This document shows, one piece after another, positions 1-64,000 of a stretch of 64,000 nt of DNA; position 1 is the stretch's first letter, and each line of letters begins with the position of its first letter. Under the pieces are notes generated by a model that was not told the origin of the DNA, ran no database searches, and saw nothing but the letters and a program-made list of their open reading frames with translations. The DNA is from Arthrobacter sp. Edens01 (GTDB lineage: Bacteria; Actinomycetota; Actinomycetes; Actinomycetales; Micrococcaceae). The DNA lies in contig NZ_LKIU01000004.1 of assembly GCF_001307035.1 (NCBI RefSeq), positions 155,811 to 219,810 on the forward strand. The letters are read 5' to 3'. The translations under genes and the position numbers were made by a program.

Positions 1-613
1 GAGCCAGACATGCAGCGGCGACGGCGGACCCTGCCGCCAGACCAGCCGCCGGCCCGGGCCGGACGGCACAGAGGGTGACTGCCGCCGCAACCGCGGCGGC
101 GCGTGCCCCGGCGTCGAGCAGCCAGGCGTTCCGGGTGCGCTCCGGCGCCAGGCCTTCTTCAGCCCACAGCCGCAGGCGGTCAAAGCTCCATGCCGTGGCC
201 CAGCCAAGCGCTGGCCGGATCAGGGGCGCGTCCAGCCAGCGCCCCAGGCGGCCCCACCCGGGGGAGTAGTCGTATCCGGTGATGAACCGGGTCCTCTTTC
301 CGTCAGGGACGTAGCGCCAGTAACCTGCGCCGGGGCCGATGGGTGAGAGCGGATCCGCGGTGGTGAACTTTAAGACCGAGGTGGCGTGGCCCTGGACTCC
401 TGTCCGCGTGCCAAGGGACGTACCGGTTCCATGGATTGTGTGGAAGGGAAGGCGGAATTCGTACCGGAACGTCAGCGGTTCGGCGGCGTTCGTGGGAATG
501 ATGCGGCTGAACCGAAGGTCCCACCGGGAATGGCAGGACAAATCCTGCGTGAGATGCCACAGCCGGTCCATCGGCGCGCTCACGGGTATTTCAACGTAGA
601 TCCGTTTCCCCAT
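1..613 (-). CDS. SRPBCC-type protein with C-terminal hydrophobic segment, partial
   Basis: An open frame runs leftward from ATG at 613 and leaves the window without a stop, so the C-terminus is missing. The N-terminus reads MGKRIYVEIPVSAPMDRLW, typical of a START/SRPBCC fold where a first beta strand is followed by APxxxLW. About 150 residues of hydrophilic domain (RWDLRFSRI, GYWRYVPDG, RFITGYDYSPGWG) are followed from about residue 170 by an Ala/Val/Leu-rich stretch that looks membrane-embedded. SRPBCC proteins bind hydrophobic ligands; no ligand can be named. The MarR gene lies 46 bp upstream on the same strand. Family call is by pattern only. Confidence 0.7.
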   Translation of the reverse strand, partial: MGKRIYVEIPVSAPMDRLWHLTQDLSCHSRWDLRFSRIIPTNAAEPLTFRYEFRLPFHTIHGTGTSLGTRTGVQGHATSVLKFTTADPLSPIGPGAGYWRYVPDGKRTRFITGYDYSPGWGRLGRWLDAPLIRPALGWATAWSFDRLRLWAEEGLAPERTRNAWLLDAGARAAAVAAAVTLCAVRPGPAAGLAAGSAVAAACLA

Positions 614-659
614 CCCCGGAGACTACCGCCATGAGCGGACCCGACCGCGGGACGGCCGG

Positions 660-1112
660 TTACATTCCAGGCGTGTCCTGGGTGTCCGGGCCGTCCTTCC
701 AGCCCAGGTTGGCGGCCATCCGCTGCATTACGGAAACCAGCGCCGTGTACTCTTCCTCCGAAACATCAACGGTCAGCTGCTCCCGGATGCGCTCGACGGC
801 GCCGCGGAGGTTCTCCAGGCTGCGCGTCCCCAGGTCTGTCAGTGCGTACTCCTGCTCACGCAGTTCCACCCAGCCGCTTTCGGCGAGTTCTTCGATCATC
901 TCAGCGGAGGTCCCGGCTTCCACCGTGGGAAAGAAGGGTTTGAGCTGATCGGAGAGCTCCTTCTCGCTGGCGGGCCCGTTGGTGAGCAGATTCATCATCT
1001 GCCACTGCCTGCGGGTGACGCCGTGTTCCTCAAAACTTGCGCCGAACTGCTCATCGACCAGCTGGTCCAGCAGTTTGAGCCAAAAGCCTATGGGACGTTC
1101 CTGGGTAGCCAT
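660..1112 (-). CDS. MarR-family transcriptional regulator
   Basis: Encodes about 150 residues, the usual MarR length. The winged helix is visible as GVTRRQWQMMNLL, followed by a recognition region (ASEKELSDQLKPFFPTVEAG) and a wing (WVELREQEYALTDLGT). MarR dimers repress nearby or own promoters and are released by small aromatic or oxidising ligands. I prefer ATG at 1112 (MATQERPIG); an in-frame ATG at 1127 adds five residues. The gene sits directly upstream of the SRPBCC gene on the same strand, so the two may be co-transcribed. No clear operator palindrome is visible. Confidence 0.85.
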   Translation of the reverse strand: MATQERPIGFWLKLLDQLVDEQFGASFEEHGVTRRQWQMMNLLTNGPASEKELSDQLKPFFPTVEAGTSAEMIEELAESGWVELREQEYALTDLGTRSLENLRGAVERIREQLTVDVSEEEYTALVSVMQRMAANLGWKDGPDTQDTPGM

Positions 1113-1154
1113 CCACCCACTGTACAAACCGGGACCGGTGCTGGGAATGGCTCC

Positions 1155-1490
1155 CTAGAGGCGGGCCTGCATTCCGCAGGAAGGGCAGGGGCCGGAACGG
1201 GCCAGCTCCACGCACACCACGCAGACCGGCAGGTGGGCGTTGTCGCTGCGCAGCGGCCGGTTGGGCATGGTTTTGCCGCAGTACGGCTTGGGGCGCCTGG
1301 CATGCTGCATAGCCCGGCGCTTGCAGGGGGTGCAGAAGACGTGCACCAGCTCGTCGCTGTCTTCAGGGGGCGTTTCGGCGGGACGGACGTCCGCGTTCGG
1401 ACGGATGGCTTCTTTGAGACTCAAGTCTGTCTTTTCCTTGCTGGTCTTCGGGTGCCGGCCCGGGTCCGGCAACATTCCCAAAATACCCAT
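1155..1490 (-). CDS. small zinc-ribbon-like hypothetical protein
   Basis: A frame of about 110 residues with a Cys-rich second half: FCTPCKRR, YCGKTMPNRP, PVCVVC and GPCPSCG. This gives four CxxC or CxG-type elements that could bind one or two zinc ions. The CGK...PVCxxC arrangement resembles small actinobacterial zinc-ribbon proteins (DUF3039-like), but I cannot assign the family. Start chosen at ATG 1490 (MGILGML); a GTG at 1526 is also in frame and neither has a strong ribosome binding site. It lies between the SNF2 gene and the MarR gene on the same strand. Confidence 0.55.
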   Translation of the reverse strand: MGILGMLPDPGRHPKTSKEKTDLSLKEAIRPNADVRPAETPPEDSDELVHVFCTPCKRRAMQHARRPKPYCGKTMPNRPLRSDNAHLPVCVVCVELARSGPCPSCGMQARL

Positions 1491-1616
1491 TTCTACAAGG
1501 GGTAGAAATTCTGGCGGAAGCCGCACAAGCGCGGAAATCCGCGGATGCCGGGTGAAACGCTGTGCAGGAATTCACTGCTGAATGTGGCGTGGGCGGAGTT
1601 CGGGCTGATCCGGCGG

Positions 1617-4600
1617 TTACTGCAGGAGTTCCCGGATGTCCTCAGCCGTCAGGGCGGAACTGAACACTGCGTCGTCGTCCAGTACGGATGAGAACAGTGC
1701 GGCCTTCTGCTCCTTGAGTGCCATGACTTTTTCCTCGATGGTTCCGCGGGCCACCATCCGGTAGACCATCACCGAACGGGTCTGTCCGATGCGGTGCGTG
1801 CGGTCCACGGCCTGCGCTTCCGTGGCCGGGTTCCACCAGGGGTCCAGGAGGAAGACGTAGTCGGCTTCAGTTAGGTTCAGCCCGAAACCGCCCGCTTTCA
1901 GGCTGATCAAAAAGACCGGGGCCTGGCCGTCCTTGAAGGCGGCGATGACCTCAGCGCGGTTCCGGGTGGAGCCGTCCAGGTAGGTGTAGGTGATTCCGGC
2001 GTCGTCCAGCCGCTGGGCAGCCAGTTTCAGGAAGGACGTGAATTGGCTGAACACCAGCGCCCGGTGCCCTTCAGCGGTGACGTCCTGGAGCTGTTCGAGC
2101 AGGGCATCGAGCTTGGCGGAGGGGACCCCTGCGTTTTCCGGGTCCACCAGCGAGGCGTCCAAGCTGAGCATCCGCAGCAGGGTCAGCGACCGGAACACGA
2201 TCATCCGGTTCCGGTCCATGTCCTCAATCAGGCCCATCAGCTTCTGCCGCTCGCGCTGCAGATGCGTCTCATAGATCTTGCGGTGCTTCGGGGTGAGGTC
2301 CACCTCCAGCACCTGCTCCTGCTTGGCAGGCAGATCCGAAGCGACTGCTTCCTTGGTGCGGCGCAGCATCAGCGGCTTGATCCGGCGGCGCAGCTTTCCC
2401 AACTGGGCCATGTCCTGGGACTTCTCGATCCGGCGCTGGTACTCCTCGGCGAACCGCCGGGCGGACGGGAAGAGTCCCGGCGCCACGATTGCGAACATGG
2501 ACCAGAGCTCCATCAGGTTGTTCTCCATTGGAGTTCCCGTAATGGCAAGTTTGAAGGGAGCCGGCAGGTCCCTGGCGCACTGGTTGGCCCGGGTGGTGCG
2601 GTTCTTCACGAACTGGGCTTCATCCAGGATCAGCCCATCCCACTCCTGGGTCCGGTAGGCAGCGAAGTCGAGCCGGAACACCGCATAGGACGTCACCACA
2701 ATGTCCGCACCGTCGATCAGGTCGCCCAGCTTGCGGCGGGACTTGTTGCTTGTGTCCGGGATCGAGACGGCACGCAGGCCCGGGGTAAACCTGGCAGCTT
2801 CGGAAATCCAGTTCGGTACCACTGAGGTGGGGGCAACCACCAGGAACGGCCGGCGGGGCCCGTTCCCTGCTGGTCCGGCCAGCTGCACTTCCCGGGCGCG
2901 GGCAATGAGCGCCAGCGTCTGCAGGGTCTTGCCCAGTCCCATGTCATCAGCCAGGACACCCCCGAGCCCGTGCTCCCAGAGGAAGGACAGCCAGTTATAG
3001 CCCTGAACCTGATAGGGTCTCAGCTCTGCCCGCAGTCCCGCCGGCAGTGGGGCAGGTTCCACGGATTCGAGTTCCAGCAGCCCGCTGACCGCGGTGCGCC
3101 ACGCTGCTGCCTGCTCGGTTTCCTCCGCCAGTTCCTCCAGCTCAGCCCAGAGTCCGGCCTGGTACCTGCTGATACCCAGCTCTCCGGTGTCCCACTCCTG
3201 CAGGGCCTGGGCTTCTTCGATCAGGGCATGCAGCCGTTCAAATTCGGGCCGGTCCAGGGACAGGTAGGTGTTGTCCACAAGTTTGATCTTGGTCTTGCCC
3301 TTGGCGATGGCCTTGAATACGTCGGCAAAGGCGACCTGCCGGCCTTCGACCGTGATCATCACCGCCAGGTCGAACCAGTCCCGGCGTTCGGTTTCAACGG
3401 TGGTGATCTTCAGCTGCGGAGCGGACGTCAGCTCCCGGTAGTCCGGCCGTTCACCCAGGATGTCCACGCGGATGCCGTCCGCTTTCTGCAGCTTCGGCAG
3501 GGTGTACTCACTGAACTCGGCGGTTTCGATCTCGTGCAGCACGGTGTTGCGCGGCGCAGACCCCAGCACCTGCCGTGCCGTTTCCAGAAGCTCGGTCTCC
3601 GCTCCCACGTCCCGCGCGGCCGGGTCTGACGGGGAGGGGCGCGTATCCAGGGCAATCCGGATGGAGGTGGTTCCCTGCCGGTATTCGTATTCCCAGCCCA
3701 GGGCCAGCTCGTCCTCCGGCTGGAAGGCGGCAGTCAGGACCAGGACCGGCGGCTCAACCTCCGGGAACTGGACCGATTCGTCGCTGCTGGTCACCGGGAG
3801 CACCTGGCGCAGCTTCGGATAGAACTTCTCCAGGAACAGGCCGGTGTCTGATTCCGGGATGGTCACCGGGGCGTTGCCGGCCAGCAGTGTCCGGTCCTGT
3901 TCCGTCAGGGTCCGCGGGCTCGGTGCCAGCAGGATCATGCCGCTGGCGGCCCGGACATACAGGCCGTGGCTTCCGATGATGCCGGCAGTATCCAGCGGGT
4001 AGGACTGTCCGTCGATTTCCAGGCTGGGCAGCAGCTGCAGCGGGCCGTGCTCCTGCGCCGCAGAGCGGACATCGAGGGCAAGTATGGCTTCGGAGCCGAC
4101 GTGCACCGTGACGTCCTTTTTGGTGCCGACGAACTCCACGCCCAGCCGCCGGGCTTCGCTAAGCAGCTGCCACAACAGGGGGTTGGCGAAGTCGTCCAGG
4201 TAGAGCCATGAGTCGTTCTGGCCGAAATAGCTCACGCCGTTGGACCGGTGCAGGGCAGGGAACTGGGAAAACCAGCGGTGCTGCTCCGGATCCAGCTTCA
4301 GTCCGTAGGTCTGATAGGCCAGGTTCGTCCACGCCAGGTTGTTCTTGACCCAGGCGCCGCGGGCATTGCGGACCACCGGCCGGACTCCCAGCCGCCAAGC
4401 CGGTGCCCGGACAGTCCGTCGGGATGCTGGCGGCCCCCACACTCCGGAGGAACCGCCGTCTCGCCGCCGCAGTTCAAACTGCAGGCCCAGGGGAGTGATT
4501 CGGCTGGGTTCGCTGCTGGTGCTGCCCTCCAGCAGGCTTTGCAGGGACGCCTGCCAGGCGGGCACGGCAGGCTGGGCGGAGGCGCTGCGCAGTTCCTGCC

Positions 4601-4913
4601 GGCCGATGAGGTGCTCGGTGTTGCTCTGCAGGGCCGCGGCAGCCACATGCTTGCAGTCGTACCCCACCGGGCAACTGCAGTGGTTGTCCACCAACCGGTA
4701 ATCGCCCTGGCGTTTGGCTTCGAGGACCAGCATGGTGCTGTAAGGGGTGCTGGCATGGCCGCGGACCCGGGCACGCAGGACATGGCCGGCGCCGTCCCAG
4801 TCCAGGGATTCGACGGACCCTCCCTTGGCATAACCCTGGCCCCGCTGGAACGCGGAACCACCCACCACTCGGATGATGTCGGTGACATCGATCAGGGGCA
4901 TGGTGTCGGGCAT
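1617..4913 (-). CDS. SNF2-family DEAD/DEAH-box ATPase with N-terminal SWIM zinc finger
   Basis: A 1098-residue Swi2/Snf2 protein. An N-terminal SWIM finger uses Cys79, Cys81, Cys87 and His89 (CSCPVGYDCKH). A middle region of about 500 residues precedes a RecA-like ATPase with Walker A at about 650 (DDMGLGKT), DEAQ box at about 763 and GTPMENN. The helicase C-terminal lobe carries DGSTRNR and DPWWNPATEAQAVDRTHRIG near 1040. Such proteins translocate on double-stranded DNA and remodel bound proteins; bacterial members are linked to RNA polymerase recycling or repair. ATG at 4913 gives full length. It stands alone, with a 180-bp intergenic stretch upstream, and nothing suggests a defence role. 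Confidence 0.93.
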   Translation of the reverse strand: MPDTMPLIDVTDIIRVVGGSAFQRGQGYAKGGSVESLDWDGAGHVLRARVRGHASTPYSTMLVLEAKRQGDYRLVDNHCSCPVGYDCKHVAAAALQSNTEHLIGRQELRSASAQPAVPAWQASLQSLLEGSTSSEPSRITPLGLQFELRRRDGGSSGVWGPPASRRTVRAPAWRLGVRPVVRNARGAWVKNNLAWTNLAYQTYGLKLDPEQHRWFSQFPALHRSNGVSYFGQNDSWLYLDDFANPLLWQLLSEARRLGVEFVGTKKDVTVHVGSEAILALDVRSAAQEHGPLQLLPSLEIDGQSYPLDTAGIIGSHGLYVRAASGMILLAPSPRTLTEQDRTLLAGNAPVTIPESDTGLFLEKFYPKLRQVLPVTSSDESVQFPEVEPPVLVLTAAFQPEDELALGWEYEYRQGTTSIRIALDTRPSPSDPAARDVGAETELLETARQVLGSAPRNTVLHEIETAEFSEYTLPKLQKADGIRVDILGERPDYRELTSAPQLKITTVETERRDWFDLAVMITVEGRQVAFADVFKAIAKGKTKIKLVDNTYLSLDRPEFERLHALIEEAQALQEWDTGELGISRYQAGLWAELEELAEETEQAAAWRTAVSGLLELESVEPAPLPAGLRAELRPYQVQGYNWLSFLWEHGLGGVLADDMGLGKTLQTLALIARAREVQLAGPAGNGPRRPFLVVAPTSVVPNWISEAARFTPGLRAVSIPDTSNKSRRKLGDLIDGADIVVTSYAVFRLDFAAYRTQEWDGLILDEAQFVKNRTTRANQCARDLPAPFKLAITGTPMENNLMELWSMFAIVAPGLFPSARRFAEEYQRRIEKSQDMAQLGKLRRRIKPLMLRRTKEAVASDLPAKQEQVLEVDLTPKHRKIYETHLQRERQKLMGLIEDMDRNRMIVFRSLTLLRMLSLDASLVDPENAGVPSAKLDALLEQLQDVTAEGHRALVFSQFTSFLKLAAQRLDDAGITYTYLDGSTRNRAEVIAAFKDGQAPVFLISLKAGGFGLNLTEADYVFLLDPWWNPATEAQAVDRTHRIGQTRSVMVYRMVARGTIEEKVMALKEQKAALFSSVLDDDAVFSSALTAEDIRELLQ

Positions 4914-5092
4914 GGTTTTATCGTCTCACGCAGTCCTGACACGCTAGGCCGTTCGTCATAACTGCAGGTCAGGGGAGGTGGTGACGTCGGTTTGGCCTTT
5001 TGGTTCCCTAAACAGGTAGCATCACCTGTAACGCAGATCACAAAGGCGTGATCTGCGTGCAACGCTTGGATCACCGCCGGAAAACCCCGGGA

Positions 5093-6667
5093 TCACCCTC
5101 CGCCGGCACAGGCCGAGCGAACAAAACCGTACACCGCAGCCGTGAACTCTGCCGGCGGTTCAAGCCGCAGCTGCCCGTTCCGTGTGGCCGCGATTCCCAC
5201 CTCCAGCGGAAACCTCGTTCCGGCCTTGTCCTCCGCCAGTCCATGCGCGTCGCAGCGGGCCGGTACCGTCTGCAGCTGAATCACCGATGGCTCATCGGCA
5301 GCGTCCACTTCGATTTCCCGGGGCCACGGCTGCCCCGGCGCCTCGCTGAGCAGTGTCGTCGAGCCGATCCTCACATTGACCATGCCCGAGCCGCCGCTGG
5401 GAGTTACCAGAATGCGGACGACGGCGGTGCGGCCGTCCGCTGCAACCTCCAGTTCCGGTGCCAGGGCAAAGGAGGCGACGGCGTCGACCTCCTGCTGCAG
5501 ACAGTCCTGCCCGTGTGCCTGGGCGACGGTTCGGTAGGGGTCGGCTGCGGGAATAATGAGTTCCCCCGCAGCCCCCTCCACTTCGGTCTCCAAGTCCAGG
5601 CGGACGGCGGCGTCGAAGCCTGGTCCGTTATTGCTGCATGCCGCCTCCGGCAGTTCAACCGGCAGTGCCACACGGCCGCCGGGACGGAGCGTGGTGGCAT
5701 CGCCGTCGGCGGGAGTCCATGGCGCGGGGCTGGAGTAGGCGGCGGTTTCCAGCTGGGCTGCGGTGATCACCATATCCGTCCCCGTGTTGTTCTCCACCAG
5801 CACATTCAGGCTCCGTTCCCCGAAGCTCAGCCTGCTCGCGGCGAGGCTGGCGCTGGCTGCAGGTGGGTCTTCCGGTGCCTCGGGAGCCTGTGCGGGCAGC
5901 AGCGCCGGTACGGTCTGGACGAGGACACCGAGGGCAACGGTGAAGATCACGGCCGCGAAAATACGGCTGACCACCGTCTGGTTGAGCCGGTGCGCCAGCC
6001 GCGCCGCCGCGAGTGAGGCGGCCATCGCCATGGCGGCGAAGCTCAGGGCCAGGGACCAGTCGATGGCCAGGCCATCCAGGTGCGCCGCGAATCCCGACGC
6101 TGAATTGACGGCGATGATCACCAGCGAGGTGCCGACGGCGCGGGCCATGGGCACGCCCAGCAGCAGGGTCAGCGCCGGAATGATCAGGAAACCGCCGCCT
6201 ACCCCGAGCATCCCCGTGAGGAACCCGACCATCAGTCCCACCGGAATGCCGCGCAGCGCCAGTCCACCCCAGCTGCCGTTCTCCGCGGGCCGCACTGGGG
6301 AAGCAGGGTTCCGGGCGCTCGCCAGCATCCGTATCCCGGCGATGATCATGATCAGGGCAAAGCACAGCATCAGCCAGTCAGGGTTCAGCAGTTCTCCCAC
6401 TGCAGCCCCGGCCCAGGATGCCGGGACGCCCGGCACAGCGATCATCAGCACCAGTGGCCAGCTCACCTCCCGGCGCAGCCGCGGCACTGCGCCGGCCAGC
6501 GATGCCAGTCCGACGACGATCAGCGAGGTGGGTACGGCATCTTCCGGGTCCAGTCCCACCACATAAACCAGGGCGGGCACGGCAATGATGGCGCCGCCCG
6601 CGCCGACCAGGCCCACGACGGCGCCAACCACCAGTCCCACTGCCAGGCCGAGCAGCACCGTCTCCAT
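5093..6667 (-). CDS. TauE/SafE-family sulfur exporter fused to a C-terminal exported domain
   Basis: The first 260 or so residues form a TauE/SafE permease with about eight hydrophobic helices and the paired Gly-rich signatures [16 protein letters not shown] and [16 protein letters not shown]. Family members move sulfite, sulfoacetate or other sulfur anions. After an Ala/Pro linker ([11 protein letters not shown]) a further 250-residue hydrophilic domain follows with four cysteines, which is unusual because TauE proteins normally stop after the last helix. Start is ATG 6667 ([12 protein letters not shown]); an upstream in-frame extension lacks support. It is divergent from the rhodanese-TauE operon and shares its double operator, which places it in the sulfane-sulfur response. 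Confidence 0.85.
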
Positions 6668-6715
6668 GGAGCAACATTCCCAGATTGCGGCGGCGGGGCA
6701 TAGAGGTGGCCCCAT

Positions 6716-6752
6716 ATACCCCCGGGGGTGTTTTGCATACCCCCATGGGTAT
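6716..6752. promoter_or_regulatory. tandem CsoR/CstR-type operators in divergent promoter
   Basis: Two near-palindromes, ATACCCCCGGGGGTGT (6716-6731) and ATACCCCCATGGGTAT (6737-6752), are offset by 21 bp, two helical turns. They sit between the TauE fusion (start 6667) and the rhodanese gene (start 6796). ATACCC-N-GGGTAT matches the operator class of CsoR-family repressors, of which CstR senses persulfides. The same element recurs at 9752-9791. No csoR/cstR gene is in the window, so the regulator is inferred. Confidence 0.75.
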
Positions 6753-6795
6753 ATGGGATTGTTGAAGTTCCCCCACCTCCTCCGAAAGGACCCCC

Positions 6796-7404
6796 ATGAC
6801 TGCGAACACCCCCGCGGCCGTAACCTCCGTTGATGCGCAGACCCTCCGCACCTGGATGAAGGACCCGGACGACCTGATCGTCATCGACGTCCGTTTCGCC
6901 GCAGAGTTCGAAGCCATGCACATCCGCGGTTCCTACAACGTGCCGCTTCCGCTGCTGTCCGAGCACACCGATGAACTCGCCGAGCGCCTGGGCAAGCGCG
7001 TTGTGCTCGTCTGCCAGTCCGGCACCCGTGCCGAGCAGGCCCGCACCCGCCTTGGCAGTGCCGGCATCGGTTCGGCGCACGTCCTGACCGGCGGCGTCCC
7101 CGCCTTCGCAGCGGCCGGCGGCGACGTCGTCCGCGGCCAGAAGCGCTGGGACCTCGAACGCCAGGTGCGCATGGTGGCCGGCTCCGCCGTCGTTCTGGGC
7201 CTGGCCGGCGGACGTTTTGTCTCGCCGAAACTCCGCGTGCTCGCCGGCGGCATCGGCGCCGGCCTGACCTTCTCCGCTGCAACCAACTCCTGCGCCATGG
7301 GCGCGGCGCTGGCCAGGATGCCGTGGAACAAGACTGCTTCCGAGCCGACGCGTGAGTCGGCCATCCAGTCGCTGCCCAAGCAGGGCGGACCCGCAGCCTC
7401 ATGA
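6796..7404 (+). CDS. rhodanese-domain membrane protein (YgaP-like)
   Basis: A 202-residue protein. Residues 10-110 are a rhodanese domain with DLIVIDVRFAAEFEAMHIRG and the active-site loop VCQSGTRAEQA, whose Cys carries persulfide sulfur. The remainder has two hydrophobic segments (VVLGLAGGRFVSPKLRVLAGG and GAGLTFSAATNSCAMG) of the DUF2892/YgaP type that anchor it in the membrane. A close paralogue lies at 41115-41705. Start ATG 6796 follows the ribosome binding site GAAAGGA. Its last codons overlap the TauE start by 4 bp, so sulfur transfer and export are translationally coupled. Confidence 0.92.
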   Translation: MTANTPAAVTSVDAQTLRTWMKDPDDLIVIDVRFAAEFEAMHIRGSYNVPLPLLSEHTDELAERLGKRVVLVCQSGTRAEQARTRLGSAGIGSAHVLTGGVPAFAAAGGDVVRGQKRWDLERQVRMVAGSAVVLGLAGGRFVSPKLRVLAGGIGAGLTFSAATNSCAMGAALARMPWNKTASEPTRESAIQSLPKQGGPAAS

Positions 7405-8162
7405 CCCCCACCCTGGTGCTGGTGCTCAGCCTGTCCCTGCTGATCGGACTGTCGCTTGGCCTGCTGGGCGGCGGCGGTTCGATCCTGACTGTGCCGATCC
7501 TGGTTTACGTCGCCGGGTTCGGCGCCAAGGAAGCAATCGCATCCTCATTGTTCGTGGTGGGCGTGACCTCTGCGGTCAGCGTGATCGGCCATGCCCGCAA
7601 CGGCCGTGTGCGCTGGCGGACCGGACTGATCTTCGGTGCCGCCGGCATGGCCGGAGCGTTCGTGGGGGGCCTGCTGGGCAGCCGCATTCCTTCCGTGGTG
7701 CTGATGATCGCGTTCTCGCTCATGATGATCGCGACGTCGATCGCCATGCTCCGCGGCCGGCGCAAGGCCGACCCGGACAAGGCTTACTCCGACTTGCCGA
7801 TCCTTCGCATCCTTGCCGACGGTGCCGTTGTTGGCCTGGTGACCGGCCTGGTTGGCGCCGGCGGCGGGTTCCTGGTGGTGCCCGCCCTGGCCCTGCTCGG
7901 CGGCATGCCGATGGCGATCGCTGTGGGTACCTCGCTGGTGGTGATTGCCATGAAATCCTTCGCTGGCCTGGCCGGATACCTGACCACCGTGCAGATCGAC
8001 TGGAGCGTGACCCTGGCTGTCACGGCCATGGCGATTGTCGGCTCCCTCATCGGTGCCAAACTGGTCGGCCGGATTCCCGAGGCCGCCCTGCGGAAGGCCT
8101 TCGGCTGGTTTGTGCTGGCGATGGGTGGGTTCGTCCTGGCCCAGGAAATCCTGGGCATGTAA
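7401..8162 (+). CDS. TauE/SafE-family sulfur anion exporter
   Basis: A 253-residue permease of normal family length. It has the two conserved Gly-rich half signatures, LGLLGGGGSILTVPILVYV near the N-terminus and TGLVGAGGGFLVVPALALLG near residue 155, in an internally duplicated multi-helix layout. It probably exports sulfite or thiosulfate produced by the neighbouring rhodanese and persulfide dioxygenase. ATGA overlap with the upstream rhodanese stop shows co-translation. A perfect hairpin terminator follows at once. Unlike the divergent TauE at 5093-6667 it has no extra C-terminal domain. Confidence 0.9.
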   Translation: MTPTLVLVLSLSLLIGLSLGLLGGGGSILTVPILVYVAGFGAKEAIASSLFVVGVTSAVSVIGHARNGRVRWRTGLIFGAAGMAGAFVGGLLGSRIPSVVLMIAFSLMMIATSIAMLRGRRKADPDKAYSDLPILRILADGAVVGLVTGLVGAGGGFLVVPALALLGGMPMAIAVGTSLVVIAMKSFAGLAGYLTTVQIDWSVTLAVTAMAIVGSLIGAKLVGRIPEAALRKAFGWFVLAMGGFVLAQEILGM

Positions 8163-8180
8163 CAACGCGGCGTCGAGGAC

Positions 8181-8217
8181 AAAAACACCCGGCTGGGTTT
8201 ACCAGCCGGGTGTTTTT
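8181..8217 (+). terminator. rho-independent terminator
   Basis: A perfect 16-bp stem (AAAAACACCCGGCTGG paired with CCAGCCGGGTGTTTTT) encloses a 5-nt loop GTTTA, 18 bp after the TauE stop. The A-run before and T-run after the stem would let it work in both directions. Confidence 0.9.
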
Positions 8218-8229
8218 GTGTGCTTGCTT

Positions 8230-8257
8230 CCGGTGCCGGTGCCGGTGCCGGTGCCGG
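8230..8257. repeat. CCGGTG hexanucleotide tandem repeat
   Basis: The hexamer CCGGTG is repeated four and a half times between the two convergent terminators. It is non-coding and a candidate for slipped-strand length variation. Confidence 0.7.
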
Positions 8258-8277
8258 GGCGTGGGTGCGGTACATGG

Positions 8278-8312
8278 AGAACCCCGGCCCGCGAGAAGCG
8301 GACCGGGGTTCT
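8278..8312 (-). terminator. hairpin terminator of the CstB-like gene
   Basis: AGAACCCCGG (8278-8287) pairs with CCGGGGTTCT (8303-8312) just downstream of the leftward gene ending at 8323. On the minus strand the T-run is short, so it is a weaker terminator than the one at 8181-8217. Confidence 0.6.
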
Positions 8313-8322
8313 TTCGCTGGTG

Positions 8323-9714
8323 CTACGAAGCGTGCGCGGCAGCCCAGGCGGGGTAGGCACCTTCGAGCTCGACGACGTCGTACCCGGCGTTGCGCAGGGC
8401 GTGGCCGACGATCGAGCTGCGCATGCCGCTGGCGCAGTACGCCACGATCTTGCCTTCGGAAGGCAGTTCGTCCAGGTTCCACAGGGCGCGTCCGCCGTGC
8501 AGCTGGTGCGAGCCCGGGATGTTGCCGGCCGCGTGCTCGGTGCGGGCGCGGACGTCGAGCACCATCGCTGCGTCGAACGAATCAAGGTCCGTGGCGGAGA
8601 TGGTGGCCGGTGCGGCCTGCGGGAGTCCCTCCAGGCTGGTGACGAACCCGGCGACGTCGTCAATGCCGACGCGTGCCAGCGAATCGCGGACGGCGTGGGC
8701 CTGGTCCTGGTCTGCGGTGAGCAGGATCAGCGGACGCGTGCGTTCGGACTCGGGGTCCACGGCCCAGGCGCCGAAGCTGGCGGTCTTGCCGCCGGCGGGG
8801 ATGTGCAGGGCGCCGGGGACCGTGCCCTCGTGCAGTTCGGGAACGCTGCGGGTGTCCACAAAGGTGGCTACGCGGGTCTCGAGCCTGGTCACGACGTCGG
8901 CGGCCGGGATTTCAGCCAGCGGTTCGCGCGGGCCCATCACTGCCGGACCCTGCTTGTTCTGCTTCTTCATCCGGGCGAAGTAGGCGTGGGCCTCGGGCTG
9001 GCCGTCGAGGAGTTCGTTGATGAAGCCCTGCTCATCATTGGCCGCGAGGTAGGGGCCCCACCAGGCGTAGAGGCGCTCGTAGCCCACGGTGGAGGAGGGG
9101 ATGGCGCCCAGCGCCTTGCCGCAGGCGCTGCCCGCGCCGTGGCCGGGGTGGACCTGAACGTAGTCGGGCAGGGTGAGGAACTTGTCCCGCAGACTGGCGA
9201 ACATCTGCCGGGCGCCTTCGAAACGGGTATCGACGCCGCCGGCTGCTTCATCGAGCAGGTCGGGACGGCCGAGGTCACCGGCGAACACGAAGTCGCCGGA
9301 AAGCAGGTAGCCGGCCTGATCGGTGAACGCACCGTCGGTGACCAGGTAGGAGAGATGCTCGGGGGTGTGGCCCGGGGTGTGGAGGGCCTTGATGGTGAGG
9401 TTGCCGATCGTGATGGCATCGCCGTCGTACATCCGGGTGCCGTCGAAACCGTACTGCCAGTCAGCTCCGCCTTCGCCGGAGATGTAGATCTGTGCGCCGG
9501 TGGCGGCGGCCAGTTCGCGCGTGCCGGAGAGGTAGTCGGCGTGGATGTGGGTCTCGGTCACCGCGGTGATCTTCATGCCGTTCGCAGCAGCGAGTTCAAG
9601 GTAGGGGGCGACGTCGCGGCGGGCGTCGACGACGATCGCCTCGCCCAGGCGCTGGCAGCCGATGAAGTAGCTGGCCTGTGCCAGGTCCTCGTCGTAGATG
9701 CGTTCGATAAGCAT
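8323..9714 (-). CDS. cstB: CstB-like persulfide dioxygenase-rhodanese fusion
   Basis: A 463-residue protein in three parts. Residues 1-240 are a metallo-beta-lactamase persulfide dioxygenase (ETHE1 type): ETHIHADYLSG, HTPGHTPEHLSY, SGDFVFAGDLGRPDLLD and VHPGHGAGSACG carry the iron ligands. Next comes a degenerate rhodanese domain without active-site Cys (LILLTADQDQAH), then a catalytic rhodanese with loop YCASGMRSS. Order and size match CstB, which oxidises persulfides and releases thiosulfate or sulfite. Start is ATG 9714 (MLIERIYDED) preceded by AAAGGAG; the longer upstream frame runs through the operator and is rejected. The promoter carries the same operator pair as the TauE-rhodanese locus. 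Confidence 0.9.
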   Translation of the reverse strand: MLIERIYDEDLAQASYFIGCQRLGEAIVVDARRDVAPYLELAAANGMKITAVTETHIHADYLSGTRELAAATGAQIYISGEGGADWQYGFDGTRMYDGDAITIGNLTIKALHTPGHTPEHLSYLVTDGAFTDQAGYLLSGDFVFAGDLGRPDLLDEAAGGVDTRFEGARQMFASLRDKFLTLPDYVQVHPGHGAGSACGKALGAIPSSTVGYERLYAWWGPYLAANDEQGFINELLDGQPEAHAYFARMKKQNKQGPAVMGPREPLAEIPAADVVTRLETRVATFVDTRSVPELHEGTVPGALHIPAGGKTASFGAWAVDPESERTRPLILLTADQDQAHAVRDSLARVGIDDVAGFVTSLEGLPQAAPATISATDLDSFDAAMVLDVRARTEHAAGNIPGSHQLHGGRALWNLDELPSEGKIVAYCASGMRSSIVGHALRNAGYDVVELEGAYPAWAAAHAS

Positions 9715-9751
9715 GGGTACTCCTTTGGGGGATCGGGGTACCTCCACGGTA

Positions 9752-9791
9752 ATACCCCCTAGGGTATAAATCCAAATACCCAAGGGGGTAT
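9752..9791. promoter_or_regulatory. tandem CsoR/CstR-type operators upstream of cstB
   Basis: ATACCCCCTAGGGTAT (9752-9767) and ATACCCAAGGGGGTAT (9776-9791) lie 38-77 bp upstream of the CstB-like start. Both are near-palindromes of the same class as those at 6716-6752, here offset by 24 bp. They suggest joint persulfide-responsive repression of the two operons. Confidence 0.75.
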
Positions 9792-9815
9792 ATCCGCTGA
9801 CGTGATCGGGTGCGC

Positions 9816-11063
9816 CTAGCGCAGGGGATCGAACGGCCGGATTTCCTCCGGAACTGCGCCGGTGGTGATTTGCTCGGCGAGGAGCTTTCCGGTGGCTGGG
9901 CCCAGGACGATTCCCCACATTCCGTGGCCGCCGGCTACATAGACTCCCGGAGCCCTGGTGGCGCCCACCAGTGGAAGGCCGTCCGGCGTGACCGGCCGCG
10001 GGCCAACCCAGATGTCCTCCAGGTCATCCAGGTCCATGTTGGTGAACAGCGGACGCACCGAGGCGAGGATCGCGTCAATGCGCCCCGTCTGCAGCGGCTC
10101 ATCCGGCCCGCGGAACTCCATGGTTCCGGCGATCCGCAGCCTGCCCTGGTAGGGGGTGCAGGCCACCCGGCGTGCCGGGAAGTAGATGGGGAATTCGGCA
10201 GGCTGGTCAGTTGCCACGCTGAAGGAGTAGCCGCGGCCGGCCTGTACCAGCGTCTTCACGCCCAATGGCCGCGCCAGGCGGGGGAGCCAGGCGCCTGTGG
10301 CGAGGACAACGACGTCGGCCGTCACCGGTTCCTGCGCGTACGTTTCCACCGCGATGCCATGGGGGCCGTGCCGCAGTGACTGCACTTCGGCACCCGTAAG
10401 GATTCGGCCGCCCCGGGACTGGACGGCTTCCGCGAGGGCCTGCACGAACGGGCCGGGCTCAATAAAGCGCTGGCCTTCCATGGCGAACACTGATTCAACG
10501 TTGCCGGAGAGCTGGGGGACCTTCAGCTGGGCGTCCTGGAGCCGGTTTAGCGGAACGGACTGCCCGGCCTTCTCCACGTGGTGGATCTCCTGGATGAACG
10601 GCGCACTCTGGGCATCCTTCTCAAACCCGATGATGAACGGGCCCTTGTGTGTGGAGGCCTGGACCCCGGCGGCCGTCAGTTCGTCAAAGGCTTCAAGTGC
10701 CATCCTGTCGATCGGTGTCAGTGCGGACATGGTGCGGGCCCAGGCGCGCGGGGTGGCATGGGCGGCGAAACGCAGCAGGAAGGAGAACAGCTGTGGGTCC
10801 AGCCGGGCCGGAATGTGCAGGGGTGCCGAGGGGTCCAGCAGTGCCTTGGCGCCGTAGCTCCAGAGCGACGGGTCCGAAAGCGGCATGGCCATGCCCGGCG
10901 TCAGCCAGCCCGCATTTCCCCAGGATGCTCCGGCGCCGATCCCGGAGCGGTCCAGGACGGTGACCTCTACTCCGCGTTCCTGCAGGTGCCAGGCGGTGGA
11001 GAGGCCCACCATTCCTGCTCCAACAACGACGGCGGTGCGGGGTGCTTCGGCGCGGGGGTACAT
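9816..11063 (-). CDS. dadA: FAD-dependent D-amino acid dehydrogenase (DadA family)
   Basis: A 415-residue flavoprotein. The N-terminal FAD Rossmann motif VVVGAGMVGLSTAWHL is followed by an acidic strand end (VTVLDR) and GASWGNAGWL. The C-terminus has the second FAD contact GLPLVGATRAPGVYVAGGHG, typical of DadA/GlyOx (DAO family). DadA oxidises D-amino acids to 2-oxo acids and passes electrons to the respiratory chain. It is divergent from an Lrp-type regulator across a short intergenic region, a common arrangement for amino acid catabolism. Exact substrate is not determinable; D-alanine or D-proline are usual. Confidence 0.85.
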   Translation of the reverse strand: MYPRAEAPRTAVVVGAGMVGLSTAWHLQERGVEVTVLDRSGIGAGASWGNAGWLTPGMAMPLSDPSLWSYGAKALLDPSAPLHIPARLDPQLFSFLLRFAAHATPRAWARTMSALTPIDRMALEAFDELTAAGVQASTHKGPFIIGFEKDAQSAPFIQEIHHVEKAGQSVPLNRLQDAQLKVPQLSGNVESVFAMEGQRFIEPGPFVQALAEAVQSRGGRILTGAEVQSLRHGPHGIAVETYAQEPVTADVVVLATGAWLPRLARPLGVKTLVQAGRGYSFSVATDQPAEFPIYFPARRVACTPYQGRLRIAGTMEFRGPDEPLQTGRIDAILASVRPLFTNMDLDDLEDIWVGPRPVTPDGLPLVGATRAPGVYVAGGHGMWGIVLGPATGKLLAEQITTGAVPEEIRPFDPLR

Positions 11064-11099
11064 GGCGGCTCCTTAACGTGGTCAGTCTTGCGGCCATCG

Positions 11100-11181
11100 T
11101 CGAATAATCCACGTCGTGAGAGCAATGGTTTTGCAGGAGATTCTGTATAGGCTCCGCGTTATGAGTGAAGATTCGATAATC
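11100..11181. promoter_or_regulatory. possible Lrp operator elements between dadA and lrp
   Basis: Two related words, TCGAATAATC (11100-11109) and TCGATAATC (11173-11181), flank the dadA-lrp divergent promoter region. Repeated elements of this kind could be sites for the Lrp-family protein. The second would lie inside a coding frame if translation began at 11161, which favours the later GTG start. Confidence 0.3.
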
Positions 11182-11217
11182 GGAGTTTCCGTAGGGGCTG
11201 GACCGAAGGAACGGCGG

Positions 11218-11670
11218 GTGCTGGATCCGGTTGACCGGAGGATCTTGGAGCTGCTCCGCTCCGATGCGCGGATGCCCAACAATGCGGTTGCGGCCGCCGT
11301 CGGCATTGCTCCTTCCACCTGCCATGGCCGAATCCGGGCGCTGCAGGAGCAAGGCGTGATCCGGGGTTTCCATGCAGACGTGGATCCCGCGGCTACCGGA
11401 CGTGGCCTGCAGGCAATGATCGCCATCCGGCTGCACGCCCACGCACGTTCAAACCTGGCCACCTTCAAGGACTATCTCGCGCAGCTGCCGGGTGTGGAGA
11501 GCATCTTTTTCGTCACCGGGGACCGGGACTTCCTCATCCATGTGGCGCTCGCTGACTCCGGGGCGCTCCGGGACCTGGTAGCAAACAACATCAGCGTTCA
11601 TCCCGAGGTTGCGGGTACCAACACCAGCGTGATCTTCGAGTATGTATCCGTGCAACAGTCTGTCCGCTAG
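11218..11670 (+). CDS. Lrp/AsnC-family transcriptional regulator
   Basis: From GTG 11218 the protein is 151 residues, normal for Lrp. It shows the helix-turn-helix (LDPVDRRILELL, NNAVAAAVGIAPSTCHGRI) and the RAM ligand-binding domain (VESIFFVTGDRDFLIHV). The start is chosen because AAGGA lies 7 nt upstream; ATG 11161 and earlier codons are in frame but lack a well placed ribosome binding site. Being divergent from the DadA-like gene it most likely activates that gene in response to an amino acid. Confidence 0.88.
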   Translation: MLDPVDRRILELLRSDARMPNNAVAAAVGIAPSTCHGRIRALQEQGVIRGFHADVDPAATGRGLQAMIAIRLHAHARSNLATFKDYLAQLPGVESIFFVTGDRDFLIHVALADSGALRDLVANNISVHPEVAGTNTSVIFEYVSVQQSVR

Positions 11671-11725
11671 TGTGCTGCACTCGGTACCCGTCCGGGGCCG
11701 TGGATGATGTGCTACTTTTGACCTG

Positions 11726-11773
11726 ATAAATCTGATTTATTAGTGGTCCATGCCATAGCAAATCAGATGTAAT
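11726..11773. promoter_or_regulatory. candidate operator of the gluconate/idonate operon
   Basis: ATAAATC-T-GATTTAT (11726-11740) is a perfect palindrome around a single base. A second, inverted copy of the core ATCTGATTT lies at 11760-11769. Both are just upstream of gntK. The likely binder is the FCD GntR protein at 17948-18697, by context only. Confidence 0.5.
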
Positions 11774-11795
11774 GGAGCGTCTGAGGAGTTTGGCC

Positions 11796-12323
11796 ATGCC
11801 ATTGGCGAACAATCTTTATCCCCCGCTGGTCGTTATGGGCGTCCAGGGATCGGGCAAATCCACCGCGGGCCAGGCGATTGCCGCCGAACTCGGAATGCCG
11901 TTCCTTGACGGAGACGACCTGCACCCCGCCAGCAACAAAGCCAAGATGGCATCAGGCCATCCGCTGACTGACGAGGACCGCGAACCCTGGCTGCGTGCCA
12001 TCGGCCGCGAGCTCGAAGCAGGACTGCAGAACGGCACCGCCACCGTGGTTGCCTGTTCGGCACTGAAACGGAAGTACCGGGACCTCATCCGGTCCTACGC
12101 TCCGACCGTCGAGTTCGTCCACCTTGAGGGATCCCGCGAGCTGATCGCTGAGCGGCTTTCCCGGCGCGACCACGAGTACATGCCGCCGAGTCTCCTCGAC
12201 TCCCAGTTCGAAACCCTTGAACCACTCGGCGAGGACGAGGCCGGAATCCGGCTGAGCATCACGCTGAGCCTCGACGAAATTGCCGCTGGTGCGGCAGCCG
12301 CAGTCGGACCCGCCGGGCGTTAG
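11796..12323 (+). CDS. gntK: gluconokinase
   Basis: A 175-residue kinase that phosphorylates gluconate to 6-phosphogluconate for the pentose phosphate or Entner-Doudoroff route. It shows the P-loop VMGVQGSGKSTAGQAIA, the substrate motif FLDGDDLHPASNKAKMASG, DEDREPWLRAI and CSALKRKYRD, all diagnostic of GntK. Start is ATG 11796 because TGAGGAG lies 6-8 nt upstream; ATG 11772 is in frame but has no such site. It is the first gene of gntK-gntP-idnO-idnD and lies behind a palindromic operator. Confidence 0.95.
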   Translation: MPLANNLYPPLVVMGVQGSGKSTAGQAIAAELGMPFLDGDDLHPASNKAKMASGHPLTDEDREPWLRAIGRELEAGLQNGTATVVACSALKRKYRDLIRSYAPTVEFVHLEGSRELIAERLSRRDHEYMPPSLLDSQFETLEPLGEDEAGIRLSITLSLDEIAAGAAAAVGPAGR

Positions 12324-12388
12324 CCCGGACTTTCCCCACTGAGTTACTTACCCCACCAAGTCACTCTCACCATCCTGATAGGACAACG

Positions 12389-13792
12389 ATGACCGATCTT
12401 GAGCTCAACTGGACGCTGGGTACTCCCGGCCTCCTGCTGATCGCCGTCGCAGCAATTGCCCTGCTGCTCGTGATGATCATGAAATTCCGTATCCACGCCT
12501 TCCTGGCGCTGATCCTGGTCAGCCTCCTGACCGCGGTTGCGACAGGCGTGCAGGCCGGGGACATTGTCCCCACCATGCTCAGCGGCTTCAGTTCCACGCT
12601 CGGAACCGTGGCGCTTTTGGTGGGCCTCGGCGCCATGCTGGGCCGCATGCTGGAGGTTTCCGGCGGCGCTGAAGTGCTGACCAATGCGCTGATCAACAAG
12701 TTCGGCCAGAAGCGCGCCTCGCTGGCACTCTCGGTGGCCTCGCTGCTGTTCGGTTTCCCGATCTTCTTCGACGCCGGCCTTGTGGTCATGCTGCCGATCA
12801 TCTTCACCGTTGCCCGCCGCATGGGCGGATCGCTGCTGACCTATGCCTTCCCTGCAGCCGCGGCTTTCTCCGCCATGCACATCTTCGTTCCGCCGCATCC
12901 CGGCCCCGTGGCCGCCACCGGCCTGCTGGGCGCCGACGTCGGACTGGTCCTGATCTTCGGCCTGATCGTCGCAATTCCCACCTGGTACCTCGCCGGTTAC
13001 CTGTTCGGCCACTTCCTGGGCCGCAAGTTCAACATCCCGGTGCCGTCCATCCTCGATGCGCCCAAGGGTTCGGTCGAGTCCGAGTTCCGCTCCTCGCCCA
13101 GCCTGGGCACCATCATTACGCTGCTGCTGCTCCCGTTCGTCCTGATCTTCCTGAACACCGGCCTGAACATGGCTGCCGCCGCCGACCTCGTTTCCCTTGA
13201 CGACACCTGGGTGCAGATCCTGCGCATGCTCGGTGAAACTCCGGTTGCCCTGCTGATCACCGTCTTCCTTGCCATGTGGCTGCTCGGCCGCCGCCAGGGC
13301 AAGAAGGGCACCCTGATCGAAACCGTGGTTGACTCCGCGCTCGGCCCGGTCTGCTCCATCATCCTCATCACCGGTGCCGGTGGCATGTTCGGCGGCGTCC
13401 TGCGCGCCAGCGGCATCGGCAACGCGATTGCGGATTCGCTGGACGCTGTCGGTCTGCCGGTTATCGTCGCCGGCTTCGTGATCGCTGCGATCGTCCGTGT
13501 TGCGCAGGGTTCGGCCACCGTTGCCCTGACGACCGCCGCTGCCCTGGTGCAGCCCGTGGTCCTGGACAACCCCGACTTCAACGCGGTACAGACCGTGGCG
13601 ATCGTGCTGGCACTCGCTGCCGGTTCCGTCTTCGCCGGCCACGTCAACGACTCCGGCTTCTGGCTGGTCAGCCGGTTCTTCCAGATGGACACCAAGACCA
13701 CGCTGAAGACCTGGACCGTTGGCCAGGCGCTGATCGGCGTCGTCGGGTTCGTCCTGGCGCTGGCGATTTACCTGGTCGCGTCCGGGTTCTAG
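12389..13792 (+). CDS. gntP: gluconate:H+ symporter (GntP family)
   Basis: A 467-residue permease with about 12 to 14 hydrophobic segments. Family signatures include LVGLGAMLGRMLEVSGGAE, FGFPIFFDAGLVVMLPI, HIFVPPHPGPVAATGLLGA and GHVNDSGFWLVSRFF. GntP transporters take up gluconate, idonate or related sugar acids with protons. It follows gntK by 65 bp and precedes idnO and idnD, so uptake, oxidation and phosphorylation form one unit. A hairpin follows its stop and may reduce transcription into the dehydrogenase genes. Confidence 0.95.
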   Translation: MTDLELNWTLGTPGLLLIAVAAIALLLVMIMKFRIHAFLALILVSLLTAVATGVQAGDIVPTMLSGFSSTLGTVALLVGLGAMLGRMLEVSGGAEVLTNALINKFGQKRASLALSVASLLFGFPIFFDAGLVVMLPIIFTVARRMGGSLLTYAFPAAAAFSAMHIFVPPHPGPVAATGLLGADVGLVLIFGLIVAIPTWYLAGYLFGHFLGRKFNIPVPSILDAPKGSVESEFRSSPSLGTIITLLLLPFVLIFLNTGLNMAAAADLVSLDDTWVQILRMLGETPVALLITVFLAMWLLGRRQGKKGTLIETVVDSALGPVCSIILITGAGGMFGGVLRASGIGNAIADSLDAVGLPVIVAGFVIAAIVRVAQGSATVALTTAAALVQPVVLDNPDFNAVQTVAIVLALAAGSVFAGHVNDSGFWLVSRFFQMDTKTTLKTWTVGQALIGVVGFVLALAIYLVASGF

Positions 13793-13802
13793 TACATCCA
13801 TC

Positions 13803-13834
13803 CGGCCGGGAGCAGCTCTGTTCCCGGCCGTTTT
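13803..13834 (+). terminator. hairpin after gntP, possible partial terminator
   Basis: CGGCCGGGA (13803-13811) pairs with TCCCGGCCG (13822-13830) and is followed by TTTT. It lies between gntP and idnO in one direction of transcription, so it may set the transporter to dehydrogenase ratio rather than end the operon. Confidence 0.6.
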
Positions 13835-13874
13835 GGTACCCGGATTCACCGGGTGCCGGAGAGGAGCCGCAGTT

Positions 13875-14648
13875 TTGGCTGCCAACATGTTTGATATTTC
13901 CGGGCGGATTGCCCTGGTCACCGGATCCAGCCGGGGCATTGGCAACGCGATTGCCCGCGGGCTCGCAGGTGCGGGCGCCGTCGTCGTGCTCAATGGCCTG
14001 GATGCCGACCGGCTGGAAGGAGCGCGGGCTGCGCTGGCCGCGGAGTTTGGAGAGGACCGCGTCTTCGCGCGCCGGTTCGACGTCACCGACGCTGTTGCGG
14101 CGGCCGACGGCGTGGCCTGGGTAGAGCGCGAAATCGGTCCGCTGGACATCCTGGTCAACAACGCCGGTGTGCAGCACCGTGTGCCGATGCTGGAGCTCGA
14201 CGTCGAGGACTGGGAACGCGTGATGCGTACCAACCTGACCAGCGCGTTCCTGGTGGGGCGTGAAGCTGCCCGGCACATGATTCCGCGCGGGCGGGGCAAG
14301 ATCATCAACATCGCCTCGGTGCAGGCGGATCTGGCACGGCCTACCATCGCTCCGTACACGGCATCCAAGGGCGGTATCCGGAACCTGACCCGTGCGATGA
14401 CGGCGGAATGGGCTGCCGAAGGGCTGCAGGTCAACGCGATCGCCCCGGGGTACATCCACACCGAGATGACCCAGAACCTGGTCGACGACGAGGCCTTCAA
14501 CTCCTGGATCCTCGGCCGTACTCCGGCCCGACGGTGGGGGAGCGTGGAGGACATCGTCGGTCCGGCGATCTGGCTGGCATCGGATGCGTCGAACTTCGTC
14601 AACGGTCAGGTCGTCTTCATTGACGGCGGCATGACCACAGTGGTGTGA
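13875..14648 (+). CDS. idnO: SDR-family gluconate 5-dehydrogenase
   Basis: A short-chain dehydrogenase of about 257 residues with the NAD(P) motif TGSSRGIGNAIA, NNAGV, and catalytic Ser and Tyr-x3-Lys (YTASKGG). Together with neighbours it fits IdnO, which reduces 5-ketogluconate to gluconate. I prefer a TTG start at 13875 because GAGGAG lies 8 nt upstream; ATG 13887 is 20 nt from it and is the alternative. The stop overlaps the region just before idnD. Confidence 0.88.
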   Translation: MAANMFDISGRIALVTGSSRGIGNAIARGLAGAGAVVVLNGLDADRLEGARAALAAEFGEDRVFARRFDVTDAVAAADGVAWVEREIGPLDILVNNAGVQHRVPMLELDVEDWERVMRTNLTSAFLVGREAARHMIPRGRGKIINIASVQADLARPTIAPYTASKGGIRNLTRAMTAEWAAEGLQVNAIAPGYIHTEMTQNLVDDEAFNSWILGRTPARRWGSVEDIVGPAIWLASDASNFVNGQVVFIDGGMTTVV

Positions 14649-14659
14649 AAGGCAGGACC

Positions 14660-15694
14660 ATGGAGATTCTTGGAGTAGTAGCGCACGGTGCGGGTGACCT
14701 GCGGGTTGAACCCGTTGAGCTGGATGCCCCGGCCGCCGATGAGGCCGTTGTGGAGATCGCGTACGGCGGAGTGTGCGGGTCCGACCTGCACTACTGGCAG
14801 CACGGCGCTGCCGGTGAGTCGGTTCTGAAGGCTCCGATGCTTCTGGGCCACGAGGTTGTGGGGCGGGTTGTCCGCGCTGCCGCTGACGGATCCGGGCCTG
14901 CTGAGGGTGCCGCTGTGGCGGTTCATCCGGCGACTCCCGGTCCCGGTGACGGGTCCCGGTATCCCGAGGACCGGCCGAACCTTTCTCCCGGTTGCACTTA
15001 TCTGGGCAGCGCAGCCCGGTTCCCTCACACCGAGGGTGCTTTTGCCCGCTTCGTGAACCTTCCGACCAGGATGCTGCGGGTGCTGCCGGAGACGCTTCCG
15101 ATGCGCCGTGCCGCGCTGATCGAGCCTGCGGCGGTGGCCTGGCATGCGGTTTCGCGTGCCGGCGATGTGCGGGGGAAACGGGTATTGGTCACCGGGTCCG
15201 GTCCGATTGGTGCGCTCATCACTGCGGTGCTGAAGACCCGGGGCGCTGCAGAGATCATTACGACGGATATGCACGAGTTCCCGCTGCAGACCGCTCGCGC
15301 GGTTGGAGCGTCGCGGAGCCTGCTCGCAACCGACGCGGAAGCGATTGCGGCTGTGGATGCCGACATCTGCTTTGAGTCGTCGGGAAGCTACCGGGGCCTG
15401 ATGTCTGCCGTTCAGGGTGCGACGCGTGGCGGACGCGTGGTCATGGTGGGTCTGCTGCCGTCGGGCGAACAGCCTGCGCTGATTTCCCTGGCAATTACAC
15501 GGGAACTCGAGCTGGTTGGTTCCTTCCGGTTCAACGACGAGATCGACGAGGTGATCGCTGCCCTGGCCGACGGCAGCCTGCAGATCGATCCGGTTATCAC
15601 CCACGAGTTCGCTGTAGAGGATGCACTGGAGGCCTTTGCGGTCGCGAAGGATGCTTCGGTGAGCAGCAAGGTGCTGCTGCGCTTCGGCGAGTGA
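14660..15694 (+). CDS. idnD: L-idonate 5-dehydrogenase-like zinc alcohol dehydrogenase
   Basis: A 344-residue medium-chain dehydrogenase. The catalytic-zinc elements YGGVCGSDLHYWQHG and LLGHEVVGRV are present, followed by the NAD fold GSGPIGALITAVLKT. The region that holds the four-Cys structural zinc in most family members reads DGSRYPEDRPNLSPGC and keeps only one Cys, so the structural zinc is probably absent. IdnD oxidises L-idonate to 5-ketogluconate, the substrate of idnO next door. Start ATG 14660 follows AAAGGCAGG. It is last in the gntK-gntP-idnO-idnD operon. Confidence 0.85.
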   Translation: MEILGVVAHGAGDLRVEPVELDAPAADEAVVEIAYGGVCGSDLHYWQHGAAGESVLKAPMLLGHEVVGRVVRAAADGSGPAEGAAVAVHPATPGPGDGSRYPEDRPNLSPGCTYLGSAARFPHTEGAFARFVNLPTRMLRVLPETLPMRRAALIEPAAVAWHAVSRAGDVRGKRVLVTGSGPIGALITAVLKTRGAAEIITTDMHEFPLQTARAVGASRSLLATDAEAIAAVDADICFESSGSYRGLMSAVQGATRGGRVVMVGLLPSGEQPALISLAITRELELVGSFRFNDEIDEVIAALADGSLQIDPVITHEFAVEDALEAFAVAKDASVSSKVLLRFGE

Positions 15695-15716
15695 CGGCGG
15701 CGGCAGCGGCATAATC

Positions 15717-17630
15717 TCAGCCGCTTTCCCCGGTGGTGGTGCTCGCGCAAGTGGCGATGTCCCCGCTGCCGGGGAGAGCCGGCGAGGCGGATATGTAAGC
15801 GTGCCCGGTGGGCGTGGTGATGCGGACCTTGTGCCGTGGCTGGGGTGGCTGGGGTACTGCTTCTGGCGGCCGAGGCGGCCGTTGCGGTTGTTCTGCCTGT
15901 CGCGGCTGGAGGGTGGTGGAGTTCCAGCCGGGTGCTTGCTTGGCGTGGTTGCAGGCTTCGCAGAGTCCCTGCCCGTTGGTGTAGGTGGTGGGGCCGCCCT
16001 GTGCGTGGGGCTGGATGTGGTCGATGTGGCGGATCGGTGCATCGCACCAGGGTGTGCGGCAGGTTTGGTCCCGGGTACGGATGAGTCTGGCCAGCCCGGG
16101 CGGAAACGCCCGTGCCCGGGATTCCATCGCCGCCAGCTCGCCCGAGACCGGGTCCAGGTACAGCCGCCGCAGCGTCACCACATCCGCCGGTTCCGGACCA
16201 CCCGGCCTGCCTGTCTGGGGACTGTTGCCGGGCCCGGGTGCGGTCTGGTGCGAACTGTTGCTGTTTCCTGGTGCGGTCTGGTGGTGACTGTGGTTAGTTC
16301 CGAGTGCGGTCTGGGAACTGTTGCCATTTCTGGGTGGGCTCTGGGGACTGTTGCTGCTTCCTGGCGGGGCCTGGGGACTGCCGCGTCCTAGCGGGCTGCG
16401 AGGACTGCTGCTGTTTCTCTGGGTACTGCTGCCGCTTCCGAGCGGGCTGCGAGGGATGTTGTTGTGTCCTGGCGGGTTGGTCAGGGCTTTGCTGATCAGT
16501 TCCCTGGCCCAGTACCCCGGAACGGTCCCGTAGCCGGGGAAGTATGCCGGCTCGTCCGGCCCTGACCGCCGGAACAAGGACCGGTCCGTGATAACCAGCT
16601 GCACCTCTACCGGTACCCGGTCTGCACTGCCCTGCCCGGTGACGCGTTCAACCAGGGTGTCGGCCATGATCTGACCGCGCCCGCGCTCATCCCCTGAGGC
16701 CCGCAACCCATCCGCTGCCCGGGACAACGCGGCATACACGGCCACACCCTGCGCGACGGGCAGCAGAGCGCTCAGATAGGACATGGTGTCCGGGGCCGGG
16801 CGGCAGGACACGTACCGGTCTGCCACGGCCTTGGCATTGCGCTTCACCTGGGAAGCCTGATCCAGGGCCTGGGTAACCGTCCGGATCCGGGCGATCAACC
16901 TGCGGTCACCCAGCCCTTCGAGCTTGTCCGGGTCCTTGCAGATCAGCTCATCAACCCGGGCACGGTCTTCCAGGTCCAGACACGCGGTTTCCCGGACCAG
17001 CAGGGTGGCACGCCATTCACTGAGCACCCCGGCCGACAAGGCCGCCAGGGTATAAGGCATCTCGTGGACCAGCGCCTTGCCAAAGCCCAGATGCCGGGCG
17101 CCCCGGTGCGGTGAGTCCCTGCGGGCCAGAGCGACCTGCGCTCCGATCCCACGGCCCAGCTGATCGGCCGGCACCCCGGCACGGGACTGCGCGCGTCTCT
17201 GCGAAGCATCAAACGCTGCCGCGGCTCGTGCCTGCACACCCGCAGCAGCTGACTTCAACTCCTCCAACACCCGCATCAAATCAACAAGGTCGGAGTCGGC
17301 GATCTCAGTGGCGATGTCCGCTTCGTGCACGGGATCCTGCAGGTAATGCAGCCAAGCAGTGACGTTCTCACGGAGCGAGTTCGTTGCGGGAGACGAAACA
17401 GGGAGGGGGTGGTCACGGCGACCAGGAGTGAGAGGTTGCCCGGCATCGCTCAGCGACGGCCCGGTCTGGTCGGGCATAGCCGTGGATCGGCCTTTGACGG
17501 GCAGCCGCGGATCGAAGCTGCAGTTCTCGGTGCCCTCTAGGCTCTGGGAGCGCCGGTGCAGACTCGGCGAGGCGCCTGTTGATGTCGGTGCCGCAATCGG
17601 AGGCACTGCTTCCATTTCCAACATGCCCAC
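15717..17630 (-). CDS. DUF222 and HNH-endonuclease domain protein with low-complexity linker
   Basis: A 637-residue protein of the large actinobacterial DUF222-HNH family. Residues 90-330 form the DUF222 helical domain. A Ser/Pro/Gly/Asn/Gln-rich segment of roughly 100 residues (around 385-470) contains degenerate repeats such as SPQSPPRNGNSSQTALG and HHQTAPGNSNSS. The HNH motif follows (CRTPWCDAP, IRHIDHIQPHAQGG, NGQGLCEACNHAK). Family function is unsettled; members are often linked to mobile or retroelement-like 13E12 repeats. ATG 17630 lies about 10 nt after TATAGC, so a leaderless message is possible. ATG 17478 is a later alternative. Confidence 0.88.
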   Translation of the reverse strand: MGMLEMEAVPPIAAPTSTGASPSLHRRSQSLEGTENCSFDPRLPVKGRSTAMPDQTGPSLSDAGQPLTPGRRDHPLPVSSPATNSLRENVTAWLHYLQDPVHEADIATEIADSDLVDLMRVLEELKSAAAGVQARAAAAFDASQRRAQSRAGVPADQLGRGIGAQVALARRDSPHRGARHLGFGKALVHEMPYTLAALSAGVLSEWRATLLVRETACLDLEDRARVDELICKDPDKLEGLGDRRLIARIRTVTQALDQASQVKRNAKAVADRYVSCRPAPDTMSYLSALLPVAQGVAVYAALSRAADGLRASGDERGRGQIMADTLVERVTGQGSADRVPVEVQLVITDRSLFRRSGPDEPAYFPGYGTVPGYWARELISKALTNPPGHNNIPRSPLGSGSSTQRNSSSPRSPLGRGSPQAPPGSSNSPQSPPRNGNSSQTALGTNHSHHQTAPGNSNSSHQTAPGPGNSPQTGRPGGPEPADVVTLRRLYLDPVSGELAAMESRARAFPPGLARLIRTRDQTCRTPWCDAPIRHIDHIQPHAQGGPTTYTNGQGLCEACNHAKQAPGWNSTTLQPRQAEQPQRPPRPPEAVPQPPQPRHKVRITTPTGHAYISASPALPGSGDIATCASTTTGESG

Positions 17631-17770
17631 ACGCTATAAATGCACGGCTCCCGCGTGGCCAGTAGTTCCAGCGCATGTGGATAAGGATTTCTGCGCGCCG
17701 AGAGATGCCATGGCTGTCGAGGAATAGAGGGCTGGGCTGACGGGCTCGAGTTGCTGCCGCTGCTGCTGCC

Positions 17771-17840
17771 GCTGCCGCATCGCGCCCGCATCGCCGCTGC
17801 CGCTGCCGCTGCCGCATCGCGCCCGCATCGCCGCTGCCGC
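17771..17840. repeat. 37-bp period GC-rich tandem repeat
   Basis: The unit beginning GCTGCCGCATCGCGCCCGCA starts at 17771 and again at 17808, a period of 37 bp, within GCTGCC-rich DNA that extends to about 17750. It is non-coding and sits upstream of the leftward HNH gene. Confidence 0.7.
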
Positions 17841-17888
17841 CGGGCTACCGTGCCGCAGACAGCAACCCCCGTCAGCCCGCTCCCGCGG

Positions 17889-17938
17889 CGTTCCCGGCGT
17901 TCCCGACGTCCCCGACGTTCCCGACGTTCCCGACGTCC
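17889..17938. repeat. 9-bp tandem repeat CGTTCCCGA
   Basis: Five and a half near-identical 9-mers (CGTTCCCGA with single changes) lie immediately after the stop of the leftward GntR gene. With the 17771 array they fill most of the 317-bp non-coding gap between the HNH and GntR genes; no terminator hairpin is evident. Confidence 0.75.
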
Positions 17939-17947
17939 GCCGTCGAA

Positions 17948-18697
17948 CTACCCCTCCACAGCCCCCGGCTGCCGCTCTGGCTGCGTGAAGATCCTCGGCT
18001 CATCCCGCCAGACACCCTCGACCTCAGACTTTGTCCGGCGCATGATCTGGTCCATGGCTTCGCGTGCGGCGTCGGGGTTGCCGGCCTGGATGGCGTTCGC
18101 GACGTCGACGTGCCACTGCAGCGCCTCCTCGTGCGGACGGGACGGCATCAAACCGTAGTCGGTGCGGCCCCGCAGCACCTCGGCGATCATGGACTGCATC
18201 TGTGCGAACATCTCGTTCCCCGAGGCGGCCAGAACCAGGGCGTGATAGTGAATGTCGAGCTCCAGGAACTGCTGCAGATCACCGGCCCGCCCCACCGCAC
18301 GCATCTTTGCGGCAACGGCCATCAGCTCTGCAGCCATGTCCTCGGGTGCGTGTTCGGCGGCCAGTTCGGCTGCGGCAGGCTCGACGGCGGAACGGAGCTC
18401 GGTCAGCGAGCGCAGCTGCGCACCCTTGCCGGGGACTGAGGCAAGCCGCCAGCGCACGATGTACGGGTCAAAAACGTTCCAGGATGTCTCCGGCAGCACG
18501 CGGATCCCGACCCGTTTGACCGTCTCCACCAACCCCAGGGACTGCAGCACCCGGACAGCTTCACGGGCAACGGAGCGGGATACGTTCAGCTCGGTCTCGA
18601 GCTGTTCCGAGAGCATGGTGTCTCCGGGCTTCAGCTCCCCGGAAACGACCCGCCGCCCCAAAGACTCGATAACCAGGCTGTGCAGGCGCGAACTCAT
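17948..18697 (-). CDS. FCD-type GntR transcriptional regulator (probable gluconate regulator)
   Basis: A 249-residue FadR-subfamily protein. The winged helix occupies residues 1-75 (VVSGELKPGDTMLSEQLE, VSRSVAREAVRVLQSLGLV) and the helical FCD ligand domain follows, with metal ligands in LELDIHYHALVLAASGN and the late WHVDVANAI. FCD regulators bind sugar acids or carboxylates. It lies 2.2 kb beyond the idnD stop, so it is the best local candidate for control of the gntK operon and its ATCTGATTT operators. The target assignment is inference. Confidence 0.9.
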   Translation of the reverse strand: MSSRLHSLVIESLGRRVVSGELKPGDTMLSEQLETELNVSRSVAREAVRVLQSLGLVETVKRVGIRVLPETSWNVFDPYIVRWRLASVPGKGAQLRSLTELRSAVEPAAAELAAEHAPEDMAAELMAVAAKMRAVGRAGDLQQFLELDIHYHALVLAASGNEMFAQMQSMIAEVLRGRTDYGLMPSRPHEEALQWHVDVANAIQAGNPDAAREAMDQIMRRTKSEVEGVWRDEPRIFTQPERQPGAVEG

Positions 18698-18745
18698 GCG
18701 GGTCTCGGGGTTGAAGTCACCGTTTCATCATAGGCAGTTCCGGGC

Positions 18746-19786
18746 TCAGGGCTGGGGTTTGACTACCGGAAACAGTCCGTCGGGTTCCTCGCCTTCCTCG
18801 TAGTGGCTGGCGGCCGGACCAACAATCAGCGGGTCCGGAGCATGCGCGACCCGGCGGTCCTTGTTGGGGTAATCCACACTGTCGAGGACAAATCGCATGG
18901 CTTCGAGGCGGGCCCGTTTCTTGTCGTTGGACTTCACCACTGTCCATGGCGCATCTCCGGTGTCCGTGTAGAAGAACATGGCTTCCTTGGCCTGGGTGTA
19001 GTCATCCCACTTATCCAGGCTGGCAAGGTCGGTGGGGGAGAGCTTCCACTGCTTGACCGGATCTGTTTCCCTCGCGGCAAACCGGGCCAGCTGCTCGGCG
19101 CGGCCAACGGAGAACCAGAGCTTGCGCAGCAGTACCCCTGAATTCACGAGCATGCGTTCCAGTTCGGGAACCTCCCGCATGAATTCCAGGTACTGGGCCG
19201 GCGTGCAGTAGTTCATCACGCGTTCGACGCCGGCACGGTTGTACCAGGACCGGTCCATCATCACGATCTCCCCGCCGCTGGGCAGCCGGGCGATGTAGCG
19301 CTGGAAGTACCACTGCGTGCGTTCCTGGTCGCTGGGCTTTTCGAGCGCCACCACCCGAGATCCGCGGGGATTCAGATGCTCATTGAACCGCTTGATGGCA
19401 CCGCCCTTGCCGGCAGCGTCACGGCCTTCGAAGATGATGAGCATCTTCTGCCCGGTGTCCTTGACCCACAGCTGCATCTTCAGCAGCTCGATCTGCAGTT
19501 GCCGTTTCTGCCGTTCGTAGCTTCGGCGGCTGAGTTTCTTGGTGTATGGATAGTTGTGCCGCCAGGCAGCGTCGTCGCCCTTGTCCCGAACCTTGGCGGT
19601 CTTTGAATCAAGTTCCCCGAGCTCATCAAGCTCTGCCGCGTAGTCCTCCGCGACCGAGACCCGGCTTTTCCCGCCGTCGGATGAGGCTTGGCGTTCGGTG
19701 AGTTCTTCCGCAAGCTCATCCTCTGCCTTCCCAATGCGGGCAGAGGTTTTAGTGCCTGACTGTGAGCCGTTCTTACCCGTGGCCAT
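18746..19786 (-). CDS. ppk2: polyphosphate kinase 2
   Basis: A 346-residue PPK2-family kinase that transfers phosphate between polyphosphate and nucleoside di- or monophosphates. The P-loop is IIFEGRDAAGKGGAIKRF, followed by EKPSDQERTQWYFQRYI, the lid and Walker B region MMDRSWYNRAGVERVM and the acidic SPTDLASLDKWDDY. The first 90 residues are a charged Lys/Glu/Ser-rich extension. Start is ATG 19786 with AAGGAG 6 nt upstream; a much longer in-frame extension to 20068 has no site. It stands alone between divergent or convergent neighbours. Confidence 0.95.
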   Translation of the reverse strand: MATGKNGSQSGTKTSARIGKAEDELAEELTERQASSDGGKSRVSVAEDYAAELDELGELDSKTAKVRDKGDDAAWRHNYPYTKKLSRRSYERQKRQLQIELLKMQLWVKDTGQKMLIIFEGRDAAGKGGAIKRFNEHLNPRGSRVVALEKPSDQERTQWYFQRYIARLPSGGEIVMMDRSWYNRAGVERVMNYCTPAQYLEFMREVPELERMLVNSGVLLRKLWFSVGRAEQLARFAARETDPVKQWKLSPTDLASLDKWDDYTQAKEAMFFYTDTGDAPWTVVKSNDKKRARLEAMRFVLDSVDYPNKDRRVAHAPDPLIVGPAASHYEEGEEPDGLFPVVKPQP

Positions 19787-19926
19787 GTGCATCTCCTTGC
19801 GACGGCTTTGACCCGAATCTACGCGGCCCAAGGCGCCCAGCGGAAGGGTGGCGCTTGGAAGGGCCAGGCTCGGGACCCCGCGAGCCTGCACGGGAACGGC
19901 ATTCGGGGCACGGATAATTAGGGGCG

Positions 19927-20826
19927 ATGAAACACCTGCGCTCCGCCCTGCTGTCCCTTGCCGTCCTCCCCGTAAGTCTCTTCGGAACTGCCTGCGTCCC
20001 CCAGGAGACGGATTCGGCAGCACAGCTGCCGGCCTCACCGGCCGCTTCTTCCTCAATAACAGAGCCACAGGCCGGAACGGCGCTGGAACAGCTGAGCGGG
20101 ATTCCCATCAAGGGCCGCGCTCCAAAGACCGGTTACAGCCGCGAAGAGTTCGGGCCCGCCTGGGCGGACGTGGACCATAACGGCTGCGACACCCGGAACG
20201 ATATTCTTGCCCGCGACCTGACAAATGAGACCTTCAAACCCGGCACCAAGGACTGCGTTGTCGCATCAGGAACCTTCGTTGATCCCTACACCGGGAGCAC
20301 CATCAGCTTCGTGCGTGGAAACACTACGAGCACGGCCGTGCAGATCGACCACGTTGTAGCGCTCTCGGACGCGTGGCAAAAGGGCGCCCAGCAGCTCTCG
20401 GCGGAGGAACGCCGCCAGCTGGCCAACGATCCGCTGAACCTCTTTGCCGCTGACGGCCCGGCGAACGGCGCCAAATCGGATTCCGACGCCGCCACCTGGC
20501 TGCCGCCGAACAAGGCCTTCCGCTGCGAGTATGTCGCGCGCCAGACTGCGGTCAAGGCGGAGTACCGGCTGTGGATGACGCAGGCAGAACACGATGCCAT
20601 CGCCTCTGTCCTTGCCTCCTGCCCGGACGAACCCGTTCCGGTCCGCGAGGGAACAGCTTCCCGGGCTGTCGGTCCGGCACCGGAGGCTGCCGTATCCAGT
20701 ACGACGCCGGTGTACGCCAACTGTGCGGCCGTCAAGGCTGCCGGGGCAGCACCAATCCGTCCGGGAGATCCCGGCTGGGATCCGAAGTTCGACGGCGACG
20801 GCGACGGAATCGGCTGCACGTCCTGA
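19927..20826 (+). CDS. secreted DUF1524 HNH nuclease with excalibur domain
   Basis: A 299-residue exported protein. A signal peptide with a Cys at 23 (LFGTAC) suggests secretion or a lipoprotein, although the lipobox is imperfect. The core is a DUF1524/GmrSD-C type His-Me nuclease: IDHVVALSDAW, LANDPLNLFA and the Asn and Lys-containing WLPPNKAF. The C-terminus is an excalibur calcium-binding module (YANCAAVKAAG, DPKFDGDGDGIGC). Such proteins are thought to degrade extracellular DNA at the cell surface. It is divergent from ppk2 with no partner genes. Confidence 0.9.
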   Translation: MKHLRSALLSLAVLPVSLFGTACVPQETDSAAQLPASPAASSSITEPQAGTALEQLSGIPIKGRAPKTGYSREEFGPAWADVDHNGCDTRNDILARDLTNETFKPGTKDCVVASGTFVDPYTGSTISFVRGNTTSTAVQIDHVVALSDAWQKGAQQLSAEERRQLANDPLNLFAADGPANGAKSDSDAATWLPPNKAFRCEYVARQTAVKAEYRLWMTQAEHDAIASVLASCPDEPVPVREGTASRAVGPAPEAAVSSTTPVYANCAAVKAAGAAPIRPGDPGWDPKFDGDGDGIGCTS

Positions 20827-21088
20827 CCGGATTTCGGGTCATGGAAACCAACAGGTGAACCTGCGGACAAAACCTGTCCGCGATGCGTTTCAATCCGGAC
20901 TCAAGCTGTCCTGATAAGCGTCGTTTCGCCCCTTGACCGCTTCTAGCGTTGAGGCAGTTCTGCAACAGCGGGAGCGGCCACGTATCCACGGAAGCTCCCG
21001 TTCGCGGAAGGAAGCGGACGAGCGGAAACGGTCCTGCGGAAGCGGACCTGCGGATGCTGCCCGGCGGAAGCGTCAGAAGTGCTGAGGG

Positions 21089-21307
21089 ATGATGAACATG
21101 AGCTTGATGGAGATAGAGCTGGCGAAGCTGGATTACCGGCAACGCATGGATGAAGCAGAGCAGTACAGGCAGGAACGGCAGAGACTCGACCGCCTCCGCG
21201 GGACCGGCCGCCTGACCCGAAGGGCGAAGATGGACATCCCGGTCTTCGGATTCAGGATTGGCGGTTTCCGGTACCGGCTCTGGTTCACCCGGACTGTCGC
21301 GCTGTAG
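21089..21307 (+). CDS. small basic hypothetical protein
   Basis: A 72-residue frame, MMNMSLMEIELAKLDYRQRM at the start, then a charged helix and a basic aromatic tail (GFRIGGFRYRLWF). GAGGG lies a few bases before the first ATG. No family is recognised. The 260-bp stretch before it (20827-21088) shows nothing identifiable. It could be a spurious frame in high-GC DNA. Confidence 0.35.
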   Translation: MMNMSLMEIELAKLDYRQRMDEAEQYRQERQRLDRLRGTGRLTRRAKMDIPVFGFRIGGFRYRLWFTRTVAL

Positions 21308-21422
21308 CTCCAAGGATCCGCCGCCCTCGCCCCGGGACAGCAAGAACGCGCCGGCCAGTCCCGAACGCGCCGGCGGCCACACCCCAAACGCGGGGCCACA
21401 CCGCAGGCACTACGCTGTGGCC

Positions 21423-21950
21423 ATGGATTCCCCCTACGTCATCCGTGACGCAGGGCCCGGCGACGCCCCGGCCTGCGCAGCCCTGTACGCCCCGTATGTC
21501 TTGGAGACGGCAACGACCTTTGAGGCTGAACCTCCGGAACCGGATGAAATGCGCCGGAGGATCGCTGCGGCACAGGAACAGCACGCCTGGCTGGTGGCAG
21601 CGCACGACGGCGGCGTGGCCGGGTACGCCTATGCCGGTACCTGGCGCAGCCGGGCCGCCTATAGCCGCACTGCGGAGACCAGTATTTACCTGGACGAATC
21701 CGTGAGGGGAACCGGTCTGGGCAAGCGGCTGTACGCAGCCCTCGTGCAGCGGCTGGGGGAGCAGGGCTACCGCACCCTGGTGGCGGGCATGACGCTGCCC
21801 AACCCGGCCAGCGAAGCGCTGCACGGCTCACTGGGGTTCACTCCGGTGGGAGTCTTCCGCCGGGTCGGGTTCAAGCACGGCGCCTGGCACCACGTGGGCT
21901 GGATGCAGCTGGACCTGCTGCCCGGATCGCCGCCTGACAGCGAGGGCTAG
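21423..21950 (+). CDS. GNAT N-acetyltransferase, phosphinothricin-acetyltransferase-like
   Basis: A 175-residue acetyltransferase. It shows [21 protein letters not shown], the acetyl-CoA motif [16 protein letters not shown], and the C-terminal [27 protein letters not shown] that marks the Pat/Bar (YncA, MnaT) branch. These enzymes acetylate phosphinothricin, methionine sulfoximine or related amino compounds. ATG 21423 is chosen because upstream sequence lacks family similarity. It converges on, and overlaps by 4 bp, the Ddn-like gene. Confidence 0.9.
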
Positions 21951-22384
21951 TCCATCCGCTCCAGTACAAAGAGCGGAATCTCCCGGTCGGTCCTGGCCTG
22001 GTAATCGGCATAGGGCGGGTATGCCGCAACGGCACGCTCCCACCACACTGCCTTCTCGTCCCCGGTCACTTCACGGGCCTGCATGTCCCACTTCTGCGGT
22101 CCGTCCTGCAGCTCCACGTGCGGGTTCGCCACGATGTTGAAGTACCAGACGGGATGCTTCGGAGCGCCGCCCATGGACGCGACCACCGCGTAATCGCCGT
22201 CGTGCTCCACCCGCATGAGCGGAGTCTTGCGCAGCTTGCCGCTCTTGGCACCCTTGGTGGTCAGCAGTACCACCGGGCGGCCGCCTAAGGTGGTGCCGCG
22301 GGTGCCGCCGGAAGACTCGATTTCCTCGGCCTGCTCGCGGGAGCGCTTGGATGTACTGGGGGCATATTCACCGGTAAGAGGCAT
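21947..22384 (-). CDS. deazaflavin (F420)-dependent nitroreductase family protein
   Basis: A 145-residue split-barrel protein of the Ddn family. Family signatures are [52 protein letters not shown] and [22 protein letters not shown]. Members use reduced F420 (some other cofactors) to reduce quinones or nitro compounds. It overlaps the convergent GNAT gene by 4 bp at the 3' ends. No F420 biosynthesis gene is in the window. Confidence 0.88.
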
Positions 22385-22441
22385 GCGCCCCAGTTAACAC
22401 CCAATCCCAATGAGCTGGCCAGCACCCGCTCAGTGGGGTGG

Positions 22442-23356
22442 CTATGCCGCCGGCGGCGAAAAGATCCAGGGCTGGCGGGGCAGTGTGGCCGGGTCGAAGG
22501 CCTGAAGCGCGTCGGGAAGAGTGCCGGGCAGGCCCAGTGAACCCAGGATCATGCCGGTTGCGTCCTGGGCTGAGATCCCGAGGTCTGCCAGTGCGGCGAG
22601 GGTTACGGCGCCGTCGCGCTTTGCCAGCCGCTTGCCGCTGGGGGAGAGCACCAGGGGAACGTGGACGTATTCCACCGGCGGCAGGCCGAGCAGCGAGGCG
22701 AGGTAGGCCTGGCGGGGTGTGGAGGAGAGCAGATCGTCCCCGCGGACCACCTGGTCAATGCCCTGGGCTGCATCATCGACCACGACGGCGAGGTTGTACG
22801 GCGGAACCCCGTCGTTGCGCAGGAGCACCAGGTCATCCACCACACCGGTGTAGTCCCCGTACAGGGCGTCATGAACCGTGTACTCACTGACATCGGCACG
22901 CAGGCGCAGGGCCGGAGGACGTTCGAGGCGGCGCCGGGCGCGTTCAGCTTCGGAGAGGTTGCGGCAGGTGCCGGGGTATGCGCCGGGCGGGGAGTGCGGG
23001 GCGCGCGGCGCGTCGGAGATTTCCGCGCGGGTGCAGAAGCATTCGTAGACGCGGCCGTCGGCACGCAGCTTCTCGACGGCATCCAGATACACCGGGGTGC
23101 GGTCGGACTGCCGGATCACCTCTCCGTCCCAGTCGAGCCCGACGGCGGCAAGATCACGCAGCTGCACAGCTTCCGCCCCGGCGCGGGCGCGGTCCAGGTC
23201 CTCCACGCGCAGGATGAAGTCCCTGCCGGTGCTGCGGGCGAACAGCCATGCCAGCAGGGCAGTGCGGAGGTTGCCCACGTGCAGTTCGCCGGACGGGCTG
23301 GGGGCGAAGCGGCCCGCTCCGGTCACGGCAGAGGACGGGGAAAGATGAGGGAGCAC
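22442..23356 (-). CDS. gluQ: glutamyl-Q tRNA(Asp) synthetase
   Basis: A 304-residue paralogue of the GluRS catalytic core that lacks the anticodon domain. It has the HIGH-equivalent FAPSPSGELHVGN, the GluQ zinc ligands YECFCTR and YPGTC, and the KMSKS-equivalent KRLAKRDG. GluQRS attaches glutamate to queuosine in tRNA-Asp. No queuosine gene lies nearby, which is common. It is divergent from the LLM oxidoreductase. Confidence 0.95.
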   Translation of the reverse strand: MLPHLSPSSAVTGAGRFAPSPSGELHVGNLRTALLAWLFARSTGRDFILRVEDLDRARAGAEAVQLRDLAAVGLDWDGEVIRQSDRTPVYLDAVEKLRADGRVYECFCTRAEISDAPRAPHSPPGAYPGTCRNLSEAERARRRLERPPALRLRADVSEYTVHDALYGDYTGVVDDLVLLRNDGVPPYNLAVVVDDAAQGIDQVVRGDDLLSSTPRQAYLASLLGLPPVEYVHVPLVLSPSGKRLAKRDGAVTLAALADLGISAQDATGMILGSLGLPGTLPDALQAFDPATLPRQPWIFSPPAA

Positions 23357-23445
23357 GCCTTCCAGCCTACAAAGCCCGGACGGCTTCCGCGCACGCCGGC
23401 AGCCGTTAGACTGTCCGGCACCATCACCGGAGCAAGGAGACAGTT

Positions 23446-24354
23446 ATGCCCGACTACGGCCGCGACCTGCTCTTTGGCGCCTTCATCACACCGGTGGCAT
23501 CGCCTCCGCTGCGGGCAGTCGAGCTGGCTGTAACAGCGGAAGAGGCCGGACTGGACCTGGCCGCTTTCCAGGACCATCCCTATCAGCCGCGGTTCCTGGA
23601 TACATGGACACTGATGTCCTACGCAGCCGCGCGGACCTCGCGGATCCGGCTGGTGCCGGACGTGCTGAACCTGCCGCTGCGGCAGCCGGTCATTATTGCC
23701 CGCAGCGCTGCCAGCCTGGACCTGCTCAGCGGCGGACGGCTCGAGCTCGGACTGGGGACTGGGGCCTTCTGGGACGCCATTGCCGCAGCAGGCGGCGAGC
23801 GGCTTGCCCCGGGGGATGCCGTCACCGGACTCGAGGACGCGATCAGCATCATCCGCGGCATTTGGGACACCGGGGCCACCGCACCTCTCCGGGTCGACGG
23901 AAAAATCCACCAGGTTCACGGAGCCAAGCGGGGTCCGGCACCGGCACACGACGTCGGAATCTGGCTCGGTGCCTACAAGCCGCGCATGCTGCGCCTCACC
24001 GGAGCGGCAGCGGACGGCTGGCTGCCGTCGCTGGGATACCTGCGCGGAGGCCCGCCGGACCTCGCTGCGCTGAATGCGGTGATCGACGACGGCGCAGCCT
24101 CCGCCGGGAGGGACCCCGGCTCGGTGCGGCGGCTGCTGAACATCAGCGGGTCCTTTGGCTCCACCAACCGGGGACTGCTGCAGGGACCGCCGGGCCAGTG
24201 GGCCGACGAACTAACGGACATGGCACTGCAGTACGGGATCTCAGGCTTCATCCTGGCCTCTGATGACGCTGCGGAGATCACCCGGTTCGGTACCGGGGTG
24301 GCCCCGGAGGTACGGGAACGAGTGGAAAGGGCCCGGACGCACAGTCAGGGCTGA
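23446..24354 (+). CDS. LLM-class flavin-dependent oxidoreductase
   Basis: A 302-residue luciferase-like monooxygenase-family TIM barrel. Recognisable elements are AEEAGLDLAAFQDHPYQPRF, SRIRLVPDVLNLPLRQPVI, ARSAASLDLLSGGRLELGLG and WLGAYKPRMLRLTGAAADGW. It uses FMN or F420; the exact substrate cannot be inferred. ATG 23446 follows AAGGAGA. The cytosine deaminase gene follows after 50 bp on the same strand. Confidence 0.9.
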   Translation: MPDYGRDLLFGAFITPVASPPLRAVELAVTAEEAGLDLAAFQDHPYQPRFLDTWTLMSYAAARTSRIRLVPDVLNLPLRQPVIIARSAASLDLLSGGRLELGLGTGAFWDAIAAAGGERLAPGDAVTGLEDAISIIRGIWDTGATAPLRVDGKIHQVHGAKRGPAPAHDVGIWLGAYKPRMLRLTGAAADGWLPSLGYLRGGPPDLAALNAVIDDGAASAGRDPGSVRRLLNISGSFGSTNRGLLQGPPGQWADELTDMALQYGISGFILASDDAAEITRFGTGVAPEVRERVERARTHSQG

Positions 24355-24404
24355 GCGGAGCCGCGCCCTTCCGCGCGCAGGACACAGGGCCCTAGTGTGG
24401 GGCC

Positions 24405-24848
24405 ATGACATCGGAGCTGCTGCTGCCCGCCCTGAACGCCGCACGCAAGGGCAAGGAAGAAGGGGGAATACCCATCGGCGCCGCCCTCTTCGTGGACGGC
24501 ACCATAGTCTCCACCGGACGGAACAGGCGACAGCAGCTCGGCAGCGTCATCCGGCACGCCGAAATGGACTGCCTGGAACACGCCGGACGCCTTCCTGCAG
24601 GTTCCTACACCAGGGCCACCATGGTCACCACGCTCTCTCCGTGCGACATGTGCACCGGGGCCATCCTGCTGTACCGGATTCCACGCGTCATCATCGGTGA
24701 AAACCGCAGTTTCCGCGGACCCGAAGACCTGCTGAGGCAGCGGGGTGTGCAGGTTGAAGTCCTCGACGATCCGGCCTGCGCCATGCTCATGGAGGAATTC
24801 ATGACGGATTACCCGACGCTCTGGAACGAAGACGTCGGGATGCTCTAG
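24405..24848 (+). CDS. yeast-type cytosine/nucleoside deaminase
   Basis: A 147-residue zinc deaminase. Zinc ligands sit in RHAEMDCLEHAGR (His and catalytic Glu) and LSPCDMCTGAI (two Cys). The text ARKGKEEGGIPIGAAL, IIGENRSFRGPEDLL, RGVQVEVLDDPAC and the terminal WNEDVGML track the fungal Fcy1 cytosine deaminase far better than TadA or CDA. The expected reaction is cytosine to uracil with ammonia release. No cytosine permease is adjacent. Confidence 0.85.
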   Translation: MTSELLLPALNAARKGKEEGGIPIGAALFVDGTIVSTGRNRRQQLGSVIRHAEMDCLEHAGRLPAGSYTRATMVTTLSPCDMCTGAILLYRIPRVIIGENRSFRGPEDLLRQRGVQVEVLDDPACAMLMEEFMTDYPTLWNEDVGML

Positions 24849-24936
24849 TTTTCCTTGCCGGTTGCTCCGGCGTCGTGAAGGATGACCCCAGCGGGGGGAA
24901 CCATCTGCAACGGCGCAGGAAGGATCGGAACAACGC

Positions 24937-26430
24937 ATGAGAAGACTGACTACCTTGGGAATTGCCGTGTCACTGGCACTGGTCGCAGCACCGGCCACCG
25001 CCACTGCCACATCCACAGCGGCACCGCCGGTGACCGAACTGGGCGGCACACTGGCCAACGGAGCAACGTGGGCAGCGGAAGTACCCGCCGGCTGGAACGG
25101 GAAACTGGTGCTGTACAGCCACGGGTTCCGTCCCGGGCCGGATAACCCGGCCTGGGACCCTGGCTTTGACTCCACCGCTCAGGCCCTGACGGACCGTGGA
25201 TTCGCCGTGGCGGCGTCGTCGTATGCCAGCGCCGGATGGGCGCTGGGAACAGCCGCCCAGGACCAGCTGGACACGCTGGCGGCATTCTCCGCGGCAGCAG
25301 GGGAACCGGACCGCACCATCGCTTTCGGTACCTCCATGGGAGGGCTGGTCAGCAGCCTGATCGCCGAAACCCCGGACAGCGGAGTGGACGGGGCAGTGAG
25401 CACCTGCGGGCTGCTCGGCGGCGGCATCAACCTGAACAACTACCAGCTGGACGGCATCCACGCGCTCGCCGAACTGCTGCTGCCGGGCCAGGACCTGCAG
25501 CTGACCGGCTTCCGCACGTCCGCGGAAGCCGGAGCCACCATCACCGCCCTGATGCAGGCGGTGCAGCAGGCGCAGGCCACTCCGGAGGGACGGGCCAAGG
25601 TTGCGCTCGCCGCGGCACTGATGAATACGCCCACCTGGTTCAGCGGCGAAAGCGCTCCGGACCGCAGGGACTTCGCGGCCCAGCAGGAAGCGCAGTACAA
25701 CTGGCTGCTGCAGACCATTCCGTTCGTAGTCGGTTCCCGCGTTTCGATTGTCACTGCGGCCGACGGCGACAGCGGCTGGAACCAGGGCGTGGACTACCGT
25801 GCCCTGCTGCAGCAATCCGCACAGAGGCAGCAGGTGGACGCTCTCTACCGCACCGCCGGACTGGACCTGAAGCGGGACCTGCGCACGCTCACCGCTGCTG
25901 CGGACATTGAGCCGGATGAGGAAGCCCTCGACTGGATGGACCGCACCTCCATACCCCAGGGAGACCTGCAGATCCCGGTCCTGACCATGCACACCCTGGC
26001 GGACATCCTGGCGCCGGTGGAATACATGGAGGAATATGCCGAAACCGTGCGGGAGGCACGGGCGACGCCGCTGCTGCGGCAGTCGTTCGTCGAACGGACA
26101 GGGCACTGCACCTTCACGGACGCTGAGCGGGTGGCGGCCGTGCTGGCAATGGATGAGCGGCTGGATACCGGCCGGTGGGCCAACCTCGCCGATCCCCGGC
26201 AGCTGGACCGGCGGGCCGAGTCCCTGGGGCTCGGGGAAGCTGACTTCATTCAGTACAAGCCGGCCGAGTTCATCAATGACCGCGTCTGGAACCCGGGCAC
26301 GGGACACGGTCACGGACCGGGCAAGGGACACGGGCCAGGCAAAGGCCACGCTCCCGGGAAAGGCCACGACCCCGGGAAAGGGAGCGGACACGGCCCGGGG
26401 AAGGGCAACGGACCGGGCCATGGCCGCTAG
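24937..26430 (+). CDS. secreted alpha/beta hydrolase with Gly-His-Pro-Lys tail
   Basis: A 497-residue exported protein with a clean signal peptide (SLALVAAPATATATS). The alpha/beta-hydrolase triad is suggested by nucleophile elbow GTSMGG (about residue 132), Asp in HTLADILAPVEY and His in GHCTFTDAE. The last 45 residues consist of repeats of GPGKGH and variants (GHGPGKGHGPGKGHAPGKGH), which may bind metal or cell wall. Substrate unknown; esterase or lipase is most likely. A single-gene unit. Confidence 0.82.
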   Translation: MRRLTTLGIAVSLALVAAPATATATSTAAPPVTELGGTLANGATWAAEVPAGWNGKLVLYSHGFRPGPDNPAWDPGFDSTAQALTDRGFAVAASSYASAGWALGTAAQDQLDTLAAFSAAAGEPDRTIAFGTSMGGLVSSLIAETPDSGVDGAVSTCGLLGGGINLNNYQLDGIHALAELLLPGQDLQLTGFRTSAEAGATITALMQAVQQAQATPEGRAKVALAAALMNTPTWFSGESAPDRRDFAAQQEAQYNWLLQTIPFVVGSRVSIVTAADGDSGWNQGVDYRALLQQSAQRQQVDALYRTAGLDLKRDLRTLTAAADIEPDEEALDWMDRTSIPQGDLQIPVLTMHTLADILAPVEYMEEYAETVREARATPLLRQSFVERTGHCTFTDAERVAAVLAMDERLDTGRWANLADPRQLDRRAESLGLGEADFIQYKPAEFINDRVWNPGTGHGHGPGKGHGPGKGHAPGKGHDPGKGSGHGPGKGNGPGHGR

Positions 26431-26463
26431 CCCCTCCATCAGACCGGTTTAGCTTTCCCGCGT

Positions 26464-27186
26464 TTACGCCCTGGAGCGGACCTCGTTGGCAAGAGTGCTG
26501 ACGTTCCCGTTCCAGGGCGTGCCGTGGCCGGGCAGCACCCAGCCGACGTCTGAGAGCTGGGTGAGCCTATCCAGCACGTCCAGAGCCTGCGCCGGATCGT
26601 CGGTGAACGGCGACGGCTGCAGGCCGGCCTTGCCGGAGAGTACATTGCGGGTGGTGAGCGCGTCACCCACAAACAGCGCCTTGGCCTCCGGGACGTGGAT
26701 GGCCACACTGCCGGGCGAGTGCCCGGGAAGGCCAATGATCCGCGGTGATCCCGGAAGGTCGAGTACATCTCCGTCTGCAACCGGCACGACGTCGGTGAGG
26801 TAGGTGGTGCGCCAGCCCTGTTTCCGGACGGAGTAGGCCAGGAACCGGGCGGTAGGGCCCGGCCGCATGCTCCCGGCGGAGCCCGGAGCAGGCTTGTAGC
26901 GCTTCGTTCCACGCGCCCGGGCCTCATCCGCGGCATGGACATAGACGGGTACGCCGGTTTCCCGGCGCAGCCGCTCGGCAAAACCAATGTGGTCCGTGTC
27001 CCCGTGGGTCAGCACGACGCCGCGGATATCGGCCAGTGGACGGCCCAGGGCTGCCAGTTCCTGCTGCAGGTCCCGCCAATGGCCGGCGAGCCCGGCGTCG
27101 ATCACCGTGATGCCGTCGTCGGTCTCCACCAGGTAGGCGGCAACTATGTCGTTGCCGATCCGGTGCAGGTTTGGTCCGAGCTTCAT
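26464..27186 (-). CDS. MBL-fold metallohydrolase
   Basis: A 240-residue metallo-beta-lactamase-fold protein with the metal motif LTHGDTDHIGF, GHSPGSVAIHV, FVGDALTTRN and LPGHGTPW. Such proteins are lactonases, thioesterases or other hydrolases; the specific reaction is not evident. Start is ATG 27186 (MKLGPNLHRIG) after AGAAGGAGA. It is divergent from a TetR gene across a GGCTA/TAGCC-rich operator, so the TetR protein probably represses it. Confidence 0.88.
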   Translation of the reverse strand: MKLGPNLHRIGNDIVAAYLVETDDGITVIDAGLAGHWRDLQQELAALGRPLADIRGVVLTHGDTDHIGFAERLRRETGVPVYVHAADEARARGTKRYKPAPGSAGSMRPGPTARFLAYSVRKQGWRTTYLTDVVPVADGDVLDLPGSPRIIGLPGHSPGSVAIHVPEAKALFVGDALTTRNVLSGKAGLQPSPFTDDPAQALDVLDRLTQLSDVGWVLPGHGTPWNGNVSTLANEVRSRA

Positions 27187-27225
27187 GGCTTCTCCTTCTG
27201 GCAGACCGGCGTGTCCGGCCACATG

Positions 27226-27263
27226 GCTAACCTAATTAGCTATGATGGCTAATGTCAATAGCC
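27226..27263. promoter_or_regulatory. operator array between the MBL and TetR genes
   Basis: Repeated GGCTA and TAGCC half sites form GCTAA-N5-TTAGC (27226-27240) and GGCTA-N7-TAGCC (27247-27263). The second overlaps TTGACA on the minus strand at 27252-27257, a good -35 for the MBL gene. This fits TetR binding that covers both divergent promoters. Confidence 0.65.
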
Positions 27264-27283
27264 AACGATTGTCAGGAGAAGCC

Positions 27284-27805
27284 ATGCCGGCACCCCAGCG
27301 CACGTCGCTTGAAGCCATTGTGGAAGCGGGCAGGGCTGCCCTGGAAGGCGGCGGTCCTGAATACGTCACCATGAACGCGGTCGCGGAGCGGGTGGGTGTC
27401 CGGGCGCCCTCCCTTTATAAGCGGGTGAAAGACCGGGAGGCACTGCTTGCCCTGATCGCCCGGGCAACGCTGGAGGAGCTTCGTGAACTTATGCAGGCTG
27501 AGGACTCGCTGGCCGGACTTGCCCGTGCGTACCGGTCCTTCGCCCATCAGCGGCCGGAAGCGTTTCGGCTGATCCAGACGCGGGCGGCCTCGCCCGATGA
27601 CCTGGCCCGTGCCAGCGAACCGGTCCTCGCCGCAGCCCGTTCCGCCGTCGGGGAAGCAGATGCCCTGGAAGCGGCGCGGTTTATGACGGCGTGGCTGACC
27701 GGCTTCATCACCATGGAGCTGGCCGGTGCCTTCCGCCTGGGCGGTGACCTGGACCGGGCCTTCGAGTACGGCGTCGAGCGGGTCGCCGCAGCCCTGGGGG
27801 ACTGA
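27284..27805 (+). CDS. TetR-family transcriptional regulator
   Basis: A 173-residue regulator with N-terminal helix-turn-helix (MNAVAERVGVRAPSLYKRVK) and a WHG-type C-terminal ligand domain ending near FRLGGDLDRAFEYGVERV. Start is ATG 27284 (MPAPQRTSL) with CAGGAGA upstream; the longer frame from 27242 runs through the operator. It is divergent from the MBL hydrolase and likely autoregulated. Confidence 0.92.
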   Translation: MPAPQRTSLEAIVEAGRAALEGGGPEYVTMNAVAERVGVRAPSLYKRVKDREALLALIARATLEELRELMQAEDSLAGLARAYRSFAHQRPEAFRLIQTRAASPDDLARASEPVLAAARSAVGEADALEAARFMTAWLTGFITMELAGAFRLGGDLDRAFEYGVERVAAALGD

Positions 27806-27842
27806 GGCGGCCCGCCCGCCGTCGTACTGTTTGGTTACGCGC

Positions 27843-28118
27843 CTAGATCCCTTCGCCCGGCTGCGGGCGGGCGCTGTAGGGGATCAGCGGATTCGCCGCG
27901 CGGAGGCCCTTCAGTGAACCGGGTTCCATCTGCTCCTCGCCGGGAAGGGAACCGATGACGATTGAGCAGCCCGAACCGGGCGGTGTGAGCTGGGCGAAGG
28001 CCATGTGCTCGTTGACGGTGTGGTGGTCCAGGTCGAATCCGATCTGGTCGGAATAAAAGGCGATGCTGCGGTCAAGGTCGCTGACCGGGACGCGGATTAC
28101 TTCCAGGGTCCAGTCCAT
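27843..28118 (-). pseudogene. truncated VOC/glyoxalase-family gene
   Basis: The first 70 residues are a normal VOC half (EVIRVPVSDLDRSIAFYSDQ, MAFAQLTPPGSGCSIVIG, PGSLKGL). Complete VOC proteins continue for about 50 more residues with a second metal ligand; here the frame instead ends after an unrelated tail (RAANPLIPYSARPQPGEGI). The gene thus seems cut or frameshifted at its 3' end. It lies 27 bp downstream of the SRPBCC operon on the same strand. It may still be translated but is unlikely to be functional. Confidence 0.6.
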
Positions 28119-28145
28119 GGCTCCTCCAAGAGTGGTCGTGTGGAC

Positions 28146-28625
28146 TCAGGCCGTGGCGAATGCCAGCAGCTGCTCGAGCTTGTCGTACCCCTCGGCCATG
28201 CCGGATTCCATACCCGAGGACACGAAGTTATCCCGCGTCTCCACTGAGGGATAGACCGAATGTCCCACCAGGCGGGACCGGCCGTCGGGAAGGTCCTCGA
28301 ACCGCAGGTAATCCAGGCTCGCCTGGTCCGGGTAACCCTCAAACTCGAAGGTCTGCAGGATGAACTCGTCTGCCCGGATGTTGTGGAACACGCCGCGGAA
28401 GGCGTACTCCTCCCCGCCCTCGCTCTGGACGAACCGGTATGAGCCGCCGGGGGTCGCCTCGAAGGCATCGATCCGGGTGTCCAGGCCCTCCGGCCCGACC
28501 CACTGGACGTAGGAATCCGGGCTGACGTGGGCGCGGAACACCTCCCGTGCCGGGTAGTCGAACTCCCGGACGTAGTCGATGTATGGGACGCCGTCGGGAA
28601 CGGTGACTTCCAGTGCGTTGGTCAT
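28146..28625 (-). CDS. SRPBCC (AHSA1-like) domain protein A
   Basis: A 159-residue single-domain protein with the AHSA1 pattern REFDYPAREVFRAHVSPDSY, QWVGPEGLDTRIDAFE and GGSYRFVQSEGG, then VFHNIRADEFILQTFEFEGY. It is a tandem duplicate of the gene upstream: both begin MTNAL and share VPDGVPYIDY. Its start overlaps the upstream stop by 4 bp. Usual role is small hydrophobic ligand binding under ArsR control. Substrate unknown. Confidence 0.9.
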   Translation of the reverse strand: MTNALEVTVPDGVPYIDYVREFDYPAREVFRAHVSPDSYVQWVGPEGLDTRIDAFEATPGGSYRFVQSEGGEEYAFRGVFHNIRADEFILQTFEFEGYPDQASLDYLRFEDLPDGRSRLVGHSVYPSVETRDNFVSSGMESGMAEGYDKLEQLLAFATA

Positions 28626-29128
28626 GATGCCTCCTGGGGGCTCCTGGCGCCGGCAAGGGACGCGAGCAGTTCTTCGAGGCGGTCATATCCCTGGCCCAGA
28701 CCGTCTTCCATGCCTGAGGATGCCATGCCGTCGCGGGCCTCCATGGTGGGATACACGCCGTGTGAAGTGAGACGGGTCCTGCCGTTTCCCAGATCCTCGA
28801 ATGTCAGGGATTCAATGCTGACGACGTCCGGGTAGCCGGAGAATTCGAAGGTCTGGATCGCGAATTCGTTTTCCCGGACCGTGTGGAAGATTCCGCTGAA
28901 ATCGTAGGGAACGCCGTCCGGGCCGGTATGGGTGTACTTGTAGGTGCCGCCGGTAACGAAGTCGTAGTGGTCCATTTCCATCTTCATTCCACGCGGACCA
29001 AGCCACTGGCTGATCAGTTCAGGATCCCGGTGGGCGTTGAAGACGTCTGCTACGGGGAAGTCCACCTCCCGTGAGTAGTCAATATAAGGGACGCCGTCCG
29101 GTACGGACAGCTGTAGTGCGTTCGTCAT
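28622..29128 (-). CDS. SRPBCC (AHSA1-like) domain protein B
   Basis: A 168-residue paralogue of protein A (MTNALQLSVPDGVPYIDYS, QWLGPRGMKMEMDHYDF, IFHTVRENEFAIQTFEF). The C-terminus has a slightly longer charged tail. It overlaps both neighbours by 4 bp in the order arsR, B, A, so all three are made from one message. The duplication looks old enough for the ligand pockets to have diverged. Confidence 0.9.
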   Translation of the reverse strand: MTNALQLSVPDGVPYIDYSREVDFPVADVFNAHRDPELISQWLGPRGMKMEMDHYDFVTGGTYKYTHTGPDGVPYDFSGIFHTVRENEFAIQTFEFSGYPDVVSIESLTFEDLGNGRTRLTSHGVYPTMEARDGMASSGMEDGLGQGYDRLEELLASLAGARSPQEAS

Positions 29129-29493
29129 GTCTGGGTGTCCTTTGCCTGCTGGCCGTGCTGCACGGCCTCGGATTTAAGCACGGCATCCAGGCTGCGGAAC
29201 TGCCCCTCGAGGACCAGCCGGTACCGGTCGATCCAGGCGGTAAGCGCCTCCAGCCGTGCAGGGTTCAGGTGGACGGGCCGGCGCTGTGCATCCCGTGACC
29301 GGGTGACCAGCTGCGCCTGCTCAAGAACCTGAATGTGCTTCGAAACCGCCTGCTTGCTGATTTCGAAGGGTTCCGCCAGTTCGTTGACCGTTGCCGGGCC
29401 CCGGGAGAGCCTGGCGATGATCCGCCGCCGTGCCGGATCGGCCAGGGCCAGAAACGCCCGGTCGAGCAGCACGTCCTCTGAGGCTTTGTTCAT
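29125..29493 (-). CDS. ArsR-family transcriptional regulator
   Basis: A 122-residue winged-helix protein (LADPARRRIIARLSRGPATV, NELAEPFEISKQAVSKHIQV). It lacks the metal-binding ELCVC motif of ArsR/SmtB, as is normal for the ArsR-SRPBCC pairing. Start ATG 29493 (MNKASEDVLLD). It heads the SRPBCC operon and faces a perfect palindrome 53 bp upstream that probably mediates autorepression. Confidence 0.92.
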   Translation of the reverse strand: MNKASEDVLLDRAFLALADPARRRIIARLSRGPATVNELAEPFEISKQAVSKHIQVLEQAQLVTRSRDAQRRPVHLNPARLEALTAWIDRYRLVLEGQFRSLDAVLKSEAVQHGQQAKDTQT

Positions 29494-29527
29494 GGGTAGC
29501 CAACGTTCGCGTCGCTTCAAACTGCTG

Positions 29528-29565
29528 TAATCAATCTCTGCTTTGATCAACCTTTCGGTTGATTA
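29528..29565. promoter_or_regulatory. ArsR operator palindromes
   Basis: ATCAACC-TTTC-GGTTGAT (29546-29563) is a perfect inverted repeat. The flanking TAATCAA (29528-29534) and TTGATTA (29559-29565) form a second, wider inverted repeat. Both precede the leftward arsR-SRPBCC operon. Confidence 0.7.
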
Positions 29566-29740
29566 CGGACGAAGCTACGCCCGCCAGCTGTCCGGCGCAA
29601 GAGGATTTGGGAAGAAAAAATGGCAATCGTTGCCAGCAACTTCACAGGGGGCTCCCGGCGACGCAGCGGGGCAGCAGGCGTACCGTGTTTTCTTCTGGTC
29701 GGGCGCACCAGGGGTCCGCTGCAGCGGGAAGGGACAGACC

Positions 29741-30043
29741 ATGAGCTCAATGGACCACAGCCAGGCAGTTCATCGGCACCACAACGAGACCGGCTTCCAC
29801 TGGCCGAGTTTCGCACTGGGTCTAGTCCTGCTGCTGTTTGTGCTGGCACAGGGCGAGGACAACGGAGCTCCCGGCTACGTCGGGATGGCCGGGCTCATCT
29901 TCCTGATCACGGGGCTCTACTCCGTGGTGTCCCGCAGGCGATCATGGATGCGGCTGACCACCCGGACAGCGGCCTGGATAGTTGCGGCCGGGGGAGCCGT
30001 CCTAATGCTGCTGGCGCTGGTTCTGCGGCTTGCAGGAATGTGA
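29741..30043 (+). CDS. small three-helix membrane protein
   Basis: A 100-residue protein from ATG 29741 (MSSMDHSQAVHRHHNETG), with a His-rich N-terminus and three hydrophobic helices (FALGLVLLLFVLAQG, VGMAGLIFLITGLYSVV, AAWIVAAGGAVLMLLALVL). No family recognised. An apparent 5' extension to 29543 overlaps the ArsR promoter and is rejected. Confidence 0.7.
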   Translation: MSSMDHSQAVHRHHNETGFHWPSFALGLVLLLFVLAQGEDNGAPGYVGMAGLIFLITGLYSVVSRRRSWMRLTTRTAAWIVAAGGAVLMLLALVLRLAGM

Positions 30044-30090
30044 CGGCGGTTCGTTTCCTTGGTGTCCGGCGGCATGGCTAGGCTGGGCGG

Positions 30091-30591
30091 ATGCTCACCG
30101 ACAACCGCATTGACCCGCCCGACGCTGCGGGCGAAAGAGAAACCCTCAACGGCTTCCTGGACTACCTGCGCGCCAGCGCCGTATACAAGGCACAGGGGCT
30201 GAGCGACGCCGACGCCGCCCGCCGCGTCCTTCCGTCCCTCACCACCGTGTCTGGCCTGCTCCGCCACCTCGCCGATGTCGAACGGAGCTGGTTCCGCGAA
30301 CGTATGGACGGCCAGGACGGCGTTCCCTCCCGCTGGAGCGACGAAGACCCCGACGGCGAATTCCGCGTCTCCGAGTCCGACAGCCTTGCCGGGATCATCG
30401 CGGACTACGAGGCAGCCTGTGCCGAGTCCCGCGAGGTGGCTGCCCGGTACGCCCTGGACGATGTGGCCCGGGCAGAGACGTGCCCGCACAACCTGCGCTG
30501 GATCCTGGTCCATATGGTCGAGGAAACCGGAAGGCACTGCGGCCACCTCGACGTCGTGCGGGAACTGCTCGACGGCGTGACCGGGGAGTAA
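30091..30591 (+). CDS. DinB-family (DUF664) protein
   Basis: A 166-residue four-helix bundle protein of the DinB/DUF664 type. The three metal-binding His pattern is visible: LLRHLADVERSWFRERM, then the C-terminal ILVHMVEETGRHCGHLDVVRE. Related actinobacterial proteins are mycothiol-dependent transferases or of unknown function. Starts with ATG 30091; single gene. Confidence 0.9.
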   Translation: MLTDNRIDPPDAAGERETLNGFLDYLRASAVYKAQGLSDADAARRVLPSLTTVSGLLRHLADVERSWFRERMDGQDGVPSRWSDEDPDGEFRVSESDSLAGIIADYEAACAESREVAARYALDDVARAETCPHNLRWILVHMVEETGRHCGHLDVVRELLDGVTGE

Positions 30592-30732
30592 ACGAAGGCG
30601 CGTTTGTCCTCGGGCAGCTCCGCTCACGGAAGCAATGTCAGAGGCGGCTCCTAGTGTTGGCCGCAGCAGAGACAAAGTGTCCTGCGGCGGCCCCACGGCC
30701 GTCCTGCTTTTGCATCCTATGGGGGATCCGCA

Positions 30733-31530
30733 ATGGAAAACGCAACCTATTCACCCGCGCCGGCACCGCTGCCGGCCCCACCGGCCAAGCCCGGCAAGGG
30801 CCTGGCTGTCACCGCCTTGGTCCTGGGCATCGTGGCCTTCGCCCTGTGCTGGGTTCCGGTGCTGAACAACCTCTTCCTGTTCGTTGGCATCGCGGGCCTC
30901 GGCTTCGCCGTCGCCGCCCTTGTTGTCGCCTCCAAGCGGAGGGCGCCGAAGGGTATGCCGATTGCCGGCCTCATCCTCAGCGTCCTTTCGATCATCGGCG
31001 TGTTCGCGACCCAGGCTCTGTACTCAGCTGCCATCGATTCAGTAGTCGAGAGCATTGAGGACGGATCCGACGGCGTTGTCGCAGCAACGGAAGAGGAGCA
31101 GGAAGAAGCCGGCACCCAGTCCCTGGCGATTGGCAATTCTGCGGAAATCGGCGAGTACACGGTCACCGTCACCGGCGTGAACCTGAACGCGAACGAACAG
31201 GTCCTGGCTGAAAACCAGTTCAACGAGCCTCCGGCCGGGCAGTACGTCCTGGTGGACATGGCCGTGGTCTACAACGGCGCTGAGGAAGGCGATCCGTGGA
31301 TTGACCTCAGCACGGAGTTCGCCGGTTCCGACGCTCGCCAGTACTCCACCACTACATGCAGCGCGGTGTCGCCCAACCCTGCGCACGAGGTTCCGACCCT
31401 CACCAACGGCGGCGCCGGCGACTATTCCGTCTGCTTCGATGTGCCGGCCGAGGCAGTGAACGATGCGAAGGTCCTGGTGAAGACCTCATTCTCGTTCAAG
31501 GATGACCGGGTGTACTGGGCCGCTCAGTAG
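30733..31530 (+). CDS. DUF4190/DUF4352-type membrane protein, paralogue 1
   Basis: A 265-residue protein with a Pro-rich N-terminus, three hydrophobic helices (residues 20-100) and an exported C-terminal domain (about 129-265) of the DUF4352 immunoglobulin-like type. Two cysteines in TTTCSAV and YSVCFDVP are shared with the three paralogues at 32448, 33859 and 35321, suggesting one disulfide. It is the shortest in the linker. GGGGGATC precedes ATG 30733. Function unknown; the family is envelope associated. Confidence 0.8.
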   Translation: MENATYSPAPAPLPAPPAKPGKGLAVTALVLGIVAFALCWVPVLNNLFLFVGIAGLGFAVAALVVASKRRAPKGMPIAGLILSVLSIIGVFATQALYSAAIDSVVESIEDGSDGVVAATEEEQEEAGTQSLAIGNSAEIGEYTVTVTGVNLNANEQVLAENQFNEPPAGQYVLVDMAVVYNGAEEGDPWIDLSTEFAGSDARQYSTTTCSAVSPNPAHEVPTLTNGGAGDYSVCFDVPAEAVNDAKVLVKTSFSFKDDRVYWAAQ

Positions 31531-31790
31531 CCCGCCGGCAAAAGGCGCCTTAAACTGAACGGCTCCCCGGCTGTCGCCAGGGAGTCGTTCCAAGGTCCGG
31601 CCGATGAACCTACTGGTCCCGGCCAAGTGGACCTGTTCTGGTCCCGCCTTAAGGAACCATTTCCAGTTAAGCACCGGCACATAAAAAGGGAACCCCCGTG
31701 CTTCAACTTTTTTCTGGCCGATGACCGTCGACCAGCATTTGCGCAGGTCAGCGTTGCAGATGTCAGAACAGAACGTGATAAACACAAGCT

Positions 31791-32288
31791 ATGGCAACCA
31801 CAGCATTTAAGCAGTCCCCTGTCCGCACCGCCGGCGAGCTCCCCGCCACCGGCAGCTCCGCTCCGGCCTTCGACCTGGTTGGTACCGATCTCGCCCCCGT
31901 CACCGCCGGTGACTTCGCCGGCCGCCGCGTAGTCCTCAACATCTTCCCGAGCGTGGACACAGGCGTCTGCGCTGCCAGCGTCCGCCGGTTCAACGAAATT
32001 GCTGCCGGACTGGAGAACACCACGGTGATCTGCGTTTCAAAGGACCTGCCGTTCGCCCTCGGCCGCTTCTGCGGATCGGAAGGCATCGAGAACGTAGTGG
32101 CAGCATCCGCATTCCGCAGCAGCTTTGGCGAGGACTTCGGCCTGACCCAGACCGAAGGTCCGCTGGCCGGCCTGCTGGCCCGCGCCGTCGTCGTAATTGA
32201 TGCAGACGGCACCGTTGTGCACTCCCAGCTGGTTCCGGAAATCACCACCGAACCGGATTACGACGCCGCCGTGGCGGCTCTCGCGTAG
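31791..32288 (+). CDS. tpx: thiol peroxidase
   Basis: A 165-residue Tpx-type peroxiredoxin. The peroxidatic Cys is in [17 protein letters not shown] and the resolving Cys in [13 protein letters not shown], with [11 protein letters not shown] and the conserved Arg in [12 protein letters not shown]. It reduces hydrogen peroxide and alkyl peroxides using thioredoxin. It interrupts the DUF4352 paralogue series and has its own terminator. Confidence 0.95.
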
Positions 32289-32306
32289 CCTCCGCCTTCA
32301 ACATTC

Positions 32307-32345
32307 GGGCCCGTTCCACATACCGTGGTGCGGGCCCTCTTTTTG
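32307..32345 (+). terminator. rho-independent terminator of tpx
   Basis: GGGCCCG (32307-32313) pairs with CGGGCCC (32331-32337), with an inner CCAC/GTGG stem, and is followed by TCTTTTT. Confidence 0.9.
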
Positions 32346-32447
32346 TGTTTCCGCAGGTCAGCGAGCCGCCTCGGGTCCCTTAGGATGGTTCGGGGTGGCC
32401 GCTGGAGCTGCCGTGAACCTAAATACCGGACCACATTGGGGGGAACG

Positions 32448-33725
32448 ATGGACAGGGAACAAGGACAGCCTGAATCGGCGGACGGCTGGCCGGGAACAAA
32501 TCAGCGGGCAGACGGCGCAGAGCCGGCCTCAGTGGAAGGTCCGGCGGAGACAGCTGCGGAGTCTGTACCTGAAGGCCGTTCGGCGGAGGTGTCCGGGTTT
32601 GCATCGCCCGGCCCTGCTGCACCTTATCCGTCTTACGCCGGCGCCCAGACCCCGCCCCAACCCAACCCTTACGCCGGCATTCCGGGTGGACCCCAGGGCC
32701 CCGCGTACCCTCCGGCGCCTTCACACGGTCCTGCATCAGGTCAGGGGTACGGTTCCGGGTATCCCGGATACCAGGGCCAGCCCGGGTACCCCGGTCAGTT
32801 TGGGCAGCCGGGTCAGTTTGCTCAGCCAGGTCAATCTGGCTATCCGGGCCAGCCGGGCTATCCCGGCTACGGCAGCTACACTCCGCCGCCGCCCACGCCC
32901 GGCAAGGGACTGGCAATCGCAGCGTTGGTCCTGGCCATTCTGGCACTGCTGATCTGCTGGATTCCCCTGGTGAATTTCGCATCCTTCCCGCTGGCAGCCG
33001 TCGCTGTGGGGCTCGGCATCCCGGCACTGGTCAAGGGACTTAAGGGCCGAAACATCGCCAAACCGCTTTCCATCGCAGCCTTGTCCATTGCCGCGCTGTC
33101 CATGGTCGCGGCCATTGTCGTAAACACCGTCGTCGTCGATTCCCTCCGGGACGCCGGCCTCTGGGAGGACAACGGGCCAGGCACCGAGACCAGCGCGGAG
33201 TCCTTCGCTGAGTTCCTCGAAGAGTCCGAAGAGCTGTCGGAATCGGCGCAAAACGATTACGCCTACGAGTATTCAGCCGGTTATATCGCCGAAAAGGTTG
33301 CCCAGCCTGCCAACGCTGCCGGGGACGAAGTGACCGTCGGCGATTACACCGTGACGCTGGTCGAGCTTGACCGGGACGCCGAGGCTGAAGTCCTGGACCG
33401 CGACCCGTCTGCGGGCGCACCGGATCACAATTACGTCATCGCCCGGTTCAGCGCCGTCTACAACGGTGAGGGGGATGGGCGGCCCTGGCTGGACCTGCCG
33501 GCGGAACTGGTAGGGACGGACAACAAGATCTACTCCGTGATGGGCTGTTCCATGAGCCTGGGCATGCGGACTGTTGACCAGGAGCTGCTCAGCAAGGGGG
33601 ACACCGTGACGCAGGAAGCGTGCTTTGACGTCCCGGACAGTGCCCTGGGCGAAGACAGCCGGTTGAGCATGCGCATGATCCTCGCCGAACAGAACAACGA
33701 CGAAGTGTTCTGGCGCCTGCCGTAG
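32448..33725 (+). CDS. DUF4190/DUF4352-type membrane protein, paralogue 2
   Basis: A 425-residue protein. Residues 1-90 are acidic and disordered, 90-150 are Gly/Tyr/Pro/Gln repeats (YPGQFGQPGQFAQPGQ), 152-235 hold hydrophobic helices starting PGKGLAIAALV, and 284-425 are the exported two-Cys domain (VMGCSMSLG, EACFDVP) ending FWRLP. Start ATG 32448 (MDREQGQPES) with GGGGGGAACG upstream. A promoter-like word CTTAGGAT lies 69 bp before the ATG and recurs before paralogue 3. Function unknown. Confidence 0.82.
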   Translation: MDREQGQPESADGWPGTNQRADGAEPASVEGPAETAAESVPEGRSAEVSGFASPGPAAPYPSYAGAQTPPQPNPYAGIPGGPQGPAYPPAPSHGPASGQGYGSGYPGYQGQPGYPGQFGQPGQFAQPGQSGYPGQPGYPGYGSYTPPPPTPGKGLAIAALVLAILALLICWIPLVNFASFPLAAVAVGLGIPALVKGLKGRNIAKPLSIAALSIAALSMVAAIVVNTVVVDSLRDAGLWEDNGPGTETSAESFAEFLEESEELSESAQNDYAYEYSAGYIAEKVAQPANAAGDEVTVGDYTVTLVELDRDAEAEVLDRDPSAGAPDHNYVIARFSAVYNGEGDGRPWLDLPAELVGTDNKIYSVMGCSMSLGMRTVDQELLSKGDTVTQEACFDVPDSALGEDSRLSMRMILAEQNNDEVFWRLP

Positions 33726-33858
33726 CCGTGGGAGTCCTGCCAGTCGTTCCCGGTTAGGGCGTACCACCTGGTCAGGGCGCTTAGGATAGTGCGGTGGTGC
33801 CCGGGATGCCGGGCCACGGCCGCATCTTTTGATAATCGCATCATTGCTTGGGGGAGCT

Positions 33859-35265
33859 ATGGATAAGGAACAGGGACAGCCGGATCTGACGGAGGCTCAG
33901 GACGGCAAATTGTCCGTGTCCGAAGGAGCCGGGACTGCGGTGGAGGGGGTCGGCGACGCAGAAATGAGTTCCGGCGACGCGGACAAGACACACGGCGACG
34001 CAGACACCAGACCCGGCGACGCAGAAACAGTGCACAGTCCAGCAGAATCCGCCGCTGAGCCTGCCGGATTGCCCGAGGACCGCGGTTACCCCGTCCCGCC
34101 TCCTTGGGCGGAGCGGCCGTTCGCTCCTCCGAGCGGTCCCGTGTCTGTGCCGCCCATCCCCCCAATCCCCCCGGCCCCGGGGATGCAGGCCCCGGGGATC
34201 CCGGTCCCGGGTATGGCGGCCCCGGGGATGCCGGCACCGGGGCCGCCCGGCTCAGGGATGCCAGGCGGATGGCCGGGGAACGGCACACCCGGCTACGGCG
34301 GTCCTCCCAGCACCGGTCCAGGCGGATACGGAGGCGCTGCCTACGGCGGCTTTCCAGGCCGGGTGCCCATCTATCCGCCGAAATCCCCGGGCAAAGGGCT
34401 GGCCATCGCAGCACTCAGCGTTGCCGGCGTCGGCCTCTTGTTCTGCTGGATCTGGTTCCTGAACTTCATCACCTTCCTGCTCGGCTTCGTGGCGCTGGGG
34501 CTGGGCATCCCGGCACTGGTCAAGGGCGTAAAAGCCCGCAACGTGGCACGTCCGCTCGCCATAGCTGCACTGTCCGTTGCCGTCTTCTCGATGATCGCCG
34601 CCAGTTTTGTCAACGTGACAATCCAATACGGTTTGCTTCCTGCGGCCGGCGAACCTGGCCTCTCGGAGAGCGAACCCGAGGCGGCTGCACCGGCACCCGC
34701 TCCGTCCCGAACACCTTCTCCGTCCCTGACCCCCGCTCCTGTGGCTCCGTCCGAAACGCCAGCTGCGGCCACGCCGCCGGTGGTTGCTGATAAGGACTAT
34801 TCCGTGGACGTTTCGGGCCCGTTCTTTCGGCATGTGATCGCGCAGCCGGCAAATTCCGCCGGGGAGAGCGTGCAGGTGGGGGACTACTCAGTGACGCTCG
34901 TGGAAGTGAATCTCAAGGCAAACGAAGATGTCCTCCGGCGTGACCCGGATGCAGGAGCTCCGGACCACAACTACGTCTTGTTTGAGTTCAATGCGCTTTA
35001 CAACGGAGACGCCACCGGACGGACCTCGCTGGATCTTGGGCCGCAGTTCATCGGGGCGGACAGCCGTATGTACAGCGTCCTGAATTGCTCCATGAACCTC
35101 GGTGTGAGTTACGCGGATGAACCAACTCTGTCCAAAGGCGAGTCTGCCACGCGGCGAGTCTGCTTCGACCTGCCCGCGGAAGCGCTGGGTGAGGACAGCC
35201 GTGTTGCCCTGCGGATGACCCTCGCCGAGGACAACAACGAGTCCGTTTACTGGCGGCTGCCGTAA
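33859..35265 (+). CDS. DUF4190/DUF4352-type membrane protein, paralogue 3
   Basis: A 468-residue protein with the same plan as paralogue 2: acidic N-terminus containing GDA repeats (SGDADKTHGDADTRPGDAE), a Pro/Gly/Met repeat (PGIPVPGMAAPGMPAPG), helices from residue 177 (PGKGLAIAALS), a Pro/Ser/Ala linker and the two-Cys domain from 327 (VLNCSMNLG, RVCFDLP) ending VYWRLP. The first residues MDKEQGQPDL match paralogue 2. It is the longest copy. Confidence 0.82.
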   Translation: MDKEQGQPDLTEAQDGKLSVSEGAGTAVEGVGDAEMSSGDADKTHGDADTRPGDAETVHSPAESAAEPAGLPEDRGYPVPPPWAERPFAPPSGPVSVPPIPPIPPAPGMQAPGIPVPGMAAPGMPAPGPPGSGMPGGWPGNGTPGYGGPPSTGPGGYGGAAYGGFPGRVPIYPPKSPGKGLAIAALSVAGVGLLFCWIWFLNFITFLLGFVALGLGIPALVKGVKARNVARPLAIAALSVAVFSMIAASFVNVTIQYGLLPAAGEPGLSESEPEAAAPAPAPSRTPSPSLTPAPVAPSETPAAATPPVVADKDYSVDVSGPFFRHVIAQPANSAGESVQVGDYSVTLVEVNLKANEDVLRRDPDAGAPDHNYVLFEFNALYNGDATGRTSLDLGPQFIGADSRMYSVLNCSMNLGVSYADEPTLSKGESATRRVCFDLPAEALGEDSRVALRMTLAEDNNESVYWRLP

Positions 35266-35320
35266 CGCGGCCTGACGGGCTGGCCTGCGCCGAAGCAAAG
35301 AAGCAGGTCGAGGGGGAGCA

Positions 35321-36163
35321 ATGAACAGAAATCAGTTTCTGCAGCCCGGCAGTGCCTACGCGCCCTCGGGCTCTGAGCCCCGGCCGGGCAGGGCCCTGGC
35401 CGTCGGCGCCCTTTCCGTGGCCCTGGCGGGTCTGGTCAGCTGCTGGATTCCATTCCTAAACGTATTTGCTTTCGCCACCGCGTTGGTCGCCGTCGGACTT
35501 GCGGTCGCGGCGCTGGTAAAGGGCGGGACCCATCCACGCGCGCCCCGGGTGCTCTCGGTAGTCTCCATCGCCCTTGCCGTGCTGTCCGTCGTCCTGGCCT
35601 GGGCAGTGAATTCGTGGGTGATAAACGCCTGGAATAACGCGGACGGTTCGCCGAAATCCCTGCAGGAATCGGCGCCCTGGGCGCCGGATGCCAACGGAAG
35701 ACCGGGCGATTATTCGTATGACCTGCCGGAAACGATGCTCGAGGATATCTACGCGCAGCCAGTAGCAGCGGCCGGTGAGACGGCCCGGGTCGGGATATAC
35801 GCCGTGACGCTCACGGAGGTAGAACGCGATGCGACGGCCAGGGTCCAGCAGCACGATCCGTCCGCCGGAACTCCCCGGCATCAGTACGTCCTGCTTGAGT
35901 TTGGCGTCCATCATGACGGCGAGGGCGCCACTGAACTTTCCGCTGACATGCTTCCCGAGTTCATTGGCGCCGACGGGCGCTGGTACAGCCACCTGAACTG
36001 CTCTGCTAACCTTGCCGGTCCGGGCCGGCCCCTGCTGGCGCCGGGGGAGACCGGCACCTACCAAACCTGCTTCGACGTTCCTCCGGAGGCGTTCGGGGCG
36101 GACAGCCGGGTAAGCCTGCGTACGCGGAGCACCCTGGAGACGGTTTACTGGCAGCTTCCCTGA
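35321..36163 (+). CDS. DUF4190/DUF4352-type membrane protein, paralogue 4
   Basis: A 280-residue copy that lacks the long repetitive N-terminus. Helices occupy residues 20-105 and the two-Cys domain 145-280 (HLNCSANLA, QTCFDVP) ends VYWQLP. The ribosome binding site GAGGGGG lies before ATG 35321. It follows paralogue 3 by 55 bp, so the two may share a transcript. Confidence 0.8.
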   Translation: MNRNQFLQPGSAYAPSGSEPRPGRALAVGALSVALAGLVSCWIPFLNVFAFATALVAVGLAVAALVKGGTHPRAPRVLSVVSIALAVLSVVLAWAVNSWVINAWNNADGSPKSLQESAPWAPDANGRPGDYSYDLPETMLEDIYAQPVAAAGETARVGIYAVTLTEVERDATARVQQHDPSAGTPRHQYVLLEFGVHHDGEGATELSADMLPEFIGADGRWYSHLNCSANLAGPGRPLLAPGETGTYQTCFDVPPEAFGADSRVSLRTRSTLETVYWQLP

Positions 36164-36268
36164 GCAACAACCTGACTGGATGCCACGCCGCACGGGTGCC
36201 TGGCGCCGTGTTCCACGCCCGGCGGTTGACGGCGCTCTGTCACGTCGGACGAAGGGCAAACGGACCGC

Positions 36269-36805
36269 TCAGGCTTGCTGGGCAGCCCATTCCGCAACCC
36301 GGCGTGCGCTTTCCTCCTCGGACAGGTCTTCTACCCGGGTCATGATGGACCAGCGGATGCCGAACGGGTCCCGGATGCTGGCGAACCTGTCCCCGGAGAC
36401 GAACGTCGTGAGCGGCTCCCGAATCACTGCTCCTGCGGCTTCCGCACGCGCCACCACCTGGTCGGCGTCGGAGCAGTAGAAGCCCAGCGAGTAGCACGCA
36501 GTGTCCGGTTCCGGTGGCGGAACCAGTCCGAAGGCCTCGCTGGGCTCACCCAGCTGCAGGTGGCCGGTGCCGAAATCCAGATCGGCATGGGCTGTTACGC
36601 CGTTCATCTCGGTAACGTCTATCACCCTGGCTCCGAACACGTCCTGGTAGAAACGAATTGCCTCCGCCGCTCGCGGGACGGAAACGAATGGTGTGAGACT
36701 GGTCAGGCCGTGAGGCACGCCGTCGGTGGTGTAGCGGCCGGAGGTACCTTGAAATCGGCTCGCGGTGGGGGTTGGCTGGGTTGGTTGTTTCTGGGTTGTA
36801 GTCAT
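36269..36805 (-). CDS. VOC-family (PhnB/glyoxalase-like) protein
   Basis: A 178-residue protein with a 30-residue Thr/Gln/Pro leader and then one PhnB-like VOC module (LTPFVSVPRAAEAIRFYQDV, AHADLDFGTGHLQLGEPSE, DPFGIRWSIMTRVEDLSEEE). Function is uncertain; PhnB-type proteins often lack shown catalysis. It is divergent from the AraC regulator, which is likely to control it. Confidence 0.88.
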   Translation of the reverse strand: MTTTQKQPTQPTPTASRFQGTSGRYTTDGVPHGLTSLTPFVSVPRAAEAIRFYQDVFGARVIDVTEMNGVTAHADLDFGTGHLQLGEPSEAFGLVPPPEPDTACYSLGFYCSDADQVVARAEAAGAVIREPLTTFVSGDRFASIRDPFGIRWSIMTRVEDLSEEESARRVAEWAAQQA

Positions 36806-36884
36806 GGAATCAGGTTAGGAAGACGGCGGGTCTCCTGGCTTGGAGATTCGCGACAGCTCTAGGGACGGCGTGAAGGGAGATCCT

Positions 36885-37688
36885 GTGGAGGAACACTGGC
36901 GCGGCCCGCTGTATCCGGCCCGGCTGCCCTCGTTCCACCGGGTACCCGCGCCGGCACTGCTGGCGGACCGCTTCCGCTGGTTCTGGATCCCCGAGTGGGA
37001 CCTGGCAGCCGGACGGACCTCCCGGCAGGAAGTCCTGCCCTTCCCGGCGCTGAACCTCGTGATCGAGCAGGACGGTGTGCGGCTGCATGGACCGGCAACG
37101 CGCCGTTCCGTCCGTGATCTGCAAGGCACCGGCTGGGCCTTCGGACTGCTGCTGCGCCCGGCGGCGGTTCCGTTCCTGTGTCCGGATCCCGCAGCGCTGA
37201 AGGATGCCAGCACCGCACTGGAGCTGCCGGGGCTGCGGATGCCCGTCACCGCCGCGATGGAGTCAAAGGCGAACGACGACGGCGGCGCCCGCCGAGCAGC
37301 GGCTGTTGCGGCGGCGTCGGCCTGGGCGGAAACCGCCTTGCCCACATCTCCACCGGAGAGCCTGCTGGCCAACCGCTTTGAGGACTTGATCGAGGCGGAT
37401 CCATCCCTCACGCGCGTGGACCAGGCCGCTGACCTGCTGGGAGTTTCGGTACGCAGCCTGCAGCGGATTGCCCGGAAGCATGTGGGCCTGCCGCCGCTGG
37501 CGATGATCCGCCGCTACCGGCTGCAGGAGGCGGCCGATCGGCTGCGCACCGATCCGGACTTGGGGATTGCCGACGTCGCTGCCGAGCTGGGCTACGCCGA
37601 CCACGCCCATCTAACGGATGTGTTCCGCGAGGTGCTGGGGTTTACGCCCAGCGGATACCGGCGGGAAGCGGCGTCGGACGGGGATTAG
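36885..37688 (+). CDS. AraC-family transcriptional regulator
   Basis: A 267-residue regulator with a variable N-terminal domain and the AraC double helix-turn-helix at the C-terminus (VDQAADLLGVSVRSLQRIAR, GIADVAAELGYADHAHLTDV, FREVLGFTPSGYRR). I prefer GTG 36885 with GAAGGGA upstream; a TTG at 36840 is in frame but has no site. Divergent from the VOC gene. Confidence 0.9.
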   Translation: MEEHWRGPLYPARLPSFHRVPAPALLADRFRWFWIPEWDLAAGRTSRQEVLPFPALNLVIEQDGVRLHGPATRRSVRDLQGTGWAFGLLLRPAAVPFLCPDPAALKDASTALELPGLRMPVTAAMESKANDDGGARRAAAVAAASAWAETALPTSPPESLLANRFEDLIEADPSLTRVDQAADLLGVSVRSLQRIARKHVGLPPLAMIRRYRLQEAADRLRTDPDLGIADVAAELGYADHAHLTDVFREVLGFTPSGYRREAASDGD

Positions 37689-37716
37689 GGCCCGTCCGAT
37701 ACAGCCCGGCACAGCG

Positions 37717-38601
37717 TCAGCCCTTCATCGCCCCGCTGATCGCGAAGCTGCCGCCCATGGCACGGGTGGCGATGTACAGGACGATGACCGGCAGCGAGTA
37801 GAGGATGGAGAACGCCGCCAGCTCGCCGTAGGCCACCCCGCCGTACTGGTCGAAGAACCGGAAGATGCTCACGGAGGCCGGCTGCTTGCTTTCGGCAAAG
37901 AGCAGGATGAACGGAACGAAGAAGTTGCCCCAGCCTTCCAAGAACACGAAGATGAACACCACGGCCAGTCCGGGACGCATCAGCGGCAGCACCACGTAGA
38001 ACAGTGCCTTCATGGATGAGGCACCGTCGATCCAGGCCGCTTCCTCCAGACTCACCGGGACCGAGTCCATGAAGTTCTTCGTCATCCAGATGGCGATCGG
38101 CAGGAACGTGGCACCCATAAAGAAGATGGTGCCGCCGAGCGAATCGAGCAGGTTCAGCTGCACGAACAGGCTGTACACCGGAACCATGATGGCTGTGATC
38201 GGCAGGCAGGTGCCGAACAGCACCGTGTACATAAAGGGGCGCTTGAAGCGCAGCTGGTAGCGGGACAGGGGATAGGCCGCCAGCACCGCCGCCGTCACGG
38301 TGACCAGCGCGGAACCGGTTGCCAGCAGGAAACTGTTCAGCAGCGGAAGAAAGGTCTGCTGCGCATTCAGAATCGCGCCGAAGTTATCCAGCGTCAGGGT
38401 CGACGGTGCGGTGAGTTCGTAGGTCGCATCGGCGTTTAGCGACGCGGATACCAGCCAGGCCAGCGGCAGCACGAAACACGCAGCGAAGAGCAGCAGCACC
38501 ACGTTGGACACCCGTCCTGCCTTCCGGCGGTGCGCGGGTGTGCGGTGGCTGTGCGCGGTCCGGCCGGTGGACGGCAGGGAGGGGGCAGCGACGTCGGCCA
38601 T
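37717..38601 (-). CDS. CUT1-type sugar ABC transporter permease (MalG-like)
   Basis: A 294-residue permease with six hydrophobic helices and the ABC-facing EAA loop EEAAWIDGASSMKALFYVVL. It ends SFAISGAMKG, typical of MalG-like subunits. Third gene of the leftward operon SBP, MalF-like, MalG-like, with a 3-bp gap after the partner permease. No ATPase is encoded, so a shared MsmK-type ATPase elsewhere must energise it. Confidence 0.95.
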   Translation of the reverse strand: MADVAAPSLPSTGRTAHSHRTPAHRRKAGRVSNVVLLLFAACFVLPLAWLVSASLNADATYELTAPSTLTLDNFGAILNAQQTFLPLLNSFLLATGSALVTVTAAVLAAYPLSRYQLRFKRPFMYTVLFGTCLPITAIMVPVYSLFVQLNLLDSLGGTIFFMGATFLPIAIWMTKNFMDSVPVSLEEAAWIDGASSMKALFYVVLPLMRPGLAVVFIFVFLEGWGNFFVPFILLFAESKQPASVSIFRFFDQYGGVAYGELAAFSILYSLPVIVLYIATRAMGGSFAISGAMKG

Positions 38602-38604
38602 TGC

Positions 38605-39552
38605 CTAGTCCTTCCTTTCCCGCAGCATGCGGATGTAGGCAATGGAGAAGACCGCGCCAATGAGCAGCATGACGACGGCGATGGCCGTTCCGTAGCCAAT
38701 GTCGCCGAACTGGAAGGCCTGCTCGTACGCCATGATCGGCAGGGTGGTGCTCGCGTTCAGCGGCCCGCCGCGGGTAACGACGAAGATCAGCGTGAACGTG
38801 CCCAGGGTCAGGAGCGTGATCAGCATCAGGTTGGTGGCGATGCTGCGCCTGATCATCGGCAGCGTGATGAAGCGCAGGCGCGCAAAACCCCCGGCGCCGT
38901 CGATGGTGGCGGACTCGGTGACTTCCGGCGGAACGTCGTTCAGGGCTGCCTGGTAGTTCATCATCGAGAAGGCCGTGCCGCGCCAGATGTTCGCCAGGAT
39001 GAGGGCGAACATGGGGTGTTCGTACAGCCAGTCCACCGCAGGCAGCCCGGCCAGCCCGGTGAGCTGGTTGAGCATCCCGTCGCGGAAGAAGAACGCGTAG
39101 GTGATGAAGGCGGCAACGATTTCCGGCAGCACCCACGCTGCCACCACGCAGGTTCCGACGACGGCGGCCACTGCGCGGTTGGCACGCTGCATGAGCAGGG
39201 CCAGCCCAAGCCCCAGGCAGTTCTGCCCGATCACAGCCGAGCAGAACACAAAAAGAAACGTCAGCCACAGGGACTGCGGGAAGAGTGGATCGGCGAGCAG
39301 GCTGCGGTAGTTCTCCAGGCCGATCCATTCCGGGTTGCGGGCGCTGGCGCCGGTGAGCCCGGTGTCGGTGAAGGAACCGTAGAAGGCCCACAGGATCGGC
39401 CCGCCCAGGAACACCAGCAGAAGTACGACGGCGGGGGCCAGCGGGAGGAGCCGGCCCGCCTTGCGGACCCGGTTGCGCGGGACCCGGGGGCCGGCTGGAG
39501 CTGCCCGGTCCTCCGTGGGGGAGGACCGGGGCCCGGCAGAGGTGGACACCAC
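38605..39552 (-). CDS. CUT1-type sugar ABC transporter permease (MalF-like)
   Basis: A 315-residue permease with six main helices and EAA loop ESATIDGAGGFARLRFITLP. A 35-residue basic cytosolic leader precedes helix one (PLAPAVVLLLVFLGGP). It is the middle gene of the operon, with a 4-bp gap from the solute-binding protein stop. Confidence 0.95.
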   Translation of the reverse strand: MVSTSAGPRSSPTEDRAAPAGPRVPRNRVRKAGRLLPLAPAVVLLLVFLGGPILWAFYGSFTDTGLTGASARNPEWIGLENYRSLLADPLFPQSLWLTFLFVFCSAVIGQNCLGLGLALLMQRANRAVAAVVGTCVVAAWVLPEIVAAFITYAFFFRDGMLNQLTGLAGLPAVDWLYEHPMFALILANIWRGTAFSMMNYQAALNDVPPEVTESATIDGAGGFARLRFITLPMIRRSIATNLMLITLLTLGTFTLIFVVTRGGPLNASTTLPIMAYEQAFQFGDIGYGTAIAVVMLLIGAVFSIAYIRMLRERKD

Positions 39553-39556
39553 CGGG

Positions 39557-40888
39557 CTACTTCTCGACGACGTTCTCTTCGCCGACGATCTTCAGCAGGG
39601 TTTCGTCGTAGGTTTTGGCGGCTTCCTCGGGAGACTTGCCGCCAGCCACGACTTCCTGGGTTGCGGTGAGGACGGCGGTGTCGATCTCGGCGAAGTCTGC
39701 CGTGGCCGGACGGTAGTTGCTGACGTCCAGGACCTCGGTGACCTCGGCGGCGAACGGGTTCATCTCCTGGTATTCGGCTGCCTCGGCCACATCGGTGCGG
39801 ACGGCGATCTTGGATGCGTCAACGGTGTACGCGAGGGAGTTCTCGTAGTCCATGGCGGTCTTGACGAAGTCCACGGCCAGCTCCGGGTTCTCCGTGCCGG
39901 CACCGACGGCCAGGGTCCAGCCGCCGGACATGCTCACGGCGCCGGGTTCCTGTCCGTCCTGGGTGGGGAACGGCGTCGTTGCCATGACCTCGCTGTACTC
40001 GGGCCATTCGTAGTCGGCTCCTTCCTGCCAGAACTGCGGTGCGTAGGAACCTTCAACCGTGGCGCCCATCTGGTCCTGCGGCAGCATTTCGCCCACGATC
40101 TTCTGCCAGACGTTCGGGTCCAGCGCCTCGGCCGGTGTGACGGCTAGTTCTTCGTCGTAGATGGTCTTGAGGAAGGCCAGCGAGTCGGTGAAGCCCTGCG
40201 ACCCGGTCACCCACTTCTGCTCGTCCTCGTCATAGAGGGTGCCGTCCTCGGTGCCGTAGAGAAGTTCGTAGAAGCTCTGCATGGTTCCGGCGTACATGCT
40301 GAACGGGACCACCTCGGGATTGGCGGCCTTGACCGTGCGGGCCATCGTGAGCAGGTCATCCCACGTTTCGGGCTGCCAGGGCAGCTCGATGCCTGCTTCG
40401 CCCAGCACGTTCTGGTTGTACCAAATGACCCGGGTGTCCGTTTCAAGCGGCACTGCGTAGGTCCCGCCGTCGTCGCCCAACCCTGCCTGCTTGGCTGTCT
40501 CATTGAAGGTGTCCCAGTCCTCCCAGTCCGCCAGGTAATCGTCGAGCTGCAGGACGTAGCCGGCGTCGACGTCGGCGCGGAGCTTGAAGGAATCCTCCAC
40601 GAACACGTCCGGAGCCGTGTCAGGGGAACGCTGGGAGAGTGCGAGTTTGGTGGCGTAGTCCTCGTCATTGCCCTCGATCGGAGCGAGCTCCACCGTGACG
40701 CCGTCGTTCGCCGCCTCGAACTGCTCCTTGGTGTTCTGCATCAGCTGCTCGAGTACCGGGTCGGCCTTTTTGTAGGCGATGCGCAGGGTCTGTGTGTCCC
40801 CGTCACCGCCCGAGCTGTCTCCCGCACAGCCGCTGAGCACAAGCCCGATGGCCGCGGCCCCCATGAGTGTTTTGGCTATCGAGCGCAT
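39557..40888 (-). CDS. extracellular sugar-binding lipoprotein (CUT1)
   Basis: A 443-residue family 1 solute-binding protein. The lipobox LSGC places the lipidated Cys at 21. The mature part shows VFVEDSFKLRADVDAGYVLQ, VPLETDTRVIWYNQNVLGEAG, PVEVV-type interior and GGWTLAVGAGTENPELAVDF. Ligand is probably an oligosaccharide; it cannot be named. Start ATG 40888 after GGAGAAC. First gene of the operon; no adjacent LacI regulator or glycosidase. Confidence 0.92.
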   Translation of the reverse strand: MRSIAKTLMGAAAIGLVLSGCAGDSSGGDGDTQTLRIAYKKADPVLEQLMQNTKEQFEAANDGVTVELAPIEGNDEDYATKLALSQRSPDTAPDVFVEDSFKLRADVDAGYVLQLDDYLADWEDWDTFNETAKQAGLGDDGGTYAVPLETDTRVIWYNQNVLGEAGIELPWQPETWDDLLTMARTVKAANPEVVPFSMYAGTMQSFYELLYGTEDGTLYDEDEQKWVTGSQGFTDSLAFLKTIYDEELAVTPAEALDPNVWQKIVGEMLPQDQMGATVEGSYAPQFWQEGADYEWPEYSEVMATTPFPTQDGQEPGAVSMSGGWTLAVGAGTENPELAVDFVKTAMDYENSLAYTVDASKIAVRTDVAEAAEYQEMNPFAAEVTEVLDVSNYRPATADFAEIDTAVLTATQEVVAGGKSPEEAAKTYDETLLKIVGEENVVEK

Positions 40889-41048
40889 GGTTCTCCTTTG
40901 ATCCACGACTTTCCCGGCGGGCGCCAGCGGCCCGAAGTGACCTGAGGTTAGTCCTGCGGCGCCAGTAACTCAACGGTGCTGGTGATACAGAAGGGGTCTT
41001 TGGGGAGAAATAACATTTCTTGCGGAAATAGATGATTAACCTGAAAAC

Positions 41049-41076
41049 GGCCCGCTCCGTTGGGGCGGAGCGGGCC
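41049..41076 (-). terminator. terminator of the second rhodanese gene
   Basis: A perfect 11-bp stem GGCCCGCTCCG/CGGAGCGGGCC (41049-41059 and 41066-41076) is followed by GTTTTC on the minus strand, 39 bp after the rhodanese stop. Confidence 0.8.
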
Positions 41077-41114
41077 ATTCCTGCAGGTCAGAGGCTTGTT
41101 TGGAGATGCGCGAA

Positions 41115-41705
41115 CTAGCGGTCGAGGTTGGCCTGGATCTCTTCCCACGACGGCTCGGAAGCGCCCTGGTTCCAGGGCAGGTACGCCAGCGCCTTGCCCA
41201 TGGCGCACGTGTTGGAAAGGGCTGAGAAGACCAGTCCGCCGCTGATGCCGCCGGCCAGGACCCGGAACTTCGGCGAGGCGATGCGTCCGGCGAGCAGGCC
41301 GAGTCCCACCAGGCTTCCTGCGGCGAAGCGCACCTGGCGCTCCATGTCCCAGACCTGCCGGCCGCGGACCACGGAACCGCCGGCCTTCTCGACGTCGTCC
41401 ACACTTTCGGTGAGCACCTGCCCGCCCTGCAGGCCCGCTGCAGCGAGGCGTTCGTGCGCCTGCTTTGCCCGGACGCCGGACTGGCAGAGAAGCACGACGC
41501 CGTCATCCAGCCGGGCGGCCAGCTCAACGGTGTGCGCGGAGAGCAGAGGCAGGGGAATGTTGTGGGAGCCCGCGATGTGCACGGACTCGAACTCGGCCGG
41601 GTTGCGGACGTCGATGACGGTGAGGTTCGGATTCTCCTCAAGCAGGGACTTCAGGGTGACGGCGTCGATGGTCTTGGTGGTCTCTGCGGTGGCAGCGGGT
41701 GACAT
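41115..41705 (-). CDS. rhodanese-domain membrane protein, second copy
   Basis: A 196-residue paralogue of the protein at 6796-7404: rhodanese domain with NLTVIDVRNPAEFESVHIAG and active loop LCQSGVRAKQA, then VRGRQVWDMERQVRFAAGS and two hydrophobic segments ending NTCAMGKALAYLPWN. Start ATG 41705 (MSPAATAETT) after GAAGGAACC. It is not linked to TauE or CstB genes and has no ATACCC operator upstream, so it may be constitutively expressed. Confidence 0.92.
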   Translation of the reverse strand: MSPAATAETTKTIDAVTLKSLLEENPNLTVIDVRNPAEFESVHIAGSHNIPLPLLSAHTVELAARLDDGVVLLCQSGVRAKQAHERLAAAGLQGGQVLTESVDDVEKAGGSVVRGRQVWDMERQVRFAAGSLVGLGLLAGRIASPKFRVLAGGISGGLVFSALSNTCAMGKALAYLPWNQGASEPSWEEIQANLDR

Positions 41706-41769
41706 TCGGTTCCTTCGGTTGGAGTGGCCGGAGCGAAGCACCAACCCTATGGCCCGAATCTGGGAGAAG

Positions 41770-42360
41770 TCAGGGGATGTTACGGCGTGTGGCCGGTGCG
41801 TCATGCCGCGGCCGCAGTCCACGCTCTTTTCGGATCCTGTCCGAGCGCCGAATGCTTGGAAGGAGGGCCAGTGCCATGACCAGCGGCACGGCGACCATGA
41901 TCAGCCTCAGCGGGATGATGACCGGATCCAGGGCATAAAGCAGGGAGGCAGTGGGACTGACCACCTCGTCGATGACCACCCAGACCAGCACCTCGACGTG
42001 GAGCACACCTGGGAACACGGCCGCTGCGGTCAACGCCGCACCCCAGCGCCGGGATCGTTTGGACGGTTCAACCACCGCGGTTTGGGTTGCCGCGAAGAGC
42101 GCACCGCCTAACAGCAGGGGCGCGAGGCCCCATACGAGGGCGAATCCCAAGCCGAGCAGCACCGTCCCGACGTCGTAGATCGGGTCCCGGGAATCATTGA
42201 ACAGGTAGATGACCAGGCCAGCGGCGATCAGCCCCAGAGGAACGTAGATTGCCAACAAAACCAGAAAGGTGGTCCGGGAGTTCCGCTTGTGGAGTTTCTT
42301 GAATTCCGCCTCCGCCATATTCCAGCGGCGGTCATCGACCGGTGTCCGGTGCGGTCCCAT
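41770..42360 (-). CDS. hypothetical membrane protein
   Basis: About 196 residues with four hydrophobic segments (TFLVLLAIYVPLGLIAAGLV, LGLGFALVWGLAPLLLGG, AAVFPGVLHVEVLVWVVI, LRLIMVAVPLVMALALLP) and a basic tail (RRSDRIRKERGLRPRHD). ATG 42360 has GGAAGCGGG before it; ATG 42384 and 42318 are alternatives. No family recognised. Confidence 0.65.
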   Translation of the reverse strand: MGPHRTPVDDRRWNMAEAEFKKLHKRNSRTTFLVLLAIYVPLGLIAAGLVIYLFNDSRDPIYDVGTVLLGLGFALVWGLAPLLLGGALFAATQTAVVEPSKRSRRWGAALTAAAVFPGVLHVEVLVWVVIDEVVSPTASLLYALDPVIIPLRLIMVAVPLVMALALLPSIRRSDRIRKERGLRPRHDAPATRRNIP

Positions 42361-42445
42361 CCCGCTTCCACCCAGTAGCGCCATCTGCCCAAACCCCCCG
42401 TCGTCCCGTCGGCAGCAACGATACCTGGGGTGCTGTGGTTCGCTT

Positions 42446-43129
42446 CTAGCCAGGGTCGGCCAAGACCGCGTAGACCACGTAGTTGTCCTGCCAGAGTCCG
42501 GTGGTGCTGTCGAACCCGTCGCAGGTGATCAGGCGGAGTTCAGGACCCGGTGTGTTTCCGTAAACCTCATCAGTAGGGAACATGTCCTTGGCGTATTGCT
42601 CGCCCCGAACGACGACGAATACAGATTCTGTCCCGTCTTCGCGCTCTACTGCTATGTGGTCTCCCGGTACCAGGCTGCGAAGCCGGGCGAAGACTCCCGG
42701 GCCGCCGTCGTTGGCATTGACGTGGCCCAGCAGGATGGCCGGACCGGGTTTACCAGGAGCGGGTGAACCCGTGTACCAACCGGCGGGGGATCCGGGAGAT
42801 GCCGGAGGCACTTCAAGGGTTCCATCCGGCAGTAGCCCGAGCTCCATCAGCTCCGACCTGGTCTGGATTGTGGGCAGGGAGACGATGCTCGGCGATGCCG
42901 GAGCGGCTTCGGCGCCGGGCTGAGCATCTTGCGGAAGTGCGGGGAGCGGACGAAGGGCATCATCAGCCGGTCCCTGGGCCGGGATCTGGGGTAGGGCAAA
43001 GTAGCGGGGTCCGGCGTCATCGGGTGTGCTCGTATCACCGGCGCCGCCAAGGAGGAACGCCGCGGCGGCGGCCACCAGAACCATTCGGCTCCGGCGGCCG
43101 CTGCCGCGGGATTCTACGTGTCGTCCCAA
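42446..43129 (-). CDS. class F sortase
   Basis: A 227-residue membrane-anchored sortase. An N-terminal helix (VLVAAAAAFLLGG) precedes a Pro-rich linker and a sortase beta-barrel with catalytic His in ILLGHVNAN, Cys in RLITCDGFD and the C-terminal YVVYAVL strand. Class F enzymes are typical of actinobacteria and their substrates are poorly known. It starts 6 bp after the stop of the excalibur surface protein, at TTG 43129 (GTG 43117 or ATG 43084 are alternatives), so the pair forms one operon. Confidence 0.9.
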   Translation of the reverse strand: MGRHVESRGSGRRSRMVLVAAAAAFLLGGAGDTSTPDDAGPRYFALPQIPAQGPADDALRPLPALPQDAQPGAEAAPASPSIVSLPTIQTRSELMELGLLPDGTLEVPPASPGSPAGWYTGSPAPGKPGPAILLGHVNANDGGPGVFARLRSLVPGDHIAVEREDGTESVFVVVRGEQYAKDMFPTDEVYGNTPGPELRLITCDGFDSTTGLWQDNYVVYAVLADPG

Positions 43130-43135
43130 CGCAGG

Positions 43136-43552
43136 CTAGGCGTGGTTTCCGGACTTGCGCCGCAGCCCGGCAGCGATGCCTGCGACGGCGACTACGCCAC
43201 CAGCGGCGAGGAGAACGCCGGTGGCGTCGGTGCCCTTGTCCGCGGGCGCACCTGTGTTGGCTCCGCCCTTGGGGGTGTTCCCGATCTGATTGTTGACGGG
43301 GGGCACCGTCGTCGTGGTGGGTGATGGAGACGGGGGAACGGGTGACGACGTGGGGCCTTCGCAAGCGACGCCGTCTCCATCTCGGTCCAGGCTCGGCTCA
43401 TAGCCCGGCTGGCCTTCGGCAATGTTGTAAACGCCTTCAGCAGCAGCGGCGTCGCAGTTGGCATACGGCGGAGCCGCGGCAGCCGGCGAAGCTGCCAGTG
43501 CAGTGAAGCCAAATGCGGCCGCAATGGTGAGTCCAGTCAGGGTCTTTTTCAC
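43136..43552 (-). CDS. excalibur-domain surface protein, putative sortase substrate
   Basis: A 138-residue exported protein. Signal peptide (FGFTALAASPAAAA), excalibur calcium module (YANCDAAAAEGVY, PSLDRDGDGVACEG), a Ser/Thr/Pro spacer (SPVPPSPSPTTTTVPP), then a sorting-signal layout: polar motif KGGANTGAPAD, hydrophobic helix VLLAAGGVVAVAGIAAGL and basic tail RRKSGNHA. No LPXTG is present; GANTG could be an LAXTG-like variant. GTG 43552 has GGAGG upstream. Co-transcribed with the class F sortase that probably processes it. Confidence 0.85.
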   Translation of the reverse strand: MKKTLTGLTIAAAFGFTALAASPAAAAPPYANCDAAAAEGVYNIAEGQPGYEPSLDRDGDGVACEGPTSSPVPPSPSPTTTTVPPVNNQIGNTPKGGANTGAPADKGTDATGVLLAAGGVVAVAGIAAGLRRKSGNHA

Positions 43553-43940
43553 GATCGAACCTCCGGTTCATCGAGTAATTAGGACCCGCGACAGAGTACG
43601 AAACAGGTATTTTCCCGAGAACCGAAATCGGAGGAATTGACCTGGGCTGACTGCGATTCGTTGGCAGCGCCGATTCTGCCCGCCAGTACTGAGGGCACCT
43701 ATTGACAGGAGCCCGAACGAGACCCCCGCATTGCGTTTGGATAACGTTCCGGAAACCCCTTGCCGTGATCCACATCACGGGGATATGTTGTGCTCGCCTA
43801 CAAATTGTCGGTAGGGGTATCGACAGGGGCGCTACAGCGTTGTATCCGCTCGATCCAGCCGTCCGGGTCACAAGGATGTTTCCCGTAGTCTCGCCGTGCA
43901 GTGCCTTGCCGGCGGCAGGATCCTTTTCAAAGGTTCGACC
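43553..43940 (+). promoter_or_regulatory. 388-bp divergent intergenic region with CRP-like palindrome
   Basis: It separates the leftward excalibur-sortase operon from the rightward sugar ABC operon. CCGTGATCCACATCACGG (43763-43780) has perfect 7-bp arms matching the GTGA-N6-TCAC core of CRP/GlxR sites. This would link the sugar operon to cAMP control. No coding frame in the region is convincing. Confidence 0.7.
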
Positions 43941-45062
43941 ATGAGCAAAAGAAAGAATGTTTCGGCCCTTTTCCTGGCGTTCGGCCTGACAGCAGGTATG
44001 GCGGCCTGCGCCCCCGCCGGCACCACGAACAGCGACAGTGAAGGCGGCGACGGCGTCGAATGCAACGTGGGAATCTCCATGCCCACCCGCAGCCTGGAAC
44101 GCTGGATCAATGACGGCGAAGGGCTGAAGGAAAACCTCGAAGCCCGGGACTGCACCGTCGACCTGCAGTACGCCGATGACAAAACCGACCAGCAGATCAG
44201 CCAGATCCAGAACCAGGTGGCCGGCGGCGCCAAGATCCTGGTAGTCGCAGCGATCGACGGCGAAACGCTGGCTCCGGTCCTGGAAGACGCCAAGTCCCAG
44301 GACGTCACCGTGATCGCCTATGACCGGCTGATCAACGGCACAGACGCCGTGGACTACTACGCCACATTCGACAACTACCAGGTGGGCCAGCTTCAGGGCC
44401 AGTTCATCGAGGAGGAGCTTGGCTTGGCCGACGGCGAGGGTCCGTACAACCTTGAGCCGTTCGCCGGCAGTCCGGATGACAACAACGCCAAGTTCTTCTT
44501 CTCCGGTGCCTGGGACGTGCTGCTTCCCTACGTGGAGAGCGGCCAGCTGGTGGTTCCCTCCGGCAAGTCCCCGGCGTCCAATGACGACTGGACCTCCATC
44601 GGCATCCTCGGCTGGGGATCCGCGGACGCGCAGGCGGAAATGGATAACCGCCTGCAGTCCTTCTACACCGGCGGCGACAAGGTCGACGTCGTGCTTTCTC
44701 CCAATGACAGCCTGGCGCTGGGCATCGAACAGTCCCTCGCCAGTGCCGGATACACGCCGGGCACGGACTGGCCGGTGATCACCGGCCAGGACGGCGACGT
44801 CGCGAACATCAAGGCAATCCTGGGTGACCAGCAGTCCATGACGGTCTGGAAGGACACCCGTGAACTGGGCGCCCAGGTGGACACCATGATCGAGCAGATA
44901 GTCAACGGCGACGAGGTGGAGGTCACTGACACCGAGACCTATGACAACGGGGTGAAGGTGGTTCCCACCTACATCCTTGAGCCGCAGGTCGTGGTTAAGG
45001 ACGAGGTCCAGTCGAAGCTGGTGGACTCCGGCTTCGTGGAGGCCGGCGACGTCGGTCTCTAG
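43941..45062 (+). CDS. chvE: ChvE-type sugar-binding lipoprotein
   Basis: A 373-residue periplasmic-binding-fold lipoprotein with lipidated Cys at 23 (GMAAC). It matches the multiple-sugar (xylose, arabinose, galactose) binding proteins: [58 protein letters not shown] and [20 protein letters not shown]. Start ATG 43941 ([10 protein letters not shown]). First gene of the binding protein, ATPase, permease operon. Confidence 0.92.
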
Positions 45063-45078
45063 GGCAGCCCCGCCCCGC

Positions 45079-45120
45079 GGGGCACGACGACGACGGCGCC
45101 CGCCACCGCCGTCGTGCCCC
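45079..45120 (+). other. intercistronic hairpin in the sugar ABC operon
   Basis: GGGGCACGACG (45079-45089) pairs perfectly with CGTCGTGCCCC (45110-45120) between the binding-protein and ATPase genes, without a T-run. It probably stabilises the upstream message or attenuates downstream expression, giving excess binding protein. Confidence 0.65.
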
Positions 45121-45147
45121 GCACCCTCCGGAAAGAACAGGCAAGAA

Positions 45148-46755
45148 ATGATCGATCAGGACGTCATCCTTTCCATGGACGGCATCGTGAAGGAGTTCAA
45201 CGGCGTCCGCGCGCTCGACGGCGTGTCCGTCGCCGTTCGGCGCGGTGAAGTGCACGGAATCTGCGGCGAGAACGGCGCTGGGAAATCCACGCTGATGAAC
45301 GTGCTCAGCGGCGTGTACCCGCACGGCAGCTACTCCGGCACCATCTCCCTGGACGGGGAGGAGGTCCGCTACGGCTCCATCAATGACAGCGAGCGGGACG
45401 GGGTGGTGATCATCCACCAGGAGCTGGCGCTCAGTCCGTTCCTGTCCATCGCGGAGAACATCTTCCTGGGCAACGAGGTGCAGCGCGGCGGGGTGATCGA
45501 CTGGAACCAGACCAACCTGCAGGCCGCCGCCCTGCTCAAACGCGTTGGGCTGGATGAGAACCCGGCCACGAAGATCCTGGAACTCGGCGTCGGCAAGCAG
45601 CAGCTGGTGGAAATCGCCAAGGCGCTGTCCAAGGAAGTGAAGCTGCTGATCCTGGATGAGCCGACGGCGGCACTGAACGACGGCGACTCGGCGCACCTTT
45701 TGGGGCTGATCGACCAGCTGCGCGAGGGCGGGATCACCTCCATTGTCATCTCCCACAAGCTCAAGGAAATCCGGGCCATTGCCGACACCGTCACCGTGAT
45801 CCGGGACGGGAAAACGATCGACTCCTTCCCTGTGGAGGACAACGGTGAAATTGAAACCCGGATCATCCGTGCCATGGTCGGCCGGCCGCTGGACAGCCAG
45901 TTCCCGGACCGGGACCCGCAGGTTGGGGAGGAGAAGTTCCGGGTGGAGGACTGGACCGTCCACCACCCGATCGACGTCGACCGCGTGGTGGTCAACGATG
46001 TGTCCTTTAACGTGCGCGCCGGGGAGATCGTCGGGTTTGCCGGGCTGATGGGCGCCGGGCGCACCGAGCTGGCGATGAGTATCTTCGGCCGGTCCTGGGG
46101 GACCGGGGTGTCCGGGCGGGTCTATAAGGACGGCGTCGAAATCCAGACCCGCTCGGTGGGGGAAGCCATCCGGCACGGACTGGCGTACGTCAGCGAGGAC
46201 CGCAAGCGGTACGGGCTGAACCTGATCGGGTCCGTGGTGGTGAACGTGTCCGCTGCGGCGCTGGGGAAACTGGCCCGGCTGGGCGTGATCGACAAGCACC
46301 GCGAATACGCCGTGGCGGATGACTACCGGCAGAAAATGAACATCCGCACACCGTCCGTGGCGTCCGTGGTGGCGAACCTGTCCGGCGGAAACCAGCAGAA
46401 GGTGGTGCTGAGCAAATGGATCTATTCCGGACCGGACGTGCTGATCCTGGACGAACCCACCCGGGGCATCGACGTCGGCGCCAAGTTCGAGATTTACGGA
46501 ATCATCAACGAGATGGCCGCGCAGGGCAAAGCCGTGATCGTCATTTCAAGCGAGCTGCCGGAGCTGATCGGGCTCTGCGACCGCATCTACACCATCGCCG
46601 AAGGCCGGCTCACCGCCGAAGTTCCCCGCGAAGACGCCACGCAGGAAGAACTGATGCGGCACATGACCGCCGCCAGGACCGGATCAGGGACGGCTGCCCG
46701 TCCTGAATCCGCCCAAACTGAATCCGCCCGAATTGAAGGAGCACAGGGCCAGTGA
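45148..46755 (+). CDS. gguA: sugar ABC transporter ATPase (GguA/MmsA-like)
   Basis: A 535-residue double-ATPase of the CUT2 family. First half: Walker [14 protein letters not shown], signature [16 protein letters not shown], Walker [12 protein letters not shown]. Second half: the degenerate Walker [26 protein letters not shown] and [13 protein letters not shown]. Start ATG 45148 is preceded by GAAAGAACAGGCAAG. It ends in a Glu/Ser-rich tail, and the stop overlaps the permease GTG start by 4 bp. Confidence 0.95.
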
Positions 46756-47960
46756 CCACAACTACTCCTGAACAGGCCAAGACACCGGCCCCGCCGCCTG
46801 CCGGAGGCCACGGCCGGAAACGGATGCGGATCGACCTGAGCCAGTACGGCATCCTCGCCGCACTGGTGGTGATCGTGCTGCTGTTCCAGGTCCTCACCGG
46901 CGGCCGGCTGCTGTATCCGGGCAACGTCAGCAACCTCATCCAGCAGAACGCGTACGTGCTGATCTTGGCGATCGGCATGGTCATGGTGATTATCGCCGGG
47001 CACATCGATCTGTCCGTGGGCTCGGTGGTCGCCACAGTGGGGGCCATCGCCGCCCTGGCGATGAACAACTGGGGCATGCCCTGGTGGGCCGCCGTCATTC
47101 TCTCCCTGGTGGTGGGGGCACTGATCGGGGCGTGGCAGGGATTCTGGGTGGCGTTCGTGGGGATACCCGCGTTCATTGTCACGCTGGCCGGCATGCTGGT
47201 GTTCCGCGGGGTCGCGCTGATCCTGCTCACCGGCGGAACCATCAGCGGCCTGCCCAGGCCGTTCAACGCGATCGGCAACGGAACGCTGCCGGCCACCGGC
47301 ACCCCGGACCTGCTCACGCTGGGTATTGGGGCGCTCGCGTCCGTGGCACTGGTGGTGCAGCAGCTGAAGGCCCGCAGCGACCTGCGCAAGCTGGATCTGC
47401 CGCGGGAGCGGACGGCGTCGTTCGTGTTCAAGAACGCCGTGGCCGTGGCCGCGATCATGTACCTCTGCTATCTGCTGGCCTTCAACCGCGGCACGCCGAT
47501 CATCCTGATCATCCTGGCGGCCCTGGTGCTGGCGTATTCGTTCCTGTTGAACCGAACGGTGTTTGGCCGGCACATCTACGCGATGGGCGGGAACCTGAAC
47601 GCGGCGATGATGTCCGGTGTGAAAACCCGCTGGGTGAACTTCATGGTCTTCGTGAACATGGGCTTCCTTGCCGGTCTCGCAGCCGTGGTCAGCACGGCGC
47701 GTGCCGGTGGTGCCGTGGCGTCGGCGGGCGGCGGGTTTGAGCTGGATGCGATTGCTGCCGTGTTTATTGGCGGTGCGTCGGTGCAGGGCGGTGTTGGCAC
47801 TGTGGTGGGTGCGGTGATCGGCGGGCTGGTGATGGGCGTGCTGAACCAGGGCTTGTCCATCCTGTCCGTGGACGCCGCCTGGCAGCAGGTGATCAAGGGC
47901 CTGGTACTGCTGCTTGCTGTTGCGGTCGGTTTTGCCCGGCGGGGGAGGAGAGCGCGGTAG
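46752..47960 (+). CDS. gguB: sugar ABC transporter permease (GguB/MmsB-like)
   Basis: A 402-residue CUT2 permease with about ten helices: [77 protein letters not shown] and [21 protein letters not shown] start at 46752. A decayed fragment of a second copy lies at 62165-62388. Completes a full transporter for xylose or related monosaccharides. Confidence 0.95.
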
Positions 47961-47984
47961 GCGGGGTCCAGTAGGCTTCCCGCC

Positions 47985-48497
47985 ATGGGGAATACACACA
48001 CGCCCGAAGGGGCGGACCACGACTACTACCGGCGGCCTGCGGACGGCGTGGAGCCGCAGCGTTCGATGCAGATGCCTTCCGTGCAGATTGTCGACGACGG
48101 CGCGGGGAACGGAGGTTCTGTGCACGTCGGCGCTGGAGCTGACGCGGCCGGGGCCGGTGGCAGTGGGCGTTCCGGTATTCAGGAGCTAGGTCAGGCGGAA
48201 CCTGCGGGCGCGGTTCCCGCTCCTGTCCCGGTCTGGCAGCGATTCAACTTTGCGCTCACTGCAGCCTGGACCCTTGTCGCAGTCCTGCTGGCCGTAGGCC
48301 TGGCGTGGCTGACCGGTGCGTTCTCCGCGCCGCAGATGTACTACGACCCGTCCACTAACCAGCCTTCCGACGGCTCCAGTACCGTCATCACGATGAACCT
48401 CTACAGCATGGGCCCGTTCATGTTCCTGTTCGGGATCCTGGGGGCTTTCACGCTGCTGGTGGTGCAGAGTGCGCGGTTCCGGCGGCCGGGCCGGTAA
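47985..48497 (+). CDS. small membrane protein, duplicate 1
   Basis: A 170-residue protein. The N-terminal 60 residues are hydrophilic (DHDYYRRPADGVEPQ, PSVQIVDDGAG) and two helices follow (FALTAAWTLVAVLLAVGLAWL and MFLFGILGAFTLLVVQSARF). It and the next gene are tandem duplicates, including the upstream words GTAGGCT and the start MGNTxTP. No known family. It is only 24 bp after the permease stop and may be read with that operon. Confidence 0.75.
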   Translation: MGNTHTPEGADHDYYRRPADGVEPQRSMQMPSVQIVDDGAGNGGSVHVGAGADAAGAGGSGRSGIQELGQAEPAGAVPAPVPVWQRFNFALTAAWTLVAVLLAVGLAWLTGAFSAPQMYYDPSTNQPSDGSSTVITMNLYSMGPFMFLFGILGAFTLLVVQSARFRRPGR

Positions 48498-48567
48498 CCC
48501 GTCTCTGGTCGGGTACGCCCGGTGAGGGAAGGATGCCCGGTAAGCGGGGTTCGGTAGGCTACCCGGC

Positions 48568-49056
48568 ATGGGGAACACACAGACGCCTGACGGGACAGAC
48601 TACGACTACTACCGGCGGCCCGCGGACGGCATTGAACCAGAGTGGCAGCGGCAGCCATCCGTGCAGATTGTTGATGACGGAGCCGGCACCGGTGCGGTGC
48701 CTGGCTCTGCCGGGGCAGCCGGCGATGGGCGGGAACCAATGGAGCCGAGGCCCACGGGGCCTGCGGGTGTGCCGCCGGACTCTCTGCCGTTCTGGCAGCG
48801 GTTCAACCTTGCGCTGGCGGCAGCGTGGGTCTTGGTCGGGCTGCTTTTGGCAGCGGGTCTGGCATGGTTCACCGGGGTTCTGCCCCCGTCGCAGATGATC
48901 TTCGACCCTTCGGGGAACAACTTGAATCCTCCCTCGAGCGTGATCGTCATGAACCTCCAAAGCATGGGTTCGCTGCCATTCCTGTTCGGACTTATGGGCG
49001 CGTTCACCCTGCTGACGGTGCAGGCGGCGGGGTTCCGGCGGAAGGCCCGGTCCTAG
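48568..49056 (+). CDS. small membrane protein, duplicate 2
   Basis: A 162-residue paralogue of the previous gene (DYDYYRRPADGIEPE, PSVQIVDDGAGTG, FWQRFNLALAAAWVLVGLLL, FGLMGAFTLLTVQAAGF). The central linker and the loop between helices have diverged most. A third, broken copy of the C-terminal helix is at 62803-62911. Function unknown. Confidence 0.75.
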   Translation: MGNTQTPDGTDYDYYRRPADGIEPEWQRQPSVQIVDDGAGTGAVPGSAGAAGDGREPMEPRPTGPAGVPPDSLPFWQRFNLALAAAWVLVGLLLAAGLAWFTGVLPPSQMIFDPSGNNLNPPSSVIVMNLQSMGSLPFLFGLMGAFTLLTVQAAGFRRKARS

Positions 49057-49151
49057 CACCGGCCGCACCCGTTTAGTCTTCTCGCGGGTGTCTTGGGCTG
49101 CTGCGACATGTGACCGTCAGTTTGCAGACTCTGACAGGTCGCCACTGTAGG

Positions 49152-49163
49152 ATTGTAGACAAG
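49152..49163. promoter_or_regulatory. operator ATTGTAGACAAG before the FCD GntR gene
   Basis: It shares AGGATTGTnGACAA with the site at 54644-54655. Position 52 bp upstream of the likely regulator start suggests autoregulation. Confidence 0.6.
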
Positions 49164-49214
49164 TTACAGTGCTGCCTTCGCTGGACTGCGCGTCCTCGGA
49201 AGGCCCCTAGCGAA

Positions 49215-49904
49215 GTGTGGTTTCCGTTGGCAATCTTTGAGCCCGTAGTCCGCGAGTCAACGCCGTCGATCATTGCCGGAAAACTGAGGACTGCCATTGG
49301 CCGGGGGCAGATTCCGGCCGGCAGCCAGCTGGTGGAAACCGAGCTGGCACGGGAGCTGGGCGTGAGCCGCGGACCGTTGCGGGAAGCCATGCAGCGCCTC
49401 ACCCAGGAGGGCCTGCTGATCAGCATCCGAAACCGCGGGATCTTCGTCATCACCATGACGGAGGAGGAAGTGCAGGACATGTACGTGGCGCGCACCGCCG
49501 TCGAACGTGCCGCAGCCGAACTGATCCTGCAGAAGGACGGCGGCAAGGACATCGCCGCACAGCTTTCACGCGTGGTCAAAGCCATGAAAAAGGCGGCCGA
49601 CAAAGCGGACCTCGATGCCATGTCCGAAGCGGACATGGAGTACCACTCCACGCTGGTCGCAGCAGCTGAAAGCCCGCGCCTGAGCCGGATGCACAACACC
49701 CTCCTCACCGAGACCCGCATGTGCCTCACCGCTCTGGAACAGCGTTATCCCGACCCGCACACCCGGGTGGGTGAACACCAGGCTATTGCCGATGCGCTGG
49801 CGAAAGATGACCAGGATCTGGTGGGGAAACTGCTGATCCGGCACATGGACGATGCCCTGGACCGGCTGACCGGCAGCGGGAGCGCTGACGCCGCAACTGC
49901 CTAG
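49215..49904 (+). CDS. FCD-type GntR regulator of the 50-62 kb catabolic cluster
   Basis: About 229 residues. Winged helix (LRTAIGRGQIPAGSQLVETE, LARELGVSRGPLREAMQRLT) and FCD domain with metal ligands in EADMEYHSTLVAAAESPRLS and VGEHQAIADALA. Start is unsure: GTG 49215 or TTG 49227 fit the alignment better than the frame's first codon at 49110, which runs across the operator. It converges on the M20 gene, 28 bp away, and shares an operator with the divergent promoter at 54.65 kb. Confidence 0.9.
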   Translation: MWFPLAIFEPVVRESTPSIIAGKLRTAIGRGQIPAGSQLVETELARELGVSRGPLREAMQRLTQEGLLISIRNRGIFVITMTEEEVQDMYVARTAVERAAAELILQKDGGKDIAAQLSRVVKAMKKAADKADLDAMSEADMEYHSTLVAAAESPRLSRMHNTLLTETRMCLTALEQRYPDPHTRVGEHQAIADALAKDDQDLVGKLLIRHMDDALDRLTGSGSADAATA

Positions 49905-49932
49905 CGGGCGGCTATTCCGTGCCGAAGGCTCG

Positions 49933-51129
49933 TCAACAAACAGACCCGTGCCGCAGGCACATCAGTGCATAGGCCCGGGCCGCGGCCAGCAGTTCAGCCA
50001 CACTCACGGATTCGTTGACCTGATGCGCCTGGTCATTGAGACCGCCGGGACCCATCACGATCACCGGTATGCTGAAGTCCCGGGCAATAAACCCGCCGTC
50101 GCACGCCGCGGTCCAGCCCGTGACGGCACTGTCCACGCCAACTTCCGCCAACGCGGAGACAGTACCCGCAACCAGGGGATGGCCGGAGGTCGTGCGGAAC
50201 CCGGGCATCTCCATGGTCACGGTCCCTTCGACGGTGATCCCATCGGAGTCGATCCCCGCTGCCCGGATCCCGGCGAGAAGCGAGGCCAGGATCTCCTCCG
50301 GATCCTCGCCGGGCATCAGTCGCCGGTCCAAGGACAGATGGCAGGAATCGGCGACCATCGAGGTGCCGGTTCCGCCGCGGATCATACCGGTGTTCCAGGA
50401 ACCCGAACCCAGCAGAGGATCGGCGTCAGCCTGCAGCCGGGCGTGGTCCGCGCGGACCAGATCCAGGATCCGTGCCGCCGCATCGATGGCGTTGCGGCCG
50501 TCCGCAGGTCGCCCGGAGTGTGCTGACTTCCCGGTGACGTGCAGTTCGAGATAACTGTCGCCGCGGCAGGCTATGACTGTTTCGAGGTCTGTTGGTTCGG
50601 CCACCACGCACGCGGAATAGGGGAACGGGCCGGTGCCCGCGGTGAAGGCCCGGATGCCGAGACCGAGGTCTTCCTCATCCACGGTGCACGCAAGGGCAGC
50701 GGGCCCGGGCAGCTCGACGCCGGCAGTCCGCAGCGCCCTCAGCGCAATCAGGATGGCAGCCAAGCCGCCCTTCATGTCCGTGGAACCCCGGCCATACAGC
50801 CGCCCGCCGCGGACATACGGTTCAAACGCAGGCCGGTCCCAGCCGGAACCGGCGGGCACAACGTCGGAATGCCCCAGAAAGAGCAGGCCCGGCCGGGTGC
50901 CGCCCGGCAGCACCGCGGTGAGGTTCGGCCGGTCGGGAGCCACCTCGGACACCATCACTTCCAGCCCGGCCGCCCGGGCAAACTCCGCCAGCACCACGAC
51001 GGTGGCAGCTTCGGTTCCACCGGGGTTTTCCCCGCCGGCAGAAATCAGCTCCGAGGCAAGCGCCACCAGTTCGTCTTCCCGGATGAGCTCCAGGACGGTC
51101 TCTTCCATAACGGAGGGCTTAACGCTCAC
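49933..51129 (-). CDS. M20-family deacylase/peptidase (ArgE/DapE-like)
   Basis: A 398-residue co-catalytic metallohydrolase. Metal ligands lie in FLGHSDVVPAG, GRGSTDMKGGLAA, CTVDEEDLGLG and the C-terminal GGLNDQAHQVNESVSV. Family members remove acyl groups from acylated amino acids or cleave dipeptides. GTG start at 51129 overlaps the upstream aminotransferase stop by 4 bp. Last gene of the leftward catabolic arm; a decayed copy of its 3' part is at 62408-62790. In this context an N-acyl amino acid intermediate is a reasonable substrate. Confidence 0.92.
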   Translation of the reverse strand: MSVKPSVMEETVLELIREDELVALASELISAGGENPGGTEAATVVVLAEFARAAGLEVMVSEVAPDRPNLTAVLPGGTRPGLLFLGHSDVVPAGSGWDRPAFEPYVRGGRLYGRGSTDMKGGLAAILIALRALRTAGVELPGPAALACTVDEEDLGLGIRAFTAGTGPFPYSACVVAEPTDLETVIACRGDSYLELHVTGKSAHSGRPADGRNAIDAAARILDLVRADHARLQADADPLLGSGSWNTGMIRGGTGTSMVADSCHLSLDRRLMPGEDPEEILASLLAGIRAAGIDSDGITVEGTVTMEMPGFRTTSGHPLVAGTVSALAEVGVDSAVTGWTAACDGGFIARDFSIPVIVMGPGGLNDQAHQVNESVSVAELLAAARAYALMCLRHGSVC

Positions 51130-52406
51130 GCACCCGCCCCGGAATCCAGCCCCGCCAGCTCCCGGTCCATCGCCCGGCGCAGCCGGAGAATGCCTTCCTC
51201 AGCCCGCTCGGGAGTGGTGGACGCGAAGCAGAGCCGCAGGGCGTCGTCGAACTTCCCGCTGGGAGACAGCGCCGGCCCGGGGATAAAGGCAACCCCTTCT
51301 GCCAGGGCCGTCTCAAAGAGTTTCTGCGTGGAGATCCGCGCGTCCGGTCCCTGCAGGGTGAGCCAGAGGAAAAAGCCGCCCTCGGGATCGGTGGTGGTGA
51401 TGCGGCTGCCCAGATGCCGGTGCAGGTTCTCTTGCATGGCGTCCTTGCGGCGCTTGTACTCGGTGCGCAGTCCAGCGAGGTGGTCGTTCAGGCCGCCGCG
51501 GCGGATGAACTCAGCGACGAGGTGCTGGGCAGGAACATTGGTGCACGTGTCCATGGCCTGCTTGGCGTTGATGACCAGCTGCCGGAGTGAGGGATCGGTG
51601 TCCACCCAGCCCACGCGCAGGCCGGGGGCCAGGATCTTGGAGAACGTGCGGACCGAGAAGAGCAGCGGATCGCCCGGGCTCAGCGCCTGCAGCGACGGCA
51701 GATCCTCACCCTGGAAACGGAGCAGGCCGTAGGGGTCGTCGTCGATGATGACGGCGTTCCACTCGTGGGCCAGTTCCAGCAGCCGGTGCCTCCGCTCCAG
51801 GGAGAGGGTGACGCCGGAGGGATTCTGGAAGTTGGGGATCGTGTAAATGGCCTTCGGCGTCCGCCCGGCCGCGGCGATAAGCTCCGGCAGGGCCTCCACG
51901 ATCAGACCGTCCTGGTCCACCGGGGCTTCCAGCAGGTCCGCGCCGTAGCTCAGCGCGGTGGCGCTGCCGTTGGTGTAGGTGGGGCTCTCCACGATCACCA
52001 GGTCACCGGGATTGATGAAGATCTTGCAGGCCAGGTCCAGGCCCTGCATGCCTCCTGCGGTGATGGTGATGCGGTCGGCGTCCACAGGGTCCGCGGTTCC
52101 GGCCAGATAGTCCACCAGCGCCTCCAGCAGCACCGGTTCGCCCTCGGTGGCGCCGTAGGTCAGGGAGCTGTGGTCCAGCACCTGTGCGGCAATATCCCTG
52201 AACTCCTCCAGCGGCACTGCTTCGTCGGCCGGGGAACCCATGGCGAAACGGACAATGTCATGTGTCTGGGACGCCAGCAGCGAGGTACTTGAATCAATCA
52301 CGGAGCCCACCAGCCCGGCGGCACGGTCTGCCAGGGGAAGTATGGCCCGGTCGCCAGCGGCGGAACGCGTCGGCTGGGAGCGGGCGGCGTAGGAGTTCAC
52401 GGTCAT
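51126..52406 (-). CDS. PLP-dependent class I/II aminotransferase (2-aminoadipate/MocR-like)
   Basis: A 426-residue fold-type I enzyme. Key features are TAGGMQGLDLACKIFINPGD, PNFQNPSGVTLSLERR, IDDDPYGLLRFQGE and the Schiff-base Lys in VRTFSKILAPGLRVGW. It is closest in style to LysN/2-aminoadipate aminotransferases and to the enzyme half of MocR proteins, but has no DNA-binding domain. It lies between the M24 and M20 genes in one operon. A decarboxylase is less likely. Confidence 0.9.
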   Translation of the reverse strand: MTVNSYAARSQPTRSAAGDRAILPLADRAAGLVGSVIDSSTSLLASQTHDIVRFAMGSPADEAVPLEEFRDIAAQVLDHSSLTYGATEGEPVLLEALVDYLAGTADPVDADRITITAGGMQGLDLACKIFINPGDLVIVESPTYTNGSATALSYGADLLEAPVDQDGLIVEALPELIAAAGRTPKAIYTIPNFQNPSGVTLSLERRHRLLELAHEWNAVIIDDDPYGLLRFQGEDLPSLQALSPGDPLLFSVRTFSKILAPGLRVGWVDTDPSLRQLVINAKQAMDTCTNVPAQHLVAEFIRRGGLNDHLAGLRTEYKRRKDAMQENLHRHLGSRITTTDPEGGFFLWLTLQGPDARISTQKLFETALAEGVAFIPGPALSPSGKFDDALRLCFASTTPERAEEGILRLRRAMDRELAGLDSGAGA

Positions 52407-52409
52407 CGG

Positions 52410-53591
52410 TTAGCTGCCTTTCTGGAGCAGTTCGCGCGGGAAGCTGGTGAGTGTTTCCACGCCGTCGGAACTGACGCAGATTGATTCGGAAAGTTCGTAG
52501 CCGTAGCCTTCCATCCACATGCCGCCAATGAGGTGGAAGGTCATGTTCTCCGCGAGGATGGTCTCGTCCTCGGAGCGGAGGGAGATGGTGCGCTCGCCCC
52601 AGTCCGGCGGATAGCCGATCCCGATCGAATAGCCGATGCGGGACGGCTTCTCCAGTCCGTACTTGCCCAGGGTCCGGTTCCAGGTGCGGGCCAGTTCGCT
52701 GACCGGTACTCCGGGCTGGATTTCGGTGAGCACCGCGTCCAGCCCGTCAGCAACGGCGTCGGCCAGTTTCCCGAGCCGGGGCGAGGGAGTGCCGAGTACC
52801 ACCGTGCGCGCCAGCGGGGCGTGATAGCGGCGGTACGCTCCGGCGAGTTCCACCACCACCGCCTGCCCGGCCTGGAAGCGGTCCTCGCTCCAGGTCAGGT
52901 GCGGGGTGTCTGCCGCTTCACCGGTGGGGAGCATCGGCACAATCGCCGGGTAGTCCCCGCCGGTGCCGTCCACACCGGTGATCTGTGCCTGGCTGATGGC
53001 CGCTGCGGCGTCGCACTGGCGGACGCCGACGGCGATGCTCGCGACGGCGGCTTCCATGGCTCCGTTGCAGATCCGCGCGGCTTGGCGCATCAGGTCGAGC
53101 TCGGCGGGCGACTTGACCGACCGGACCCAGTTCACGAGTTCGAAGCAGTCCACCAGCGTCCACTCCGGCAGTGCATTGACCAGGGCGCGGTAACCCTTGG
53201 GGGAGAAGAAATGGGAGTCCATCTCCAGGCCCACGCAGCCCGCTGCTGCCGGGGCAATCAGCGCGCGCTCGCGGAGGGCGAAGGCAATCCAGTCAAAGGG
53301 ATGCAGGTGCGGCCGGTGCACGTACCGCTCCGGATAGCCCACGATGTTGTCCGGCGGAAGCCAGCTGGTGCGTGATGCGCCGCCGGCGTCCATTTCCCGG
53401 GCGAAGAAGAGCATTGGCCCGTCGGCGGGTACAAAGAGGACCTGGGGTGTGTAGAAGGACCAGGCGTTGTACCCGGTGAGGTAGTAGAGGTTCGCCGGGT
53501 CCGTCACCAGCAGGGCCGAGAGACCCTGCCGGGCCATGCGTGCACGGACTCCGGCAAGCCGGGCGTCGTATTCCTCTTGGCTGAACAGCAA
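52410..53591 (-). CDS. M24-family hydrolase, ectoine hydrolase (DoeA/EutD)-like
   Basis: A 393-residue creatinase/prolidase-fold protein. Several stretches recall ectoine hydrolases: TGYNAWSFYTPQVLFV, GGDYPAIVPMLPTGEAADTP, YHAPLARTV, GYPPDWGERTISLR and WMEGYGYELSE. Like creatinase, it lacks most canonical dinuclear metal ligands of aminopeptidase P, which argues for a ring- or amidine-opening hydrolase. TTG start at 53591 has GGAGGT 6 nt upstream. It is second in the leftward operon. A Xaa-Pro peptidase remains possible. Confidence 0.75.
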   Translation of the reverse strand: MLFSQEEYDARLAGVRARMARQGLSALLVTDPANLYYLTGYNAWSFYTPQVLFVPADGPMLFFAREMDAGGASRTSWLPPDNIVGYPERYVHRPHLHPFDWIAFALRERALIAPAAAGCVGLEMDSHFFSPKGYRALVNALPEWTLVDCFELVNWVRSVKSPAELDLMRQAARICNGAMEAAVASIAVGVRQCDAAAAISQAQITGVDGTGGDYPAIVPMLPTGEAADTPHLTWSEDRFQAGQAVVVELAGAYRRYHAPLARTVVLGTPSPRLGKLADAVADGLDAVLTEIQPGVPVSELARTWNRTLGKYGLEKPSRIGYSIGIGYPPDWGERTISLRSEDETILAENMTFHLIGGMWMEGYGYELSESICVSSDGVETLTSFPRELLQKGS

Positions 53592-53631
53592 ACGGGTACC
53601 TCCACATAGCTGGAAACTGCTGGAACGGCGG

Positions 53632-54618
53632 TTAGACGGATGAACTCACATAGCCGCGCTGCTTGTCCACCACGTTCTCCGGGATACTGCCGGCGGACCA
53701 GCGCTGGAGGTTGGTGAGGAACTGCAGCGCCAGGGTGTTCCGCCAGCCCCGGATGTCCCCGGACATATGTGCGGAAACGTGCACGTTCTCCGTGCCCCAG
53801 AACGGGTGGGAGGCGGGCACTGGCTCTTCGCGGAAGACATCCAGGGACGCGGCCGCGATTTGGCCGGTTCGGAGCGCCTGCAGCAGGGCGTCTTCATCCA
53901 CGAGGGCTCCGCGGCCCACGTTGACCAGGTGGGCGGAGGGCTTCATGGCGGCCAGGACGGCGCCGTCCACCAGATCCCGGGTCTGGTCGGTGAGCGGTGC
54001 GGCGAGGACCAGGTGGTCTGCCCAGCCGGCGTGTTCTGCCAGTTCTGCGCTGGGAACCACCGTGCCAAAGTCCGGGTCGTCCTCCCGTGCGGTCCGTCCC
54101 ACGCCGCGGACGGAGAGCCCGACGGCGCGCAGCAGCCTTGCTGTCGCACGCCCGATTCCGCCGGTGCCTACCACCAGGGCGCGGGAGCCATGTGTACCGG
54201 TGAGTTCGCGGTGCTGCCACACTGCCTCCTGCTGCAGTCGCTTGGACAGATGCAGCTGTTTGTCCTGCGCCAGGACGGACGCGAGGACAAACTCGGCGAT
54301 CGGCTGGTCGAAGACGCCGTGGGCGTTCGTCAGAACCACATCCGAACGGCGAAGGTCCTCAAAGAGCATGGCATCTACGCCGGCGGCTGCCACGTGGACC
54401 CATTCCAGCGAATCGGCATAGGGCCAGGCATCGGCCAGCGCGGAGGAGAAAAAGTCCCAGAGGAACAGTGCCCGGGCCCCCGGCATCGCATTGGCGAGGC
54501 CGGCGGCGTCGGTGATCCTCACGTCTGCCAGGGCCTGGATCTCCGCCAGATTACTGGGCAGGGGCTGGCCGGGAGCCGCTAGGATGACCAGACGCGGTTT
54601 GCTCACAGTGTTACTCAC
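53632..54618 (-). CDS. D-2-hydroxyacid dehydrogenase (NAD-dependent)
   Basis: A 328-residue D-isomer-specific dehydrogenase. It has the NAD fold VVGTGGIGRATARLL, the substrate Arg in NVGRGALVDEDAL, and the catalytic His in the variant HVSAHMSGDIRGW. Such enzymes interconvert 2-oxo and D-2-hydroxy acids. GTG 54618 (or GTG 54606) starts the leftward arm. The promoter -10-like ATACGG ends about 8 bp before 54618, so the message may be leaderless. Confidence 0.88.
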   Translation of the reverse strand: MSNTVSKPRLVILAAPGQPLPSNLAEIQALADVRITDAAGLANAMPGARALFLWDFFSSALADAWPYADSLEWVHVAAAGVDAMLFEDLRRSDVVLTNAHGVFDQPIAEFVLASVLAQDKQLHLSKRLQQEAVWQHRELTGTHGSRALVVGTGGIGRATARLLRAVGLSVRGVGRTAREDDPDFGTVVPSAELAEHAGWADHLVLAAPLTDQTRDLVDGAVLAAMKPSAHLVNVGRGALVDEDALLQALRTGQIAAASLDVFREEPVPASHPFWGTENVHVSAHMSGDIRGWRNTLALQFLTNLQRWSAGSIPENVVDKQRGYVSSSV

Positions 54619-54625
54619 GCCACAA

Positions 54626-54677
54626 CCGTATCTCCATTGCAGGATTGTTGACAATAGACATGTGTGAGCTGCATCAT
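54626..54677. promoter_or_regulatory. divergent promoter with central operator ATTGTTGACAAT
   Basis: The palindrome ATTGTTGACAAT (54644-54655) contains both -35 elements: TTGACA (54648-54653) for the right arm, spaced 18 bp from CATCAT (54672-54677), and TTGTCA on the minus strand spaced 17 bp from ATACGG (54631-54626). Predicted starts fall at or near the ATG 54684 and GTG 54618, consistent with leaderless messages. A repressor bound here would block both arms. Confidence 0.65.
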
Positions 54678-54683
54678 GGCCGC

Positions 54684-55997
54684 ATGACTTCCCTCAGCCC
54701 CGCCCTCAAGCAAGCCACTCCCGTGATCGTGGACCACGCCCTCGGCTGCTGGATCCACGGCACCGACGGCCGGGACTACCTGGACTTCACCACCGGCATC
54801 GGCGTCACCAGCACCGGTCACTGCCATCCCAAAGTAGTGGAAGCCGCGCGGGAACAGGTCGGGAAGATCATCCACGCGCAGTACACCACCGTGATGCACA
54901 AACCGCTGCTGGAACTGACGGAAAAGCTCGGCGAAGTCCTTCCAACCGGACTGGACTCAGTGTTCTACGCGAACTCCGGCTCGGAAGCTGTCGAGGCCGC
55001 CGTCCGGCTGGCCCGCATGGCCACGGGACGGCCCAACATCGTGGTGTTCCAGGGCGGGTTCCACGGCCGCACGGTCGCCGCAGCATCCCTGACGACGGCG
55101 GGCACCAAGTTCTCCGCCGGCTTCGCACCGCTCATGGCCGGCGTCCACATGGCCGCCTTCCCCTACGCCTACCGCTATGGCTGGGACGAAGACACCGCCG
55201 TCGCGTTCGCCCTGCAGGAACTGGACTACCTGCTGCAGACCCGCACCGATCCGAAGGACACCGCCGCGTTCCTGATCGAACCGGCACTTGGCGACGGCGG
55301 CTACCTGCCCACCCCGCCGGCCTTCCTGGAGGGCCTGCGGGAACGTGCGGACAAGTACGGCATCCAGCTGATCATTGACGAAGTGCAGGCCGGCGTCGGC
55401 CGCATGGGCAAGTTCTGGGGCCACCAGTACTCCAGCGCCGTCCCGGACATCCTCATCACCGCCAAGGGCATCGCCTCCGGCTTCCCCATTTCAGCGATCG
55501 CTGCATCGACGGAGACCATGTCCAAGGCATGGCCCGGTTCCCAGGGAGGAACCTACGGTGGCAACGCAGTGTCTGCCGCCGCCGGCGTCGCGACCCTGGA
55601 AGTGGTGCAGGAAGAAAACCTGGTGGAGAACTCCCAGATCCGCGGCGAACAGCTCCAAACGGGGCTGCTGGAGATCCAGGAACGGTTCCCGGTGATCGGC
55701 AACGTCCGCGGGCTGGGGCTGATGCAGGGCATCGAGTTCACCGGCCAGGACGGGACGCCCGACGCCGCCACGGCCGCCGCCGTGCAGCAGGCCACCACCG
55801 AGCAGGGACTGCTCACGCTGACCTGCGGACCGGCCGGCAACGTGGTCCGGCTGATCCCGGCACTGGTGGTCTCGGCCGAGGAAATCGCCACGGGACTGGA
55901 ACGCTTCGAAGCCGCGCTCGCCGCCGTCGCGGGTGCTGTTCCGGCCGCGGCTGGAACCGCGCCTGCAACCACCTCGGCAAGCACGGAGCGCCGATGA
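54684..55997 (+). CDS. class III aminotransferase (4-aminobutyrate/diaminobutyrate type)
   Basis: A 437-residue PLP enzyme with YANSGSEAVEAAVRLAR, GGFHGRTVAAASLT, LIIDEVQAGVGRMGKFW and the Schiff-base Lys near 260 in LITAKGIASGFPISA. Class III enzymes move omega or distal amino groups (GABA, ornithine, diaminobutyrate) and give semialdehydes. That suits the aldehyde dehydrogenase two genes later. ATG 54684 is preferred; ATG 54660 is in frame. ATGA overlap with the next gene. Confidence 0.92.
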   Translation: MTSLSPALKQATPVIVDHALGCWIHGTDGRDYLDFTTGIGVTSTGHCHPKVVEAAREQVGKIIHAQYTTVMHKPLLELTEKLGEVLPTGLDSVFYANSGSEAVEAAVRLARMATGRPNIVVFQGGFHGRTVAAASLTTAGTKFSAGFAPLMAGVHMAAFPYAYRYGWDEDTAVAFALQELDYLLQTRTDPKDTAAFLIEPALGDGGYLPTPPAFLEGLRERADKYGIQLIIDEVQAGVGRMGKFWGHQYSSAVPDILITAKGIASGFPISAIAASTETMSKAWPGSQGGTYGGNAVSAAAGVATLEVVQEENLVENSQIRGEQLQTGLLEIQERFPVIGNVRGLGLMQGIEFTGQDGTPDAATAAAVQQATTEQGLLTLTCGPAGNVVRLIPALVVSAEEIATGLERFEAALAAVAGAVPAAAGTAPATTSASTERR

Positions 55998-58900
55998 CAA
56001 AAACCGGCCTCGCCGCCCCGTCTGCAGCTGCCGCCGGCGCACCGGATGCCGGTGAGCTGCTGGACGGGCTGGCCGCGGCGGGAGTCGAAGCCGACGGTTC
56101 GTCCCGCCGGCGGGCGGAGTATTCCTTCGACGCCTCGAACTACCGGGTACCGCCGCTGGCTGTGGTGTTCCCGCGGTCGGTAGACGACGTCGTCGCTGTC
56201 CTGAAAGTGTGCCGGGAGACCGGGACGCCGCTGATCAGCCGCGGCGGCGGCACGTCCATGGCCGGCAACGCGGTTGGCCCCGGCGTGGTGCTGGACTTTT
56301 CCCGGTATCTGAACCGGATCGGCACCGTGGACGAGGACGCCCGAACAGTGGCCGTGGAACCCGGCGTCGTGCTTGCGGTCCTGAGCCGGGAAGTCGAACG
56401 CGCCACCGGCAACCGGTTCAGTTTTGCCCCCGATCCGTCCTCCAGGAACCGTGCCACTGTGGGCGGGGCGCTGGGCAACGACGCGTGCGGTAACCACTCG
56501 GTGCGCTACGGCCGCACCTCGGACCATGTGGCGGAGCTCGACGTCGTCACGGCCGACGGCGCGCAGCTCACCGCCACCGGGACAGGGATCCGGGCCACCC
56601 ATCCCGGGGATGCGTACTCCGAACAGCGTGCCGCCGAACTGGCCGCGGGGCTTCAGGACCTGGCGCATTCCAACCTGGCCGGTTTCCGGACCGAACTCGG
56701 ACGGATCCAGCGTCAGGTCTCCGGCTATCACCTGGCCAACCTGCTGCCTGAGCACGGCTTCAACGTGGCCCGCGCGCTCGTGGGGTCGGAGGGCACCTGC
56801 GCCGTGATCGTTGGTGCGCGGATGAAGCTGGTGCCCAAACCGGCCAGCGCGCTGCTGGTCTGCCTCGGCTACGAGGATGTGGTGGAGGCCGCCCGGGACA
56901 TCGGAACCATCCTCGAGTTTTCGCCCGCCGCCGTCGAGGGCATCGACGAAGCCATCGTGGACACCATGCGGTTCCGCCGCGGCGCGAACTCGGTGACCGG
57001 CCTGCCCGCGGGCAGGGCCTGGCTGTACGTGGATCTCGACGGCGACGACCCCGCCTCCGTGCAGGTCGACGCGGACCGGCTGCTGGCCCGGCTGCAGGAA
57101 AACGGCCGGCTGGTCGAGGGACGTCCGGTGCCGGACGGCGTCGAACGGGCATCGCTGTGGCGGGTACGGGAAGACGGGGCCGGGCTGTCCTCGCGGCTGT
57201 CCACCGGAGGGGAGTCCTGGCCCGGGTGGGAGGATTCCGCCGTCGCACCGGAGAACCTGGCCGATTACCTGGCGGACTTCCGGGACCTGCTGGCCCGCTT
57301 TGAGCTGAAGGGTGTGATGTACGGGCACTTCGGCGCCGGCTGTATGCACATCCGCATTACCTATGACCTGCGGACCGATGCCGGCCGGGCCGTGTTCCGG
57401 GAGTTCTCCCGGGAAGCGGCGGAGCTGGTGGTGCGGCACGGCGGATCACTCTCCGGGGAGCATGGTGACGGCAGGGCGCGGTCCGAGCTGCTGCCGCTAA
57501 TGTATTCGCCACGGATGCTGGCCGCCTTTGCTGAGTACCGGCGGCTCTGGGATCCGGACGGGATCCTGAACCCCGGATCGCTGACGGACCCGGATCCGAT
57601 CGACGCGCATCTGGCCCTGCAAGGCGTGCCCAGCCGGGAATGGCGGACCAGCTTTGATCTGCGGCCGCTGCACGCCGGTGGCGGATCGACTGCTGAAACC
57701 GACGATCCCGGTACGTCGGCCGGAGCCGCGGTGGACCCCTTTGTCCATGCGGTGCAGAGCTGCATCGGAGTGGGCCGCTGCCGTACCGACACCGGCGGGG
57801 TGATGTGTCCAAGCTACCGGGCCACCCGGGATGAGAAGGACTCCACCCGGGGACGGGCGCGGGTGCTGCAGGAAATGGTCCGCGGTGCGCGCACTGTGGA
57901 GGAGGGATGGAAGTCCGAGGAGGTCCGCGAAGTTCTGGACCTTTGCCTGTCCTGTAAGGCGTGCTCCACAGACTGTCCCACCGGCGTGGACATGGCGACC
58001 TACAAGTCGGAGTTCTTTGACCACTACTACCGGGGACGGCTGCGGCCGCTGTCGCACTTTTCGCTGGGCTGGCTGCCGCGCTGGCTGAAGCTCACCGGCC
58101 GGATTGCCCCGCTGGTCAACGCCGTGCTGGCCACACCGTTTGGGAAGGTTGCTGCCCGGCTGGGCGGACTGACCACGGAACGGTCGCTGCCGCGGTTCGC
58201 ACCTGCGGGGGCGTGGCGGAAGGAAGTCGCTGCGGCTTCTTCGGCGGCGGGCACACCGGGCGCACCGGGAGGACCGGGCGGAACCGGGAATGAGGTGCGC
58301 GGCGCAGAGGCGAGCGGCGCGGCCGTGACAGGCGTAGCCGGGCGGAACGCCGGCGTCGTGCTTTTTGTGGACACCTTCACCCGGGGTTTCCGTCCCGAGG
58401 TGGCCGGTGCGGCCGCCCGCGTCCTGGAAGGGGCGGGGGAGCGGACGGAATGCTCGGCCGATGCGTGCTGCGGCCTGACGTGGATTTCCACCGGGCAACT
58501 CGGCACGGCGAAAAAGGTGCTGGCGAAAGCTGCCGAAACGCTGGATGACGGGACCGAGCGGCCGATCGTCGTCGTCGAGCCCAGCTGCGCCGCCGCGCTG
58601 CGGAAGGACCTGCCCGAACTGGTGCATACCGACCAGGCCCGCCGGGTCGCCGCACGGGTCCGCAGTTTCGCCGGGTACGTGGGCGAGCTTGCGGCCTCCG
58701 GGTGGACACCGGCGCCGGCTGCCGCGCTGCCGGAGAAGGTGGTGCTGCAGACGCACTGCCACGAGTACTCCGTCTTCGGTGCCGGAACGCAGAAGACCGC
58801 GCTCGCAGCTCTCGGGATTCCGGAGGTGGTGGACGCTACCGGGTGCTGCGGTGTGGCCGGGAACTTCGGGTTCGAGAAAGACCACTACGAGGTCAGCATG

Positions 58901-59116
58901 CAGGTGGCTGAGCAGGCTCTGGCACCTGCGCTGCGCGGCACGGATGCCGGAACAGTGGTCCTCACCGATGGTTTCTCCTGCGCCATGCAGGTTCAGCAGC
59001 TCGACGCCGCCCGGCCCGGCACCCACCTGGCCCAGCTCCTTGACCCCGGCACCGGGCCCAACCTGGACGCCCCGACCAGCTTCCCGACCCCTCAAGCAAA
59101 GGACTCCGAAGAATGA
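55994..59116 (+). CDS. YdiJ-like FAD-linked oxidase fused to Fe-S subunit (D-2-hydroxyacid/2-hydroxyglutarate dehydrogenase)
   Basis: A 1040-residue fusion. Residues 45-270 form the PCMH FAD domain (PLISRGGGTSMAGNAVGPG, GNDACGNHSVRYGRTSDHV), then the FAD-oxidase C domain with YGHFGAGCMHIRITYDLRTD and GSLSGEHGDGRARSELL. Two 4Fe-4S clusters follow (CIGVGRCRTDTGGVMCPSYR at about 590 and CLSCKACSTDCPTGVDM at about 650), then two CCG domains (ACCGLTW near 824, TGCCGVAGNFGFE near 949). Size and order match YdiJ, a D-2-hydroxyglutarate dehydrogenase. Overlaps both neighbours by 4 bp. Confidence 0.9.
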   Translation: MTKTGLAAPSAAAAGAPDAGELLDGLAAAGVEADGSSRRRAEYSFDASNYRVPPLAVVFPRSVDDVVAVLKVCRETGTPLISRGGGTSMAGNAVGPGVVLDFSRYLNRIGTVDEDARTVAVEPGVVLAVLSREVERATGNRFSFAPDPSSRNRATVGGALGNDACGNHSVRYGRTSDHVAELDVVTADGAQLTATGTGIRATHPGDAYSEQRAAELAAGLQDLAHSNLAGFRTELGRIQRQVSGYHLANLLPEHGFNVARALVGSEGTCAVIVGARMKLVPKPASALLVCLGYEDVVEAARDIGTILEFSPAAVEGIDEAIVDTMRFRRGANSVTGLPAGRAWLYVDLDGDDPASVQVDADRLLARLQENGRLVEGRPVPDGVERASLWRVREDGAGLSSRLSTGGESWPGWEDSAVAPENLADYLADFRDLLARFELKGVMYGHFGAGCMHIRITYDLRTDAGRAVFREFSREAAELVVRHGGSLSGEHGDGRARSELLPLMYSPRMLAAFAEYRRLWDPDGILNPGSLTDPDPIDAHLALQGVPSREWRTSFDLRPLHAGGGSTAETDDPGTSAGAAVDPFVHAVQSCIGVGRCRTDTGGVMCPSYRATRDEKDSTRGRARVLQEMVRGARTVEEGWKSEEVREVLDLCLSCKACSTDCPTGVDMATYKSEFFDHYYRGRLRPLSHFSLGWLPRWLKLTGRIAPLVNAVLATPFGKVAARLGGLTTERSLPRFAPAGAWRKEVAAASSAAGTPGAPGGPGGTGNEVRGAEASGAAVTGVAGRNAGVVLFVDTFTRGFRPEVAGAAARVLEGAGERTECSADACCGLTWISTGQLGTAKKVLAKAAETLDDGTERPIVVVEPSCAAALRKDLPELVHTDQARRVAARVRSFAGYVGELAASGWTPAPAAALPEKVVLQTHCHEYSVFGAGTQKTALAALGIPEVVDATGCCGVAGNFGFEKDHYEVSMQVAEQALAPALRGTDAGTVVLTDGFSCAMQVQQLDAARPGTHLAQLLDPGTGPNLDAPTSFPTPQAKDSEE

Positions 59117-60597
59117 CAACGCAAACGAGCACCACCTCGCAGGCTGCCCGGGACGCCGTCGCCAAGGTCAGCACCGGCGTGTTCATTGACGGGCAGTGGA
59201 GCGAGGCGGCGTCCGGTGCCCGGTTCGACGTCGTGAATCCCGCTACCGAAGAGGTCATCGCCACGGTGGCCGACGGCGGTCCGGAGGACGCGCAGCGCGC
59301 GATCGAAACCGCCGGACGGGTGCAGAAGGAATGGGCCGCGACGGCGCCGCGGGAACGCAGCGAGATCCTGCGCCGCGCTTATGACCTGATCATGGCCCGG
59401 CAGGATGAGCTGGCACTGATCATGACCACGGAGATGGGCAAACCGCTGGCCGAGGCCAAGGGCGAGGTCGCATACGCTGCCGAGTTCTTCCGCTGGTTCT
59501 CCGAGGAAGCCGTGCGGATCGGCGGTGACTTCTCCTCCACAGGCGACGGGAAGACCCGGATCCTGGTGTCCAAGGAACCCGTGGGGCCGTGTGTGCTGGT
59601 GACGCCGTGGAATTTCCCGTTGGCTATGGGCACCCGGAAGATCGGCCCGGCCATCGCGGCGGGCTGCACCATGGTGTTCAAGCCGGCCAACCTGACGCCG
59701 CTGTCCTCGCTGGCGCTGGTGGACATCCTGGTGGAAGCCGGGCTGCCCGCCGGAGTCCTGAACGTGGTGTGCACGTCGAAGGCGTCCTCGGTGGTGTCGC
59801 CGTGGATGTCCAGCGGCATTGCCCGGAAGGTCAGCTTCACCGGCTCCACCGCCGTGGGCGTGCGGCTGCTGGAGCAGGCCGCGGAGCATGTGATGCGCTC
59901 CTCGATGGAACTGGGCGGCAACGCACCGTTCATTGTCTTCGAGGACGCGGACCTGGACCGTGCCGTGGACGGCGCCGTGGCCGCGAAAATGCGGAACATG
60001 GGGGAGGCCTGCACCGCCGCGAACCGGCTGCTTGTGCAGCGTTCGGTCGCGGATGAGTTCGCCCGCCGGCTCGCCGCCCGTCTGGGCGCGCTCTCGGTGG
60101 GTGACGGCGCGGAGCCGGGCACCGACGTCGGGCCCCTGGTGGAGGAGAAAGCGCTGTCCAAGGTGCAGGAACTGGTGGACGACGCCGTCGCCAAGGGTGC
60201 GGAGGTAATCTGCGGAGGTTCGCGGCCGGAGCGGCCCGGGTACTTCTACGCGCCGACGGTCCTGTCCGGGGTGAATCCGGAGTCGGACCTGATGAATGAG
60301 GAGATTTTCGGTCCGGTGGCGCCCGTCATCCCGTTCGATACCGAGGACGAGGTCACCCGGCTGGCGAACGATACTCCGTGGGGCCTGGTCGGCTACCTGT
60401 TCACGCAGGACGTGGACCGTGGTTTCCGGATGGGCGAGGCGCTGGAGGTGGGCATGGTCGGGCTGAACACCGGCATTGTCTCCAACCCGGCAGCACCGTT
60501 CGGCGGCGTCAAGGCATCCGGCCTGGGCCGCGAAGGCGGGCGCGTGGGGATTGAAGAGTTCCTGGAAACGAAGTACCTGGCGATGCCCAGGACCTAG
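59113..60597 (+). CDS. NAD(P)-dependent succinate-semialdehyde dehydrogenase-like enzyme
   Basis: A 494-residue aldehyde dehydrogenase. Catalytic Glu is near 264 (SMELGGNAPFIVFEDADLD) and Cys near 299 (GEACTAANRLLVQ), with TPWNFPLAMGTRKIGPAIA and FTGSTAVGVRLLEQ. The GabD branch oxidises succinate semialdehyde; aspartate semialdehyde is also possible in this context. ATGA overlap with the YdiJ gene. Confidence 0.93.
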   Translation: MTTQTSTTSQAARDAVAKVSTGVFIDGQWSEAASGARFDVVNPATEEVIATVADGGPEDAQRAIETAGRVQKEWAATAPRERSEILRRAYDLIMARQDELALIMTTEMGKPLAEAKGEVAYAAEFFRWFSEEAVRIGGDFSSTGDGKTRILVSKEPVGPCVLVTPWNFPLAMGTRKIGPAIAAGCTMVFKPANLTPLSSLALVDILVEAGLPAGVLNVVCTSKASSVVSPWMSSGIARKVSFTGSTAVGVRLLEQAAEHVMRSSMELGGNAPFIVFEDADLDRAVDGAVAAKMRNMGEACTAANRLLVQRSVADEFARRLAARLGALSVGDGAEPGTDVGPLVEEKALSKVQELVDDAVAKGAEVICGGSRPERPGYFYAPTVLSGVNPESDLMNEEIFGPVAPVIPFDTEDEVTRLANDTPWGLVGYLFTQDVDRGFRMGEALEVGMVGLNTGIVSNPAAPFGGVKASGLGREGGRVGIEEFLETKYLAMPRT

Positions 60598-60681
60598 GTT
60601 GATGGCCCGGCAGGGGACCGGGCAGCAGAGCAGCACACGGCACCACCGAAGCAGCCAATCACTCGTATGAAGGATGGACCG

Positions 60682-62124
60682 ATGTCAGCTAACTCCCAGC
60701 CCCTAAATGCACCCGCCCCGGTTCCGGGCGCCGAACCCGAAGGCAGGGAAGCGAAAAAGACCCTGCACCGGTCCATCCTCGGCTCGGCCCTGGGCAATGC
60801 CGTTGAGTGGTTCGACTACGGGGTCTACGGCTACCTGACCATTTACATGGCCGTGAACTTCTTCGGGTCGGAAGACGGCGACGGCGGCCTGGGCGTCACG
60901 CTCACGCTCGCCACCCTGGCGCTGTCCTTCCTGGTCCGTCCGCTGGGCGGTCTGATCCTGGGCCCGCTGGGGGACAAGGTGGGCCGGCAGAAGGTCATGG
61001 TGCTCACCGTGACGCTGATGACCCTGGCCACCGGCTGCATCGGGCTGCTGCCGACGTTTGAAACGGCGGGCCTGCTGGCTCCGGTGCTGCTGCTGATCTG
61101 CCGTCTGGTGCAGGGGTTCTCTGCCGGCGGCGAGTACGGCGGTGCTGCGGTGTATATGGCGGAGTCGGCTCCGGATAAGCGCCGTGGTTTCTTCGGGTCG
61201 TTCCTCGAGTTCGGCACCACGGTGGGCTTCATCCTTGCGGCGATTGTCTGCACCACTACCATCACCCTGGTTGGCGACGAGGGGATGCTGGAGGGCTGGT
61301 GGCGGCTGCCGTTCCTGCTGACCATTCCGCTGGGTCTGACGGCACTGTGGATCCGGACCCGGCTGGTGGAGGCTCCGGTCTTCGCGGAGGCCTCGGCGCA
61401 CCGGGAGACCCTGAAGTCCCCGCTGCGGCAGGTGCTGGCGCAGAACTGGCGGCAGCTGCTGGTCCTGGCCGGGTTTGTGGTGCTGTTGAACGTGGCGTTC
61501 TACCTGATCCTCGGATACATGCCCACCTACATGAGCGGGCAGCTGGGGCACAGCACCGCGCAGGGCAATTGGATGCTGGTGGCCGTGATGGCTCTGATGC
61601 TGCTGGCGATTCCGCCGGTCGGTGCGCTCTCTGACCGGATAGGCCGCAAACCGCTGCTGCTGACCGCGGCTGTTGGCTACATTGTGCTCTCGGTTCCGGC
61701 GATCATGCTCCTGGGTGTGGAGAGCCTGATCCTGCAGTTCCTAGGACTGGCTGTATTGGGCTTCCTGCTGGTGATCCTAGTGTCCTCGGTGTCATCCACG
61801 CTGCCTGCACTGTTCCCGACGGCGGTCCGGTACACGGGCTTTGCCCTGGCCTATAACTTCTCTACGGCCTTCTTTGCCGGTCCGTCGCAGACCATCGCCA
61901 ACCAGCTGATCGAGACGACCGGGAATCAGCTGGTGCCGGGCTGGTACATGGCGATTGCCGGCGTCATCGGCCTGGTGAGCATCCTGTGCATGCGGGAGAC
62001 CGCCCAGGCAACGCTGCGCGGCGAAGTGATTCCCGGCGCTCCGGATTCAGTGGGCTGGCCGAAGAAGGTTTATCTGGAGGAGAACCGGGTGGATGCTGAG
62101 GAGCGGCGGCGGGTGGGGGTTTAA
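60682..62124 (+). CDS. MHS-family (ProP-like) metabolite:H+ symporter
   Basis: A 480-residue MFS transporter with 12 helices. MHS signatures are LGNAVEWFDYGVYGYL, RPLGGLILGPLGDKVGRQK, RLVQGFSAGGEYGGAAVYMA and SVSSTLPALFPTAVRYTG. Family members import proline, betaine, ectoine, shikimate or dicarboxylates. Start ATG 60682 after AAGGATGG. Last gene of the rightward arm; likely imports the cluster's substrate. Confidence 0.93.
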   Translation: MSANSQPLNAPAPVPGAEPEGREAKKTLHRSILGSALGNAVEWFDYGVYGYLTIYMAVNFFGSEDGDGGLGVTLTLATLALSFLVRPLGGLILGPLGDKVGRQKVMVLTVTLMTLATGCIGLLPTFETAGLLAPVLLLICRLVQGFSAGGEYGGAAVYMAESAPDKRRGFFGSFLEFGTTVGFILAAIVCTTTITLVGDEGMLEGWWRLPFLLTIPLGLTALWIRTRLVEAPVFAEASAHRETLKSPLRQVLAQNWRQLLVLAGFVVLLNVAFYLILGYMPTYMSGQLGHSTAQGNWMLVAVMALMLLAIPPVGALSDRIGRKPLLLTAAVGYIVLSVPAIMLLGVESLILQFLGLAVLGFLLVILVSSVSSTLPALFPTAVRYTGFALAYNFSTAFFAGPSQTIANQLIETTGNQLVPGWYMAIAGVIGLVSILCMRETAQATLRGEVIPGAPDSVGWPKKVYLEENRVDAEERRRVGV

Positions 62125-62164
62125 GGGATCACCGCGCTCTTGAACACGCACGGCACACGCCACT

Positions 62165-62388
62165 CTGCGCTCTTCCTACAACCGCGGGACGCCGATCATC
62201 CTGGCCGCACTGCGTGCTCGCGTACTCGTTCCTGCTGAACCTCGGCACATCTACGCCATGGGCGGGAACCTGCACGCGGCCGTGATATCCGGGGTGAAGG
62301 CCCGCTGGGTAAACTTTATGGTGTTCGCGAACATGGGGTTCCTTGCAGGGCTTGCCGCCGTGGTGAGCACGGCGCGTGCCGGCGGGTA
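62165..62388 (+). pseudogene. decayed fragment of the GguB-type permease gene
   Basis: Similar to 47480-47710: words such as [32 protein letters not shown] and ARWVNFMVF recur, with several small deletions that break the frame. It corresponds to the middle and late part of the permease only. Lies 40 bp after the MHS gene. Confidence 0.8.
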
Positions 62389-62407
62389 GCTACCCGTTCC
62401 AGCCGCG

Positions 62408-62790
62408 TCAGTTTGTGGGCATGTGCCGCAGGTACATCAGCGCATATGTCCGCGCCGCAGCAACCAGTTCGGTCACCCTCACGGACTCGTTGATTTGATG
62501 GGCCCGGTCGTTTAGGCCCCGGGTCCCAGGACGATCACCGGAACGCCGAAGTCCCGGGCGACGAATCCGCCGTCGCGCGCTGCAGACCACCCCGTGACTC
62601 CACTGTCCACACCAACGTCTGCCAGCGCCGACACGGCATTGGCCACCAGGGGACGGTCGGGCGACGTACGGACTCCGGGCATCTCCATGGTTGCACGCCG
62701 TCACGGTGATCCCGTCCCCGTCGAGGCCCGCGACGCGGATCCCGGTCAAAAGCGCGGCGAGAATCGCCTGCGGATCCTCGCCGACCAGAC
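62408..62790 (-). pseudogene. decayed fragment of the M20 deacylase gene
   Basis: It aligns with 49945-50310 of the M20 gene: the C-terminus GLNDRAHQINESVRVTELVA and YALMYLRH is intact in reading frame but upstream there are frameshifts. No start or metal-binding N-terminus remains. Confidence 0.85.
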
Positions 62791-62802
62791 CGGCTCAGGA
62801 TC

Positions 62803-62911
62803 ACGCAGCGTCATCGCTATGAACATCAACGGCATGGGACCAGTGCTGCTCGTGCTCGGACTGATCGGTGCCTTCACCTTGCTTACAGTGCACGGGGCGG
62901 GGTGCCGAGGG
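62803..62911 (+). pseudogene. decayed fragment of the small membrane protein gene
   Basis: It encodes SVIAMNINGMGPVLLVLGLI and GAFTLLTVHGAG, matching the last helix of the proteins at 47985 and 48568, joined to M20-derived sequence on its left. No start or upstream part is present. Confidence 0.8.
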
Positions 62912-63146
62912 AATCTAGGCGCGTCGCGTTTCAGCGTGATGTCCGGCCGCTTTGCCCGCGGCGGTTGCACAGGGGCTCGCTTTGCCAGGCAGCAGAGGTC
63001 GGCCTCCTCCCTGGGAATGATCCAATGGAGTTCGGCCGGACCTGCCCGCGCGCAATGCCGTAGTCCGCGGACCGCACCGGCATGCTCCGTCCGCCGCGAT
63101 CGTAGAGAGGTCAGGTGCGTAACACAATCCGATGCCCCGGGTGCGC
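62912..63146. other. non-coding stretch between the pseudogene scar and the edge frame
   Basis: I see no convincing gene, repeat or RNA here. Short frames on both strands lack family signatures. It may hold further unrecognisable remnants. Confidence 0.4.
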
Positions 63147-63186
63147 TTGATAGCGTTTCACATGTCCGCATAAATGCAGGTAGGAG
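63147..63186 (+). promoter_or_regulatory. possible promoter and ribosome binding site of the edge gene
   Basis: TTGATA (63147-63152) and TAAATG (63171-63176) are spaced 18 bp. AGGAG (63182-63186) lies 5 nt before GTG 63192. Confidence 0.45.
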
Positions 63187-63191
63187 CATTG

Positions 63192-64000
63192 GTGACACCC
63201 CGAACCAGTTCGAACCGTTGGTCCCGTCCCGCTACCGGCAAGCAGATCGCAGCACTCAAGGCGCATGGAAGCTACGACGGTAAGTACTACTCGATGGGCA
63301 GAGCGTCTAGCGTTATCGGAGGAGCGGGCAAGAGCTCATCGTCCCGCGGACGCACAGAAGGACGCGGCCTGTCGAGTCGGGCGCCTCTCTTTACCTCTTC
63401 GCCCCCAGGTGTGGTCCCTCTCTCTGCAATGCTTGGCCGGGGGGACAGCCTCAAAAGGCTATTCGAACCGGCACTGGGTCTTGCCGTACAAAGTGCGCTT
63501 GCGGAGTCCGCGTCTGGCCCGATGACCATATTGGCGCAGCTTCTGAACGTTCCAGACGACATCGACTCCTTGGTTCAAGCGGCATTTGGTGCGGCTGGCG
63601 CAGATGGGCAGGCAGAGGCTTCAAGGAATGAGCCCATCGCTTCGGTCCTGTACACGATCCATTCGAATGACTTGGACCCAGGTGGTCCGCAGATTATGGT
63701 CGAGGCGGAAGTGGTCCATGATGCAAAGTTCGAGGGCTCGCCTTCCCTTCAAATTCGTTTGGCGCACAACGAATCTCAGTCCGGTTCCGTTGCTAGCGGA
63801 CCTTCCGGCCGGCCACCCACTACTGGAGGACGTTCTTTACTAGGCTACCGACCAGCATGGACGCCGGCGCTTGTCCGTGAACCCGCCGCACTTGCCGAGC
63901 AAATGAGGGTCCGGTGGTTCGATGCTCTGGCAGAGCTCAAAGACGGTGTCGATCCTCGGATGGCAACGTTCCTCGCTCTGTTCCAAGGAATGGACTCAGC
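63192..64000 (+). CDS. unrecognised protein, partial at right edge
   Basis: An open frame of 269 codons runs from GTG 63192 off the window with no stop. The N-terminus is basic (TGKQIAALKAHGSYDGKYYS then MGRASSVIGGAGKSSSSRG), followed by a mixed region (GLAVQSALAESASGPMTILA, IASVLYTIHSNDLDPGGPQI) and WFDALAELKDGVDPRMATFL at the edge. No signal peptide, membrane helix or known domain is evident. Codon usage is less GC-rich than the neighbouring genes, suggesting acquired DNA. The function is unknown. Confidence 0.6.
   Translation, partial: MTPRTSSNRWSRPATGKQIAALKAHGSYDGKYYSMGRASSVIGGAGKSSSSRGRTEGRGLSSRAPLFTSSPPGVVPLSAMLGRGDSLKRLFEPALGLAVQSALAESASGPMTILAQLLNVPDDIDSLVQAAFGAAGADGQAEASRNEPIASVLYTIHSNDLDPGGPQIMVEAEVVHDAKFEGSPSLQIRLAHNESQSGSVASGPSGRPPTTGGRSLLGYRPAWTPALVREPAALAEQMRVRWFDALAELKDGVDPRMATFLALFQGMDS

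Follow-up and report, generated by a model that had tools for sequence, protein, structure and literature searches.

The window analysed here is a stretch of 64,000 nucleotides from Arthrobacter sp. Edens01. The genes named in a first-pass annotation lie at the positions given there and form two tightly coupled operons, and their labels are the same as those obtained from family scans (profile and structure matches). Gene bounds were taken from open reading frames in all cases but the YdiJ-like gene, which was delimited by a codon-usage model. The genes are as follows.

49110–49904, plus strand: GntR/FCD-family regulator (Pfam GntR and FCD; the codon model favours a start at 49215).
49933–51129, minus strand: M20, a deacylase of ArgE/DapE type (TIGR01910, Pfam M20, motifs).
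51126–52406, minus strand: AT1, a class I/II aminotransferase of LysN/KAT-II type (profile and structure matches, PLP lysine motif).
52410–53591, minus strand: M24, a putative ectoine hydrolase resembling DoeA/EutD (TIGR02993, DoeA structure 6twk, motif columns, tree).
53632–54654, minus strand: D2HDH, an NAD(P)-dependent D-2-hydroxyacid dehydrogenase (Pfam 2-Hacid_dh_C, Dhydh_Halo, R/E/H motifs; the codon model favours a start at 54606).
54645–55997, plus strand: AT3, a class III aminotransferase (NCBIfam models, GabT 1sf2; the codon model places the start at 54660, and an ATG at 54684 would match the N-terminus of the orthologue in locus L072).
55994–59116, plus strand: YdiJ-like FAD-binding/Fe-S oxidase, putatively of D-2-hydroxyacids (2HglutDHaseYdiJ, Pfam).
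59113–60597, plus strand: SSADH-like aldehyde dehydrogenase (SSADH subfamily model, Glu and Cys motifs).
60667–62124, plus strand: MHS/ProP-like symporter, a candidate ectoine importer (ProP model).

The junctions are those of coupled operons: ATGA overlaps join AT3 to YdiJ and YdiJ to SSADH, a GTGA overlap joins AT1 to M20, and M24 is separated from AT1 by 3 bases. A motif search of the sequences found the sought motifs, which we take to be catalytic, in M20, AT1, AT3, SSADH, D2HDH and YdiJ.

The resemblance of the M24 protein to DoeA/EutD, seen in the first-pass annotation, is borne out by profile, structure match, motif columns and position in a tree. The protein scores 424.5 bits against TIGR02993 (DoeA/EutD), below the curated cut-off of 613, and 213 bits against a second DoeA model, NF038259 (cut-off 575). 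Its nearest solved relative by far is DoeA of H. elongata (PDB 6twj, 6twk, 6yo9; 366 bits with 6twk), to which it is 45% identical; the next match, the best prolidase, reaches 81 bits and the best creatinase 54. The two proteins agree at all 12 motif columns compared, which were picked by motif by the analyst and are presumably catalytic. A tree built from 43 rows picked by hand places the M24 of the window outside the canonical DoeA clade, in an actinobacterial clade of 25 rows (support 98/98) whose sister comprises canonical DoeA and the haloarchaeal and Shinella DoeA-like proteins. Judged by its sequence, the protein is a sister-clade relative of the ectoine hydrolase DoeA. The alternative identity as a prolidase or creatinase, named in the annotation as what would speak against its proposal, is not borne out by the scores or the tree.

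The substrate of the cluster is very probably ectoine or hydroxyectoine. In Paeniglutamicibacter (L077), EhuB, EhuC, EhuD and EhuA, all over the curated cut-offs, precede the M24 gene on the same strand, and EhuC of an Arthrobacter (L059) and EhuB of a family relative (L041) are also over theirs. EhuB over the cut-off is found in 25 of the 53 M24-positive and in none of the 24 M24-negative genomes (Fisher p 1e-5, not corrected for kinship). The genome of the window lacks an EhuB over the cut-off, and so do the two cluster-bearing relatives closest to it. Together with the sub-cut-off score and separate clade of M24, this would fit some other cyclic amidine or N-acyl diamino acid as substrate, on which a DoeA paralogue with altered specificity would act. 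We consider such a substrate unlikely, as the clade in question also holds the Paeniglutamicibacter protein that follows EhuBCDA and the motif columns are those of DoeA. The symporter of the window scores 417.5 bits against the ProP model (cut-off 544), and E. coli ProP is described in PMC5924519 as importing ectoine.

The cluster probably also degrades 5-hydroxyectoine. Specialisation for this compound, with the 2-hydroxy acid chemistry dealing with its hydroxyl group, seems quite improbable. Of the 45 named loci, 10 do have EutA-like pairs close to the cluster, and a EutB-like dehydratase is present in haloarchaeal clusters; however, a tblastn search with S. meliloti queries (E 1e-5) found no EutA, EutB or EutC homologues in the window, and the nearest relatives (L057, L058) possess AT1 and D2HDH with EutA-like genes absent from the retrieved stretches.

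It was also proposed from the sequence that the deacylase is an M20 protein and not the AstE-like DoeB, and this holds. M20 scores 218.3 bits against TIGR01910 (cut-off 217.6) and matches Pfam M20. DoeB/EutE (TIGR02994) is over its cut-off in none of 57 genomes; matches below the cut-off occur in 12 of them, and the window's genome has none at all. It is likely that M20 stands in for DoeB, and we propose it as a candidate deacetylase of N-acetyl-diaminobutyrate (or of an N-acetyl-hydroxy acid). As for the other enzymes of the known type, the SSADH-like protein scores 587.3 bits against the SSADH subfamily model (cut-off 646), and AT3 scores best with two broad NCBIfam models (458 and 402 bits) and, in the PDB, with GabT 1sf2.

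With M24, the deacylase M20, the class III enzyme AT3 and a dehydrogenase of SSADH type all in the cluster, the established logic of ectoine degradation might suffice: M24 followed by M20 for DoeB would give diaminobutyrate, which AT3 would convert to aspartate semialdehyde and SSADH to aspartate. AT1 would then turn aspartate into oxaloacetate or serve nitrogen transfer, and D2HDH with YdiJ would form a shuttle from NADH to the respiratory chain through a 2-oxo/D-2-hydroxy acid couple, e.g. that of 2-oxoglutarate. This explanation has a serious claim, at clearly less than even odds. What it leaves unexplained appears from the distribution of the genes.

Neighbourhoods were counted at 45 named loci retrieved with the M24 protein, each with a limited stretch around it. 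AT1 is present in 38 of these stretches (37 times no more than 500 bases from M24), M20 in 36, YdiJ in 32, and D2HDH and AT3 in 29 each; a homologue of the GntR/FCD regulator is found in 36. The absence of a gene from a locus may only mark the end of the retrieved stretch, since in Kocuria-type loci (L102, L104) D2HDH lies 11–13 kb from M24, beyond most stretches. The cluster is a conserved gene set, and a chance grouping is ruled out. Among 295 genomes of the family M24 occurs in 53 and AT1 in 50, and both in 49, which indicates that AT1 belongs with M24. Three genomes (G082, G133, G148) are M24-positive and have neither AT1 nor D2HDH nor YdiJ. They speak against the D-2-hydroxy acid route proposed below and suit the aspartate route; at the loci L152 and L154, M20 and the MHS gene adjoin M24.

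AT1 matches structures of archaeal aminotransferases and LysN, and we propose from sequence that it is an alpha-transaminase. It was also considered as a MocR-type regulator of the EnuR/EhuR kind. This was rejected, as the N-terminal winged-helix DNA-binding domain is absent: the Pfam scan gives no GntR domain, the matches to MocR profiles begin past the DNA-binding part, and that to NF052286 spans profile positions 111–451 only. D2HDH contains Pfam 2-Hacid_dh_C and scores 202 bits against Dhydh_Halo (cut-off 400). With presence of D2HDH and YdiJ defined as at least 60% identity, 39 of the 50 AT1-positive genomes have D2HDH and the other 11 an unrelated reductase of the SDR type; at these thresholds no AT1-positive genome has both or neither. 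The four M24 genomes devoid of AT1 (G082, G133, G148 and G288) are also devoid of D2HDH and SDR. A keto-reductase thus goes with AT1, a pairing for which the aspartate route offers no reason. The SDR pattern tracks the type of cluster and could reflect a very small number of events.

The YdiJ-like protein contains the Pfam domains FAD_binding_4, FAD-oxidase_C, Fer4 and CCG. It shares with E. coli YdiJ the best-scoring NCBIfam model, 2HglutDHaseYdiJ, as well as FAD and Fe-S, but reaches only 436 bits against the curated cut-off of 1350, and the E. coli enzyme is described as strict for D-2-hydroxyglutarate (PMC9504171). In the 53 M24-positive genomes D2HDH and YdiJ occur together in 38, D2HDH alone in 1, YdiJ alone in 1 and neither in 13, the last including all 10 M24-positive genomes with SDR. 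That YdiJ follows D2HDH but not SDR is expected if SDR forms the L form, and is likewise unexplained by the aspartate route. Genome G006, with AT1, SDR and a 72% identical YdiJ orthologue but without M24 or a D2HDH over 60%, counts against the idea that the SDR variant never requires YdiJ. D2HDH is also present in G259, where neither the 14 scored candidates (of 25) nor the locus L155 yielded a YdiJ orthologue, and in three Mobilicoccus genomes, where YdiJ is represented by 46–47% identical paralogues only. Neither gene is tied to ectoine, since D2HDH of at least 60% identity occurs in six M24-negative genomes (G038, G151, G029, G109, G025, G165), in three of them paired with YdiJ. Such stand-alone pairs (L143–L145) agree with the shuttle suggested above, as does the activity on D-2-hydroxyglutarate of the YdiJ proteins characterised so far according to PMC9504171.

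A similar arrangement recurs on haloarchaeal plasmids, which carry DoeA-like M24 proteins 46–48% identical to that of the window. Of the 9 records viewed, 8 have a D-2-hydroxyacid dehydrogenase near the M24 gene and 4 a YdiJ-like protein 31–32% identical to that of the window; genes of M20 type and EutB-like genes are also nearby. This arrangement and the co-occurrence in genomes support the earlier assignment of D2HDH and the YdiJ-like oxidase to the pathway.

Ectoine, an osmolyte widespread among bacteria, also serves as a nutrient. The reading we put forward, with a probability of about 0.4, is that the cluster serves ectoine catabolism in which a D-2-hydroxy acid route replaces the known aspartate route. 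Ectoine would be taken up by the ProP-like MHS symporter (by EhuABCD in some relatives) and its ring opened by the DoeA-like M24 protein to N-acetyl-2,4-diaminobutyrate. AT1 would remove the alpha-amino group and D2HDH reduce the resulting 2-oxo acid to the (R)-2-hydroxy acid. Removal of the acetyl group by M20, before AT1 or after D2HDH, would lead to (R)-4-amino-2-hydroxybutanoate, a hydroxylated GABA, which AT3 and the SSADH-like dehydrogenase would convert to D-malate. Finally, the YdiJ-like flavoprotein would oxidise D-malate to oxaloacetate with transfer of electrons to the respiratory chain. This sequence of reactions down to D-malate is advanced tentatively, at rather less than even odds, all substrates and the order of steps being what we infer. 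AT3 scores higher with GABA aminotransferase models (276–343 bits) than with those for diaminobutyrate (253–264), which weakly favours 4-amino-2-hydroxybutanoate as substrate over the aspartate route, every score being below its cut-off.

Reports on gamma-ADABA make it conceivable that AT1 acts on an intermediate whose alpha-amino group is free: this compound is described as a product of H. elongata DoeA and apparently no substrate of DoeB (PMC5924519), and it turned up unexpectedly in R. pomeroyi grown on ectoine (PMC8739950). R. pomeroyi EutD reportedly yields alpha-ADABA, with no role for gamma-ADABA in recombinant work (Mais 2020, as cited in PMC8739950); if alpha-ADABA is the M24 product, AT1 could work only after M20. 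YdiJ of E. coli and Pantoea had no detectable D-malate activity in the account of PMC9504171, although other D-2-hydroxyglutarate dehydrogenases do act on D-malate. The first-pass annotation had left the choice between an ectoine variant and a route for another cyclic or N-acyl diamino acid by way of a D-2-hydroxyacid. Sequence, motif columns and the Ehu neighbours in relatives favour ectoine or hydroxyectoine, and co-occurrence and the haloarchaeal arrangement favour the D-2-hydroxyacid genes as part of the pathway; the order of steps is our proposal, and for the copy in the window, whose genome has no EhuB over the cut-off, another substrate is still conceivable.

The doeABCD/eutABCDE clusters of Proteobacteria (Halomonas, Sinorhizobium, Ruegeria) have the same hydrolase, deacylase, class III aminotransferase and SSADH-type functions, and share EhuABCD with several relatives of the window. 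In contrast to them, the window has M20 for DoeB and a GntR/FCD regulator for EnuR/AsnC and is devoid of EutA, EutB and EutC, and the actinobacterial clusters add AT1, D2HDH or SDR, and YdiJ. The putative Gram-positive and haloarchaeal ectoine clusters reported by Boas Lichty et al. (2026; PMC13188858) share with it a DoeA-like M24, the absence of EutE, an M20-type (abgB) gene, an aminotransferase and an MFS or BCCT transporter, as far as that survey describes them; those of its main text carry eutB, eutC, thrA and pucR, unlike the window, and neither “hydroxyacid” nor Arthrobacter nor Kocuria is mentioned in this main text. The survey describes ectoine catabolism as validated in few Proteobacteria only and the Gram-positive and archaeal clusters as provisional. 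A figure legend in PMC5924519 lists one hydroxyacid dehydrogenase with a “yet undefined” role.

It is possible, though the odds are rather against it, that actinobacteria and haloarchaea have in common a second, chemically different ectoine pathway. In it the diaminobutyrate skeleton would be deaminated first at the alpha position, and the 2-oxo acid, protected as the (R)-2-hydroxy acid, would exit as D-malate/oxaloacetate, with one electron pair handed directly to the respiratory chain; SDR and L-malate would take part in a parallel version. If right, this would provide a testable ectoine pathway for actinobacteria, of which 53 of 295 family genomes carry M24, and hint at how cells without DoeB cope. 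It would also offer a role for the D-2-hydroxyacid dehydrogenases beside ectoine genes and a function for proteins annotated merely as “M24 family metallopeptidase”.

All genes named in the first-pass annotation are present at the positions assigned to them in the window, and their reading frames are open. They are arranged as follows:

Minus strand: D2HDH (D-2-hydroxyacid dehydrogenase), M24 (DoeA/EutD-like protein), AT1 (LysN/KAT-II-type class I aminotransferase) and M20 (ArgE/DapE-type deacylase).
Plus strand, divergent from D2HDH-M24-AT1-M20: AT3 (class III aminotransferase), YdiJ (YdiJ-like FAD/Fe-S oxidase), SSADH (SSADH-like aldehyde dehydrogenase) and MHS (ProP-like symporter).
Plus strand, beyond M20: GntR/FCD regulator.

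AT1 and M20 are joined by a GTGA overlap, the gap between M24 and AT1 is 3 bases, and ATGA overlaps are found at the AT3/YdiJ and YdiJ/SSADH junctions. M24-AT1-M20 therefore probably form one coupled unit and AT3-YdiJ-SSADH another.

The proposed resemblance of M24 to DoeA is borne out, but it does not extend to membership in the canonical family. Among curated families M24 scores highest with ectoine hydrolase (424.5 bits; the cut-off is 613), and among solved proteins with H. elongata DoeA (366 bits; the runner-up, a prolidase, scores 81), to which it is 45% identical, with 12 of 12 chosen motif columns the same. At least three of these columns differ in two distant Xaa-Pro peptidase relatives, and the scores and motif columns of M24 rule out prolidase, aminopeptidase P and creatinase. 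A tree was built from 43 hand-picked rows, without four M24 paralogues of the window's own genome; in it the window's protein falls into an actinobacterial clade of 25 rows (support 98/98). The placement relative to DoeA, which the first-pass annotation had wished to see, is that of a sister to a group holding canonical DoeA, at a support of 89/89, which is not strong. This group comprises haloarchaea, Shinella, two Rhizobiaceae proteins and the canonical clade itself (100/100; H. elongata, S. meliloti, Haematobacter, a Rhizobium and four distant genomes of the same phylum). By curated cut-off and tree, M24 is outside the canonical DoeA family; judging by its sequence, it should act like DoeA.

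The deacylase is indeed of the M20 type. DoeB, the canonical deacetylase (TIGR02994), is above cut-off in 0 of 57 genomes. Matches below cut-off occur in 12 of the 57, the window's genome not being one of them. The obvious candidate for the deacetylase is the M20 gene adjoining M24. One genome (G163, locus L160) combines a sub-cut-off AstE-like match with a D2HDH paralogue; it was set aside, its surroundings being unlike a single cluster. Among ten stretches from distant genomes of the same phylum (L128-L137), eight hold a DoeA-like gene with an M20-type gene 30–35% identical to that of the window, and most adjoin Ehu-type (ectoine importer) genes. Four M24 proteins from these stretches were placed in the tree, all within the canonical DoeA clade, and M20 may substitute for DoeB there too.

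The distribution of the remaining enzymes was followed in 295 genomes of the family (thresholds E 1e-60 for M24 and E 1e-100 for AT1). M24 is found in 53, AT1 in 50 and both in 49. AT1 lacks a DNA-binding domain, which rules it out as an EnuR-type regulator. Orthologues were called at a 60% identity line set after the lists had been seen, the best candidates being scored in each genome (M24 mostly 6, AT1 6, D2HDH 7, YdiJ 14, SDR 47), and a gene counted as absent may therefore have been missed. D2HDH at or above this line occurs in 39 of the 53 M24-positive genomes and in 6 M24-negative ones; of the 14 M24-positive genomes without it, 10 have AT1 and 4 do not. These 10, together with G006, which has AT1 without M24, are the 11 of 57 genomes that carry SDR, a reductase unrelated to D2HDH (query: gene near AT1 in L056; E 1e-60). 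At the thresholds used, every AT1-positive genome (50/50) has exactly one of D2HDH and SDR. Of the 39 M24-positive genomes with D2HDH, 38 have YdiJ at 60% or more, as does G288, with candidates scored incompletely in G259 (14 of 25), G023 and G233 (14 of 16 each) and G180 (14 of 15). It is found in none of the 10 M24-positive SDR genomes; G006 has one of 72%. SDR clusters bear a different, omega-aminotransferase-like class III aminotransferase (L045, L054, L055, L056, L113, L114, L156, L158, L159), and every viewed one except L055 has an alanine dehydrogenase. These patterns are cluster types, few independent events, and their p values take no account of kinship. Co-occurrence, with 49 genomes sharing M24 and AT1, supports the view that AT1, D2HDH and YdiJ, which had been listed as extra enzymes, belong to the cluster, SDR standing in for D2HDH in some genomes.

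Related genes also stand elsewhere. In L148 and L149 (genus g13) a D2HDH relative (54–60%) lies between an amidase and a GntR-type regulator, M24 being absent. L150 (8078-15244), again without M24, has AT1 and SDR together with a LysR regulator; nearby are a gene resembling homoserine dehydrogenase, one for an aldehyde dehydrogenase and another SDR. This is another use of the AT1-SDR aminotransferase-reductase pair.

We infer the following route. M24 would convert ectoine to N-acetyl-diaminobutyrate, AT1 would turn the product into a 2-oxo acid and D2HDH would reduce this to an (R)-2-hydroxy acid. M20 would deacetylate before AT1 if the acetyl group is on the alpha nitrogen, and after D2HDH if it is on the gamma nitrogen. 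From there, D-malate would be formed by AT3 and SSADH and oxidised to oxaloacetate by the YdiJ-like protein. Such a route would leave no gene without a task, and there would be no futile cycle, because the reductase and the oxidase would work on different molecules. The SDR variant would yield L-malate, hence a D-specific oxidase would be unneeded. AT3 scores 276–343 bits with GABA models versus 253–264 with diaminobutyrate transaminase models and tops out with two broad models (458 and 402), all models being below cut-off.

Several observations count against this route. E. coli YdiJ has no detectable activity on D-malate (PMC9504171), and R. pomeroyi EutD is described as yielding the alpha isomer of N-acetyl-2,4-diaminobutyrate (PMC8739950); the gamma isomer was also detected in R. 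pomeroyi cells (PMC8739950), and H. elongata DoeA makes both (PMC5924519). SDR and YdiJ occur together in G006, D2HDH lacks a YdiJ orthologue in three Mobilicoccus genomes and G259, and three genomes retain M24 without AT1, D2HDH and YdiJ. A more general role of D2HDH and YdiJ, such as a redox shuttle, fits the presence of this pair without M24 in three genomes, and of D2HDH without M24 in three further ones. The pairs are divergent (L143 8601-11900, L144 6394-10382, L145 6941-10955), the fetched stretches around them contain no AT3, SSADH, M24 or AT1, and in L143 and L145 the adjacent genes tested are unrelated.

Similar gene sets are found far from the family. In haloarchaeal plasmid records (9 of the 18 listed were opened) the DoeA-like M24 is 46–48% identical to that of the window. 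An annotated D-2-hydroxyacid dehydrogenase is near it in 8 of 9 records, the exception being Haladaptatus pallidirubidus; the same 8 have an 'amidohydrolase', M20 by Pfam in both of the two tested. A YdiJ-like FAD/Fe-S protein is near M24 in 4 of 9, a class III aminotransferase and a BCCT transporter are in view in 4 of 9, and 7 of 9 have a threonine-ammonia-lyase gene, the single one compared being EutB-like (36% to S. meliloti EutB). For haloarchaea, the proposed route could reach the same 2-oxo acid from the hydroxyectoine product by way of this EutB-like dehydratase. Identity to the window's proteins is 34–38% for D2HDH and 31–32% for the oxidase, and the arrangement is therefore either old or convergent. 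A Priestia plasmid cluster (L179 7729-17216) with eutB, DoeA-like M24, cyclodeaminase, M20, a cystathionine-gamma-synthase-family PLP enzyme, homoserine dehydrogenase and aldehyde dehydrogenase may be a third solution for a comparable set of reactions.

Boas Lichty et al. 2026 (PMC13188858) describe ectoine clusters of Bacillota, Actinomycetota and haloarchaea as provisional and offer no biochemical proof of them. Their main text gives eutB-eutC-eutD with abgB (M20), thrA and adh, and does not contain 'hydroxyacid', Arthrobacter or Kocuria. A Kocuria survey reports doeA in all its strains and is silent on ectoine catabolism in the passages covered (PMC12343579). A hydroxyacid dehydrogenase gene near ectoine genes has been noted, its role being called undefined (PMC5924519). 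Searching the open literature for the proposed intermediates by name gave no ectoine paper, judged by title. The combination of an ectoine cluster with hydroxyacid enzymes seems undescribed in the open literature searched.

Ectoine uptake genes accompany M24 in some relatives. In Paeniglutamicibacter L077 EhuB, EhuC, EhuD and EhuA, each above its curated cut-off, precede M24; cut-offs are also passed by EhuC near Arthrobacter cluster L059 and by EhuB in family relative L041. An EhuA-type gene (at least 50% identity) lies within the fetched stretch in 9 of the 45 named loci retrieved via M24. EhuB is above cut-off, sometimes away from M24, in 25 of 53 genomes with M24 versus 0 of 24 without (77 genomes; p 1e-5, uncorrected for kinship, 20 of the 24 belonging to the window's genus). 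The window's genome belongs to the 28 M24-positive genomes in which EhuB does not pass its cut-off. Its candidate importer is the MHS symporter, which scores highest with ProP; E. coli ProP is able to import ectoine (PMC5924519). Ectoine synthase (PF06339) is matched in 19 of the 53 M24-positive genomes, and breakdown of self-made ectoine is unlikely in the window's genome because it has no such match.

In several genera the vicinity of the cluster repeatedly holds an amidase together with two EutA-like genes (maleate isomerase family), with Ehu genes in L059 (14609-21071) and similarly in L060, L062, L063, L096, L097 and L101, and also in L069, L083, L089 and L102. In the Arthrobacter loci EhuA, EhuD and EhuC come after them. 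These genes are perhaps a hydroxyectoine module; the two EutA-like proteins tested have scores of 100 and 92 bits, below the cut-off of 318.

Arthrobacter sp. H14 has two partial clusters (L071, L066), each complementing the other: one with D2HDH, YdiJ, M24, AT1 and M20, the other with AT3, SSADH, M24, AT1 and MHS. Matches below 45% of query length were left out of the locus gene counts, so absences there may be truncation. Gene clusters c55 and c93 lie on the MHS side in A. luteolus (L058) and past the GntR regulator in the window (42446-43552), which suggests that the cluster has been turned round or relocated with respect to its surroundings. As to a possible island border, the tRNA scan found no tRNA in 40–64 kb of the window, G+C is 63–70% throughout, and the inverted-repeat scan was short-range only.

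Phylum-wide, 13 of 396 genomes match M24 at E 1e-60; two other families account for 10 of these genomes (43–46% identity). The closest named proteins are those of Arthrobacter pullicola (93%) and A. luteolus (91%), whose loci match genomes of the window's genus. M24 occurs in 3 genomes of this genus, the window's own counted, and 20 listed ones are without it: the cluster is accessory within the genus.
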